The translations under genes and the position numbers were made by a program. Positions 1-64,000 of a DNA stretch of 64,000 bases are shown here, piece after piece. The notes beneath the pieces were generated by a model that saw only the letters and a list, made by a program, of their open reading frames with translations, was not told where the DNA came from and made no database searches. The first letter of the stretch is position 1; every line of letters starts with the position of its first letter. Source of the stretch: Ulota crispa (Eukaryota > Streptophyta > Bryopsida > Orthotrichales > Orthotrichaceae); assembly GCA_963920765.1 (NCBI GenBank), contig OY987246.1:25429167-25493166 (forward strand), read 5' to 3'.

Positions 1-716
1 ATACATTGAATTTGAGACCAATTAAAAAAACAAAGGTCATAAACTCTACTTTCTATTCCAATTTGAATCTTTGGAAAATCCCTAAAACTAAATATATTAA
101 GGTATGTACACCCATAAGCGTCAAACTAAGGGTTTTGAACATGATGAGTATCAATAAGCAGCTAGCAAATTATAGGATCTTATTAGGAACAAAAAAATAA
201 TAAGTTTGCACTTTCAAATGTATTATTTGGATATTGTGAGAATAAGTTGTGAATTTTTAAAGAGCAAATTGCCATTGCACCCATAACCACTTTCAAGATT
301 TCATGTTCACATGTTATACATCCTTGTCATTACATCTATTCACTTCCACAGATTTTTCAAGATTTTAGAGGTGACTATTATGGGGACACTCACGCTCATA
401 GGTGTACATACCTTACTGCCACAAGTCCACAACCACGATCTTTCAATCTTTCTAACTATAATATTGTATGAAAATTTGGTTTGTACCATGACGTTCTACA
501 CTATAAAGTAAACCTACAACGAATTTTCCGAAAGAGAATTAGCTTATTTTAGGTTCACAAAAAGTCAAAATATTTTTAAGATCTATAGAAACACGGTGTT
601 TGGTTCTTCAAAAAGAAAAAAGAAAACGAACAATCATTCAGAAGTAGTTGCTAAAGGGGAGAATACAGTGTTTAACTAAGTGGTCATAGGTCCCAAATTT
701 AGGGATAAGGGTTCCC
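1..716. other. AT-rich spacer, no gene seen
   Basis: Short ORFs of 64-66 codons only, with no recognisable domain, no splice-linked coding pattern and no clear repeat ends. I see nothing functional here. Confidence 0.5.
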
Positions 717-956
717 TTAACCCGTAAAGAGCAAAGCAGCCCTTTGCGACCAGTAGAATACGGGGTTTTTTTTTTGTATTTGGAGTGCATCCACATTTAT
801 TATATTTGAGATCAACAAAGAAGTTAGAATATAGATCAATGTTGTTCTAGTGAGGTAGCCAAGATCCCAAATTAAAACTTTTTATTGGTAGCAAATGCTA
901 GTTATACATTAGCGTACATAGTATGTATTATAGTAGCTCACTCCTTTAAGGGTTAA
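717..956. mobile_element. Short TTAA-flanked piggyBac-like MITE
   Basis: A 232-base body lies between two TTAA tetramers (717-720 and 953-956). The left end reads CCCGTAAAGAGC and the right end CTTTAAGGG, so the first bases are inverted copies. It shares the phrase GCCCTTTGCG with the element at 17707-17931. No coding capacity. The TTAA boundaries fit a piggyBac-like non-autonomous element, but the inverted repeats are short and diverged. Confidence 0.45.
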
Positions 957-1743
957 ATTCCCAAGGCTACTTTTCTTGTTTCAAGAAAACATTTTGGAAG
1001 TTTCTGAATTGTAGTTGTAAGATAATTATCAAACATTTAAACAAAATTATAATTGTAAGATCTTGAACTTCAAAGTATCTCAATGGTGCTACTAAATAAA
1101 TTTCAAAAAACACATGCTGATGTTAAGATATTTGTGATTGAATATGGATGAGTAGGGAATTTACTTTTTTTCTTTGCAATTGCTCAAAACTTGTTAAGCC
1201 AAACTGGCACTTGTTGTGTACAAAATTGGAAATAACGACTTATGATGATTTAGTGTTTATTGTTGACTTTGTTATTATTGCAAATCTGATGACTCTCCTT
1301 CCAAATTTGTGAATACAATTTCACAAATGAGCCTGCAATAGAACAGTCAAAGAGCTACAACTTGACACAAGGGGAGATTTTAGCATCCACTTATTAACTA
1401 AAAAGAATACAAAAGTGAGTAAATATTGATTCCTATAAGAGAGATATTCCAAGTGAAATTAGAGCAAAAACACATTTGGATTTTATAAGATGATGATTTT
1501 TTTATACAAGGTCCCTCACTACCTACAAGGGAGATCTTGACTTTATTTTCAACTTATTTCCTATTTTTCCAAAGTGACAACTAGTCATAGGCTTTTCAAT
1601 GACGCTTTTAAACACACTTTTTAGAGTGCAGCAAATATGCTTGCACTTTCACTTCCACCAAAAATAATTGGAATAAGTATGAAAAACATTCAAACTGAAC
1701 ATTGATGCTGACTGTAGACCACAACTTCTTCCAATATATATAT
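957..1743. other. AT-rich spacer, no gene seen
   Basis: No ORF of note, no recognisable domain and no repeat ends. Confidence 0.45.
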
Positions 1744-2145
1744 GGGAATTGATATGTGTACCACACCCTTTGAACTATTGTACTACACCCTTGTGGTAAA
1801 TTTTAGATATCTATCATCAAAAAGCTGAATTTGAGAATTTTGAATTCAGATTTCGACTTAGAGACCACGATTTAGTTTAGAACCATACAAAGTTGCAATT
1901 CAACAACACCCAATGAAAAAGCTTATTTGTTTTTACAAACAAAAGTAAAAGTAAAATTTTTCTCCCTAAAACTTTTTCATTGGGTGTTGTTGCATTGCAA
2001 CTTTTTTTTATGGTTCTAGACTAAATCATGGTTTCTAAGTCCAAATTTGAATTCCAAATTCTCAAGTTCAACTATTTGAAGGTAGAATCTAATACCCTGG
2101 GGTGTGGTACAGTAGTTCAAAGGGTGTGTACACATATCAATTCCC
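1744..2145. mobile_element. MITE, family A copy 1
   Basis: About 400 bases with long inverted ends: GGGAATTGATATGTGTACC on the left and its approximate reverse complement (…CACATATCAATTCCC) on the right. A second inverted pair around AAAAGTTTTAGGG / CAACACCCAATGAAAAAG lies inside, so the whole element folds back. It sits directly against TATATA tracts. A second copy is at 40549-40961. No coding capacity; superfamily not assigned. Confidence 0.75.
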
Positions 2146-2155
2146 TATATATATA

Positions 2156-2562
2156 GGGGATTATTAAAGCCACACCCAAAATTGCTAATACCACACCCCA
2201 AAGTGTGTTTTGAGCATGAAATATGATATTTTTATGCTGATTTTTTTTTATTTGGATTAAAAAATTTGTTACACCTCTATCATTCTAAGGCTATATTCAA
2301 AAAAAATGGAGGTGGTTGAATTAGAAACTAAAAATATAGGACTTTTGAATTACTTAAAGCAAAAATACATCAAAATAGCAATAATGCAATAAAAGTTTGA
2401 CAAAATTTTGTATTTGTTCTCTTGTTTTTCAAAGAGATGGTAATGTCCTAATTGAATGAATGATGGACCACTTGAATTATAAAAAAAATAGTACTAAATC
2501 CTCACATTTCAAGCTCATAAAAGTGTGGCATTAGCAATTTTGGGTGTGACTTTAACAATTCC

Positions 2563-2563
<1 letters not shown>
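2156..2563. mobile_element. MITE, family B
   Basis: The left end GGGGATTATTAAAGCCACACC and the right end (…GGTGTGACTTTAACAATTCCC) are inverted copies over about 40 bases, including CCAAAATTGCTAAT. The body is AT-rich without ORFs. It is separated from the family A element by about ten bases of TATATA and runs into an (AT)n tract on its right. Confidence 0.75.

Positions 2564-2564
<1 letters not shown>

Positions 2565-2603
<39 letters not shown>
2565..2603. repeat. (AT)n microsatellite
   Basis: About 38 bases of uninterrupted AT dinucleotide between two MITEs. It probably marks the TA-rich target of both insertions. Confidence 0.9.
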
Positions 2604-2606
<3 letters not shown>

Positions 2607-3001
2607 AATTACTACAGCGACACCCTAAATTGCTAACGGGACACCCCCTGTGAGCATGAAATTTGATCATTTGGTGCTATTTTTGATTTAATCAAGTGGT
2701 CCATTATTCATTCAATCATGGCATTACTACCTCCTTGAAAGAAAACATGACAAATACAAATTTTTGTTGCAATAATATTGCACTAATCCTAATTTTTGAT
2801 GTATTTTTGCTATAAGTAACTCAAAAGTCTTTTATTTTTTGTTTCAAATTTAAACACATCTATTTTTTATTAGTATAGCTTTAGAATGATAAAGGTGAAA
2901 CAAATCTTTTGATTCAATAAAAAAATTAGCATTAAAAATCACATTTCATGCTCATAGGGGGTGTCCCGTTAACAATTTAAGGTGTTGTTGTAATAATTTC
3001 C
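2604..3001. mobile_element. MITE, family C copy 1
   Basis: Left end GGGAATTACTACAGCGACACC followed by CTAAATTGCTAACGGGACACC; the right end is the approximate reverse complement (…GGTGTCCCGTTAACAATTTAAGG…TTTCC). About 400 bases, non-coding, flanked by TATATA tracts. A second copy is at 16401-16812, which fixes the element limits. Confidence 0.78.
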
Positions 3002-3072
3002 TATATATATATACATATATACATATATACATACATACATATATACATACATACATATATATATATATATGG
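3002..3072. repeat. TATATACA/TACATACA microsatellite
   Basis: Alternating TATATACA and TACATACA units ending in (TA)n. Simple repeat; the short ORFs crossing it are not genes. Confidence 0.85.
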
Positions 3073-3156
3073 GGAATGACTGTGTCAGCGCATCTTCACT
3101 CTCCAATTCATGCCTCCCTACCAAGCTTGGCAGCGGCCTTGTGACAGTGCTTTGCA

Positions 3157-3179
3157 CCCCCCCCCCCCCCCCCCCCCCC
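3157..3179. repeat. Poly-C tract
   Basis: A run of about 22 cytosines. Such runs are prone to sequencing and assembly length error and can form quadruplex DNA on the opposite strand. Similar runs are at 8390 and 8522. Confidence 0.85.
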
Positions 3180-3454
3180 ATTTGTTACATAGGCCCCTAA
3201 CTTATCATTTTATTGCCCTCCCTAGTCCCCCTCCCCACACTTTCTACCTTGCTCAGCTTTGCGCCCAAGTATTGAGTATACTAAGTTACTCCACTTTTTC
3301 ATTTTTTTAAAGAAATTTTCACACCCTATCAATTTTAAAATTTAAAGGAATAAAATTTGAGCTTTGTTTTTTTGGAATATAAAATTAAAAATCTCTTACA
3401 CCCACTCATCGACACTTCACTTTGAAATACAGAAGCATTCTTGAACACCACTGT

Positions 3455-4290
3455 TGGTGGACCAAGCCCTTTTTTTTTTTGCCAAAATCAGTAAAAACTG
3501 CCACTTCAAAAAATCAACTCATTCCACATGGAGAGGAGTGAGATATTTACAACTAAAGTGAAAAGAAAGTTTTTTTTCATGCTGCCCAAAAATTTCAGAA
3601 CCCTTTGACCACTCTTATAACAAAAAAATTGCTCTACCCAAAGTTGAGCTTTATTTTTTCCATGTAGTAGATCAAGTTAGGTATGTGTGGGAGAATTTTC
3701 AAATCAATTGGAACTACACAACACATGGGAAAAATCAATAAGTAAAAAGAAGTAGAGAAAAAGTCAAAACACTAAAAAGATAAGAATTTAATAATTGAAA
3801 TGAAAAGTGCAAATCCCAACGGTTATAATGTTGTGATAAACAATCCACTTCCTTTGGTTTATTTGTTTTTTCAAAAATATTGAAAATTGAGTAAAATAAA
3901 GAATTTCAAAGTTTATTTTAGAGTGGAGAATCCATAATTGCCCACAAACAAAAACTCCTCATAACTTTCATATCATTGATTGAAATTGAATGACTCAAAG
4001 CTTCTCACCTATAAAAAAATCTAAAGAACCAATTTCAAACTTTTACTTTTTAAAAATACAATTTTGAAAAAAGTTTTTGGGCTACCCGGATGGGCAGTCC
4101 TCCCCAACTTTTCATAAATTCATGCATAACTTCTTCATCAAATGTAGGAATGAATAAAAATTTAAATACCCACATAGATCTTTGAATTCCCCACCTTCAA
4201 TGAAAGTTTCAAAAAATCACACAAAGTAGTTTAGCCATAGGTACATGCCCAAAGTCCAACCTGTCCCCCGAAGGGACAATGGTCCTTATG
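3455..4290 (+). mobile_element. Diverged copy of the ~0.93 kb TTAA (piggyBac-like) MITE
   Basis: Body closely related over its length to the bounded element at 11236-12161: both contain TTGCTCTACCCAAAGTTGAG, AGGTATGTGTGGGAGAA and AACGGTTATAATGTTGTGA. The left end shows GGACCAAGCCC and the right end GGGACAATGGTCCTTA, but the TTAA sites have eroded. Non-coding. Confidence 0.65.
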
Positions 4291-5002
4291 TTCCATCCCT
4301 TGCAAGCACCTCCTAGAACCACACGTTTGGATGAATTACATTTTTTAGAACCATATCCTAGAGAACAATCTATAAATTTGGACACTATGATTTGCTATTG
4401 TAATTATAAATATTTTTCAATTGATTGACCCCTAAAATACTATGACTATGTTTCACCAAAAAAAGCACTCCAATTGGGTTGATGTTATAGCAAATGAGAA
4501 AAAAATGAAAATGAAAATTTGGTGCAATTTACCGTAGGATCTAGTACTAGACTATTTTATTATGATGTTGTAAACATACAAAAGATATTTATTGCACATA
4601 TTGTGAGGTTATAAGGTTTGAGGTGAGAAATAGTTTTTTTGAGCGGCATTCACATTCTGGGTAGTTCTAATTCAAGGAGGCTTTTGCACCATTAGATTTC
4701 ACTTTTTTTCTTGTAATTTTTCAGATTGATTTTCATTATAGAGCTAGTTGCATGCCTACAAAATTTCATAACATTTCAAACTAGGGAACATGGAGTAAAA
4801 AATTAGCGTACAAAACTAGCTTCAAGAAAATTTTCATACAAAGCTAGTTTTTCAACAATTTTTAAACTTCCATATACAATAATCTTTTCAAAATGTGAAA
4901 ACTAGAGTTTTTGATTTTAGTTAATTTAAAAGAAGGAGAAAGAAATGGAAATAACCAAAAATTGTGGCTTTGACAAGCTTGATCAACTCTAACAAAGGTG
5001 AA
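4291..5002. other. AT-rich spacer
   Basis: No gene, RNA gene or clear repeat boundary recognised. Confidence 0.45.
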
Positions 5003-5118
5003 CACTACAAGAAAATAGAGCCCAAAATGACTAAACCTGCCTAAAATGACAAAAAAAAGTCCAAATACACATCCAAATCTACAAAAAATGACCAAATTGT
5101 CAGCATTTTCTTGTAGTA
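5003..5118. mobile_element. Tiny CACTA-type MITE
   Basis: Begins CACTACAAGAAAA and ends TTTTCTTGTAGT with the last G changed to A. The CACTA start and matching inverted end are diagnostic of the En/Spm (CACTA) superfamily. Only 116 bases, so it carries little beyond the ends. Flanking triplets are gaa and aaa, an imperfect 3-base target duplication. Confidence 0.7.
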
Positions 5119-5468
5119 AAAAGAAAGGGCATTTAGCAAAAATAAATGACTTTCTAGAATGAGGCTGGGTCAAGGTTTGACAAGGAAACATATTTGTACC
5201 TCAACCTTTGGGCAAGATCTTGAAATTTTGAGTGCATCATAGAAAAGTTTTCCCGTCTAGCGTGACTTACAAGCAAAAGTACATATTCCAACATTTTTTT
5301 TCTTAATCAAAATGATTTGGAAATTGTTACATTGGCAAGTTACTCCTTGAATAGTTGAACGCACATCCTTCAATTTTTGTGTGAAAACATACATTATATT
5401 ATAAGTACTAGCATACTCAAAGTTGCTATGCTGCCAAAACAAAAAAACATTGCTCAATCCTTTTGGGG

Positions 5469-6376
5469 TTAACCCTTTAGAGACCACCAAACCATATTTT
5501 GGTTTGGGAGAGTGGTTTTTGGCCTTTACATTAAAATCACTCAACAATTTGGAAAATGATCTTGAAGAATGCTTGTGATCACAAGAATTTTGCATCCAAC
5601 CCAAAAAACAACAATAGAATCAGACATGGGAGTTGATAAATAATGGTGTTTATAAATCATGGCCTCAAAATACATATCCATATTTGGTCAAAGATGGATC
5701 AAAGCAACAACACAATACATCAAACATCCAAGAAGAATGCCTTATTTCAATTGTGCAATCTTTAAAAACTTCAAATTGCTCAAGAAATATGCTTGTATTG
5801 TTTCTCTATAAGATAGTTGTACAATTGTACTATTTGAGAATCCATTGAGATGATGCTATCAATTTATCTTAAAAAAAAGTTCATCCTACATTTAAGGCCA
5901 ATTCTTGATTGCTTTCACCGATTAGATTTTTTGTAACAATTATCAAATTTCTTGTAGAACCGTTTTAGGGTAGCAAAGAAAATGGGATTTTTGACCCTTT
6001 TTGTCCACTTAGCTACACCTTGTGATTGTTATTTTTGTCTATTTTGAGTGAAACTAGTCTTGTTGGAAAGTAGGGAAACTCTACTTTCTAGAAATGTAAG
6101 GCTCTTCTCAATGCATGAAGCACTAACATTCAAAACCACACAAGCATGAAAAACTACAAATTTTCCATATATGGCTAACTCAATCATTATAATATTTCAC
6201 CTCTAGCGGTAGATCTAGTTGAAATTTTGATGCATTGCAACAAACAAGGTGCTCTTCACATTTGTATAGTTGGATTATTCAAATTGGGTCCATATTTGAT
6301 TCAAATGCACATCTAATCTTACTGCCCCCGTTTCTAGTGGATTTTGGGAAAATGTGTGTGGTCTTTAAAGGGTTAA
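5469..6376. mobile_element. TTAA-flanked piggyBac-like element, ~0.9 kb
   Basis: A 900-base body between TTAA at 5469-5472 and 6373-6376. The left end reads CCCTTTAGAGACCACC; the right end is the reverse complement of CCCTTTAAAGACCACAC, so 14 of the first 15 bases pair. ORFs inside (for example 5633-5848) show no transposase similarity. GGGG immediately left of the left TTAA may be the end of a second element sharing the same site. Confidence 0.5.
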
Positions 6377-7560
6377 TAAAGCTTCTACAAATCTCAATTA
6401 CTTTGCAAGCAGCTTTTTGTGTTTCTTTAATGTTTCAGTGAACAAGTTTTGAAGGCTTTCTTGTTCTATGCTATACAGTACACATACATGATATCTTTTG
6501 AGGTTGAAGAATTTTAGGCCAACAGCATATTCTTTATAAAAATAAATTATTATATTTAAAATGCTGCTTCTATCAAAATCACCTATTGGATTTACTATTT
6601 TTCTGAAATTTTTTCAATTTCTTTTGTTTTATAATTTTTTTGGGGTATCTGAAGTCTGAACACATTAAGCAAGTTGGTAGATGGTACTAATTACTAAATT
6701 TGATATAAAATGTGTTTAATGGAAGATTGTTTTATTTTCAAAAGCCAATAGGGCAAGTCAAGAATGGCATTTTGTTACATCATCTTTCTGTTAGGTAACA
6801 TAAATAATAATAGTTTAAGAAAGAGCTTTTTGATCTACATAAAAAATTATCAAAATAGTTAAATAAAATAGTAAATAGATTGGTGGAAAATTTTTAAACA
6901 CATCAAAGTACCTTAAAAGTTTGTTGTGTCACTATATAAAACTCAAAGAAGTGTGTTACTTAAATAAATGTCTTGGCATCTTTAACCTAGAAAGATCTCA
7001 CAGCCAATTACTATAAATATCAACGAATTCATCTTGTAAAACGTCAAGGCCTAAACTAACTTTAACCTATAGTTCATGTTTAGAATGTGATTTCATATAG
7101 TTTACAACTTTGCTTGTATACTGCAAATGTTTAAATAACCCAATAAGGCTATAATCCACTCAATATCATTATCAAGTGACTAATTATGAAAATCTTTGAT
7201 ACAGTTATTGCTTTACATTGAGTGATGAAAACAATACCACAAAAACTTAATAAATGTATAATTGCATATTTGTATTAACTTCAAGTATGTTAGCATTAGA
7301 TCACCTTCAAATTTTAGAAGCACGTGACTTGTCTTGTCTAATTCAATCCATATGCCAATACTTTTGATTTACATTGTTATCAATCATTGCAAGTTGATTA
7401 CTCCGTAGTATTTTGTAAGTTTTTAATTTCCTCAATAACTTACATGCTTAGACACAAATCTGACAAGAATATTGTTTTGCAAAGAATGTGGTTTACATCT
7501 GCCCTTGCCTTATTACATGAAAATTATTAGATCACAATTATTAACCCTTGCACCTTTTCA
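6377..7560. other. AT-rich spacer
   Basis: No ORF above 60 codons, no repeat boundary and no coding pattern seen. Confidence 0.45.
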
Positions 7561-9075
7561 ACCTTGTTTAACTCCTTTTCATGTTAAGTGTTGTTGTGAC
7601 AAGTGACAAAGTGGTAAGAACAAAACATTGCATGCCACTTGTGACATTCCTCGATTCCTCTTGCCCAACTCATATAGATTTTGCAAGTTCAACCAGCCAT
7701 TTCTTCCAGGGGCTCCACTTGTTGTTAAGTTCAAGGAGATTTCACCATCAACCAAACTTAGAGTTGCTCAGTTGCCGAAAAGAGCTCTTCATTGGGTTGC
7801 TTAGAAATGTGAACAGGGCGCAGCTTAAAGGCCCTCACAGCCCACGAGCCCATGCGCGGGTGGGGGCCTGGTACCTGGTGGGGGATTCATGTGTTCGCCT
7901 CAAGTGAGGCTGCTCTAACAAAGGTATGAGCCCAAGGGCAGGTACAGTACAGTGTGAGACTGGGAGTGTGCTCTAGCTGAATGTACAGGTACAAGCACGC
8001 CGTACAAAATATTGAAGGAGCATGCTTCACATTGAATGCAGGGGTGCCATAGGGCATAGGGGGCTTGAGAGAGCTTGAACACACTGCATTAAGAAGGCCA
8101 TCAACATGTGAAGGAAATATCATCGCAGCTCCAGCCAAGCAGGTAATGCAGAATACTAAGTTAGTGTGAGTAGCTCTGCACTGTGGAGTGTGGGCACGAA
8201 ACTTATGAAACCCTAGACAGGCAGCAGTAATAGTAGTAGTCCTTCCTCGAGTTTCATCATGCCCATCCTTGAGAGGTCTCAAACTCTCAAGCCTCGTAGA
8301 GCAAGGCAGGGCAGCTCACCTCAGCTCAAATGCATGGGAACATGATGAGCATGATGGACAACACTCAGTAACATCAGAGGGCGGCCCCCCCCCCCTAAGC
8401 TTAGAGCGCGGTCACCTAGCTCCCAGCCGGAGGGCTGTTACACAGGCAGCTGCATTCCCATAACCAGAATCCCAGTACGGTCTTTACTTTACACCCCCTG
8501 CCCTGCCCAGGCCCAGGCCCAGCCCCCCCCCCCCCCCCACATGATGGGTGTAAGTAACTTGATGGCTGTTGGTAACTGGCATGCCTCAGTCCGGCCCTGG
8601 CGCTGCTGGTATAATGTTACTGCAGTAAGTATTGCACTCATACTCTTGGGGTGATATCATATCCCCCCCAGGAGGGACTGCGGGAGTGACGGACACCAGG
8701 CCCTGTCAGCCTTGCATGACGTGACCCCTCACCCTCTGCTTGCCAACCCCCTCCCCCTCCCCCTCCCCCTCCCCCTCCCCCTGCCCTCTGTGCCCGACGT
8801 ACTTCTCCACTCTCCACTCTCCCCTGGGCCCCTTCCACTTCCACTTCCAATTCCTTTGGCAGGCAGAAAATTACTCACTTGCTTCACACCTGGTACATAA
8901 ACAGAACTTACTTTTGGACTCCTCTGGGTTTACAACTCTTACATCTAACTTTCCCTGGTTTGGCTTCAAATGTTCAGCACTTGTTCATTGTAGTTGTAGA
9001 ACTCCGTACTTAGCTGTCCTAATTCACTACAGCAATCTTTTGGTTGTACGGTTGGATTCCTTGAACATTCTACTT
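7561..9075. other. GC-richer island without a recognisable gene
   Basis: Base composition shifts: CpG and C-runs become common, with CTCCCC repeats (8748-8782) and C-tracts at about 8390 and 8522. ORFs on both strands (for example 7581-7907 and 7887-8282 minus) overlap and have no domain I recognise; those over the C/G runs are low-complexity artefacts. It could be a decayed gene or its regulatory region. Confidence 0.35.
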
Positions 9076-9783
9076 TAGATATATAATACTTTCCTTCAAG
9101 GAAAAGTTCCAAACTTACTGTGTTCTTTTCATTTTTGTGAATGAACTAATGACTTTTCAAAGTTTGTACCTGTGATGCCTTATAGTTTCTCCTCTCTTAA
9201 ACAAATAACATTTGTACATCAAAAAAACTGGTACCAATAAGTGCTTTGTTGGCTAAATGGCTTGGACTATAACGCGTTTTCAAGTGGTGGACTATTTATG
9301 CATTTCCTACTTTTATGCTAAGCTACACTTCACCATTATAAATACAACTTAATGGTATAGGTATATTGAATTTTTTTAAATAATATTTTGGAATTTTAAT
9401 TGTGTATTTGGTCAAGAAATATACTAGTAAAGTCTAACATGTATTGCAAGTTATTTAGAAAACTTTTGAAGTTTCATAAATCATAAATTTTCATATTGCC
9501 CCCTATAGAAGATAGGATGAGATTTTTTGGTTTAAATGATTACAATGGGCTCATTGAGCTCAGGCGTTCATTGATATTTAAAGAGACAAAGTGGTTTGAC
9601 AAAATAAAGAAAAGACTAGTTGGGAGAGGACAAGTGACTCAAGGAAGAGTGAGATAGTTTGAAAGTTCGAAATAGCGATGGGAGCAATTTTGAAACCCCC
9701 TTGAAACTCATTTTTCATACTAATTTTTTTTGAGAACAAAGATGTTAGGATTTCAAAACAGTTTCATTAAATCATTTGAAATA

Positions 9784-10420
9784 TTAACCCCTACAGGCCC
9801 AAGTGGCCCCTCGGGGGTCAAGTGAGATTTTGGGCATGTACTTATGGCCAAATTACTTTGTGTGAATTTTTGAAACATTTATGGAAGATGGGGAATTCAA
9901 AGATATGCTTGGGCATCTATTTTTTCTTCATTCCAACATTTACTGAAGAAGTTAAAAATGAATTTTTGGAAACCAAGGGAGGGTAGGCAACCTAAAAACT
10001 TCTTTAAAAATTGCAATTTTTTAGAATAAGAATGCAAAATAAGTTATTTAGGGCTCAAAACCACACCTACCGACAAACCAAAACTTCTCATAACTTTCAT
10101 CTCATCTATCAAAATTGAATGATTCAAAGCCTCCCATGTATATATAGGCCTAAAGAACCTATTTTGCTTTCTTAATTTTAAAAAATTACAATTTTCTAAA
10201 AAGTTTTTGGGCTGCCTACCCTCCCCTAATTTCCAAAAATTCATTTTTAACTTCTTCAATAAATTTTGGAATGAAGAAAAGATGAGATGTCCGCATAGAT
10301 CTTTAAATTCCCCATCTTCCATAAATATTACATTTAATCACACAAAGTAGTTTGGCCGTAAATAGATGCCTGGAATCCCACTTTGGCCCCCGAGGGTCCA
10401 CTTGGACGTTGAGGGGTTAA
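9784..10420. mobile_element. Foldback derivative of the TTAA (piggyBac-like) MITE
   Basis: Bounded by TTAA at 9784-9787 and 10417-10420, with ends CCCCTACAGGCCCAAGTGG and CCACTTGGACGTTGAGGGG (inverted). The two halves (about 9788-10020 and 10175-10416) are inverted copies of one arm, the right-hand end of the family (ACTTTGTGTGA…GGTGGGGAATTCAAAGAT). So it is a two-armed foldback made of one end of the family. Non-coding; a 92-codon minus ORF is an accident of one arm. Confidence 0.75.
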
Positions 10421-10929
10421 AGTGGTCATTATTGATTTATTGCCCTTGAAAATCTCTACTTGTATGCATGCCCTATTTCTTCTTTTTCTACGATCATCTC
10501 TCTCTACCTTCAGCTGTCTTTACAATCTCTCCTTGCTTAGCAAAGCCTTGAGGGGAAGAGGGCTCTCATATCTATCAATTAGATTTCATATGTAAATGGC
10601 CACGGCCTTCCAAACTACTCCCTTCTTGGCCCTTTCTCTCATAAAGAATAATGAGAAATTTGCATCATATTTCTTCTCAAGTCGTATTGGTACATATAAT
10701 TGTGATTCATTTGAATATCAATTTTAATCTTATTAACACAAAATTTTGGTTGTATTTTGTTTGAAGAAAGGCTTTTCTTGAGTTTTGCATTTTAATTGGA
10801 GAAATAATATCATCTTGTAAAAACAAAAAACATAAAAGTTTAAATAAAAGTTTGTATTTTGATATTTGTTTGTAAGTTTGAAAGAACAAGGATATTTTTG
10901 GTTTTAGAGACTACTGCATAATTGTGATT
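10421..10929. other. AT-rich spacer
   Basis: No gene or repeat recognised before the assembly gap. Confidence 0.45.
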
Positions 10930-11129
10930 NNNNNNNNNNNNNNNNNNNNNNNNNNNNNNNNNNNNNNNNNNNNNNNNNNNNNNNNNNNNNNNNNNNNNNN
11001 NNNNNNNNNNNNNNNNNNNNNNNNNNNNNNNNNNNNNNNNNNNNNNNNNNNNNNNNNNNNNNNNNNNNNNNNNNNNNNNNNNNNNNNNNNNNNNNNNNNN
11101 NNNNNNNNNNNNNNNNNNNNNNNNNNNNN
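10930..11129. other. Assembly gap (200 N)
   Basis: Exactly 200 undetermined bases, which suggests a placeholder length rather than a measured one. ORFs crossing it are meaningless. Confidence 0.97.
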
Positions 11130-11231
11130 AAGCTACAAAAAAAAAGTGAAAAATTCATTGATGGTTTGGAAAATTCAAGTCTGTGTCATTCCTAAGTATT
11201 GCAACAATTGCATCTTTCATGCAATGCATGG

Positions 11232-12165
11232 TTAACCCGTAAAGGGCCAAGCCATTTTTTCAATGAAAAAGATTGAAAACTGCCACTTTTGGGGGAATGA
11301 GAGGAATGGTGTTTTTTTTTTTTTTTTTGAAATTCAACCGTGGGATCTTGCTCTAGACAGCATGAGGTACTTGGGAAAAAAAATTGATTTTTTTCCAAAT
11401 GACAAGGAGTAAGATTTTTACAAATGAAGTGAAGAAAAAAGTTTCTTTCATACTGCCCAAAAATTTCAAATGCCGTTAACCACTCCTATATCAAAAAAAT
11501 TGCTCTACCCAAAGTTGAGGTTTTTTTTCCCATGTAGAAAACCAAGTTAGGTATGTGTGGGAGAATTTTCAAATCAATTGGTACTATACAACACATGGAA
11601 AAAATTAGTAAGTAAAAAGAAGTAGAGAATGGGTCAAAACACTAAATTATTAAGAATTTAATAATTGAAATGAAAAATGCAAATCCTAACGGTTATAATG
11701 TTGTAATAAACAATCTACTTGCTTTGGTTTAGTTTTTTTTCCAAAATATTGAAAATTGAGTAAAATGAAGGACTTCAAAGTTTATTTTAGAGTAGAGAAT
11801 CTAGAACTGCCCGCAAAAAAAAACTCCTTATAACTTTCATGTCATTCATTGAAATTGAATGATTCAAAGCTTCTCATGTATGAAAAAATCTAAAGAACTA
11901 GTTTCAAAATTTTATTTTAAAAATGTGTAATTTTTAAAGAAGTTTTTGGGCTGCCCAGATGGGCAGCCCTCTCCAAAATTTCAGAAAAACGTGCATAACT
12001 TCTTCATCAAATGTAGGAATGAAGAAAAATTTAAATGCCCACATAGATCTTTGAATTCCCCACCTTCAATGAAAGTTTCAAAAGATCACATAAAGTAGTT
12101 TACTCATAGGTACATGACTGAAACCCAAACGGTCCTCAAAGTGACAATGGTCCTTTAGGGGTTAA
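11232..12165 (+). mobile_element. TTAA-flanked piggyBac-like MITE, type copy
   Basis: A 926-base body between TTAA at 11232-11235 and 12162-12165. Ends: CCCGTAAAGGGCCAAG and the reverse complement of CCCCTAAAGGACCATTG. Outside the TTAA the flanks (catgg / attga) share nothing, so TTAA itself is the target-site duplication. The interior has no intact ORF. Relatives: 3455-4290, 9784-10420 and 48561-49640. Confidence 0.75.
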
Positions 12166-12317
12166 ATTGAAAAAAAAAAAATTGAATTATGGATTTAAAT
12201 TTCAATATGTTTAGAGCCAATGTTTCATAATCTTATTTTTTGAAGTTCATTGTGCACAATGACTTTCACAAACATTGCTTATTATGCAAAGTTCACTCAT
12301 AGGAGAAGAAAAATACT

Positions 12318-13237
12318 TTAACCCCTAAAGGACCAAGGAGCCCACTTTGGGCTTTATGAGAACTTGGGCAGGCTCTATTGACTTCACAATTTGGGAATTT
12401 TTCATGAAATGTTTAGGATGAATGCTACTCATCATAATCTACATGGGAAGCTTTGTTTCATGTCATTCCAATAAGTAATGCAAAAGTTAGAAGGTTTTTT
12501 CAATTTCAATGTCAAACCGGGCAGCAAAAAATATATTTTGTTTTTGTTTTTTATTTTTTTATAGAATTGTCTAGGTTGATACCTACTCAAAAAAATTTGA
12601 ATCACCCAATTCCAAATAATGAGGTAAGAGTTAAAAGGAGTTTTCTTTTGCGGGCAATGAAGGTAAAAAGAAGGTAGAAAAAACTTATAAAGTTATCTTT
12701 TACTCTCAATTTTGAAAATTTTATTATGAAAATTAAAATTAAAATTAATAATTGTATGTTAGAGCATTCTCACCATTGGGATTAACAATTTTCAAATTCT
12801 TCCAAAACTTATTAGCATATTAGTATATCTTTCATTCATCAATAACTTTCACTTTACGATTTTTGTAAAAATGAATCCAAACTTTTGTTTGGTTAAATTT
12901 TTTTATCTATGCTTTCAACCCATTTTCCAACATATTGCTAAAATTGCACAAGAAATACAACATATGGGGTTTTCTCTAAAAAGTTTGAAAAACAAAATTT
13001 CACCTTCTAGAAGGACTAGAAAAGCCTACATTTTGAAATTTAGGCACATTGATTTTGCAATTGGTGGAGATGTTCATTCTGAAATTTTAGGACAATGTAC
13101 TTGTGCAAGCCAACCTAAGGATCCTACGGTTGGATTTGTTAAAAAGTAAGTTTCAATGAAGATTTTGACCTTGATTTGGATACTAGTATTTTGAAGCAGC
13201 TTTGGGCCTCTAAACACAAAAGAATTTTAGGGGTTAA
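12318..13237. mobile_element. TTAA-flanked piggyBac-like element, second subfamily
   Basis: Left TTAA (12318-12321) is followed by CCCCTAAAGGACCAAGGAGC; the right end reads TTTTAGGGG before TTAA (13234-13237). The interior differs from the neighbouring 11236 copy, and a 92-codon ORF (12871-13149) has no recognisable domain. Only 152 bases separate it from the previous element, so two insertions landed almost side by side. Confidence 0.6.
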
Positions 13238-13699
13238 TTGACAGTTCTATCTTGTTGTTTAGCCTTCATTGTAACTTTTCAAAATATATTTAGACTTTAG
13301 AACACCACTTCTCATATGACATTTGGAAATTTTCTACAGAAGGAAAGTTTTAAAACGTACAAAATGTAACACAAAGTCATAGTCCACATGCACATAATTA
13401 ACATGATTCATGCAAGCACATCATCATACAAGTGAATTAAGACAAGGTTGTATGCCTTTGAATGACAAACTTGTTCAATTTTATCTTTGGACTTCAATTG
13501 TTGAGTTTCAAGTTCTTCTTTTCACTTTTTTGTCTTATTTTAAATGAACCAAATCATCAATAGCTATGATTTTTTTGAAATATATATGTCACTAGTATAC
13601 AAGTACATGCTTTGCGTGAGTAGGACATGTATGAGTAATTTAACATTCAACTTTAGACAAAATATATATCTCACAAATCAATTGGTCTAGAATGTAATC

Positions 13700-14580
13700 T
13701 TGATATAATGTACAAAAATCAACATCTCACAATTGGTTTAGAATCTAATCCACATGTACCATCACTTTGGTCCTTTTTTAGATTAACAATATCAATTGCT
13801 TTCATCACAATGATACTCTTTTGTATTTTGCTAGGAGGTGCTTGGCATTTTATTGATTTCTAGCATATGATTGGAGGGCGTTTGATGTCTTATATTTCGG
13901 GCATCCTTTATAGCTTCAACTTCCACCAAAAAACTCTACAAAATTTTGGCTATAGGGCACTTGGTTTTCTATTTCTTGAGCATCCTTTGTTGCTTCAACT
14001 TACAACAAAAAATTCTAGAAGGTTCTAGAAAAGGGTGCACTTAGGGATATCCTCACTTAGTAGTATAGATATGTATCCAAGCTCCCACTCAAGTCTTGGT
14101 AACACACTCACCATAGATTCCTAATATTCAACTCCCCATATTGAAATTGGAAAAGCCACTAAGGAACATCAAACGGAACTTCTATTGATGTCCAACTCTC
14201 CTATATCTATACTACTAAGTGAGAGGATTTCTCTAAGTGCGCCCTTTTTCAAAATCTTCTAGAATTTTTTGTTGTAAGTAAAAGCAACAAATAGGATGCC
14301 CAAGATATAGAACACCAAGTGCCCTACAACCATGTCCATTTCCAAAATTTTGTAGAACTTTTTGGTGGAAGTTGAAACAATAAAGAATGCCCCAAATAGA
14401 AAACACCAAATGCCCTCCAACCATGTCCTAGAAATAAATAAAGTCAAGCGCCTCCTAGCAAAATATATAGAGTAGCATTGTGATGAAAGCAATTTGTATT
14501 GTTGGTTTCAAAAAAGGACAAAAACAATGGTGCATGTGGATTAGATTCTACATGAATTGTGAGATATTGATTTTTTGTAA
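13700..14580. mobile_element. Long inverted repeat (foldback), arms ~370 bases
   Basis: The left arm (about 13700-14078) and right arm (about 14200-14580) are diverged reverse complements. Landmarks: GCTAGGAGGTGCTTGGC pairs with GTCAAGCGCCTCCTAGC, and CTCACTTAGTAGTATAGAT pairs with ATCTATACTACTAAGTGAG. The loop is about 120 bases. A transcript would form a long hairpin, a potential small-RNA source; this is inference. Confidence 0.75.
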
Positions 14581-14597
14581 TATGCAATATAAAGCAG

Positions 14598-15615
14598 ATA
14601 TACCAAATTTCAGTTCCCAAAAATCAAAACTCCATTTTTGGAGAATTGTTTTGTAAGAAATTCATGGTTTTACATGATGATTTATTGAAAGATAATGGTG
14701 ATGAATTTTTGAGATTTAATTCCATGATGTGTAGGAACATCCATATGCACATCTTCCATGCTAAATAAAAATCCCTTAAATAACAAAAATTTTACTAGCA
14801 AAATATTCAATGAAACTTGTAATTAGGTAGGAGCACCCAATTGCAACACCAACCGTTCTCCAACATCTGAAATTAAACCTATAGTAGACAGATTTGCACC
14901 CAATCAAAACACAAATGCACCCAAACAAGACACAAATGCACCTAAATCAAACACGCAAGTTGACATAAGGGAATAAAAATTGTGTAGGTGGCAGTTTTTG
15001 ATTGAGTTGTTGCTTTTCAGGGGTCTAGTGTCTACAATAGGTAAGTCTAGGGAGTTGTCTTCAACAATTCATAATTCATTCGTATGATCTCAAAAAATTT
15101 CAAAAACAATTTTCCTTGCATTTGTATCCATTTCCTAACAAGCCCATGCCATCAAATTCTCAGATGACCCTCCCAATTATCACATCTAAGGTAAGTGTTG
15201 CATTTGGGTGCTTCTACCTTAGGCCCAAATTTTGTAAAATACATATTTTCTTATGAAAATCAAATTATGTTGTTTGACTCAAATATTGTTACTAAGTTTT
15301 TATCTCTAGACATCATGTTGTGTTTACTTGATGAAAAGTTAGTTAAAAAACAAAAATATGTATTTTACAAAATTTGGGCCTATTGCAAGTTTCATTGAAT
15401 CTTTTGCTAGTAAAGTTTTTGTTACTTAAGGGGGTTTTTTTAGCATGGAAGATGTGCATATGGATGATTCCTACATATCCATGGAATCAAATCTCAAAAA
15501 TTCATCACCATTGTCTTTCAATAAATCATCATGTAAAACCATGAATTTCTTACAAAACAATTCACCAAAAATGGAGTTTTGATTTTTAGGAACTGAAATT
15601 TGGTATACTTACTTT
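14598..15615. mobile_element. Second foldback, arms ~230 bases
   Basis: The arms 14598-14830 and 15385-15615 are reverse complements: GCATATGGATGATTCCTACA on the right pairs with TGTAGGAACATCCATATGC on the left, and AAACTCCATTTTTGG pairs with CCAAAAATGGAGTTTTG. About 550 unpaired bases lie between. No ORF of note. Confidence 0.75.
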
Positions 15616-16400
15616 ATATTGCATAAAGATGCAATGATATTTTTTCCTACCAAAATGGACCAATTAGACTCCATGTTTTTATAAAAAGAGCTAACTGGCT
15701 CAGATTAGGGTTTATATGTTTACTATACCCAACAGTACATCAAGATCAGATACTAGACCAACTGATTTGTGAAATATCAATTTTTTTGTAAAGTTGAATA
15801 TTGGAATACTCATACATATCCTACACACAAAACGTGTGTTTGTATACTAGTATCAACTAAGACATTACTCATAATTAACACTAATTGCCCTTGTGTGGTT
15901 GCCAATTTTCAAATATATTCCATTCACAGACAGTGAGACTTTTCTATTTCTACTCACCTATTGGGAATTATTGAGATTTACTGGTAGTGATTTAGTAAGG
16001 AACAAAGCACTATCCAACTAATAACAAGAGGTTCTCAAATGCATTTAATGATGCAATGAAGGCGGTAGTGAGGCTTCAACTCCAACCTTATTGCTTAAGA
16101 ATCATATAAGTTAGACTCAAAGTGGCTCCATATGGAAGTGAGGAGCATAACCAACCCCCTATAGTACTCTTAGTGGAAATTGGCAGCTCCGTCATTATAT
16201 AAGTCTAGAAAAACCTCCAAGAGCACCTAGGTTTTGAAAAATCAATCATTTTCCTTCCATTGGGACGATGCTATTTGATGAGCATAAAATAATGAGCTTT
16301 AAGCGGGGATTCAAGTTTTGGAGTGCAAGAACGGATTCTCAAGTTGAAATCAATAGAATAACTAAAAAATTAACAATTTTTTCAAGAGATGATAGTTTAA

Positions 16401-16812
16401 GGGAATTATTACAACGACACCCTAAATTGCTAGTAGGACACCCCTTTGAGCATGAAATTTGATAATTTAGTGCTATTTTTAATTTATTAAGCGGTCCACC
16501 ATTCATTCAATCATGATATTATCACCTCCTTTGAAAGAAAAAATGACAAATACAAAAAAAAAAAAATGAAATTTTATTGCACCAAAACTATTTTTTGATA
16601 TATTTTTTCTTTATGTAACTCAAAGGTCTTATATTTTTAGTTTGAAATTTAAGCACACGTATATATTTTTTAGTATAGCCTTAAAATGATAAAGGTGAAA
16701 CAAATCTTTTGATCCAAATAAAAAAATCAGTAGAATCCGCATTAAAAATCACATTTTCATGCTCAGAGGGGGTGTCTTGTTAGCAATTTAAGATGTTGTT
16801 GTAGTAATTCCC
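16401..16812. mobile_element. MITE, family C copy 2
   Basis: Same ends and interior as 2604-3001: GGGAATTATTACAACGACACC on the left and the inverted match ending GTAGTAATTCCC on the right, with shared CACCATTCATTCAATCATG. Non-coding. Two independent copies ending at the same bases support the limits. Confidence 0.8.
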
Positions 16813-17702
16813 TAATTTAAAATGCACAATTCTAAAATCATATACACACAATTATAGGTGAAATTTATAATTTTGACATAAAATCCAAGCTCATGGCTCA
16901 AGAATCCTTGCTCATGAAATAGCGTTCCCATGCAAAGATCCTTGTTTTTGTTATCCTGTACTAGACTACAATGAGCTATTTACTTTTTCCATTTGGAGAT
17001 ACCCTCTCGAAGAGTTGCAGGCACGATTGGGATGCCTATTTTGTACAACCTTGTTTTTTACTCAAATTTTCAATCTTCACCATCTTTGGATCCACACATG
17101 CGCTCACGAGCATGCGCTTTCATTAACTTTTCAAGGAATAAGGATTGTCACCTAATTTTTCATTAACAAAACTCTACACTACATTGTCCTATTTGAGACA
17201 TATGTCAGTCTTATAGCCAAGTTTTTTGCAAGGTCGTAGACCTCATTCTTTCTTGCTCACTAAGATGTTATAAGCAAATAGTGTAGGTACTTGTCAATCC
17301 AACAAGACATAAAATAATTTCAAGTCCGATTCTGCAAAATATTTTTTGCTCAAGAAAATAATTCTTATTTTGTATCTGCGCACTCTCATTTTAAATTTCA
17401 CTTGTGTAGTAAAACAATTGATTTTGTTACAAAATATTCCCTTGAAATAAAGCACTTTTTGTTCTATACCCACAGAATTTTTACCCGCACAATAAAAGGG
17501 ACGTCACTATTTTCTCACCCAAAAAAATAGTTATTTATTTTTTACCTACACAACTTTTTTACCCACATTGTAATCATTCACACAATTTTTTCACATTTTC
17601 TATTTTTTACCCATGCATTTTTTTACACATGCAATTTTTTACCCTCATAGGTTTTTACCTCTGCAAGTTTTTATCAAGCAAATTTTTTTACCCATGCAAT
17701 AC
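16813..17702. other. AT-rich spacer
   Basis: Includes a stretch (17470-17700) where the words TTTTTACCCA, TTTTTACACA and CACAATTTTTTTAC recur irregularly, a decayed short tandem array. No gene seen. Confidence 0.4.
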
Positions 17703-17935
17703 TTAACCCATGAACGGCACCGAAGCCCTTTGCGGCTGTATGTACAGCTGTGTACACAAACATATTTGAGCTATTTTGAGGGCTTTCCAAATTCTTTTAT
17801 GCACCCCACATCATACAATCCTTCAATATGAATGATTGTAACACTTAATTTCTAACTAATTCAAACTTCTAAATACTGGTTACGACCGTATTTGGTACCT
17901 TTATCTCCAAAGCCCATGTGATGTTCTGGGGTTAA
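17703..17935. mobile_element. Short TTAA-flanked piggyBac-like MITE
   Basis: A 225-base body between TTAA at 17703-17706 and 17932-17935, starting CCCATGAACGGCACCG and ending TCTGGGG. Shares GCCCTTTGCG and a following ATATTTGAG with 721-952. Non-coding. Confidence 0.45.
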
Positions 17936-20003
17936 AAGGGTCGCCAGTCGTACTCTATGATACATACAGATTAGTCAAGGAAAGTATCTCACACCAATGA
18001 CCAATGCAAATACCTTCATTGCAAAAATAAATTGAATAAAATTTGTGTATATGTTTTTTGAAAATCCTTTTACATAAATGTATGTATGTACATTGTACAT
18101 GTCCAATTTCAAAAATAAGTTTGCTTTTGAAATACTTGCAAATTTGCAAACTTGTAAATCACTTGCTACACAATCTTACAAAAAGGTGAAAAACAAACAA
18201 ATGTTGTAGATTTGATTCTAAAACCCAACATAAAGTGCTTTTACATTTTTTCAGGCTACATTTGAATATTATGACATTGGTCCTATAATTTTTGGAATGC
18301 AGAACTTTCGCTCATTTTTATCATTAAGGATAACTTTCACTTGCGACAAAAACCTGAATAACGTAAGTCTAATAAAAAGGTATAAATGGTGTTTGAAGAT
18401 TCCTTGTGGGATTAATGGCATAGGACCTCATTTACCAACTTAAGTATATGTTCCATAAATTGCTATCTAAGCCATGAGTGTTTCGAAATAATGGTATGTT
18501 TCGACTTATCTCTTATTGAATTATTAATAATGATTTCTTAAAGTAAATTACTTTTTTGAAGATTTTTATTCAAATCAAACTCTTACAGTTTGTTTTCTAA
18601 ACAAACAAATAATGAGACGCCAAAATAATAACATAAAGCAATCTACGACAAATGGATTGAAGATTTCCATATGCATACATGATCGAAATTCATTTACAAG
18701 GGAGTAAAATTTGTGTTGTTTTTTGTTTGTGTTGATTATTGAACTATACATCCTATATTAAAACATATTCTTTATTTTATTGTTTAAAAGAAATCCAAAC
18801 TTAATTAAATATGAATTATCCAAAGTCCATGATTGATAATTCAAAACTGATTTCCGTTGCAAACCATGCGAGGTGATTGCAAATGCAATTGTAAACATCA
18901 AAAGTTGTATACGAATTTGATGATATGCAAAACATTGAAGAATTGTCCATGTTTATGGACATACAAAGTCCTTACTTATATAAATAGTCCATTTAGATTT
19001 AAATATGGTATCAAGTTAGTGCAAAAGTTTTGAGGAATGATTATACTTAAAAAAAGCTACTGTGAGTTGTTTTGTAAACATGTTAATGAGATTTATTGAT
19101 AATAACACCATATTTGTTGTAACGAGAGAATGGGGACCTCTCAAAATAAACATTAAAATGAGAATTTTCAGCTCAAATTGAGTTGAATTGACATAAAACC
19201 TTTCAATTTCTAATCAAATCTAAATAGTTTTATGTCAATTCAGCTCAATTGACCTAAAACTTTTTGTTGAATTATCCTAAAACTTTTTTAATTTCAGGTT
19301 TTATTTTTTTAAAATTACTCATTTCACTGAAAAACTCTCATAATAATGAATATGGTGTTAAATCATGATAATGCTTGTTTATGCTTGAAAGAAATGAACT
19401 ACGTAACTTTATAAGTCTTGATTGATATCTAAAACTATAGGCCAGTAAGCCTGTTGGATACCAAGACAATAATCTATAAATAGTTTAGCTTCTAAAACTT
19501 TTGAATAAGTTAGTTTGGTGAAAAAACATGTATTTATTTTTAGAACTTGAAAGAAAGAAAAGTTACCTAGTTTATATTCTAATTATGTGTGGGCTACTAA
19601 TAATCTACCAAAATAAACTATAAAGGCAAACAAATAATTCATGTAGTCTTTAATATTCAAATGACATCTATATATACAATACAGTCCATATTTAGACGTT
19701 GTTTCGTTTAAATAAAAATTTCCAAAAAAAGTGCACTTGGTGTTTCTAAAATGAAAATGAAATAAAAACATCATTTACATATATTTTGAGAATCTACTAC
19801 ATGTCTTCTTTTTATTATTGAAGAACAAAATGTACACTAATATCATTTTTTTTCATTGCCAATATTATTGTTAATTTCTGTTTGTATGTGTAAAGCATGA
19901 CGACCTATATAAAATGAAACACAAATTTAAGAAATCTATTGTGTAGAAAATTTCAGAATTAAATGTCTAAGCTGCCAAAATGGAAGTTTTTATAACGTTA
20001 CCC
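17936..20003. other. AT-rich spacer, 2 kb
   Basis: No ORF above 64 codons, no splice-linked coding pattern and no clear TIR pair. Near 19160-19260 the phrases TTGAGTTGAATTGACATAAAA and CAGCTCAATTGACCTAAAAC recur, a small local duplication or inverted pair. Confidence 0.4.
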
Positions 20004-20964
20004 TTAACCCCTAAAGGACCATTATCCTTACAAGGAACAAATAGGATTTTGGGCAGGTACCTACGACTTCAAATTTTGTCCTAATTTTCTGAAACTTTTT
20101 TTGAAGATAGAAAAACACATTAGCTTTTGGAGAATATGATTTTTATTCCAATTGATGCCAGGGAGCAAAAGTTATGCCCAAATAAGCACAAATTTGGGGA
20201 CTAGGGGCAACAATTTTAAAAAAAAATTAAAAACTTGATTTTTTTTTCTTTATTTTATTATTTTATTTTATTTTTATTTTTTCTTTCTTTCTTATAGATT
20301 ATATCTTTTTGTACATCTGAAGCTTTGATTCATTCCATTTGGACCAGTTATGAGAAAGTTATGGACAATCTTGTTTTTTGGGCAACTTAAGCATCTTCTT
20401 GAAAAAATAACTTATAAACTTCATTTTTGAATGCAAGATTAACATTTTTTCAAAAAAAATTGTCGGAGAGTGTGAAGTTTGCTTTTTAGAACAATCTTGC
20501 CATTGGGATTATAGCATTTCAATTCAATTGCAGCGTTATTAGCAATTCAAGCTTTTGTTTAATCTCATACCTTCTTCTACCTAATGTTTTTTAAAGAATG
20601 AAAATTAAGTATTCTTTTTTCAAATTTTTTCCCAAGATTCCCAACTCAACTCTCCACCATGCAAAAATAGATTTCCAAACTTCATAGTGCAAAAATTTTA
20701 AGTTAAAAATGTTCAAAGTTAAAAAATCTAGTCAATCAAGGTGCAAAAGAAGTTGTTTTTATCACTTTAAGTGCGTATATCTTCCAATTTGTGCGGCCAA
20801 AGTTCTTGAGCTTTGAATGACATATTTTTATAGTAGTATAGCACAAGATCCTACGGTCAGATATGCAAAATGCCTAATTTTCAAACTTTTTTACTCTTTG
20901 CCATAGAGGTGGCAGTTTTGAGTGTCTTTTGACAAAATAAAGGTCATGGTCCTTTAGGGGTTAA
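20004..20964. mobile_element. TTAA-flanked piggyBac-like element with the best ends
   Basis: A 953-base body between TTAA at 20004-20007 and 20961-20964. The left end CCCCTAAAGGACCAT and the right end ATGGTCCTTTAGGGG are perfect inverted repeats of 15 bases. Flanks beyond TTAA (gttaccc / tttcat) do not match. The interior contains AT-rich non-coding sequence. This copy is the clearest evidence for TTAA target duplication. Confidence 0.8.
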
Positions 20965-21008
20965 TTTCATATTTTTTTTAATAATGAATACTTCTAAACA
21001 AATTTAGT

Positions 21009-21209
21009 TTGCGTTGCAACATAGGTTTGCATTGGAACTACCTTTTTATATAAGGTAGTTTTTGTTGAGTTCCTTATTTCCAATGCAAAATTTTGTTAAA
21101 TAATGCAAAATTTTACATTGTCCAACAAAATTTTGTTTTGAAAATAAGAAACTCAACAAAAACTACCTTATATAAAAAGGTAGATTCCAATGCAATTTTC
21201 TACTAGTAT
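21009..21209. mobile_element. Small foldback MITE, CACTAGTAG family
   Basis: A hairpin whose arms carry AACTACCTTTTTATATAAGG and its complement, plus CCAATGCAAAATTTTG pairs. The right end TTTTCTACTAGTA matches the terminal sequence of the CACTA element at 39631-42422 and of the MITE at 49281-49476; the left end is eroded. Confidence 0.6.
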
Positions 21210-21884
21210 ACTAAAGATGTTGTTTGTTAATTGCTAACTAAATCATTGCAAAAATACTTAAATTTATTATGTTATAATATGGATTCTACTTGTGTATTTT
21301 GAGCATAATCAATATTACAAGTACTAATAACACCACTTTACTATGACTTAAAGAAACTAAAACCGTAATTATTAATATTGAATGTGGTGTAAAAGTGCGT
21401 TCTAATGACTAATAGCTAACATAATCACAACATAAATAATAGTTAAACAAGCTCATAGCCAAATTTATCCTCAAGGCTTCTAAACTAAGGTGAGTACATT
21501 TTTTAGTATTAGAGATTTGTAAAATGTGTAGTATCCAAAAAAAATTGTTTGTCCATCTTTGCAAACTTGATTTTTTTTGGATTTAGCTATCTACCTTTAA
21601 AGATGATTGTTTTTGCAATTCTTGGCATTAGCACAAAAGATCTTAATTTGATATAATGCTAAAAAACTAAAGACCTTGTAGTTTGCAACAGCCACCTTTA
21701 GCTTGTGTATTACTTGTACTTGCAAAGAACTAAAGACCTCATCATCTAACTTAAATTTCAAATTTTGATTCAAGATAGTGTTGAAAAGTGAAAATAGACA
21801 TAAGCGTAAAAGCAAACATTTGACCAATGAACATTTGCCTTTGCTGTAAATTGCATTGATGTTCTTAATGCCCATTAATAAATA
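21210..21884. other. AT-rich spacer
   Basis: A 92-codon minus-strand ORF (21597-21875) has no recognisable domain. Nothing else seen. Confidence 0.4.
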
Positions 21885-23666
21885 GGGAATATTCCATGGA
21901 TACCCCTAAAGTTTGTCATATTTACATAGATATCCCTAGTTTTTAGAAATTACACAAATACCCTTGGTCCATAATTTTTAGGCGTTTGTTTTGTTACACA
22001 CATTACTTCTTTCATGATTAATCTTTAAAGAAGAGATAAAATAGAAGGGAAAAGAAGCAGCTTGCACACAAGAACACCATATTTGTTAAATTGGGAAAAA
22101 CGGAGGTACCATTTTGTACTCCACATTAAACCCAAAAAGTAACCTTAAACGGGATTTTAAGGTATCAGATACAGTATGAGCCATTAAGATTTGTTTCCCT
22201 CACAAATTCCTCCTCTCAGATGAGGGCACTAGGGCAATTTTTTTCAATTTTTAGGGACAGCTACCATGGCTTCCCTCTTCAGAAATAGGTAGGCAAACAT
22301 GCAACTATGCTTTTTTTTCCAAAAGAAACATATGGCAATGAGCCAAAAATTCATGTAGTAATAAAGCGACAACGTCAATTTCTTTGATACAAGTATAGGC
22401 AAGGGACTAAAATGTATAATTTCCATGGCTACTAGCCTACAACACTACAACTTTGAGAGTAATTTTACTTCAGGTTAAAGAAGTGGTACAAGTAGTTGTC
22501 ACTCAGCCCCTATTATCACTTCTCTATCTTAAAAAGTCCATGTATTTTAGGTCTTTCTTTCAAAATCTGGGTTTATTGGTATTTCAAGAAACATTTCAAA
22601 GCTCTTCACTTAATAGTGCAATTTTTTTTCCTTTGATCACACTTTGCACTAGATACAACATACTAGCTATGAAGATTTCAATTAGACATACAATTTATTG
22701 CCCCAACACCTCAGTTATTGCAATGTCAATTGCAAAACATCAAAAATAACTGAAATTTGTCAACTTAGCTAGCACTTATGGATGATTACAAAGGCTAATG
22801 AAGGAAAAAAGAAGGTCAAATATGAAAATGACACAATATGATCATTTATGATGACCAAAATCTCTAAGGAAGTGATAATAGGATAATTTCAAACTTGAGC
22901 TTTACCTTGACCTTACCTCATTGAAACATTGATAGCTAGTACATACTTCACTCATTTAATAATTTGGAACTTGGTACAAAATCTAGACTTGATTACCTTT
23001 TAAATGGTACCATAACCATTACATTTGGTGTATTGTAGCTCTTGTAATGAAAATTTGAATTAAGGCTTGATGATAATAGGGTAAATTGCATGTAGTAAAT
23101 TTGACCACAGTGACTAACATTTGTGTGCATTCATTCTTTGCCTAGTACTCCCTTTGCCAAGCCATTGAGCAACCCTCACAAGTTGCATTTTGGCAAAAAA
23201 TCTTGACGTGACAGTGCTAACTAGCAACATCCCTTGCTGAATGTCAGTCCCCTCTAGCAATGTGAATTGCCATGTGAAGTGCAATGTGGTGACTAGGGCA
23301 AGTGGGAGGGTTGTGATTTGGCTCTTAAAATTTATTTTTACCTATTTTTTCTATACTCCAATTGCCAAAGCCCATTGCCTAGTGCCATTTTGCACCAAAT
23401 CGCCTAAAAAAATGGGCTGGAGGGCACATGTACCAAAAGAAAAACCATTGCAAGCTCAATTTTAGGTGATCACCTAAAACCTTCAAAAGTCCCAAAATGT
23501 ATTGTTTTCCCCAATTTAGCGTATATGATGTTCAAGGTAGAAGAAGTGACTTGCACAATATAACAAACGCCTGAAAATTATGGATCAAGGGTACTTGTGT
23601 AATTTTTGAAAACAGGGCGTATCTACGTAAGTAAGGCAAACTTTAGGAGTATCCATGAAATTCCCC
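21885..23666. mobile_element. 1.8 kb TIR element carrying a nested element
   Basis: The left end GGGAATATTCCATGGATACC continues with CCCTAAAGTTTGTC and further blocks such as GGCGTTTGTTTTGTTA; the right end is their reverse complement in the same order (TAACAAACGCC … GACAAACTT-like … GGAGTATCCATGAAATTCCC). The inverted arms extend about 120 bases. A second element lies inside (22075-23532). ORF 22453-22749 (98 codons) shows no transposase motif that I recognise. Confidence 0.65.
22075..23532. mobile_element. Nested 1.46 kb TIR element, parent-like form of 45841-46117
   Basis: Left end AACACCATATTTGTTAAATTG…GGAAAAAC; right end GTTTTCCCCAATTTAGCG…ATATGATGTTC, its inverted match. Internal blocks shared with the 277-base element at 45841-46117 include TGTACTCCACATTAAACCC, CCCTCACAAATTCCTC and TAGGTGATCACCTAAAACC. 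It therefore looks like a longer family member of which the other is a deletion derivative. Confidence 0.6.
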
Positions 23667-24900
23667 TAAAAAAAAGTACAGGTATTTCTTGAAATCACCC
23701 ATGCATTTCCAGGTGAATGTGTGCCATAGTCAAGTTACCACTCACATCAAACTCATCACTAGTGTGGGCACAAAGCCTTGCATTTAGCCTTGTATCAAGC
23801 CTTGTACCATTCGTACGTTACTCTCCTTCTGGGTAACACTGCGCAGTGACAGTATCTGCGCGAATCATTATGAAATTCCGCTGCAAAATTATCCAAATAA
23901 CATATTTGGTGTGGCTTGAAAGTAGCAAAGTTGTGCTGCAAGCAATCAGAAATCTCAACGAGGTACACTACAGTATTGTGGCCCAGGTTGCACTGCAGGC
24001 CTTCTAAAAAACCGACTCTTACTTCATGCTGGTATGAGATAAGACAGGAGTTCAGTAAGTTATTAGTCTTCCATCCTGTTGGAAGTTATACTGTGTAGTG
24101 CACTGTCCTTCTATTATGTCAGTTCAAAATTAGTTCAGGATCCGTTCCACATCAGTGTTATTTGCTATTAATGAATAATGAATGCAAACAAACAAATGGC
24201 TTCCATCTCCTTGCAGCTTGCAAGGTACCATTTTGGGGTTTTGACAAGAATGGGTCAGGATTTAGGTATGCAAGTAACTAGGTATGAGCTACAAAGGGAA
24301 CTCCACAGAAAAAAATGATTTTTTTAGGTTGTGTAGGTGTGAATCTTGTCGAATACAAGAGCTGGCTAATGGGCAGTGGCTATCTGTTAGTCTTATAGAC
24401 TTATAGGGTGGGCAACTTGGGGGTAGCAGCACCAAATTCACGTTTGCTGCACGTTAGTCATGGGAGGTGTGTGACATGATGATCAAAGTGCACCGAAGAG
24501 GGACCATGCACTTAGAAGTACTGTGGGCAGTAGTCCAAACACTGAAAATCAGGAATTCAGGACCATATGGATGCCTCACGTTCTTTAGAAACTGAGAGCT
24601 GAGGCGTATCAACTTGCTGAAGGCTCTATCTCAACAATGTGTCAAAATTAGGTTGGTTGGCCTTGATTAATAACCCTGAATGAGGCCTTTCCATCAGAAT
24701 TTGAACGCCACATCCAGAGTAATAACACTTAAGCTAGACCATTTTTTTTGGAATGCAAGAGAGCGAGAGAGAGACAGACAGACAGAGACAGAGAGACAGA
24801 GAGAGAAAGTTAGAGCTCACGAGGTCACGCAGCTCAGATGATTTCTTGCAAGCTCTCCATGAATGCAAGGGCTGGATGTATGAAAGGTACGTCATGAAAT
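23667..24900. other. Intergenic, no gene seen
   Basis: Less AT-rich than the preceding region and free of obvious MITEs. Contains a GA/CAGA microsatellite at about 24762-24808. No ORF above 74 codons with coding character. Confidence 0.4.
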
Positions 24901-26356
24901 AATGAGCAAGGCAATGCGCCATTGGGCGGCACTGGCATGGCAAGGGACACTTGAGAGGAGAGCGGAGGTGGGTGAGGTGGCTGCAGGCCGGGCAGCAGTC
25001 TGGGTGGACAGCGTCTACGGAGCCAGAAAGGAAGCAGGGAAAGAAGGGGAAGGAGGGAGAAGAAGCAAAGTTAAGCTGAGGGGCCGGAGGAGGCTGCCGT
25101 GGGGCTCATCATTGCCATTATGAACACACTCATCACTCCTGCGTAACTTTCTGCAGCAGCAGCAGCTGTAAGCTGAAGCTTAGCAAGCTTACAGCAACAA
25201 CTGAAGGTGCGGTAATGCAGGTCGAGGCGAGGCGAGGCGAGGCGAAGGAAGGCCGGGGCCCCCGCGGGAGCCTGGCACTGGATCTGGCATAGAGCAGGAG
25301 GTCAGGTGCGGAGAGTTAAGTAGGAGTCAGTGAGATCCAGCAGGCTTGTAACTTAACGCACAGGCAGTGACTAGTGATTAGTGACTAGTGACTAGTGAGG
25401 GTTCCAGGCAGGCAGGCTGTCTGTCAGGCAGGCAGGCAGGCAGGCAGTCAGTTGTGCATGCACTGGAGCTGGGCCGCAGGCCATCCATCGCATCCATCGC
25501 TCTCACGCAGATCTCACCAATTCCATTCCTGCATAACTTAAGCTTAACTTATTTCCCTTCAGACATTTCAGTTACATCATCCATTCATCGCCAGTGCCTA
25601 ATCCATTGCAGCCAGCCTCATTTCATTTGCACCAACGAAGTTAAGCTTAAGCTTAAGCTTACCTAACTGTGCCTTGCCTAACCCTTGAGTTCGCTTACCT
25701 TCCTTCCCTCCCTTCGTATCACTTCACTTCACTTCACTTCACTGCACTTCGCTTCATTCCGTATGGCATGGGTGTTGCTTACCGTACATGGACAGCTGCC
25801 GTAGCTCTAACTCACCTCCCCGATCATCATCTGCCTGCCTGCCTGCCTGCCTGCGCGTCTCCGCACCCCAGCAGGCAAGCAAGCAAGCAAGCAGGCTGGC
25901 TCGCTACAGACTTGGCACCAGCACTCCTCCATCATGTCGGTCGTGCTACGCATGGCAACACCACCTTCAAATGCTCCCTCCTGTTCACCAGCTACGCTAA
26001 GCTTGCATGTTTCGCCGTTCCTCGAGCGAGCTTGCAAGTCGGCAAGCAATACGTAATTTTCCCCGCCCTACCAGCTTGCCTATCCTCCCCCTCAGCAATT
26101 TGCAATCTGTCTCTGGAGGTTCAGTTCAATTAGTTTTCCTTCCTCAATCTGTCTGCCTGTCTGCCACCTCCCTTTTATCTCAATCCATCGCTCCCCCGGT
26201 CCCCCCCCCCCTACCTGCGGCAAAGTTTCTTGCTGCTGCTGCTGCTGCAGTGAATGCTACCCAGCGTCTGTCGTTCTTCTCGTCCATCCTTGCTTAATTC
26301 CGTAGCCGTATCGATGGTCATAGCTTCTATCTCTACTCCCATCTTACCTTACTTCT

Positions 26357-26397
<41 letters not shown>

Positions 26398-27501
26398 AAG
26401 TTACTGAAGTGCTGATGCTCATTTATCAGCTGATCCACAAAGAGTCAGTGAGTGAGTGAGTTCTGTGTAGTCAGTTACATTACGTTTCTACACATTACGT
26501 AGAGCGCGAAGGGGTGATCCAGTCGCTGGGTCGTCTTCTTCGATTCTCCAGATGTAGCTTACTTAGCTGTCGTAAGATATTAGACAGTCATCTTCCGGCT
26601 ATGTCCTCAAGGGTTCTGGCTCCATTGCCGCATCCCTCGTAACTAAGTTCATGCAAACTCTATCCCTCTCTGCGTCGCTCCCATCCCTTCTTAAGTTAGG
26701 CTCATTCCGAGCGTCCCCGTCTGCCACCGTTCTTCCAACAGTTTTCGTGACCCCTACCTCTCGCAATATCAATCATTTCTACCTGGACAGCAACATCTCA
26801 GTGACCAATGTTATTCTATGAGACTACGAGGTACAGTGACAGCTACATTCATTCGCCACTGGCCATAAAAATAGAATGCGATTGGAGAGTGGAGATTTTA
26901 GAGCCTGTCGTCGTCAAAACTACAGCGTTGGAACTCTTATCGGCAGGGATGAAGAGAATCTAATTTTTTTCTGAACGAGGCAGGGGCTCCCTTTTTACTT
27001 TCAACAGCCCCCATTAATATTTGATATTGAAAAATCATGGGAGGCAGGTAGGGCAATGCCGAAGAGTGGTTTAACCGAGTGGGTTGTTCGATTTGCGGTG
27101 CAGACGTCGGAGTGTTTCATGTCGTTGGGGTGGGAAAGAGAAAGAATGTTTGTGCCCCTGTGATCAGCATATGTGATCCCTTTCCCGACAGACCTAAATA
27201 ATTGTTTATGCACTAGAGTAGTCAACAATGCCAGTTGCTGGGGACCCAGAGGGCCACACATTGCATTGCATGAAGAGATAGCTGCCTGCATCAAGTATCT
27301 GGCCGCGACATGGTCAGTCACATCGCCCTTGCGCCGGCCGTTGTCGATGGCTGCAAGATCACGAGAGAAGATCGATACGGGTCGCTGTGAGGAGTCGTAG
27401 TAGTAGTAGTAGTAGTGGTAGTGTTGAGGCGATCACTGGAGAAGTCAACAGCAGCTCCGAGCTTCGAGGCCGGGCTCCTCCTCGATCGAAGTAAGGAGGC
27501 C
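24901..27501 (+). promoter_or_regulatory. GC-richer leader upstream of the ERECTA-like gene
   Basis: From about 24.9 kb the composition turns CpG-rich and rich in short tandem repeats: GGCGA repeats at 25228, GGCAGGCA at 25412 and 25430, an AAGCTTAAGCTT array at 25640, CTGCCTGC at 25831, (GCT)13 at 26359-26397, and a TAG array near 27400. ORFs of 60-154 codons here are repetitive and overlap on both strands. Its position immediately 5' of the receptor start and the lack of coding character suggest promoter and long 5' UTR. No TATA element or start site is assigned. Confidence 0.4.
26359..26397. repeat. (GCT)13 trinucleotide repeat
   Basis: Thirteen perfect GCT units about 1.1 kb upstream of the ERECTA-like start codon. 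A shorter GCT run is at about 26233. Likely polymorphic in length. Confidence 0.9.
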
Positions 27502-30500
27502 ATGTCAGGAGGTTGTAGGTCACCAAGGCATTCCGCCCTGATGTGGCTACTGGGTTTCTTGCTTATGAGTTCGTCATTTTTTAGTATCCCCATTGCAGCC
27601 ACAACAATTGCTGATGAAGGTAAAAGCCTCATTCCCACTCCCATTCATCATGCTGCAAGCAGCATCCCCCGCAGATGGATAATTTTTGTACTATGTTGCT
27701 AGTGAGGTTTGATTAGTTGTCGTTGTAAGGGCTCTGTAAGGTTGCACTCTCCTGGAATAATGTGGTGAAGGTTGGCTGTTTGATCCATTCCCATTGTGGT
27801 GGAGTGCGAAAGAGAGAGGATGCAACCAATTAGCCCTTGGAATGTATGAATGTGAGGTCTCGAGTTAACCAAAAATCGGGTAGAAACAGTGGCACCTGCG
27901 TACATTGCTACCGTTACTGAAACAAAGGTTTATCAGTCATTCATGCCACATTGACTCACAAGGCCAATAAGGGTGAATGCAAACAAAACCAAGGGTAATT
28001 TTTGGTGGATTTTTGTTTTTACTGGAAGGAGTGACAGTCACTGACAGTTACATGCTTTCATTGGGTCGATGGCGTGTGCACGCAGTGGCTGCATTACTGG
28101 AACTGAAGAGGGGATTTTCGAACGGGGACATTGCGCTGGATGACTGGCGCGAGGGCAGCCAGAGCCCATGCCTCTGGCGAGGTGTACTCTGTGATAATGT
28201 CACCTTCTTGGTCACCGCCTTGTAAGCCAGCAACTCACTCTGTTTCCCATCACGGCCTGTTTTACATTTTGGGTCCTTCTGTGCTTGTTGTAAGTTCCTG
28301 TTAGGCAATCGTTCTCGATCTTCATTTTTATATACCTGCCACCTATTCACATAGGCCTCTTTGTAGTGTCAGCAGATAACCGTCAGCTCGAATACAAGTA
28401 AAGATTTCTAAAGAACCTATCAATTTGCACCCTGTCTGTAGGTCATCCAGCCTAGGAACAATTTCAACAAAGTGCCCGTCTTGTTTTGCTAGCATGACTG
28501 ACTGCGCAGCTGCATTTTGCTATTCTGGACCCTCAGGAATATGCTTATTATTCTGGGCTTTTATCCAATCCTTGTGCTTTCAAAGAAACAAACTGGCCTC
28601 ACTTGACAAGTATAATATGGTTAACTAGAAACGCCTAACTACATCATACTGTTCTTGCAGAAATCTATCACTTCTTTCTCTAGCAGGGGAAATTTCTCCT
28701 GTAATTGGCAATTTACAGAGCCTCCAGCTATTGTAAGAAATCCAAAGTCTATATCTCTAGTGCAAGTGCTCAATTGATACAGTTTTTCTGTACCCTTCTC
28801 GTACAGTTCGTGTGTCTGTTGTTTCGGAATGACCTTAAACAGGGATTTGCTGGACGTAACTTGCAAGCGTAGATGCTGAAACTCCTGGTTTCGCCATTAA
28901 ATTTCAGGAATCTTACTAAAATGTTTCGGTGCAGGGACATGAGTGAGAACAACATCTCAGGACAGATACCAGCGGAAATCAGCAAATGTATAAGCTTGGA
29001 TTACCTGTGAGTCCATAGGACGTTGAACTCCAGAAATACACGCAGTGCTTGAGCAGTGAATCAGTAGATTATTGACTTACAAGATACAGAACGTTGGACA
29101 AAGTGGTGCAAGGCCACTTAAAATTGATTAGAGATCCTTTTACAGAAGTTATATGTTCACATGTTTTTTAACTTTTTGTTTTAAAGACGGATTTCATGGA
29201 GCCAAATGAGTGATCATCAGGAAACTTTTCTTTTTGGAAACCAGGACTAACTGATATTCCAGGTTCAGTACGATCTTTGGAAATGCAATCCTTGCTATTC
29301 GCCATTGCATCCAACGTGGCCATGTCCATGTCGAGTGCGTCCTAAATGCTTCCAAAACTGCGATTGGTGTCCTAACATACTCGTTGGTTCTTACAGGAAT
29401 TTTGCATGGAATAATCTGACGGGTGAAATTCCCTACCTCATGTCACAGCTTCAGAAATTGGAGACGCTGTAAGTCTTCGCAATATTGGCAGTTTCTGTTT
29501 CTTTAACGTTTCTAGACTGTAACTTCTGTGTTTAGATATTTTTGAACTCAACAATCAGGGAAAACTTTGGCAATATCGATGATGTGCAATACCTTCAGTA
29601 TCATGTGATGGCGTGCAGGTCCCTCGGGAACAATCATCTCACCGGGCCCATTCCTTCAACGTTCTCGAGCCTCGTAAACCTGAGACACCTGTAAGCCTTT
29701 CAAAGTTTTCCCATTCTTGAATCATACACAATTCCTGGTTTTCGTTACAACTCTATGATACTCATATTCGTACTCACGTAGCTTGTTTATCAGGGATCTG
29801 CAGGCGAATGAGCTTTCGGGGTCCATACCGTCCTTGATTTACTGGAGCGAATCTCTCCAATTTCTGTACTTCTCTTTCCGAAATCTTCTAATGTATCGAA
29901 TGAATATTTCGTTTTTAACATAGGTTACGAAAGGGAAACTTATGTAATTTTTACCGCAAGTTCCAGGTTAAGGAATTCAAGGAAACTGACATAAAAGAGG
30001 TGTTTCTTGCCTTCCTGCAGAATGTTAAGGCAAAATTACCTCACAGGAAGTTTGTCCGCAGACATGTGCCAGCTGACTCAGCTTTCCTACTTGTAATGCA
30101 CACTGGCTCCTACTGTGCTTAATGTCATCGAATTTACTTCGGGACCCAGAACTTAGTAACGATACCTTTTGTACGAAGACATATTATTCCCACTCCAGGG
30201 GAACTTTGAATTGCACTTGAGACGGAACTGTCGAGATTTTGTTCGCTGAAGTTACGCAGACAGGCTGATGTGTGGTGCATGCTCCTGAACATGGTTTATT
30301 TGTGCTAATTGCAGCAATGTGCGCCTCAACAATCTCACTGGCCCTATCCCCGACGGAATTGGGAACTGCACCTCTTTTCAAATCCTGTATGTCCTCCTGT
30401 CCCTGTAAATTGTAAATGGTGTGTGTATGATGCCAATGGTTAATTCTTATGGAATCTTCATGTCTTTTCTAAACTTCTGGTTCAAATACAAACAAAATAA

Positions 30501-33500
30501 ATATGCAGCAGCGTTTATTTCATTCTATGATATAGCTAACCTTTCGGAAACTTTGATTAAGTCTTCTTAAGTTAAAAACATTATGTATGGTGACAGGGAC
30601 TTGAGTTACAATGATTTGTCTGGTGAGATTCCATACAACATAGGATACCTCCAAGTGAGCACTTTGTAAGTGTACCCAGTTACTATCTCCTTCAAATTCT
30701 CTCGATTCTCAACTGTATCGCTCAGCATGTTGAATCATATCTTTTCGTTACAACACTGGCCATTACATTTCTTACTACTAGCGGTTTGCCAGCTTCCCCA
30801 TACTCACTGTACTATGGAATCCTCCCGAATGAATGGATTTGCATCCATGGACGACGTAAGCTAATCTGAAAAAAGACAGGACCTATAGAAAATTAAAAAA
30901 CTCAAGTTTTGGCTTATGAGATATTTTAAAGCTTCTATAGATTGCTCTTGGCTGAAGCCTTGTGAATATGAATTGTGCGTAGATCCTTAGAATCCAACCG
31001 GTTCAGTGGCCGGATTCCGGAGGTGCTGGGGCTCATGCAAGCGCTGGTCATCCTGTAAGCCTCAACCTCTCAGTTATTGTGATCATGGAAACGCTCTCAG
31101 ATTCTTCTTGCTTGAAATCGGTTCTAATCTTGTAATCCAGAAAACATGTGGTGATTGACTAGTTTGATTTGCCTCAGAGACTTGAGCTCCAACCATCTGG
31201 AGGGCCCCATTCCACCGATCCTTGGAAATTTGACTTCAGTGACCAAATTGTAAGTCCGTTCATCGTCAACTCTCGTAATCAATTTATCGGCATGCATCAA
31301 GTTACGGCTAGGCTAGGCTATGCTTGTGATTGTTTTCCAGTGCACTGCTATTATCAAGGTTGAATTTCCTCAAAACTAGTCTTTTCATATGCTGTATTGC
31401 TGCTGTGAATAATCCATCCTTCTGCAATAACTGTTCAGGTACCTAGACAACAATTACCTGACGGGTTCGATACCTCCAGAGCTAGGCAACATGACCCTGT
31501 TGAACTACCTGTAATGCACGAACCCATGATGCTTGTCATTTCAAAATGTTCATACTGGAACAGTACGAGTAACTTTGAGTACTTTTGCTTTTCTTTTCTT
31601 ATGTTTGAGTTTTTTTAATCCGCGTTCTGGTCGTGCACTTAGCATGGCTTCTACTTGCGTAGATTCTACCGAGTACGTAAATTGGAATTTTCTGAAGTTC
31701 CCGTGGATGTTTCCGTGTTCATCTAGAGAATTAAACGACAATCAATTGACTGGCGAAATACCTTCTGAGCTGGGATGCCTACTGGAGCTATTTGATTTGT
31801 GAGTACTTTCCACCCCTGGCGATTGCGATTGAAACATAACTCCGTAAATGAAACATCTGAAATGACTTGTTCCAAAATTATTTCACTGTTGCTGCTCACT
31901 GCTGGGAGGAGATTCTGGATTCATTCGGAATCTTTGTGTTCGTGAAATGGTAGTCAGTAAGCTTTCCAAATCAGCACTTAGCTGGTTGGCAGGCTTGGGA
32001 CACGATTACGCTAGAATGTTTTGCTTTCTTGACCTTCACTTCATCTCATTTAGAATATCTAATTGTTATGAAAATGAACCTATGATTCGTCTGGACCTGG
32101 AGGCCCTCTGTTAGTTCATTTCCTGCTTCTTGAATCTAGTAACCCCGATCCCCAATTTAAATAGTATATGATGAGATGTTTGAATGCCAGGAAGCTGTCT
32201 GAGAATGAATTGACAGGCCCCATACCTGAAAACATCAGCTCCCTCGCAGCCTTGAACTTCTTGTAAGCAAAGCTGCCCCCTCCCTCACTGTGATTCTGTC
32301 ATGTGTTTACAATCAACTGGAATCGGTTCATTTGAGATTTTGAGTTCAGCTGGTGGATGTAGTTATAGATACAAGAATAGGTTCAGATGAGCTACAATCT
32401 TTACTTTGTACACATACAGGGACCTTCATGGAAACAAGCTGAATGGCAGTATTTTACCAGATCTTCAGAAATTAACCAACCTTACTAGCTTGTGAGTGCT
32501 TTCTTCTTTTCAGTCTACTGCTAATTACTAGCTTATACTACAATGCATTGTTCATCACTTCATAATTTTCTCGCAACTTTGCCAAAGGCGAGATAATACC
32601 TTTTGTCACTCATAAACCAGCCTGCCAAGCCTTTGATTAGCTTTTGATTAGCATCTGAGGTTCTGCTTGTCTAAATCGAATTGGTTTGTTGCTGAACCAG
32701 GAACCTTTCATCGAACTTATTTTCGGGTTTCATCCCCAACGAGATTGGACTTATTGTGAATTTGGACAAATTGTGAGTCCACGTCAGCCTAGTTTCTACA
32801 ACTAGCTGCCAAGCATGGTTTGAGACGTTAGTTAGGCTCACTAAATAGCCTTGTCATTATTTTAATTGCATATGAAATTTGATGGGTTTCCAGCCTCTCC
32901 ACGAAAAATACAGGTCGTGATGTCTATATAGCCGTAAATCCTAATGCTCTTGAAATCATCTGTTTCTTGTGAGAGCAGAGATCTGTCGAAGAACAAGCTG
33001 AGCGGCCCTATACCTCACTCCATCGGAAACCTTGAGCATCTCCTTACCCTGTAAGCCTTGAAATTAAAAATCAAGCACTTGCTGAGAATCATTCTTTGGT
33101 CAGCACATTTCGCATAGAAATTTGAATCCTCTTAGTCATTGTCACCATCTCCTTCTAGAGTTTCAATGAATTTCCAACTCCGTACTTTGTTAGCTAAACT
33201 GAAGCTGGCAATAGTTAAAGCTTTCTAATATTTAATGCTTCTGAGGCACAACAGGGACCTTCATGGCAACGCACTAAATGGCTCAATTGGTATCCAACCT
33301 GGTAACGTGACCAGCCATAGTTACCTGTAAGTTGCTATGACCGTATGATCTTTAAACTCCTTGAATCAAAAATCGTGAGTTATTTGTAATTAGATGAAAG
33401 TTGGTGAAAGTTTTCTCGTTGTTGGTAAAGTTTATTCGATGGCTGTATCTATTTAAAACTCGGTCGATCAATACTGACAGAGCCTGCGGTTTCTTTCAGG

Positions 33501-36500
33501 GAATGCATCCACCTTAATTATTTGTAAGTTGTAAATCCGGACACTTTTCTTAATCCTTTCAAATTAAGTTGCTGTAAGGTTACAGGTTAAGTGACATAAG
33601 TTGAAACAAGCGCAGACTGGTGTTCGATTCATGAAAAGAGTGAACATTATTTGTGCAACTTCTGGTTTGGATATTCACTGACAAAGTTGGAAATTCGTAC
33701 AGAGATCTATCCCACAACGCCTTTTCTGGATCAATACCTCCGGAGCTTGGTGACCTGCAAGAAATACGGTTCATGTAAGCCTCCTCTTCTTGGACTTTGA
33801 CTCTGATGTCAGACTTTTCATCCTAGAATTAATCAGATTGTTATCTGCTTATAAACATGATTTAATGGAAAATTAGCGAGCAAGACAACACCGAAGTTTC
33901 TCTGAAGTTTTTCCGTTTCGCAGGAACTTGTCATTCAACGTCTTATCAGGTTCAATCCCAAAGCAGCTGGAAAACTGCTTCAATTTGGACACATTGTAAG
34001 CCAAATCTTAGTCCAGTAATTCTGTCCTTCATTCTATCTTATTTGTTTACAATTTTGCAGTTTTTGACACATGTAGAAAGCCCTCGATTGCCTACGCTAC
34101 CATTCTATGCAGAGCATACAAAGGATGGTAGATTTCTGAACGTATGAGTGCATACTGCATTTATTCTGTTGTGTTATACCTACATTGCATCTAGAAAAGT
34201 AAGTGTGGCTGCTCAGTAAGTCTTGCTCCTGGCTGCAGAGATCTTTCGTACAACAATTTGTCGGGAGAGGTTCCGGTCGCAGATTTTTTTGAAAAGTTTC
34301 CCCCCAGCAGGTAATTCGACAGTCTAGCCTAGAATTTTAATATCATAGACATCAGTTGGTGTTGGTCATGTCAGTAAGAACATTCGACATTGTCAGAATC
34401 AGTTACGAAATTTAGCTTCTGATAATCCTTAAGATATTACGTTAACTGCGAGGGTTATACCTTCTGTGGTAGGTTCTGCTTGAAAAAGCCTCATTGTATA
34501 CAATCTCAAGGAAGTTTGTATCTAGTCTTCCGGATATTTTGATAGGCTCTATGAAACAAGGATTTAGCTTACTGCCATTTTTTTACTGATAATCTTCTAA
34601 ATATGGGTGTGGGGTTGTGGCAGCTATTTTGGCAATCCACAGCTATGCGTCTCACCGAACAGCTCGTGTGGGAGGAACTTGTTTTCTGGAGTTGGACCTC
34701 GAACGAATGGTAACATGCCTCGATACGCTTGGAAGGCTGCATATGAGGGACACTTGAGTTGCTTAATAAAATTCGTGACTGGCGGGACTGTCACACCATA
34801 AGTGTGTACCGCGATGTGTGATTGCGAATATTCTCAGATTCTCATACATTGATGGGCGTTTTGGTTCTGGCACAGGTTCATTGGGAGGAACAGCTGCTTG
34901 GGGAATCGCAATCTCTGCAATATGCCTATTCGCTCTTCTGCTCTTCGGTGCCATGCGCATCATGCGACCCGGTCACCTTCTGAAGCTGCCAAAAACATCA
35001 CAAGGTATATTCTGATTTAAGAACAACATACATATCAGGGTAGATATCCATTGCATTTGTAACCGGTGCAAGCTACCCCACATCTCAAAAATCATATTGT
35101 TCATACATGTGGTGTGATAAATATACAAAACCGGAGCAAACTGTGTTACAACAGTCAAGGTCGGTAGTAGAAGTGCTCGGCTCACGAGGTTTGGGTACTT
35201 TATCCGCGCGAGCTGCAGGACCACCGAGTTTAGTGACGTTTCACTTGGGGATGGCGCCACAGTCGTTCGAGGAGATGATGCAGCTGACGGAGAATCTGAG
35301 CGAGAAGTACGTGGCAGGACGAGGCGGTTCGAGCACAGTGTACAAATGTACTCTCAAGAATGGCCACTCAATCGCCATCAAGAAACTCTTTAACTACTAC
35401 CCCCAAAACATTCAGGAGTTCGAGACCGAGTTAAATACGCTGGGCAATATCAAACACCGCAATATTGTCAGCTTGCGTGGCTACTCCATGTCCTCTGCTG
35501 GCAACTTTCTCTTCTACGATTTCATGGAATATGGCAGCTTGTACGACCATCTTCATGGTATGTAAGACCCCACTCTATGTGGGTGTCTGTCAGTCTGCTG
35601 GTCTGTCAGTGTCAGTCTGTCAGTCTGTAGGTCTGTTTGTCTTCGAGCTTCCCTCCGCGGGAAGATTTGAAAGACTGAGGGGTAATCTTTGTTTGGTAGT
35701 GATGGCATGTCTGACTTCTAAACGTGTATGCTTTGATATTATGTTTTCTGTATCGGTTCAAAGAGACTGACAGGGAATCTTCCTAGCTAGCTAGTGCCCA
35801 GCCATATGTCGAATATTCAGAGATTTAGCAGCACTAAAGACTTGGTTGGAATAATATGCCACAGGTCATGCAAAAAGGTCGACCAAGTTGGATTGGAATA
35901 CACGTTTGAAGATAGCGCTGGGAGCTGCCCAAGGGCTGGCATACCTGCATCAAGACTGCAAGCCTGAGGTGGTTCATCGAGATGTGAAATCGTGTAACAT
36001 CCTTTTGAATGCCAATATGGAGGCCCACCTGTGCGACTTTGGGCTTGCCAAGAACATTCAGCCGACTCGGACGCATACCTCGACGTTCGTGCTGGGGACA
36101 ATCGGTTACATCGATCCCGAATATGCCCAGACGTCCCGTCTGAATGACAAGTCGGATGTTTACAGCTTCGGCATTGTGATGCTGGAGCTTCTCATGGGCA
36201 AAAAGGCTGTTGAGGACGAAGTGAACTTGCTCGACTGGGTGTGCCCTCTTCTCCTGCTTGCCCTCATCTCATCGCAACCACTAATCCAACAGTAGTCGAT
36301 TCAGCAGGGCACTGTGGATTCTTAGCTCCATTACTCGTAAAACTTCATGAAATTCAGTTGCTACCACTTTTCACTTTTCAGCCCATCGATCGGGAGTTCC
36401 TGTCGTTAGGAAAAATGGGTGGCACTCTGTCTTTATAGTAGTTCGCTAGATTCGTCGTCATGTCGAAATTAAACCAAATGACAGCATCAGACATAATAAA

Positions 36501-37065
36501 CCTGACGGGTCAAAGTGTCTGAGGGAAATTAAACTGAAATGAGGGCGAGCGACCCCAATTACACTTCCTAATTCGAACAGTCTTATATGGAAGAAAGTGT
36601 TGGTCATCCCAATCGAAACAGAAAACTTTGAAATAAATAAATAAATAAATAAATAAATAAAATGGTCTAATTCTCTGCTCGGATGTGCTCATTGTGCTGT
36701 GCCAGGTGAGGTCAAAGATCGACGACCGAAATGTGTTGGAATTCGTGGATCCGTACGTGCGAGCAACATGTCCCAGCATGGACCACCTGGAGAAGGCGCT
36801 GAAGCTGGCATTGCTATGTTCGAAGCAAACGCCATCGCAGAGGCCCTCCATGTACGACGTGGCGCAAGTGCTGACGTCGCTGCTGCCCGCGGTGGCGCCA
36901 GCGCCGGCGCATCCCTCGAGCTACCCGTCGCCCGGATCGAAGCACCGGCGCTACATCGACACCTACAGCGCCAAGCAAGCCGAGGACATTATCGCCAGTA
37001 GCAGCAACTCCGGAGGCGACTTGCTCGACCAATTTGAAGATGTCATCTCTCGAAATGTCCTCTGA
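27502..37065 (+). CDS. ERECTA-family leucine-rich-repeat receptor kinase, 28 exons, 1,000 aa
   Basis: Plasma-membrane receptor Ser/Thr kinase; in flowering plants ERECTA kinases perceive EPF/EPFL peptides to control stomata and growth (family knowledge). Exons: 27502-27619, 28086-28221, 28661-28732, 28935-29006, 29397-29468, 29619-29690, 29794-29865, 30021-30092, 30315-30386, 30597-30665, 30983-31054, 31178-31249, 31439-31510, 31727-31798, 32191-32262, 32420-32491, 32701-32772, 32979-33050, 33255-33326, 33500-33523, 33703-33774, 33924-33995, 34239-34310, 34624-34709, 34876-35004, 35219-35557, 35865-36238, 36706-37065. All junctions are in phase; total 3,003 bases. Residues: signal peptide about 1-37, cap with WRGVLCDNVTF to 85, about 20 LRRs 85-572, membrane helix about 606-626, kinase with GRGGSSTVYK at about 677, AIKKL lysine about 701, HRDVKS aspartate 796, DFG aspartate 814, then GTIGYIDPEYA. 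LRR exons are 72 bases, phase 2. The start at 27502 is preferred because it opens a signal peptide; 27415 is an in-frame upstream ATG. The region before DLSHNAFSG differs from ERECTA by an extra 8-codon exon. Confidence 0.93.
33500..33523 (+). other. Putative 24-base microexon in the LRR array
   Basis: A segment bounded by TTTCAG and GTAAG that would encode eight residues (ECIHLNY plus flanks) in the same phase 2 as the 72-base LRR exons. Including or skipping it leaves the reading frame intact. It could be a shrunken LRR exon, a facultative cassette, or chance splice sites. Confidence 0.45.
36630..36661. repeat. (AAAT)n microsatellite in the last intron
   Basis: Tandem AAAT units ending about 45 bases before the final acceptor of the ERECTA-like gene. 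Confidence 0.9.
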
Positions 37066-37247
37066 GACTTTGACACCATGGCCAGCTCTGCTAGCCTTGC
37101 TTGCTGGCTTGCTGGCTTGCTTGCTTGCATCGCCCCCATTGAATCGAGGTGCCAGCCGTGTATCCAGGACGTCACACTCGACCGGAAATCGCCGAACACA
37201 TCGTAGCACTTATCATGGAGTGGCATAGGAGATTCTCTCGAGACAAT

Positions 37248-37294
37248 CAATCACTCACTCACTCACTCACTCACTGACTTACTCACTCACTCAC
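37248..37294. repeat. (TCAC)n microsatellite
   Basis: Tandem TCAC units, slightly interrupted, about 185 bases after the receptor stop codon, probably in its 3' UTR or just beyond. Confidence 0.9.
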
Positions 37295-37686
37295 GGGTAT
37301 GACAGGCTGCCGATCGGGGGACTGATTTCATGTGCTACAAGGCCCGGGGCAGAGGCTAGCGTGAGCCCTTGTTGACCTAGGCCAAACAGATGCTCGCAGT
37401 CAGAAAGATACCGACTTTTTTGTATTAGAGGACCGACGCCGTGGACATCAAGATTATTGTATTTTGTTCCCCTCTCTGTCTGTCTGTCTCTGTCTCAATC
37501 GAGGAATTCTGAAAATATCCACCATGGGGCACCTCATTTGGTTGGAGGCACGTCCAAGCGCTTGAACATATTCTTCGTCCTCCCATGCCAGTCACTTGGA
37601 AGTCGTCGAGTACCAACGAGGATGCCAGCTGTCCTCCCAGCGGCCGTGGGGAAGAGAAAAAGTTGAGAGTCACCAGTGAGGCAGCA

Positions 37687-38119
37687 TTAGGCCCGGTTCA
37701 GACTAGCGTCCGGCAGAGACACGAAAATCGGCTCCCCGTCCGGTGTTTCCACCGATAGAAACTTTCCCCGTCCGGTGTTTCCACCGATAGAAACTTTTCT
37801 GTGTAATTGTGTGTCATTCAAGAGTGTGTCTCTGCTGATGTTTCCACCGATAGAAACTTATCTGTGTAATTGCGTGTCATTCAAGAGTGTGTCTTTGCTG
37901 GACAAGTTTGGTACCACCCTTGGAGCAAGTCCCAAGGTCCCAAATTTTCACTATTTTGGCTGCTGACGTGGCTATATAAGGTGGTCCCCATGGTGGTGAA
38001 GATGGATGTAAAAGTATCGGACAAACCCATTGTCTAAACCCAATAGCAGAGAAAAACCAAATTTCAACCAATCACGTTTGAGAAATTTTTGGCTAGACGC
38101 TAGTCTAAACCGGGCCTTA
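37687..38119. mobile_element. Tourist-like (PIF/Harbinger) MITE with internal tandem duplications
   Basis: Body 37690-38116 flanked by TTA on both sides (37687-37689, 38117-38119). Ends: GGCCCGGTTCAGACTAGCG and the inverted CGCTAGTCTAAACCGGGCC. The 3-base TTA duplication and GGCC start fit PIF/Harbinger. Inside, the phrase TGTTTCCACCGATAGAAAC occurs three times, twice followed by CTGTGTAATTG and CATTCAAGAGTGTGTCT, so the interior grew by tandem duplication. Non-coding. Confidence 0.82.
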
Positions 38120-38173
38120 ATCATTGTCACAGTCATCGTCATTGACTTGTCCTACCTCAAGTCATGGCCTAAC

Positions 38174-38490
38174 TTAGAGCAGCTCCACCGGTGACTCCAA
38201 CAAGCTCAAAGTGGATGAAATGTGTTGCGGGCCCTCTTCAAAGCTTCTCTTGACATTGTGTCCTACCGTGTCTAGCAAAGGCCCTTCAAGCCACTATTCA
38301 TTCATTGTTCACCCTAATTTAGTGAGCTGTATCCTCTACTTTTCTTGATAAGTGGCCAACTGCTTATTTATAGGGCTTGTTGGAATGCAAGGCCACCTTT
38401 TGAAGAGCATGGGTAGAGATCTAGGGGCTTGAGGGATGGCCAAAACATATGGAAAACTTTGAAAGAGCCCGGACTGGTGGAGTGCTCTTA
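38174..38490. mobile_element. Second Tourist-like MITE (GAGCAGCTCCACC family)
   Basis: Body 38177-38487 flanked by TTA (38174-38176, 38488-38490). Ends GAGCAGCTCCACCGGTGACTC and inverted GGACTGGTGGAGTGCTC. The family is common in plants as TTA-flanked GAGCATCTCCA elements (general knowledge). It lies 54 bases from the previous MITE. A related start is seen at 63752. Confidence 0.75.
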
Positions 38491-39627
38491 GCCTTGCTTC
38501 ACAAGGCTCCGCTAAGCCTTAGCATGCACCACTGGGCTTATGTTGAATCCTTGTATTAGCGTTCCGGGCTTTTTGAAGCTTTGTCCACAATTTTTGTTTT
38601 TGCCTTCCACTTGAGTGGTTTTTTCTTACGCTTCTCAGTTTCATTATCTTTCCACCACTACACCATCTCCCTCCCGGTATTTCTCAACTACTTGAATTCA
38701 GGTTTAACAGTGGCCTATCTTCTTTGTCAAGCTAGATTTTTTATTGGTTCTAATCTTCTAATCAAAATGTGGGATTACCCGTTTAGAACCCCATATATGG
38801 ACTTTTGTTACATCCTTGCAGGAATTGGTCAAGGATCCTCACAATTTCCCAAGATTGAATTAAATTCGATAACTGAAAAAACTCACTAAATCATATCAAC
38901 ACAATATAGAGATTGTGATTCAAAATTTGAACCTTCTTTAAGTGGCTCTTGTGCTACACAATTTCATTGCGTTCCTTCACAACCTAGTGATATCTACTTG
39001 TGTTGATTCAAAGTATTTGACTTGTCTGTCTATTGCTACCAACACATCACATTCTTTAACTTTGTTGATACCACAACAATTTCAAAACTTTGTTGATATC
39101 ATGCAATTTCAATACAATGCAATCTATTTTTTTGATGAAATTTTGAACAAAATTCTTACCTCATATAGAAAATTTAGAAGCAAGAACAAAATTGAGGCAC
39201 AAGAGGCAAGAGGTGTGAGAGCAAAATGAGGAGTTTCAAGAGACAATTGAACAAGGTGGCAAGCTACAAACAAATGGAGACATCATTTGGAAGAGCTCGT
39301 TTGCCTCCAATCTCTCCCCTTCCATCTACATCCATCGAGCATTATAATCCTTAGGTATTTGTGAGTATTTAAGCTCCCCAGCAAATTAAATAAAAGCTCA
39401 TGCAAAAAAAGAAAATTGAAATCCACCTTAATTGTATATGTGGAAGGTCAATATCTACTAATTTTTTCCTTAGCACTTATTGGTTTTCACTCTTGTCAAA
39501 ATTTCCTCTAGGTGTAGGTTCTCTACCTCTCCAAACTAATCAAATTATTTGGTTGTTTTGTTAAAATTTGGTGCTTGTCATTGTTTTTTGCAAATCTATG
39601 CTTTGAAACTAGAAGCAAAGATACTTC
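38491..39627. other. Spacer between Tourist MITEs and the CACTA element
   Basis: ORFs of 102 and 95 codons (38581-38889, 38942-39229) are open but have no domain I can name. Nothing else recognised. Confidence 0.35.
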
Positions 39628-39882
39628 TTGCACTAGTAGAAAATTCAGCACAAAATCAACAGAATTTCAACCAAAAACTGTTGATTTTTTCTGTGAATTT
39701 GGTCAAGTTGATTTGGGTACTTTTCTGTTGATTTTCTGTTGATTACTTACAGTTTTCTGTTAATTTGTCGTTGATTTCTACTACGTATTTTATGTTGTTC
39801 AATTCTAATTCTTTTCATTTTTAAAATTTTTTTTCATAGAATTTGTTATTATTTTATGAAAATGTGAACTTTTTAGGGGGAT

Positions 39883-39950
39883 GGGCAGCTGCCCGAACTT
39901 TCCGGGCAGCTGCCCAAACTTTCCGGGCAGCTGCCCGAACTTCTGGGCAA
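39883..39950. repeat. Triplicated palindrome GGGCAGCTGCCCG
   Basis: Three copies of GGGCAGCTGCCC spaced by AACTTTCC or similar, each a perfect 12-base palindrome. GC-rich in an AT-rich element. Could be a protein-binding cluster; function unknown. Confidence 0.8.
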
Positions 39951-39954
39951 CTCC

Positions 39955-40035
39955 CGACAGCGGGGTTTGAACCCTCCACCTCTCCTCTCACACTCCACAA
40001 CCTTAGCACATTCTCAAAACCACTAGAGAATGTGC
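39955..40035 (-). mobile_element. Possible tRNA-derived SINE head
   Basis: On the minus strand CTAGTGGTTTTGAG (about 40013-40026) resembles a polymerase III A box, and GGTTCAAACCC (about 39963-39973) a B box, about 40 bases apart, as in tRNA genes and SINEs. It does not fold as a complete tRNA by eye and no tail is clear. Confidence 0.35.
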
Positions 40036-40548
40036 AAATGCACATGCATGCATTAGTATCTTAATTCTATTTGTACATTAAATGTTCATGTCTTTAGTAA
40101 TCCAGTAGACTTTGGAGGCTATTTCCGCCCATTAAAAGACTTTTTTTCAAAAAACTTAGAACTAAAAAAAGTTGGTAAATGTATTTTCCTTTCACCTCCA
40201 ACAAGTTTTTTTGGATTTCAATCTTTTTATCAAAAGTTATGAGCTAAAATCAATGAAGGTGTTTAGAAATTTTAAATAAATTGTTTATCTCCATCCTTTT
40301 GATTTTGTTTATAATTTTTTTTTGGAATTCACAAATCTCAAAAGGATTGTTGTGGTCAAAAGTTGGATTCATTAATAATTATTATTTAGTGCTAGTTTTT
40401 TTGTAATAAGAACCTTATTCTATAAAAATAGCCTCCATAGTTTGATAGCTTCAAATAACATGATGTCGTGAAAAGTTACAAAATTAAATCCTTGCAATTA
40501 TAAAATCAAAATTCTATTGACTTTTGAATAGTTTTGGATATTTTGTAA

Positions 40549-40961
40549 GGGCATTAATATGTAAACCACACCATTTGAAATATTATATCACACCCTTGGG
40601 GTAAATTTTAGATTTCTACCATCAAAAATTTGAGTTTGAGAATTTTGAATTCAAACTTGGACTTAGAGACCATGATATTGTCTAGGACCATAAAAAAAGT
40701 TGCAATTTAACAACACCCAATGAAAAAGCTTATCTTTTTTTTACAAACAAAAGTAAAATTAACAATTTTCTCCCTAACTAAACTTTTTCATTGGGGGTTG
40801 TTGAATTGCAACTTTTTTTATGGTTCTAGACAATACCATGGTCTCTAAGTCCAAATCTGAATTCAAAATTTTCAAATTCAGCTTTTTGATGGTAGAAATC
40901 TAAAATTTACCTTATGGTGTGGTATAGTAATTGGAAGGGTGTGGTACACATATTAATTCCC
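40549..40961. mobile_element. MITE, family A copy 2, nested in the CACTA element
   Basis: Starts GGGCATTAATATGTAAACC and ends with the inverted CACATATTAATTCCC; internal CAACACCCAATGAAAAAGC and GGTTCTAGACAATACCATGG match copy 1 at 1744-2145. Present within the CACTA element, so it inserted later or was captured. Confidence 0.78.
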
Positions 40962-41374
40962 ATCTTTTAAAGCTTATAAAAATATTTTATAAGATTGTTT
41001 TTTTTTAATTCATTTGGTTAGTAATAGAAGGAAAAATAATAAAAAATATCCTTTAAGTCTTTCAAAATATCAAGTTTACGCCAAAAATATGTGAAACATA
41101 AAAAGTAGTCCTTATTTTTTGTAGGAATATCAATTATACTCCTTTTATTTTAGAAAACTTCAAAAAATTTTAATGAGGTCCAAAAAGATTTTAGAAAGAT
41201 TTCAAAAATAAACCTAAACTATTGTGATAGTTTTTTTGAAAGTATTTTGATGATTTACAAAAAGATTCCTAAAGGACTCTAATTCAGTCTAAGAGATTCT
41301 ATTTCTATAAGTATTTTGAAGTACTTTAACAAATTCCATAAAGATTTTAAAAAGACTCTCAAAGATTCTAAAAA

Positions 41375-42255
41375 GGTTCTTGAAAATTTTTAGAGATTTT
41401 CAAAGATTTTTTGAATTTAAAAAAGGATTCTCAAAAGATTCTCAAAGATTCTCAAAGATTCTCAATTGTTCTCAAACATTTTCAAAGATTCCAAAATACT
41501 TGAAAAGATTCTCAAAGATTCCAAATGATTCTCAAAGATTCCTAAAAGATTCTCAAAGATTCCTAAAAGATTCTCAAAGATTCTCAAAGATCCAAAGATT
41601 CTTGAAGATTCCAAAGAGATTCTCAAAGATTCTCAATCGTTCTCAAACATTTTCAAAGATTCCAAAAAAACTTGAAAAGATTCTCAAAGATTCCAAAAGA
41701 TTTTCAAAGATTTCAAAAAGATTCTCAAAGATTCCCAAAGATTCTCAAATATCCTCAATTATTCTCAAACATTCTCAAAGATTCCAAAAAACTTGAAAAG
41801 ATTCCCAAAGATTCCAAAAGATTCTCAAAGATTCCTAAAAGATTCTCAAAGATTCTAAAAAGATTCTCAAAGATTCTCAAAGATTCTCAAAGATTCTCAA
41901 AGATTCTCAATTGTTCTCAAACATTCTCAAAGATTCCAAAAAAACTTGAAAAGATTTCAAAAGATTCTTAAAGATTCTAAAAAGATTCTTAAACATTCTC
42001 AAACATTCTCAAAGATTCTCAAAGATTCTCAAAGATTCTCAATTGTTCTCAAACATTATCAAAGATTCCAAAAAAGCTTGAAAAGATTCCGAAAGATTTC
42101 TAAAGATTCATGAAGATTCCTAAAAGATTCTCAAAGATTCTAAAATCTCAAAAAGATTCTTAAATATTCTTAAAAATCCTAAAAAGATTCTCAATGATTC
42201 CCAAAAGATTCTTGAAGATTCTTAAAGATTCACAAAAAATTCCCAAATTATCTTC
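41375..42255. repeat. Decamer minisatellite (AAAGATTCTC)n
   Basis: About 880 bases of imperfect 10-base units, variants AAAGATTCCA, AAAGATTCTT and blocks CTCAATTGTTCTCAAACATT repeating every 150-300 bases, which shows a higher-order duplication. The ORFs here simply read the repeat. Ten-base spacing of A-tracts would favour curved DNA. Confidence 0.88.
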
Positions 42256-42425
42256 AAAAGATTCCAAAATTTCTGTTGATTTAAACAATGGTGTCCAAAT
42301 CAAGAGAACGTATTTAGTTTTTTACAGAATTCTGTTAAATTAGTCAATTAGCGTGGGCAAGTGCCCAAATCAACAAAAAACTGTTGGTTTTCTGTTGTTT
42401 TGGAAGGAGTTTTCTACTAGTGTTG

Positions 42426-44230
42426 ATCTCAAAAACATAACATTCAATAGCCTAAAGAGAGGCTGCCTTTCCCTCTTTTCAGGTATCATCCACGAACTTC
42501 ATCATGACAAAAAAAAAAAAAAAAAAAAAAAGTTTTTTATTTATTTTATTATTTATAATAATTTTTTTGACATGGTTGGCCCTCACATTGACGTATGTGC
42601 ACTACTGAGCCGCTCTTTTATAAATTCTCTGACAAATTCAGCCAAGTGTCCTCTTAGCTGTTGGTGGGTGTGGAATATTCCACACTCTTCAGTTGGAGGG
42701 AGGGCAGTGAGGCTGACTGCTACAGAATGTTATGAAGCCAACAATCCAATTTAAGGTAGTTCTTAAACATTGATCTTTGCAATTGCACTAAGCCTCTTCA
42801 CAAGGTATAAATTTGACACCTTTTTCAAAATTTTGTAGGGCACTTTCTTTTAATTTTTTGAAGGTGACAAAACTTTGCTTTTTTTTAAATCAATTGGTTT
42901 AAAAAGTGACACCTTTCCAATATTATAGAAGATAGTATAGTTTTTTTTTTGTCACTCTACTAGTATAAATCCAATAAAAATATTGATTGCATTTATTTAT
43001 TTTTCAATTACATACAAAAAGAATCACAAAACAGCATAATGTGTAAATAAAAAAATGTAAACAAGCTTGTTCTTTTGTACTTCTTAAAAAAATAGCAAAA
43101 ATCATTAAATCTAAAAAAAAATTCAAAAGCAACTGCCTTTCATGGTACACCATTTTACCTTCATTTTTCAAAAGTGGACTTATTGAAAATCTTGCTATTG
43201 CAGGTCTCATATATGCTTCCAGCGTCTTAAAAGTCAAACTACACCATAAGGATGATTTTATGTGACTTTGAGATGACAAGCATCTCTCACAAGACGCAAT
43301 ATTTACAAGAGTTATTAGCAAAACTTGCTACATTTTGTCACATAAGGATGACTTTCAAAGCAATTTACTTTCAATAAAGAATGTTGCCCAAATTTGGAGC
43401 ATTTTTTCTTAAGATGTCAGGCACACATTATGTTTGATTTTTTACCTTGCTTCATGATTAGTTAAGAAGTAAATTGGAATTTTTTTGGACAATTCTGCTT
43501 TCAAATATGGACTTTAACAAAATGGATTACAAACTAAAACATGAAAACCGTTGCTTGAGATCTTCAAGCTTTGGACAATATTCCTAATTAAAATTTATTT
43601 TTACTCTTAATTATCAATTTCCAATGCATCCACAAAAATCACAGAAACCACAATAAATACAATAAATACACATTATGAAATTTTAATTAAAACTTACGTT
43701 TAGATGATATATACACTTAAAAAAAGAGTAGAGAAAGAAGTATCATTTAATATGATAGAATATGATGGTTGCTCAAAAAATTTAATATGTTATACGCTCC
43801 TCGTTCAAAATCATAATTTACATTTTCATTTCTTCTTTAACAGATACCAATGTAATGATAGATGTAGATATCATATGCTTTAAATTTTTTACTCCAAAGT
43901 AATAATCACAAGACGTATGGATAAAAACTTTACGTCCACTTTTGTGCCTCGTTGATGTCCTTTTGGATGCTCAAATATATTTGCTTCCATATATAGAAAT
44001 TTTTGATTCTATTGAACATTTCTTGCTTCCAAGAGGCATCATCATTTTAATTTGAAACTCACATTAACATTTCATAAACTTTCTTTCTCTTCTCTTGATG
44101 AATTATCAGAAGAAGATAGATTGACTGTCGCAAGAGCACGAAAAATTGAACGTTTTTTATCCCAACCTTTTTTCGTAGCAGATAAAAATGATAATGTATA
44201 TACATTTATTTCTTGATCTTTTCTTTTGCA
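42426..44230. other. AT-rich spacer
   Basis: Contains a poly-A tract at about 42509-42531. ORFs 42353-42754 and 43004-43321 (minus) show no domain. Nothing else recognised. Confidence 0.4.
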
Positions 44231-44836
44231 TCAATAATAGACAATTTTGTGATGCTTTGTAAATTTTGATTGAAAAATACGCATTATCACAATATGAATC
44301 TTGCATGTCTCATCTAGTTTGACATCAACATATTTACAAAAAATATAATGAATCTCATCCCACAGTTGTAATTCTTGACAACATAAACAAGATTTTACAC
44401 AATTGTCATTATACAATAAAGATATACCACCAACTTTTTAATCAATTATCTACTTATTACGTACATAGAAAATTGTAGCCCGTAGTGTTAAATGTTTTTC
44501 ATTAGAACTAGCATGCGAGGTGGGCACATTAGATGACCAAATTCCAATATGAAGAATTTTCCCTTCTTTTGTATCATTTGAAATTGAAATACTAAATCCA
44601 TCAACAGTTTCTATCAATTTTAAGTTATTTTAAAGTTACACCCATTGTTCAAAAATATGGACATAATCATTGACATTTATAGATCTTTCATAGCTTTTAA
44701 AAAATGGATAAAAAAATTCTATTTGATTCACCATTACAAAGGATTTGGGCCCAAGAAGGGGCCCTTTCTCCAAAACCATGGGAACCTTCAAGCCCATCAT
44801 GGGCACACTTCCACATGCACAAACCGACCTTGTCAA
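44231..44836 (-). pseudogene. Coding-like remnant, family unknown
   Basis: Two minus-strand ORFs (44231-44416 and 44636-44836) and the sequence between have balanced amino-acid use, including a CxCC-containing segment (SCLCCQEL) and aromatic-rich stretches, unlike the surrounding AT noise. It is broken and I cannot assign a family. It might derive from a host gene or from an old element. Confidence 0.25.
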
Positions 44837-44868
44837 AGTCTAGCCACATCTAGTAATTTGATTTTAGA

Positions 44869-45692
44869 AAAAAAATCAAAAAAATCAAAAAAAAATCAAA
44901 AAAATTAAAAATATCAAAAATATCAAAAATATCAAAAATATCAAAAATATCAAAAATATCAAAAATATCAAAATTATCAAAATTATCAAAATTATCAAAA
45001 TTATCAAAAATATCAAAAATATCAAAAATATCAAAAATATCAAAATTATCAAAATTATCAAAATTATCAAAAATATCAAAATTGTCAAAATTATCAAAAT
45101 ATATCAAAAATATCAAAATATATCAAAAACATCAAAAATATCAAAATTATCAAAAATATCAAAAATATCAAAAACATCGAAAATATCAAAAATATCAAAA
45201 ATATCAAAAATATCAAAAATATCAAAAACATCAAAAACATCAAAAACATCAAAAACATCAAAAACATCAAAAACATCAAAATTATCAAAATTATCAAAAT
45301 TATCAAAATTATCAAAAATATCCAAAATATCCAAAATATCCAAAAATATCCAAAAATATCCAAAATATCCAAAATATCCAAAATATCCAAAATATCCAAA
45401 ATATCCAAAATATCCAAAATATCCAAAATATCCAAAATACTCAAAATATCCAAAGTATCCAAAGTATCAAATATATCAAAATATATCAAAATATATCAAA
45501 TATATCAAAAAATTTCAAAAATTTCAAAAATTTCAAAAATTTCAAAAATATCAAAAATATCAAAAACATCAAAAACATCAAAAACATCAAAAATATCAAA
45601 AATATCAAAAATATCAAAAATATCAAAAATATCAAAAATCTCAAAAATATCAAAAATATCAAAACAAATCAAAACATATCAAAAAAAAATCT
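44869..45692. repeat. Nonamer A-rich minisatellite (AAAAATATC)n
   Basis: About 820 bases of 9-base units AAAAATATC with blocks of variants (AAAATTATC, AAAAACATC, AAAATATCC). Variants occur in runs of several identical units, a sign of local expansion. All long ORFs on both strands (up to 206 codons) are readings of this repeat, because 9 is divisible by 3. Confidence 0.95.
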
Positions 45693-45840
45693 TGTTTTTT
45701 AAGACCTCTTATTATTATTATTATTTAAATTAATTAATTTTTTGACAACCAATAGGGGCTAGTTCCCAACATTGAGAATAGCCAAAACTCACAATCCCTT
45801 AGAGGACTTAATTTTTTCTAATGAAATAACATGGAAGATA

Positions 45841-46117
45841 TAACACCATGTTTGTTAATTTGGGAAAAACAGGTGTCCCAGTTTGTACTCCACCTTAAAC
45901 CCATAAAGTTACTTTAATCCAGATTCAAAGTATCAAATTCTATTTGAGCCACTAAGATTTTTTCCCTCACAAATTCCTCTTCTCAGGTGAAGACACGTGT
46001 ACAAAAAAAAAAAAAAAAACGCCAAGCTCGGTTTTAGGTGATTGCCTAAAACCTTCACCTCAAAATTTGAAAGTCCTAAAATGTATCGTTTTTCCCAAAT
46101 TAACAAATATGGTGTTA
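45841..46117. mobile_element. 277-base TIR MITE
   Basis: Starts TAACACCATGTTTGTTAATTT and ends with its inverted match AAATTAACAAATATGGTGTTA; next to each end lie GGGAAAAAC and GTTTTTCCC. Shares internal blocks with the longer element at 22075-23532. Non-coding apart from a 72-codon chance ORF. Confidence 0.75.
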
Positions 46118-47603
46118 TATGATCATTTTGTCTTTTTAAACAAAGAATCATAAGATCTTTATTAGCAAGTATGAACTGAATGAATTTTGAAAAAAAATGT
46201 ATAGAAATATGATCAAAAAAAGATTTTGAAATTTCATCTATGTGAAAAGTTAGTAGTCACAAAATACAATTTCCATCCACCATCTTCTTCCTACATATGC
46301 TCCATATCTTCATCTGAACTAGTACTTGATTCAAAAACCAACAAATAAAAACAAACATCTTCTATTGTTATGAAAGAAGTAGACGGATGACCTCCTATAG
46401 ATCCTTGAAGTATGTCTTCAACTCCTAATACGTACTCTACATTGTCTTCAAAACCAGTAGCGTAATACAAATTATCTTCATTAAAGTCAATGTCCTTCTC
46501 CATGATAAAACCCTAAAGCAAAACTTCAAAGCTTGATTAGGAAATGCTCAATATCCTATTTACAAAATAGAAAGTATCATATAAAATACCTTATAAGTAT
46601 TTAGAAGTGAATACTCTCATTACAAGTCTATAGCTTTGATAGAAAAAATGAAATAGGAGATAAATAAGTCTATATAGAGATTTTAGAATTGAAAATTTTC
46701 AATTTTCAAACCTTGAAAATAGATGATCACAACAACCATCCTATGAGTGTTTACAAAAATACTATTTATACAACCCTAAATCTCTAATGCAATGAGTAAA
46801 AGTGGAAAATAATGAAGTGTTTACAAAGATTTTGAAAACAAATACCCTAAATTCCAAACATGAAGGAGAGAAGATTAAAACAAGCATCCTAAAAGTGTTT
46901 AATAGAACATTCTCTTTATAATTTTAAATCTCCAAGCCTACAAAAGCTAGTGTTGAAAAGAAAATGAAGTTCCTATTAGGATTTTAAGAATGCAATGCTA
47001 AATACTCTAAACACATATCTTTAGTTATAATGTGACAAGCATCCACACAGTGTTTACAAGAACCTACTCTTTATAATCTTTAACCTTTAAAAGAAAAAGT
47101 AGAAGTGTTCAAAAGAAACGCAAAGCATACTAGGGTTTCTCTCCCTTTCTCAATCCCCTCTGAAGTAGAAAAGATAAAGGATATAAGCAAAGAAATTCAT
47201 TATTAGCAAAAAGAAAGTTGAATCCATTGACAATGCATGCTTATATGTATTGAAGTGCATATGTATTTCCAATTGCTTCTTTGAATTGAAAAAATGTTAT
47301 CCCTCTTTAATATATGATACTTAGATAACCAAAACAAATCCCTTGTATTAGCTAAAATAAATCCCAATAATATATTAAAAAGTGACATGATTAGATCTCA
47401 CATATGAGATCTCAAATTTGAAAGTTATAAATGATTTCCTTCAGATAGTAAGAAAAAATCATAAAATAACATGTAATGAGGATTTCTTAAATTTCCTAAA
47501 CCCTTTATTTATTTTTTATTTTTCTAGATTTCTACCCTCAATCCTAAACAAAAAACATTCAAAGTTTTTTTTTTTTTTTTTACGAAGATGATCAAATTCC
47601 AAC
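46118..47603. other. AT-rich spacer with one acidic ORF
   Basis: A minus-strand ORF at 46291-46503 (70 codons) is acidic and not low-complexity, ending SSTSSDEDMEHM. No homologue recognised and no splice partners clear. The rest holds nothing I can support. Confidence 0.3.
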
Positions 47604-48136
47604 TTAACCCCTAAGCGCCCAAAGGGGTAAAAGCAAAACATAGATGCATTATAAATTGATATTTTTGTAACTTTAATGAAGGTTGCTTCAAAAGAGAAGA
47701 TAAGAGTTGTGATACTTAGTAATTATCTATATGGTCAAACATTCAAAGAAAGTTTTGAACTCTTATTTAATGAATTTAGAAGCATTTACCATTTAGTATT
47801 CATCAAAATTACAATTTTTATTCATGGAATTTAAAGTTTGATGATTGGTTGAAAATAGACACTCTATCCAAAACTTCAAAAACAAAATCTTTTCGAAGGG
47901 GACAACATCATTAGTTTTCAATAATAGTAAATTTTGTAACACTAGCAATCATTGAAGTGTTTGTCTTGGAAGAATTCTCATTCATGGAGTTTAACTTGGG
48001 TTGACAAGATTCAAATTGGGTTGGAAAGTAGACTTGCTTTCCTAGATAAAAGTGTATTTGATTTTTTCAAATAATGATTTATTTTTTCATTTTGGGCAGC
48101 AATAAAAAAATAGTCTTTTGGGCATTTAAGGGTTGG
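47604..48136. mobile_element. Probable TTAA piggyBac-like element, right site eroded
   Basis: TTAA at 47604-47607 is followed by CCCCTAAGCGCCCAAAGG; the right end reads CTTTTGGGCATTTAAGGG followed by TTGG. The ends pair imperfectly (CCCAAAGG / CTTTTGGG). About 525 bases, non-coding. Confidence 0.45.
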
Positions 48137-48236
48137 CATGTCTTAATAATGGATGACAATATTTATTTAACTGATTGAATTAATTAATTTGAGCTTATAT
48201 ATCGTGTTGTACATATTGCAAATCCTTGTATTCAAG

Positions 48237-48389
48237 TGGCACTACAAGGGAAACTATCCAAAGTGACAAAATTATGTCCAGACCAACATGGCTAAACCTA
48301 CGGAAATTGTCCAATTTGACAGTCTTTTGTCTTGGACACATTTACTCAATTCAGACATGTCTATTAGGACACAATTTCTTGTAGTGTGG
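48237..48389. mobile_element. CACTA MITE with TGG target duplication
   Basis: Body 48240-48386 begins CACTACAAGGGAAA and ends TTTCTTGTAGTG, flanked on both sides by tgg. At 147 bases it is a minimal CACTA derivative. Internal TCCAAAGTGACAAAATT and AATTGTCCAATTTGACA resemble the repeats in the 5003-5118 copy. Confidence 0.85.
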
Positions 48390-48556
48390 TGACCATACTC
48401 TATTGCCTATAGTACATGGCTAAAGCAAAAATGACCATGTACTACGGATAATAGTGTATGGCCACCCAAAACTAGTGATAAGTGACCATAAACTATTGCC
48501 CATAGTGCATGGCCATGGTAGAAAAAGCCATATGCTGTAGGCAATAGTGTATGGCT
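48390..48556. repeat. Tandem foldback unit
   Basis: Two diverged ~85-base units, each itself an inverted repeat: CCATACTCTATTGCCTATAG / TAATAGTGTATGGCC and ACCATAAACTATTGCCCATAG / GCAATAGTGTATGGCTACC. Probably a short foldback element duplicated in tandem. Non-coding. Confidence 0.6.
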
Positions 48557-48560
48557 ACCC

Positions 48561-49640
48561 TTAACCTCTAAATGACCTTTGTCCCTTTGGGAGATAAATG
48601 GGATAGGCATGTACTTTTGAATAAGCTACTTTGTGTGATTTTTTGAAACTTTTATTGAAGGTGGGGAATTAAAGATCTACAAGGGCATTTAGTTTTTTAT
48701 TCATTTTGACATTCAATGAAGAAGCTATGCAAGAATTGATCAAAACTAGGGGAGAAGGGGCAATTCAAGTAACCAAAAAACTTCTTTAAAAATTGCATTT
48801 AAAAAAATAGAAACTTGGAACTAATCGGTTCTTTAGATTTTTTTATACGTGGGAAGCTTTGAATCATTCAATTTCAATTAAAGAGATGAAAGTTATGATG
48901 AGTTCTTGTTTGCGGGCAAGTATGGATTCTCGACTATAAAATAAACTTCAAAGTCCTATATTTTACTTAATTTTCAATGTTTTGAAAAAAAAACTACGAA
49001 AGGAAGTAGATTGCTTATCACAACATTATAACCGTTGGGATTTTCATTTTTCATTTCAATAATTAAATTCTTAACAATTTAGTGTTTTGACTCATTCTCT
49101 ACTTCTTTTTACTTACTATTTATTTCCCATGTGTTGTATAGTTTCAATTGATTTGAAAATTCCCCCACATATACCTAGCTTGATCTCCTACATGAAAAAT
49201 TAAAAACACAACTTTGGGTAGAGCAAGTTTTTCATGTAAGGGTGGTCAAAGGCTTATGAAATTTAATAGCAACAAGGAAACACTAGTAGAAAACCGCGTT
49301 GGAGCCATTTAAATTATGTCATGTAGTTTATGTTGAGTTTCATGTTTCCAATGCAAAATTTTGCTAAACATCGCAAAATTTTGCGCTATTCAGCAAAATT
49401 TTGCATTGGAAACATGGAACTCAACACAAACTATATGACATAATTTAGTGAGTTCCAACGCAATTTTCTTATAGTAAAAAAAACTTTTTCCCTCCACTTC
49501 AGATGTAAATATCTCCCTCTTCTCCATCTAGAATGATTTGATATTCCCCCATAAATACCTCTTCTAGTCCAAGGCAAGATCCTACACGATTTTCCTTACC
49601 TGCTTGCATATGCGGTTGCGTGTTGCTCTATCAGCAAAAA
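48561..49640 (-). mobile_element. Reverse-oriented TTAA (piggyBac-like) MITE interrupted by a CACTA MITE
   Basis: TTAA at 48561-48564 is followed by CCTCTAAATGACC, then the reverse complement of the 11236-12161 element (for example TTGTGTGATTTTTTGAAAC, AACGGTTATAATGTTGTG on the minus strand). Family similarity resumes after the CACTA MITE at 49281-49476, reaching the AAGATCCTAC block near 49590. The far TTAA is not visible. Confidence 0.65.
49281..49476. mobile_element. CACTAGTAG-family foldback MITE inside the piggyBac-like copy
   Basis: Starts CACTAGTAGAAAACCGCG and ends CGCAATTTTCTTATAGTA, with long pairing arms (GTTTATGTTGAGTTTCATG / CATGGAACTCAACACAAAC) and a TTTTGCGCTATTCAGCAAAA centre. 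It splits the surrounding element, so it is the younger insertion. Confidence 0.7.
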
Positions 49641-50371
49641 TATAAAAAATAGACCTTGAGATTGATATTCAAACTTGGACCATTGCCCAGACTAAGTGCG
49701 GTGGGGCTTGAACTGGTGGGTAGACTTCCAGGCAAGCTAGGAAATGAGTTGAGCGGGGCAAAGCGCGGTTGGAGGCGTTTATTGAAGTTTGACCAGGACT
49801 TAAGTTAAGTTACTGCCGAGGGGTCGCCCTCTTGTTGTGTATCCAGAATTGGGGTATATCATTACACCATTCCAATTCAGTTTTCAAATTTCCACTAAGG
49901 TAGACAGACCCATTCCCAACTGCTTCCCAATCTCACACCTTATTTTTGAGGTGTTTACTGTTCATTCTCTAGTTCAAAGTGGAACAGTGAACATTGCTTG
50001 CACAAGCAAATTTTGCCACATGTCAATTGTTGAGTTGGTATAAGACAATTGGGGTTGGGACAATCAAGTGCTATTATAGGAACACATCTAAGCAATTTCA
50101 AGATTAATCCAGAGTTGCTAAAAGGAACCTTATGAGTTGTAACTTTGTCCTTTAATATAAAATAATCTACAATATGTTTTTCCACAAAAATTACGTTCCA
50201 CAATAGCTTGTTAAAAGACTAACCTTGCGTATTTTTTCCAAAATTTTCCGAAACCTTGTGGTACTCCAAACCCTTAAATGGTCGGGTATAGGTCTGTCTA
50301 CCATACTAATAAGATCCACCGTGTGGTGGAGTCCAAGGACGTGGCACTAAAAGCCTAGAAGGCATTCATAC

Positions 50372-50686
50372 TTAGGGCCGGTTCAAACTACGTCCCAAGT
50401 CCCAAGTCCCACTGAAATCTGAGAATCTGATTGGCGGAGAGGCAAAAGATGGGACTCCGTGTTTCAGACTATGTCCCAAGTCTCACATTCCATTTGCTTA
50501 CATGACAGCACTTTTCCAAGTTTTGACATCAAAAAAAGTGGGACTTCATTCTAAAATTGGGTTTAGCATTTTGGCAGCCCATCTTTTTGCCCAAGTCCCA
50601 TCTTTCTTAGCCCAGAAAGATGGGACTTTGCATTCGCGTGGGACTTCGTGAACTGGGACTTGGGACCCAGTCTGAACCGGCCCTTA
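50372..50686. mobile_element. Tourist-like MITE upstream of the 127-aa gene
   Basis: Body 50375-50683 flanked by TTA on both sides (50372-50374, 50684-50686). Ends GGGCCGGTTCAAACTACGTC and inverted GACCCAGTCTGAACCGGCCC-type sequence. Related in its first bases to 37690-38116. Lies about 300 bases before the ATG at 50982. Confidence 0.82.
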
Positions 50687-50981
50687 GTACCGAGGAAGGC
50701 CTCCCTCCTTTTTCACCCTTTTCAATTCGGGCGATGGCGAGGTTTTGAATTCATACCTCTGGGTGTTGGAGTTGTTTTGTTTTGTTGCGGCTACCGTTCA
50801 GGGATTGAGTGAACAACAGCGAACACGAGTTTATATTGAAGCCTTTAGGGTTTCACCCTCCGATTGCATTGCTTTCTTCCTTTACGAGAGATGCTAGAAA
50901 CTGTACGAAAGCCAGATTGAACTGAGACATATTCAAGAGTTTCCTGATTTGATTTGCAGTTGAGCGCAGGACATCGTCTTC

Positions 50982-51622
50982 ATGGGGCGGACTCCGATGA
51001 GCGCAGGCTCTGCCTTCCGCTTTTTGCCTCCAGAGGTATGGCTTCGATGACTCCAGCTTCTTCCTTGTGACTTTTTTGTTTCTTTTTCTACAATGTGCGT
51101 CGCTTGTAAATTGCAGAAAGATATAGTGGAGCGTTTCTGGGTGCATCCGAAGACTTTATCATTGGGCGATGCCCATCATATGAATCCCACGCACAACCAA
51201 TCTCGAAGCCATGCCTACCGGTAGTATTATATTTTGCTCATGTTAGTGAAATTTAATTCATCCTTGGCTTAGTATATCACCACGCAGCAGGCAGATATAA
51301 TTTACTCATGTCATTGCTTTTGATCTGTTTAATTGTTTTTCCAAAATCAGTCAATATTCTAATTTTGATTTGATTAGAGGTGTGTGAATGAAACAGGTGT
51401 TTCAGCAGCAGTGGAAATGCAAACTTCAATGGACTATCAAAGGGTGACAAGATATTTCTTCATACATTCAAGGATGAGAAGACGGTGGTTAGACAGGGTA
51501 GAGCAGTGGATGTGGAATTGTACGTGCAGGTCTACAAAGTGCGACCAGAATATGCTCATGCACAAGCTCGAAAGTCTCCTGTTGTTGACGGGGTAGTAAT
51601 TATAAGTGCTTGGACTAACTGA
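50982..51622 (+). CDS. Three-exon orphan ORF, 127 aa, unknown function
   Basis: Exons 50982-51035, 51117-51220 and 51397-51622 join in phase (384 bases including TGA). All boundaries have GT and AG with good context (GAG|GTATGG, TTGCAG|AAA, AAACAG|GTG). The protein starts [18 protein letters not shown]; exon 2 has [12 protein letters not shown] and exon 3 [19 protein letters not shown]. No signal peptide or membrane helix. I recognise no family. The sequence is balanced and CpG-richer than its surroundings, so it may be the 5' part of a larger gene: a possible donor after GACGGG near 51592 would remove the stop. Another possibility is that it is a remnant; the kinase pseudogene downstream is in the same orientation. 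Confidence 0.45.
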
Positions 51623-51987
51623 GGTTCGTTAATGACAAATTTGCATTGTTGAAAAATTCGGAAGTTTTCCGATTGGTAATTTGTTTGCATGCCTGTCAGA
51701 AAGTTGCAGTCCACGATTCATTTTTCTCCGTTGTCAAAATGTCTATTTCTCGTCTTCCAGTTGCTTCTAGAAATATCCTCTTTTGGTGAAAAGAATCTTT
51801 TAAGTTTTTGTGTCCCCATGGATGTTTGTATAATTCACACGACCAATAGAGCTATTTCTATGCTGGCTATATTTCGTGCTACAAATCTCCTATTTTTTCT
51901 TTAAAAACTTCCAACCGGACATAGCATATAGAAATGTGCGAGTGTTTGGTTTATAAAAAATGCTGATTTTATGGTTTCTGACATAGG

Positions 51988-53517
51988 TTCCTGAGTGAAG
52001 GTTCAACAGTTGCATAAGATCTTCATGCTCTGTGGTTTCCCATCTGAAGAGTATTGGAAGAAGTCTATAATAAGTTAGTATGCTCTAAAACCATCACTTT
52101 AAGGGTTAACATGCTTTTTCATGGGCTTTTTGACATAAGAAGTTTTTTTGTATAATTTTCAGACAAATAGGAATGGATGCCAACTGTAACACAATTGTTT
52201 TCATATATTTTGAAGCATTATTGAATTGTTGATGAATTTTCAAAGTTTTTTTCATAATACACACCCATTTTTTACTCTAAATCTTTCATAAATTGTCCCC
52301 TTGCAACTTATAAATAGATGAGGTAAAACCAAGAAGGATGATTAACTCTTACAATAAAAGACACCTTTTCTTTTATGACTTCAAGGGATCCATTTAAGGA
52401 CCACTTCATAACCTTTCTTCAGCTACCCATGGGACGTTTTTTAAACAAAAGGTTGCTATTCTAGCATACTACCTTACCACATGCTATCATATTTAAGCCA
52501 TAGTAACCATACAAGCAATGTATTCATGAAACTTTTAGAGAATTTCCAGCCTATTTCCTAGCATTGGTGGACATACTCTTAATTGTTGAACCTGCAGACA
52601 GAGGGAGTGCTGCCAAAGCATTAAGTAGTGAGGTAAGCGGTCTCACCAGTGTTGTATGACCTATATATAGTGATCAGTTTTCTCCAAAATCGTGGTACCT
52701 ATGTCCGTCCTTATTGATCGTGAAGTTCTAGTATTTTTTTCTTGCTCTTCTCAATATGGGTGCATTGATTGGGGGATTTGGCCATTGTCTTTTGCAGTTT
52801 TTCACAAGTAAGCCTTTTGTATTCGATCCCTCCAACTTCCATCAGTATTCTCCTAGTAAAGAGTTCAATGCCAAAATTCGAGATGACAAGGCTCGCAGGT
52901 AAAATTCGGCTCCTTCTTCAGCCATCTGATATTTAGAATCTATTTTACACTATTTCAGTTCATTTTCCATGTTTTTCTCTATTTTTTATGCGAGATGCAT
53001 GTGTATCTAATGGACAAGAAATAGGGTGTTGCTGCCGTTTAATGTAGTTTGCAAAGTATCCTACATTTGTATCTAATCCATTGTACTAGATAAATCAATA
53101 TGTAATAATTCATTTCATTTGTCTATGGTGATTGTGTATTTTGTAGTTCAAGCAACTTTAATGCATGTCAATGGTTGCAAACTAAGGGCATATGGAGCTG
53201 CAGTGGGGAATGCGAAGACAAAACGCCCGGATTGGAAACGTGCAATTCGGACTGGCGTTGCTCCAGAGGTGACTGTTGAACTTGCTACTTCTCTTGCATA
53301 CTGCTGAACTAGCTACTTCTCTTGCATATGTGAAACCCTATTACAATGTTCTTGCGGTTAAATTCAGCTTTTGAGAGGTTCTTTCAGTTTAGGAGCTACG
53401 GTGACGGTTTCTAGAACCTTAAAGTCTCGAGATGACTCTGATGAGGTGCCGAGTAATGAAGTCGCTTTGCTGGGAGATGATGTTGTCGAACCTAAATTGA
53501 TTGGAGGATTTAGATGA
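51988..53517 (+). pseudogene. C-lobe of a CDK-like Ser/Thr kinase (plant At1g54610-type), broken
   Basis: Pieces in the right order match the C-terminal half of the plant CDK-like kinase family. At 51995: VQQLHKIFMLCGFPSEEYW (family: EQLHKIFKLCGSPSEEYW). About 52475-52632: LPHAIIFKP, then two stop codons, then PYKQCIHETFREFPAYF and VEPADRGSAAKALSSE. 52798-52898: FFTSKPFVFDPSNFHQYSPS and KEFNAKIRDDKARR. 53147-53268: a basic segment with RPDWKRAIRTGVAPE. 53368-53517: a tail ending in TGA. The N-lobe, HRD and DFG parts are absent upstream. The stops replace CAG CAA (family QQ) by TAG TAA, two C-to-T changes; an in-frame TGA precedes the first piece. Exon phases between pieces do not all agree. 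It cannot encode a kinase. Confidence 0.8.
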
Positions 53518-53883
53518 AAGTTTTGATCTGCTAGAATTGTTTACTCAAATTGAGCACATAGCAAAGAAGGATTCTCATGCTGCAGTTAGAGTCATTGACG
53601 AGGTGTCCACTCAAGAAATATAGGCTCAAGGAAAAATAAGCTCAAGTATACAGTTATGTTATCGTTGTAGTTCGGTTTCATTTGTAACTTGGTATATGTG
53701 ATGAGTTGCTTTGTTAGACAATAATTTCCCTTGGAGTTGTTCGTTAGTCCTGGTTTTTGTGTTGTTTGATGAGCACATATTGAGGTTGGAGTTGTTCACA
53801 TCATGAAAGTGATGGTGATGGCACAGCGCATTGGTACAGCACAAGTTTGATAGAGGATGACTCCTTGCAATTAATGTTTCATG

Positions 53884-53995
53884 TGGTGGCTTTGGGAGTG
53901 TCTACAAGAAATAAAGGAATTTCATAGTTTGCAGATACCAACAGCAGTTCCCCTCTAACCTGTCGCAGCTTCATTTTCATGTCAAGCAGGTTTGC
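53884..53995 (+). pseudogene. Scrap of a receptor-like kinase P-loop
   Basis: At about 53886 one frame reads GGFGSVYK, the ATP-binding glycine loop of plant receptor-like kinases; a neighbouring frame about 70 bases on reads SNLSQLHFHVKQ, similar to the LSQLHHRHL that follows helix C in that family. Frame changes between them. Too short to place in a subfamily; unrelated to the CDK-like piece upstream. Confidence 0.4.
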
Positions 53996-56284
53996 TATAC
54001 TCCTAATGCATATCTTCTTTATACTGTTTTCTGTTGTTGATTAGTTGAGTCTTAATGGAAGATCTTGAATTCACTATTTGCTATTATGTCCAAAACTTTT
54101 TTTGTGTGTCATCGTTTTGGCAGAGGGTAGTACATTTTGAAAGCAACATACCTTTCTTGGCAGATCCTGGAGGCCTCGTTAACAATGTACCACTCTGGCA
54201 ATAACTACTTATTACCACACATATTGAACGTCCATTTTTGCTCTATCGACAATTAATAAAAAAACTCACGTCAGCGACTCAGTCGTTCCTGACCGGTGTT
54301 ACCAGTAGTAAGAATGCACATCTTTCAATTTGTGATTGGTTAGGGGCCAAGGGGCAAAATGAAAGGGCTATGACATGGAGATTGGATGTGAAAGGACATC
54401 TTTGGGTTGAATACATTGAATATTTTTTTAACGTGGATTTGAAATTCACATACAAAGGGGAGATGAAGAGTCAAATTGATTAGAATTCAAAAAATTTAAT
54501 GATCACCATTGGTTATTTTGTGAAATTTGATTTCAAATATTTTAATATTGTTTTTCCTACCTATTCTATTAATGGCATGTACATTTATTTTACTATATTC
54601 AATTCAAAAATCATTCAAATTTGCTAAATATTCATTTTTATTTAATTCAAAACTACTTGAATTTAAAAGAGTCAAACACTCATGTTTAAAAAAAAATGTG
54701 TGTTCCTAGGTATACAAGCAAACTAATAACACTATAGATGGGACATAAGATATGCCCAAGCTTTCATTTACCTTGGTAAATGAGTTTACAAGACTTGTTA
54801 CTAATAAAGAATGTGCATGATATATTGTTTTTACCATTTGTGAAAAAAAAATTATATGACATTAGTTAGTGAACCTCAAGGTCCTTATTTTCATTATTGT
54901 GTTAATTTAACACAATATCAAGAACTTATATAAAATTTATATTATCATAGTTTAACATACAAAATGTATATAGTATATATTTTGGTATAATTTCACATTA
55001 TATATTACATGTATATAGTATCAAGATAAGCTTCATAACTTGAATTATCATTTGGTGAGATTGGTCCTAGAAGAGTATCAACTCCCTTCATTCACACATT
55101 ACAACACTATAGTTGGGAGATTCCACATAAAATATCGCGTTTAGGTGACCATTAACAAAGTTTTGAGCCCTCAAAGAGCCCCCTCCAAAACACCAAAAAC
55201 GGTCCCAAGGCATGTACTTCTTACAACAAACAAATCACTAATCCTCTATTTCCACTTACCCTTTGAAGTCAATGCAATCATGCAATCATGCAACTTATAC
55301 TACAATGTCATCTCTATTGGACTAAAACTATAGGTATAAATGTACAATAGGATCAAAATTCTACTTTACTTGAATAGATGAGTGAAGTACTTGGATAGTG
55401 AGTACTGAGTACATTTACATATTTCATGAGTACAATGCCCTTTTTTATTGTTTTGGGGTGAGTGCCCTTTTCTTGTACTCACGCTAACCAATTAGTAGCT
55501 TGGTTTGTCAAACCTTTGAGGGCTCTTGGAGGACTCAAAACTTTACTAATGCTTAACAATTAAATAGTGCATCTAGGTTGCTTTAACCATTTGGTCACAT
55601 GCAACTATATAGATATTAGAATTTCACATGGATTATCACGTGGACATGGACATTGCTAGTTTATTTGTTTATTTTGCAGCTTAATGGTTGTTGTGAGGTT
55701 CTTCATAATTTGTTTAGTGCAGTAATTAGTAATTATTTGTATACTTCAAAATGCTAGAAACTAGTGTGGGCCAACCTAAACACAAAATTCAGTGTAGAGG
55801 ACTTAGTATTGACAGAGAAGTTTCAAAAATAGTGCCGACGTTAGCAAAACACATGAAACGTACTGGGACGTTTACAAAATATTTCACTTCAGCATGGCTT
55901 GGTGGAATATACATGACTAAAATGCAAACCAATACATACAACTGAAAGAATCTGATAAATAAATTCAGGCATAATCTTGGTAGCAACAAAAGATTGCATC
56001 AATCCAAATTGGAGTGCCGGCTGGAATTGTCAATTCAAAGTAATTTCACGGTACCAATATATCTCCATTCAACAATAGCACCATTTCAGTTGCTATACGT
56101 AATTCCTAGCAAATAAGGGTTCAGTCACTATCAGCCCTTTTAAGAATTCTCGAGTGCCGCATCTAGGACAATCGTTGCCAGAATTGAAAACATAAATGAC
56201 CAAAGCTACCTTGTCTTTATGGTCCAACAAAGTCTGAGTAATCTACTACCGAGGATAACTATAGCTCACATGTAGTTAAGATCT
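53996..56284. other. AT-rich spacer
   Basis: ORFs up to 81 codons without domains. Near 55165 CCTCAAAGAGCCCCCTCCAAAA and near 55515 TTTGAGGGCTCTTGGAGGAC form an inverted pair about 350 bases apart, possibly the ends of a degraded element. Nothing else seen. Confidence 0.35.
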
Positions 56285-59091
56285 TTACAGGAGAGAGATC
56301 GAATCAATATCTTCATCAATTCTAAGTTCTAAGGAGTTAACAGGCATTCCTCCACCATCGACCATCCAAGGTGTGTGAGAATTTGAGGATGAATGAAGCT
56401 GTTGCTCTTCAGGCGATGTCATTACCTTGTTCAACTTCGCCTGAAGACAAGAACAATCAAGCAAACTTGTAAACTGGAGAGAAATCTTTCCGTTAGACAC
56501 TGTAAAGGAAAATAATATAGAATGGTACTCAACATTTACGGTTCAAAGACATTGGAATTATACCTTTGCTTCCTCCGTCTCGATACTAGCGGTATTGAGA
56601 CCATCAAGTCTAGCCAAAACTTTGCTGACAAGAGACACCTAGAAGCCGAACCCATTGAATGAAAGTTGTAAGAAATGCAATAATTGTACAATGAATATTC
56701 GACAGAAACCTCTGTAAGAGTGATATGAATATCATTCAAAATATGTTGGAAGATAATAGATAAGCACATGCAGTCGATAAATTTAATTAGAATAACTTAC
56801 CAAAATGGGGTTATCTGACCCTCCAGAAAAAGCTAGCATTTTGCAAATGCACCAGTTGACATCTGCACTGAGTCCAGAAATTACTCTCATGGATGCCAAC
56901 ATTCTAGGAAACAATGTTCTTAAATCCAACAGCAAATACTATAATACCACTAAGTGCATCAAACTCCTCTCAAACAGAAGCTTTCAAAAATTATTTCCTC
57001 ATATTCTCAAAATTAGTATAATATGTGTCCAAGAAATTATTGTCTTACTAGCCAAATGAAAGTACTAAATAACAACGCATCAAAAAGTTCATTGTATCCC
57101 TTACTATTGATAAGGTTAACAGATAAACAAGTATAGAACGAGGAACAGCCTGCACCCGTTGTGCAAATAAGTGCTATGAAGTCGCAGCAAACCTGTCACC
57201 TCTCCTGTGGCCCATTTTCAAATTTATGAGGATATGTTTTGAGCTCCTTAATAAAACTGTGAGATATACATCAAGTACTACTTAAAACGAGCATAGAAGA
57301 GCGTTATAAGCAACATCTGCTGCACTAGGGTTTTCATAAGCGTGCACCCAAACAATTTTGATAAATATGTAAATTGGGTTTCTATAGAAGTAAAACGTGA
57401 CTTACTCCTTGACAAAGAGTAATGCAAACTTGTAAAGCCATTTGCTTCTTGGCTGGAGTCAAAAGCAGAAGGTACCTAACCTGCAATATTCAGGAAGGCC
57501 ACAATCCCATTGTCAGACCCGGGAATCAGGTAAACAGCCATATCGAAGCATTTACGATAAACATGTAGTGAACTCAAATTTTTTGCAAACTAATATATTC
57601 TAACCAAAGTGATGACACAATTTTTCTGAATTTGACCTCCATAGAATAATAGAATAGTGAGATTGAAAACTTCTTCTTCCAGGCGGAAGCTGGAGAGGTT
57701 TGTCCAGGTGAGGCTTACGCCTAAACACTAGAGTGTATAACTAGGGTTCGAACAGAAGAAGAGTTGACTGAGAAAGGTTTAATACCTCAAGCTTTCGTCG
57801 ATATCTTCAACTGTTTACTTCACCGCCTCGCTTTCTTAAATGTTCAAACCTGCGAATTACTAGATTGACCTACTAATCACTTAGTATTTAACATTGGGCA
57901 TTTGAAAAACTTCCAGGAGTCCGTTCCATAACTTTCCAGAAACAATAGACTGGCCACTGGATGATCGATCAGTCAAACAGAGAAGCAATATATTTCACCG
58001 GTGATAGCATAAGAGTCCACGGAACTGCCAGCCTCCGCCCTACACAAGCAACCGCACAGTAAATCATGAATCCAAACGACTTGAGAGAATTTTTCAGAAC
58101 CATCACACAAATACTTGATTTGACAAAAGAAAGAAGTGAAATGTAAAAAGTTCATTTGAATGCTCAAATACCGATTTTTTTCAGTGAAGCAAGGCTCTTC
58201 ACGTTTACGAAGTGCCGCTGGTGTGACTTTGCCACCATACTTCACCTCCTGCTCTGGTAACAAAAAATGCTCAAAATGGATTGAGAATTTACAACCTTGA
58301 ACAGAACCATGATACTAACAAGTCACATCAGAGTGGACAAAAGTCCAGTATATACTCCCTCTGTCCCTCTAAAAAGCTCCAAATCAGACACATTTCTTGT
58401 ACCACTAAAAAGCTCCCTTTTGCTGATTTCAAACGCTGAGAAAAAGTTTGCCTTGTTCAATGATCTGATGGGGACAAGTTGAGCAATTAGAGAGCATTAC
58501 TCTCCTAGGAAGCTTGGCATTGCCCATATGAGGTACCATTGTTGCTACTAATCTTTAAATCATCAATAATGAGGAGCTGTCAATGATCTGATGGGGACAA
58601 GTTGAGCAATTAGAGAGCATTACTCTCCTAGGAAGCTTGGCATTGCCCATATGAGGTACCATTGTTGCTACTAATCTTTAAATCATCAATAATGAGGAGC
58701 TGGCAGCATGCACAAATATGATATTTTTTACATGGAATTTGGGTGCCCAGGTGACGACATCAAAGTTGGAGATTTTGCATACATTTGGTAGACGGTAGAT
58801 TGGTTCTAGAATGCATGTGTCACTAGCAGAAAGACTAAAAACACAGTGGATAGTTTACAAGGAAGATTTGAACGTTTTTAGAGGGACAGAGGGAGTAGCT
58901 CCTAACCCTAACAACTGGTACAATCACACGATATTCAAGGTAATTTGAACACAACGCTGCATACCTTCTCGCACTGTGGAGTTGAAAGTAGAAGTGGTTA
59001 AGTGCTTAGCCAACGCTTCTGGAAGTTGCCGCTTGGTTTTCCCCCGTTCACTGGAATGCACATACTCCAACCTCAATCGGGCAGTTTCATA
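56285..59091 (-). CDS. Unrecognised multi-exon minus-strand gene
   Basis: Exons with good splice sites in transcription order: 59091-58965 (YETARLRLEYVHSSERGK, then RQLPEALAKH), 58253-58172 (EQEVKYGGKVTPAALRKREE), 58039-57999 (AEAGSSVDSYAIT), 57480-57406 (YLLLLTPAKKQMALQVC), possibly 56911-56810, 56638-56564 (VSLVSKVLARLDGLNTAS) and 56440-56285, ending DEDIDSISLL and TAA. The first three junctions are in phase; a phase gap between 57999 and 57480 means at least one exon is missing or wrong. The first exon is charged and helical, the C-terminus acidic. I cannot name the family. A Stowaway MITE sits in the intron between the first two exons. The 5' end is unknown: a CDK-like fragment lies just upstream, and a candidate exon (VPKALHKALKQAVEENDKSL) at about 59690-59755 lacks a GT donor. 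Confidence 0.5.
57660..57850 (-). repeat. Diverged duplicate of an exon region at 59640-59760
   Basis: The plus-strand sequence AGAAGAGTTGACTGAGAAAG…CTCAAGCTTTCGTCGATATC at 57760-57815 resembles CAAGAGTTGAGAAAGAAAGG…CTCAGGCTTTTGTCGTTCTC at 59665-59715. On the minus strand both contain a stretch like GCAGTTGAAGA…GAAAGC(C)TGAG. So part of the minus-strand gene was duplicated and has diverged; the 57.8 kb copy has stops in the frame used by the 59.7 kb copy. Confidence 0.5.
58353..58897. mobile_element. Stowaway (Tc1/mariner) MITE with internal duplication
   Basis: Body 58355-58895 flanked by TA on both sides. Terminal inverted repeats are perfect over at least 21 bases, beginning CTCCCTCTGTCCCTCTAAAA, nearly the plant Stowaway consensus CTCCCTCCGTCCC. 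The interior contains two identical 123-base copies in tandem. Non-coding. Located in an intron of the minus-strand gene. Confidence 0.9.
58457..58702. repeat. Perfect 123-base tandem duplication
   Basis: 58457-58579 and 58580-58702 appear identical base for base (start TCAATGATCTGATGGGGAC, end AATAATGAGGAGCTG). Lack of divergence means a very recent event or an assembly artefact. Confidence 0.92.
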
Positions 59092-59144
59092 CTGTAAAAA
59101 GCTTCATTAGCATGATGGAAGCGAGCTAGAACAAGGAGCGTGTT

Positions 59145-59430
59145 CCAGGCCTGAGATTTCGTGAACAGTATGCCTGGGCATGGGAGCAAGGCCGGCATGG
59201 TCATGTTCCATATACTCAAAGACAAGATGAAGGTTGCAAGACATTTGAGAAGTCACCAATCCTGCAAGCTTCACAACGTTCGGATGATAAAGACGTTGTC
59301 GCACCTGAATCTTGCGTGCCATAAAACGAACGCTCTCTGGTTCCAAATTTTCAATTCAAACCTTCGTCAAAGCAAAAATCTTCTTGGTTTCAAGATCTCG
59401 CGCCACTCCATAGATGATGGGGACCATGAA
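59145..59430 (-). pseudogene. N-lobe of a CDK-like Ser/Thr kinase, broken
   Basis: On the minus strand: ARDLETKKIFALTKV, a stop, IENLEPESVRFMARKIQVRQ, then RLYHPNVVKLAGLVTSQ and LHLVFEYMEHDHAGLAP. This matches the exon of plant CDK-like kinases reading ARDLETGKIVALKKVRFDNL, LDHPNVVKLEGL and LVFEYMEHDLAGL. The VAIK-type lysine position reads ALTK, so the second lysine of ALKK is kept and the first replaced; the residue after V is a TGA. Downstream (HTVHE) the frame runs into unrelated residues, and HRD and DFG are absent. It is complementary in content to the C-lobe at 51988-53517. Confidence 0.82.
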
Positions 59431-60017
59431 GACGATGGAAATGATCAATTTATGCTGCTGTTACAGCAATGTAGATCACATGATCAATAGCCAGCAATTT
59501 TGAGATACTGATAGAATCAGGAAAAACATCACCAGATATTCAAAATGAAAGCCATGGAGAATTAAGTGCACCAAGGGAATGCTTCGAAATCGCTGTGACC
59601 TCCTATGCACCAAATTTGCCGCATACGCTGAAGCAAGGGAGCATAAGTAGGGCTAAAATAAAACAAGAGTTGAGAAAGAAAGGATTCATATCTCAGGCTT
59701 TTGTCGTTCTCTTCAACTGCTTGCTTCAACGCCTTATGCAACGCTTTTGGTACCTCCTAAACCATACTGGTAAATTCCAGAAAACCATGATTTGGTGAGC
59801 AATTACTGAAACCTAATTTCTTTACCACATTCTCTGAAGTGCACCAATTTCAAGAACAAATATCAAAAAGCACTTACCGGCATCAATTAAACACCTTATC
59901 TAGGGAGTCCCTTTCCCTTCCCTTCCTAAGTTACACCCCCGCCAATGGGCCCCCGCCAGGCCCTCTCTCGCCCCGCCCTGCCGTGCCTGGCCTTCCGCTC
60001 TCGTCCTGGCCCTCCCG

Positions 60018-60050
60018 CACTGTCTCTGTCTCTGTCTCTGTCTCTGTCTC
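60018..60050. repeat. (TCTCTG)n in the 5' leader of the coiled-coil gene
   Basis: Four to five TCTCTG units 110 bases before the ATG, with further CT-rich tracts at 60284-60320 and 60735-60765 inside introns. CT-rich leaders are frequent in plant 5' UTRs. Confidence 0.85.
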
Positions 60051-60162
60051 ACTCCCTCTCTGTCTCTCCCTTCACTCAATTCTGCTTCTCCTGTTGCGCG
60101 CACCGCCTCGCTCGCTGCCTTCCTCCTCCTGCTTCGTGAATGCCTTGCTGCTTCCTAATGTC

Positions 60163-62930
60163 ATGGCTCCCTCTCACCACTTGTATGCCGCCTGCTTGGA
60201 CCACCGCAGCACTGACCTCCTCGATCACCCCGACCTCCCCTCTCCCGCCTTTCGTCTTCGCCTCTCCCGTCTCCAGGTTCGCTCTCCCTCTCCCTCTCCC
60301 TCTCTCCCTTTCCATTCCCCCTCCCCGCTCGCTCTGATTTCCCTCCGTCTGGTGTCGCTTGCTTGCTTTTTCCTGCAGCAAGAGCTTGCGCAATTCGAGG
60401 CCCGTTGTCTCGAAACCCGTGTCGCCTTGGACTCCAAGACCTCCGAGACCAATGCCATGAAGGCGCACGTCGGCCTCCTCCAAGCTCAGCTTTTTCAATC
60501 TGACCAGGTTGTCGTTGGTGTCAAGGACCAGCTCTGGGGTCTCGAGGAGGAAGTTGCTCAGCTTCAGGCCGATCAAGTTGCCCTCCAACTCCAGTTGGAA
60601 TTGGAGAGCGCCAATGTAAGCATCCATTCGCCCTCTGTTCCCTTCTCTGCTGCCGCTTGCCTAGGTTTCTCATTCCCTTCCCGCGAATCTTTCACCCTGA
60701 GAATCTTTCTGTGTACCTCTCTGTCCCTTTCTGTCTCTGTCCCTCTCCCTCTCCCTCTCCCTCTCTCCCATTTGAGTTGGTCGTCCGACATCGTGTGCAG
60801 CATGCCCGCGACCAAGAGGAATGGGCCTTGCAGAGGGAGGAGCTTCAGGCTCAAGTCGCTCACCTTGAAACGGAACTACATCTTGCCGACTCCAACGATG
60901 GTGAGCTGGACTTCCTGATTACGCCTGCCGAGCAAGGGCACTTAGATAGGACTCTAAGCTCTCCTGGATACTTGAATGGACTCTCCTTACAGACGCTACT
61001 CGATATGGGAGAAGCTTCACTAGAAGTAGAAGAAGACATTCACGAACTCAATATGAGGTTGGAGGGATCGGAAGCTCGTGAACAAGCAGCTCTGCATGAA
61101 TTGACATTGAAAAATCGGCAGCTCGAAGATCTGCAAATTCAGATTGTACAATTGAAGGTCCGAGTCCTTCATCAAATCTCTTCTGCTCTTGAATATATCA
61201 ACGAGGAAGAATTTGCCTGTTGCGGTTGCGCATTTTATATAATTTTGGCATGGCTAGCTTCTGTCAGATCGTGATCGAAAATGATTTCGAGAGGCACGTC
61301 GTGTAACTTTTATTTTTCAAAACTTAGTTGTGCTACAGGAAGAGGTTGCGGCAGAGAAGGATAAGGCTAGAGACGAAGCAGAGGATCTGACTCAAGAAAT
61401 GGCAGAGCTGCGGTATCAGTTGATGGAAATGATTGAGCAAGAGAGGGAGTTACGTGCACAAGCTGAGCAGGCCTCTGTGCTTCGGGTCGTAGAACTAGAG
61501 TCGCAGGTAAGCACTGTTTTTTTGGTTGCACTCTTATCGATTGGTCTGCGAGGCACCTGTAATTGATTTGGATTTTATTTATTTTCCGAAATCTTGTACC
61601 CTGTACAAATCTAGGAACTTGAACTCGCTCGCTGTAACCTTTAAAATGTCCCACGCTGGAGCTCTTTAGTTGTAGAAATGTTATGAGAATTAGTCGGGCG
61701 TCAGATTCGGTTGCAGTTCCTTCCTTTCCTCTTTATGTCTTATCGGAGGCTATTCAGGCATATACTCCTCTGCCACCTTTCTTGATCCAGTCTCGTATTT
61801 TCTGCAGTCTCTTGAACTGTTCATTATAAAACACTCTCTTTTACAGCTCAAGCTTGAAATGGTTACCTAGGACGTGGATCTACTTTTAAATGCTGATTAG
61901 GAATACGCACTCGAATTAGTACTGTCGATTTTTTTTATGACATTGGTAATTGCATTATGGTTTTTTGCTTATACTTTCTCAAGAGTATTGCAGAGAGTGT
62001 TCAGGTGTTCTGTGCTGTTCAATAAAAGAATGACTCGTCCTACAGCATACAATCACTACACTGATGCTATTGTCTGAATTGTCTTAATGTTGGTGAACTC
62101 ACTCAGGGGATTTTGAAATACAAGCAGGAGAATGCTGATTACTGCACATGTAGTTTGTCAAGGTTTACGAGTTCCTTGTTATTGACCAAGAATCACGCAT
62201 GTTTGACTTTCCGCAAGTATTGATGCCAGCAAGATGTTTGAACCACAGGTGAAGAGCGCTCGACAAGAAGTGGTGCAGGCTTTTGCAAGTCGCAGAGAAG
62301 CTGAAATGCAATCTGATCGCTTGAGTCTTGAAATGCAGCGTATGAGACTGTCTCTTGAGGTGAATACTGCATTACCTTCAAATTCCCAAAGTAGTTTCTA
62401 CAATGAATTTGGAAAATGGTATTGTACGACTCTTGTTTTCTTAACCACGACTGTGATTATAGAATGCTGAGGTAGAGGTGAATGACTTCAAAGGAAGTTT
62501 AAAGCGCGTCCAAGCAGAGGTCGAGCAAAGTAGGAAGGATGTTTTTACTTCAGCAATTGAAGTAAGGTTTGAACTAGAGAAGCAGGTATGTACTTTTACG
62601 TCAATGTTTCTATAGATTTTTCTCGTTGCCTGTTTTTATCGTTTAACTATTTGCCTTTTGGAAGCAACTTCTTTTTGAAGAATAATGATGTTATTATTAC
62701 ATTTTAGAATGTATCCTCTTGTGAAGCTGCCTGGTTCCTATCCGTCTAATTGTGTATTCTTCAATGCAGCTGCTGGAATCACATTGACTTGCAACTCTTT
62801 AATCAGCGAAAATCAGCAGCTTAAGTCAAACTTGGATAGCGCTCTTGCCATCGCTTCTGAATTAGCTGGGTCTTTTAGAGACAAAGAAATAGCACTACAT
62901 TCTTTTATTGCTAAAGAAAAGAAGGTTTGA
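60163..62930 (+). CDS. Coiled-coil protein gene with a degraded 3' end
   Basis: Six exons join in frame, all junctions phase 0: 60163-60276, 60379-60615, 60801-61157, 61339-61506, 62249-62359, 62463-62585, giving about 370 residues. Nearly all is predicted coiled coil: QELAQFEARCLETRVALDS, then QLQADQVALQLQLELESAN, HARDQEEWALQREELQAQV, EEVAAEKDKARDEAEDL, TQEMAELRYQLMEMIEQER. The next segment (62770-62930) opens LLESH and then a stop, while another frame continues with SENQQLKSNLDSALAIASEL, and after 62925 a third frame resumes (GLKNEIEAENACV). So the 3' part has lost frame, or exon limits differ from mine. The style recalls plant myosin-heavy-chain-like coiled-coil proteins, a weak assignment. 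The ATG at 60163 is chosen over the upstream open frame, which is low-complexity leader. Confidence 0.6.
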
Positions 62931-63745
62931 AGAATGAAATTGAAGCTGAGAATGCTTGTGTAACTACTAACACCGATTCCTTGAGATGCAACCAATTACG
63001 GGCTCTCGAGAAATGTTTTTGGAAGAACCAGTTCAATCTGAAGGTCTTGCCTTCGCTGCGGTGGTGGAAATGCAAGGTGCCAGTATGAGATGAGGCTAAG
63101 AACACGGCCTTTCTCAATCAGCCAGGCCTTCAGTTGGACAAGTCGCTGGAATTTGTGGGCCTGTGGTGATGAACAAGTGCCGATGTCAGATCCTACTCTA
63201 ATTTGAAAGGAAAAACATCGTTAACGGTTGCAAGCAGGGCATCCTGGGGATAGATGCAGAATGAGGAATTTGGGTTTTGTCTAAGAGAGTCGATGGTGTG
63301 ACCGCAAAGGATATTGTAGAAGTACGAGTTTTACGTTGCAGCCTAAGCTAGGCTTGAAGTTAAGTTTATTCGCTTTAAAGCTTATACTGATAGGTATTTT
63401 CTAAGTAACCGTTACCACTGAAAGTCACGAAGAGCATGAAATTTCAAATCAAAGCTTGTCAATACCAAATATCTGGTGAATATTGCTATTGCTCTACGTT
63501 CTGATACTAGTTCCCTGCTCTGAGTGTCTATCGAAAGGATACCGCGTTATAATCAATGACTTGAGAGGGTACTCATTGTAAGCTACATACTTAAGTCGTC
63601 TTTTTCTTTTTGATGTCGTTTATTGAGTACACTATTGGTCCAGAGTCTACACTACTAGTTTATTCTGACGACAAGATTTCAGAACGTAGGATGCATAAAT
63701 GCTCCTGAAAAAACTGTTTGGCCGGGGGAGACAATGTTCCTAGAT
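62931..63745. other. Decayed 3' part or downstream spacer of the coiled-coil gene
   Basis: Up to about 63110 one frame still has coding character (ENACVTTNTDSLRCNQLRAL), then nothing recognisable. Confidence 0.4.
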
Positions 63746-63748
63746 CAC

Positions 63749-64000
63749 TTAGAGCATCTCCACCGGTTGGCTCCTGCATGTCATTTACTATGGCCTTAGG
63801 ATCATTTTTGATTTTAGAGTATCTAGCATTGACACGGTGATGGCAAATTTTTGCCAAACTTTGTCAAAGAAGGCTTCGGGCACTCTCAGCTGTCGTGGTA
63901 GTTTTCATTTGTAGCATGTTTGAATTATGACTCTGACACTTTTATTTATTGCCTTGATGGTTGGTGAGGCCCCAATTTATTTGCCATCAGTTCTCTAAAG
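63749..64000. mobile_element. Start of a GAGCATCTCCACC Tourist-like element, cut by the window edge
   Basis: TTA followed by GAGCATCTCCACCGGTTGGC at 63752 matches the left end of 38177-38487 (GAGCAGCTCCACCGGTGAC). The right end is not seen before the window stops, so length is unknown. Confidence 0.5.

Follow-up and report, generated by a model that had tools for sequence, protein, structure and literature searches.

The window, a 64-kb stretch of DNA from the moss Ulota crispa, contains seven two-ended TTAA elements, none of them assigned a strand, as well as a kinase gene that we take to be ERECTA-like. The MITE at 20004..20964 measures 961 bp including both TTAAs and has a perfect 15-bp TIR, CCCCTAAAGGACCAT, which confirms the identical 15-base ends given in the preliminary description. 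A second family is represented by the MITE at 11232..12165 (934 bp), the TIRs of which match at 12 of 14 positions. The MITE at 12318..13237 (920 bp) has a weaker right TIR, with 9 of 14 positions matching the left TIR, and a full-length copy at 90% in L013 (2435-3351). A near-palindromic MITE, 9784..10420 (637 bp), aligns to its own inverse with 76.8% identity over 654 columns and is related to the 11232 family over part of its length. The MITE at 5469..6376 (908 bp) shows CCCTTTARAGACCA ends, and two short MITEs with weaker TIRs are found at 717..956 (240 bp, 8/14) and 17703..17935 (233 bp, 10/14). All 14 ends of these seven elements start with CCC (CCY).

Partial copies of the 11232 family are located at 3522..4287 (forward strand, 87% identity) and 48561..49264 (reverse strand, 81% identity), and the left part of another TTAACCCC element lies at 47604..48044 on the forward strand; its right end was not found. 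At least eight TTAA-CCC starts of a single MITE family had been described, plus a one-sided start at 48561. All the quoted starts exist, but only seven elements are two-ended, 47604 being a left end only and 48561 the end of the partial 11232-family copy, and the elements form several families rather than one. Insertion of MITEs into or beside other elements was also seen. The flank of the 717 element, 954..1518 (forward strand), is a subterminal stretch of an element related to transposase element L022, aligning with L022 575-1146 at 71%, and MITE 717..956 apparently sits in a TTAA within the degenerate TIR of this larger piggyBac element. A scan of the window for transposase fragments found none (best E 0.28).

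Motif counts on their own are poor evidence for such elements: TTAACCC occurs nine times in the window where 4.7 are expected, and the shuffle maximum was 11. The pairing of ends is far above that of shuffled sequence, by which a chance origin of the pairs was ruled out. Seven facing pairs have at least 8 of 14 TIR bases matching, compared to a mean of 0.65 in shuffled sequences, none of 300 of which reached seven; at 10 of 14, five pairs compare with 0.06. The outward-facing control on the real sequence, with two pairs at each threshold from 8 to 10 of 14 and one at 11, also exceeds the shuffles, as would be expected with adjacent elements.

Genome-wide searches were performed with the 20004, 5469, 11232, 717 and 17703 elements as queries, the window's own copy being counted. 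Among the first 40 matches, 37, 34, 31, 35 and 31, respectively, were end-to-end. The 11232 search had 9,859 first-look candidates, and candidate MITE copies in the genome amount to thousands. Copies of the 20004 family other than that in the window are 84-89% identical. In the searches with 11232, 17703 and 717, four of nine neighbouring matches overlap by exactly 4 bp; in other parts of the genome, inverted neighbours of the 17703 family show a 4-bp overlap.

TTAA flanks both sides in 19 of 21 copies of the 20004 family. The bases beyond it differ between copies and seldom match the constant base inside (outer G on the left in 1/21, outer C on the right in 1/21); the duplication is therefore limited to TTAA, and a longer target site duplication was rejected. 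TTAA as the duplicated target, claimed from the window's own elements, thus stands. Flanking TTAAs in 19 of 21 copies would also be expected if TTAA belonged to the inverted repeat of the element and no target were duplicated, which we regard as very improbable, as it is contradicted by paralogous sites that keep one TTAA between continuous flanks. The preliminary description had proposed that empty sites should hold a single TTAA, and within this one genome exactly one was found for five of the eight insertions examined: MITE copy L054, the double insertion of L013, L017, and transposase elements L023 and L034. Three of these empty sites are repeat copies in the window itself, at 15226..15626 for L054 (forward strand, 90.5%, single TTAA), at 22525..22806 for L023 (reverse strand, 75%, single TTAA) and at 47785-48044, within the 47604 element, for L034. 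Empty sites of sister copies were found for the 20004 family. Further paralogues of L017 have TTAT and ATAA, and others of L013 have AGAA, AGAA, TCAA and AGTA. As for the remaining three insertions, L055 shows TTAG, and L012 and L015 are unclear, the L015 paralogues having TTTG, TTTC or TTCC at the insertion site. When the two flanks of each of the seven window elements were joined and searched, with the 11232 flank used minus its 8 N, none of the 40 candidates scored, out of 727, gave a match that spans both flanks; outside the window, all hits were to the right flank of 717.

A search of this moss's own 275 Mb genome with the profile of the piggyBac transposase domain, PF13843, gave at least 120 matches (best E 1.3e-73), with 116 of 528 candidates scored. 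In PDB, phmmer identified only piggyBat 9c0f (2.5e-20) and T. ni piggyBac 6x67/6x68 (7.2e-19) up to an E-value of 0.001, and a profile search retrieved piggyBat (1.6e-45) and T. ni piggyBac (6.4e-39) as its sole matches up to E 1. The equivalents of D268, D346 and D447 are kept in 36, 30 and 33 of 39 sampled stretches, respectively, and the complete triad in 26; when a catalytic D is replaced, gaps aside, it is by N in 13 of 15 cases. The sampled transposases are diverse, with 13 clusters at 55% identity among the 39, and mostly decayed or broken. Only three stretches (L027, L031 and L032) combine all three D with a sampled domain lacking stops; near these, L027 has no ends, L032 a right end only and L031 a distant candidate pair. 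Among the 39 sampled stretches and the 20 loci read with flanks, none was shown to hold a complete and intact transposase gene with ends on both sides. A Cys-rich motif (C-x2-C, then more C and H) occurs 61-70 residues past the domain in 13 of 19 cases, in any frame and counted with no shuffled control. The L025 tail, the only one searched, matched no Pfam family above cut-off and no piggyBac chain in PDB. The structure model was too poor for use (pLDDT 37). Alignment A1 of the transposases found no relatives in viral_contigs or genome_contigs, with one scan and one peptide pattern each.

Piggybac-type ends on both sides were identified, by judgement, at 8 of the 20 transposase loci read with flanks, with the ends 5.0-5.7 kb apart. 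Thirteen of the 16 ends of these eight elements start with TTAACCC, the other three being TTAACCT (L026), TTAACTC (L034) and TTTACCC (L035). A piggyBac DDD transposase, of the type for which the preliminary description had suggested searching, is thus encoded by longer elements of this genome that have ends of the same kind, and the view that piggyBac has colonised the lineage, one of two offered in that description, is supported over convergence of an unrelated family on TTAA. Kolobok and Sola3 also target TTAA, and their transposases differ from that of piggyBac. That the MITEs belong to one of these superfamilies, with the piggyBac transposases as a separate resident, would agree with the ends of the 20004, 11232 and 12318 families, for which none of the eight transposase elements compared has more than 12 matching end bases, four of these being TTAA, and with those of 717, 9784 and 17703, which have no match to the same eight at E 0.05. 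We nevertheless consider it improbable, since the ends of 5469, the MITE with the TIR closest to that of transposase element L023, match those of L023 at 94% over 17 and 18 bp, TTAA included. In addition, TTAA and a similar CCCYTWAAnGnCCA-like end are common to MITEs and transposase elements.

The TTAA elements in the window are hence very probably non-autonomous piggyBac elements. The longer elements of the same genome would make a piggyBac-type DDD transposase, which would bind the CCCYTWAAnGnCCA-like ends and cut at the TTAA boundaries, upon which the element would insert at another TTAA and be left with TTAA on both sides. Movement by this chemistry is our inference, as would be any assignment of a MITE to the transposase that moved it.

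Cytosines in 21 MITE copies show transition rates of 0.279 in CG, 0.182 in CHG and 0.037 in CHH context, a pattern that, judged from the sequences, fits CG/CHG methylation, a mark expected in plants. This bears on contamination of the assembly by animal or fungal DNA, a source suggested by the hosts from which the superfamily is best known (PMC10140906). We hold contamination to be hardly credible: decay is biased in CHG as well as CG, the window contains the presumed ERECTA-like kinase, and the copies are found on contigs C1-C11, with psaA/psaB fragments, as expected of nuclear plastid DNA, present on C1-C10 too. Because there are many decayed transposase copies with the same kind of ends, the data suggest that the piggyBac superfamily has long been resident in a land plant. 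It is possible, though we put it at slightly below even, that a deep piggyBac community of many lineages has persisted in mosses since an early stage of their evolution, passed on vertically and not acquired recently, that it generated a large part of their MITEs and that it was held down by CG/CHG methylation. The transposase tree includes just two outside rows, each on a long branch, and as these branches join each other the tree does not decide the origin.

Animal geneticists use piggyBac as a standard tool. A 2017 moss paper treats it as an insect-derived system then untested in P. patens (PMC5505980). The preliminary description knew of little precedent in land plants, which holds for described transposases but not absolutely: PiggyBac is listed among angiosperm MITE superfamilies (PMC10004981) and plant DNA transposons (PMC10794571), and repeat tables give 1,230 repeat-masked fragments for Ceratopteris, a fern (PMC6890710), and one fragment of 75 bp for Stipa (PMC8319324). 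These listings, which in the passages concerned are labels or table rows, have the superfamily name in common with the moss elements, whereas the present data include transposases, the ends in common and empty sites. No description of endogenous piggyBac transposases in bryophytes was found in an open-licence library among the matches listed. The superfamily is thus a known one, but its presence in this host lineage is poorly documented, and a moss genome with an abundance of diverse native piggyBac elements widens its documented range. Such a genome raises the question whether land plants lost piggyBac or mosses gained it, and offers a natural plant setting for the study of TTAA insertion and methylation silencing.

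The elements described here resemble T. ni piggyBac (6x67/6x68) and piggyBat (9c0f) in targeting TTAA, in having TIRs that start with CCC and in a D-D-D transposase domain that contains a GVDxxDQ motif; the Cys-rich motif that follows the domain may be a further similarity. They differ in that domain identity is only 20-34%, in that two copies (L030 and L031) look intron-split, in their plant host and in length, the 5.0-5.7 kb found here comparing with the 2,472 bp given for T. ni piggyBac in PMC10140906.

The element starts named in the preliminary description were all present in the sequence, and seven elements have facing TTAA ends on both sides (717-956, 5469-6376, 9784-10420, 11232-12165, 12318-13237, 17703-17935 and 20004-20964). 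The count of TTAACCC in the window, nine where shuffles average 4.7 and reach at most 11, is unconvincing by itself; the pairing of similar terminal inverted repeats (TIRs) is convincing. With at least 8 of 14 TIR bases matching, seven pairs were found against a shuffle mean of 0.65, and none of 300 shuffles reached seven; at 11 or more matching bases there were three pairs against none in the shuffles. Outward-facing pairs (2, 2, 2 and 1 at 8, 9, 10 and 11 matching bases) likewise exceeded the shuffles, as expected from side-by-side elements. Rather than the single MITE family initially proposed, the elements represent several families. The MITE at 9784-10420 is nearly palindromic (77%), hence its transcript could fold into a single long hairpin, a possible source of small RNA. 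An assembly gap ends at 11129, just upstream of the 11232 element; the window holds 200 N overall.

Copies of five of the elements were sought in the genome, which comprises 275 Mb in 157 contigs and has the window at C5:25429167-25493166, with 40 candidates scored per element. Among the first 40 rows of each search, end-to-end matches (own copy included) numbered 37 for 20004, 34 for 5469, 31 for 11232, 31 for 17703 and 35 for 717. The first-look candidates, whose numbers are not copy numbers, were 3,393, 2,416, 9,859, 1,898 and 3,194, respectively. MITE copies diverge by 3-7% from their majority. Across 21 copies of the 20004 family no frame stays open for more than 118 codons, and these copies therefore encode no transposase.

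That TTAA is the duplicated target was borne out by both flanks and empty copies. Among 20 fetched copies of the 20004 family plus the window copy, TTAA was present at the left in 19/21 and at the right in 21/21; of the two exceptions, one match started at base 15 and the other reads TTAG. Flanks were joined around a single TTAA for 66 end pairs in 309 kb and continuous matches were sought, which gave 39 spanning rows. Self-matches (L013 1501-2438, L014, L031) and the redundant rows of an insertion shared by two overlapping loci were set aside, leaving eight insertions. Paralogues with a single TTAA were found in the own genome for five of the eight. Empty versions of the site of MITE copy L054, each with a single TTAA, lie at window 15226-15626 (90.5%) and 14581-14823 and within L013. 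For a double insertion in L013, the same locus holds an empty copy with TTAA at 95%, other copies reading AGAA, AGAA, TCAA and AGTA. The window also contains, again with TTAA, the empty sites of transposase elements L023 (22525-22806, 75%) and L034 (47785-48044, 78%). Empty copies of L017 read TTAA (at 73%), TTAT and ATAA, that of L055 reads TTAG, and L015 and L012 gave no clean alignment. In the searches with 11232, 17703 and 717, nine extra rows adjoin another listed copy, and the exact 4-bp overlap seen in four of these is read here as one TTAA in common; in locus L042 such a join is directly legible. Element 717-956 has CCC on one side and, on the other, the rest of an element end like that of transposase locus L022, and about 30 genomic matches to the flank on its right start near the joined CCCTTAA, judged by match position rather than base reading.

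A piggyBac-type transposase was identified in the same genome. The domain PF13843 gave at least 120 match rows, a few of them fragments of one gene (best E 1.3e-73; 116 of 528 candidates scored). Among PDB entries, a 365-residue open frame of L027 matched solely piggyBat and piggyBac of T. ni, and a profile from six frames recovered the same two (1.6e-45 and 6.4e-39). Similar ends, spaced 5.0-5.7 kb, were judged present on both sides in 8 of 20 transposase loci fetched with flanks, excluding the more distant candidate pairs of L021 and L031. TTAACCC occupies 13 of these 16 ends, the rest being TTAACCT (L026), TTAACTC (L034) and TTTACCC (L035). All three catalytic D are retained in 26 of 39 sampled domain stretches, and 13 of 15 replacements are N. 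PiggyBac carries a Cys-rich domain after its transposase domain. At the corresponding position, 61-70 residues past the domain, C-x2-C followed by a further C and H occurs in 13 of 19 loci (any of three frames, without shuffled control), and for the tail of L025 neither Pfam nor the PDB gave a match supporting homology. Two transposase-like genes, G000:C1:1180709-1181995 (L030 3010-4296) and G000:C8:19570986-19572215 (L031), each consist of two stop-free blocks, about 270 bp and 78 bp apart; the gaps look as if they were introns, and each gene may be expressed or domesticated.

Pairwise identity of the 39 transposases is 26-84% (median 35), with 13 clusters at 55%, and in their tree the two animal rows separate at 100/99 on long branches. 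This depth is at odds with one recent transfer; several transfers are possible. Cytosine transition rates in the 21 copies of the 20004 family are 0.279 for CG (165 site-copies), 0.182 for CHG (461) and 0.037 for CHH (5,596), giving ratios to CHH of 7.5 for CG and 4.9 for CHG. Such decay is the trace expected from plant methylation and suggests a past of plant-type methylation. The 39 stretches contain 63 TAG, 36 TGA and 17 TAA stops; in 51 of the 116, a TAG faces Q or W or a TGA faces R or W. Beyond the demonstrated elements, ends, TTAA duplication, transposase genes and decay, a DDD transposase would act in trans on the MITEs by cut-and-paste. In the 64-kb window no transposase fragment was found. 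As possible partners of the 20004, 11232 and 12318 families, the eight elements compared share no more than 12 end bases with them, TTAA among these.

As to the host, C157 has complete psaA and psaB frames and was taken as the chloroplast contig. Fragments of psaA/psaB occur on C1-C10 (of 48 match rows, some of them weak, all but two fall on other contigs than C157), which points to frequent transfer of plastid DNA. PsaA scored best against 8htu (1733 bits) and 6l35 (1713), both Physcomitrium patens structures, then 9lut (1698), the remainder at most 1651. Receptor kinase exons at window 35044-37065 encode kinase domains with BRI1 as closest solved relative; we take this gene to be ERECTA-like. 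The host is thus almost certainly a land plant and likely a moss. Long low-complexity stretches at 44857-45733 (NIKNIKNIK-like) and 41320-41971 (FSKDSQRF-like), in which more than one frame is open, are probably simple-repeat arrays rather than genes.

The open-licence literature searched yielded no account of native piggyBac transposases in bryophytes. A moss gene-targeting paper presents piggyBac as a tool derived from insects that still awaits testing in P. patens (PMC5505980), and one of the two occurrences of the word in the genome paper on the moss Niphotrichum is 'piggybacking' (PMC10619864). Elsewhere, piggyBac is stated to occur in plants (PMC10140906), PiggyBac is listed in repeat tables of Ceratopteris (PMC6890710) and Stipa (PMC8319324), and it is counted among plant DNA transposons (PMC10794571) and angiosperm MITE superfamilies (PMC10004981).
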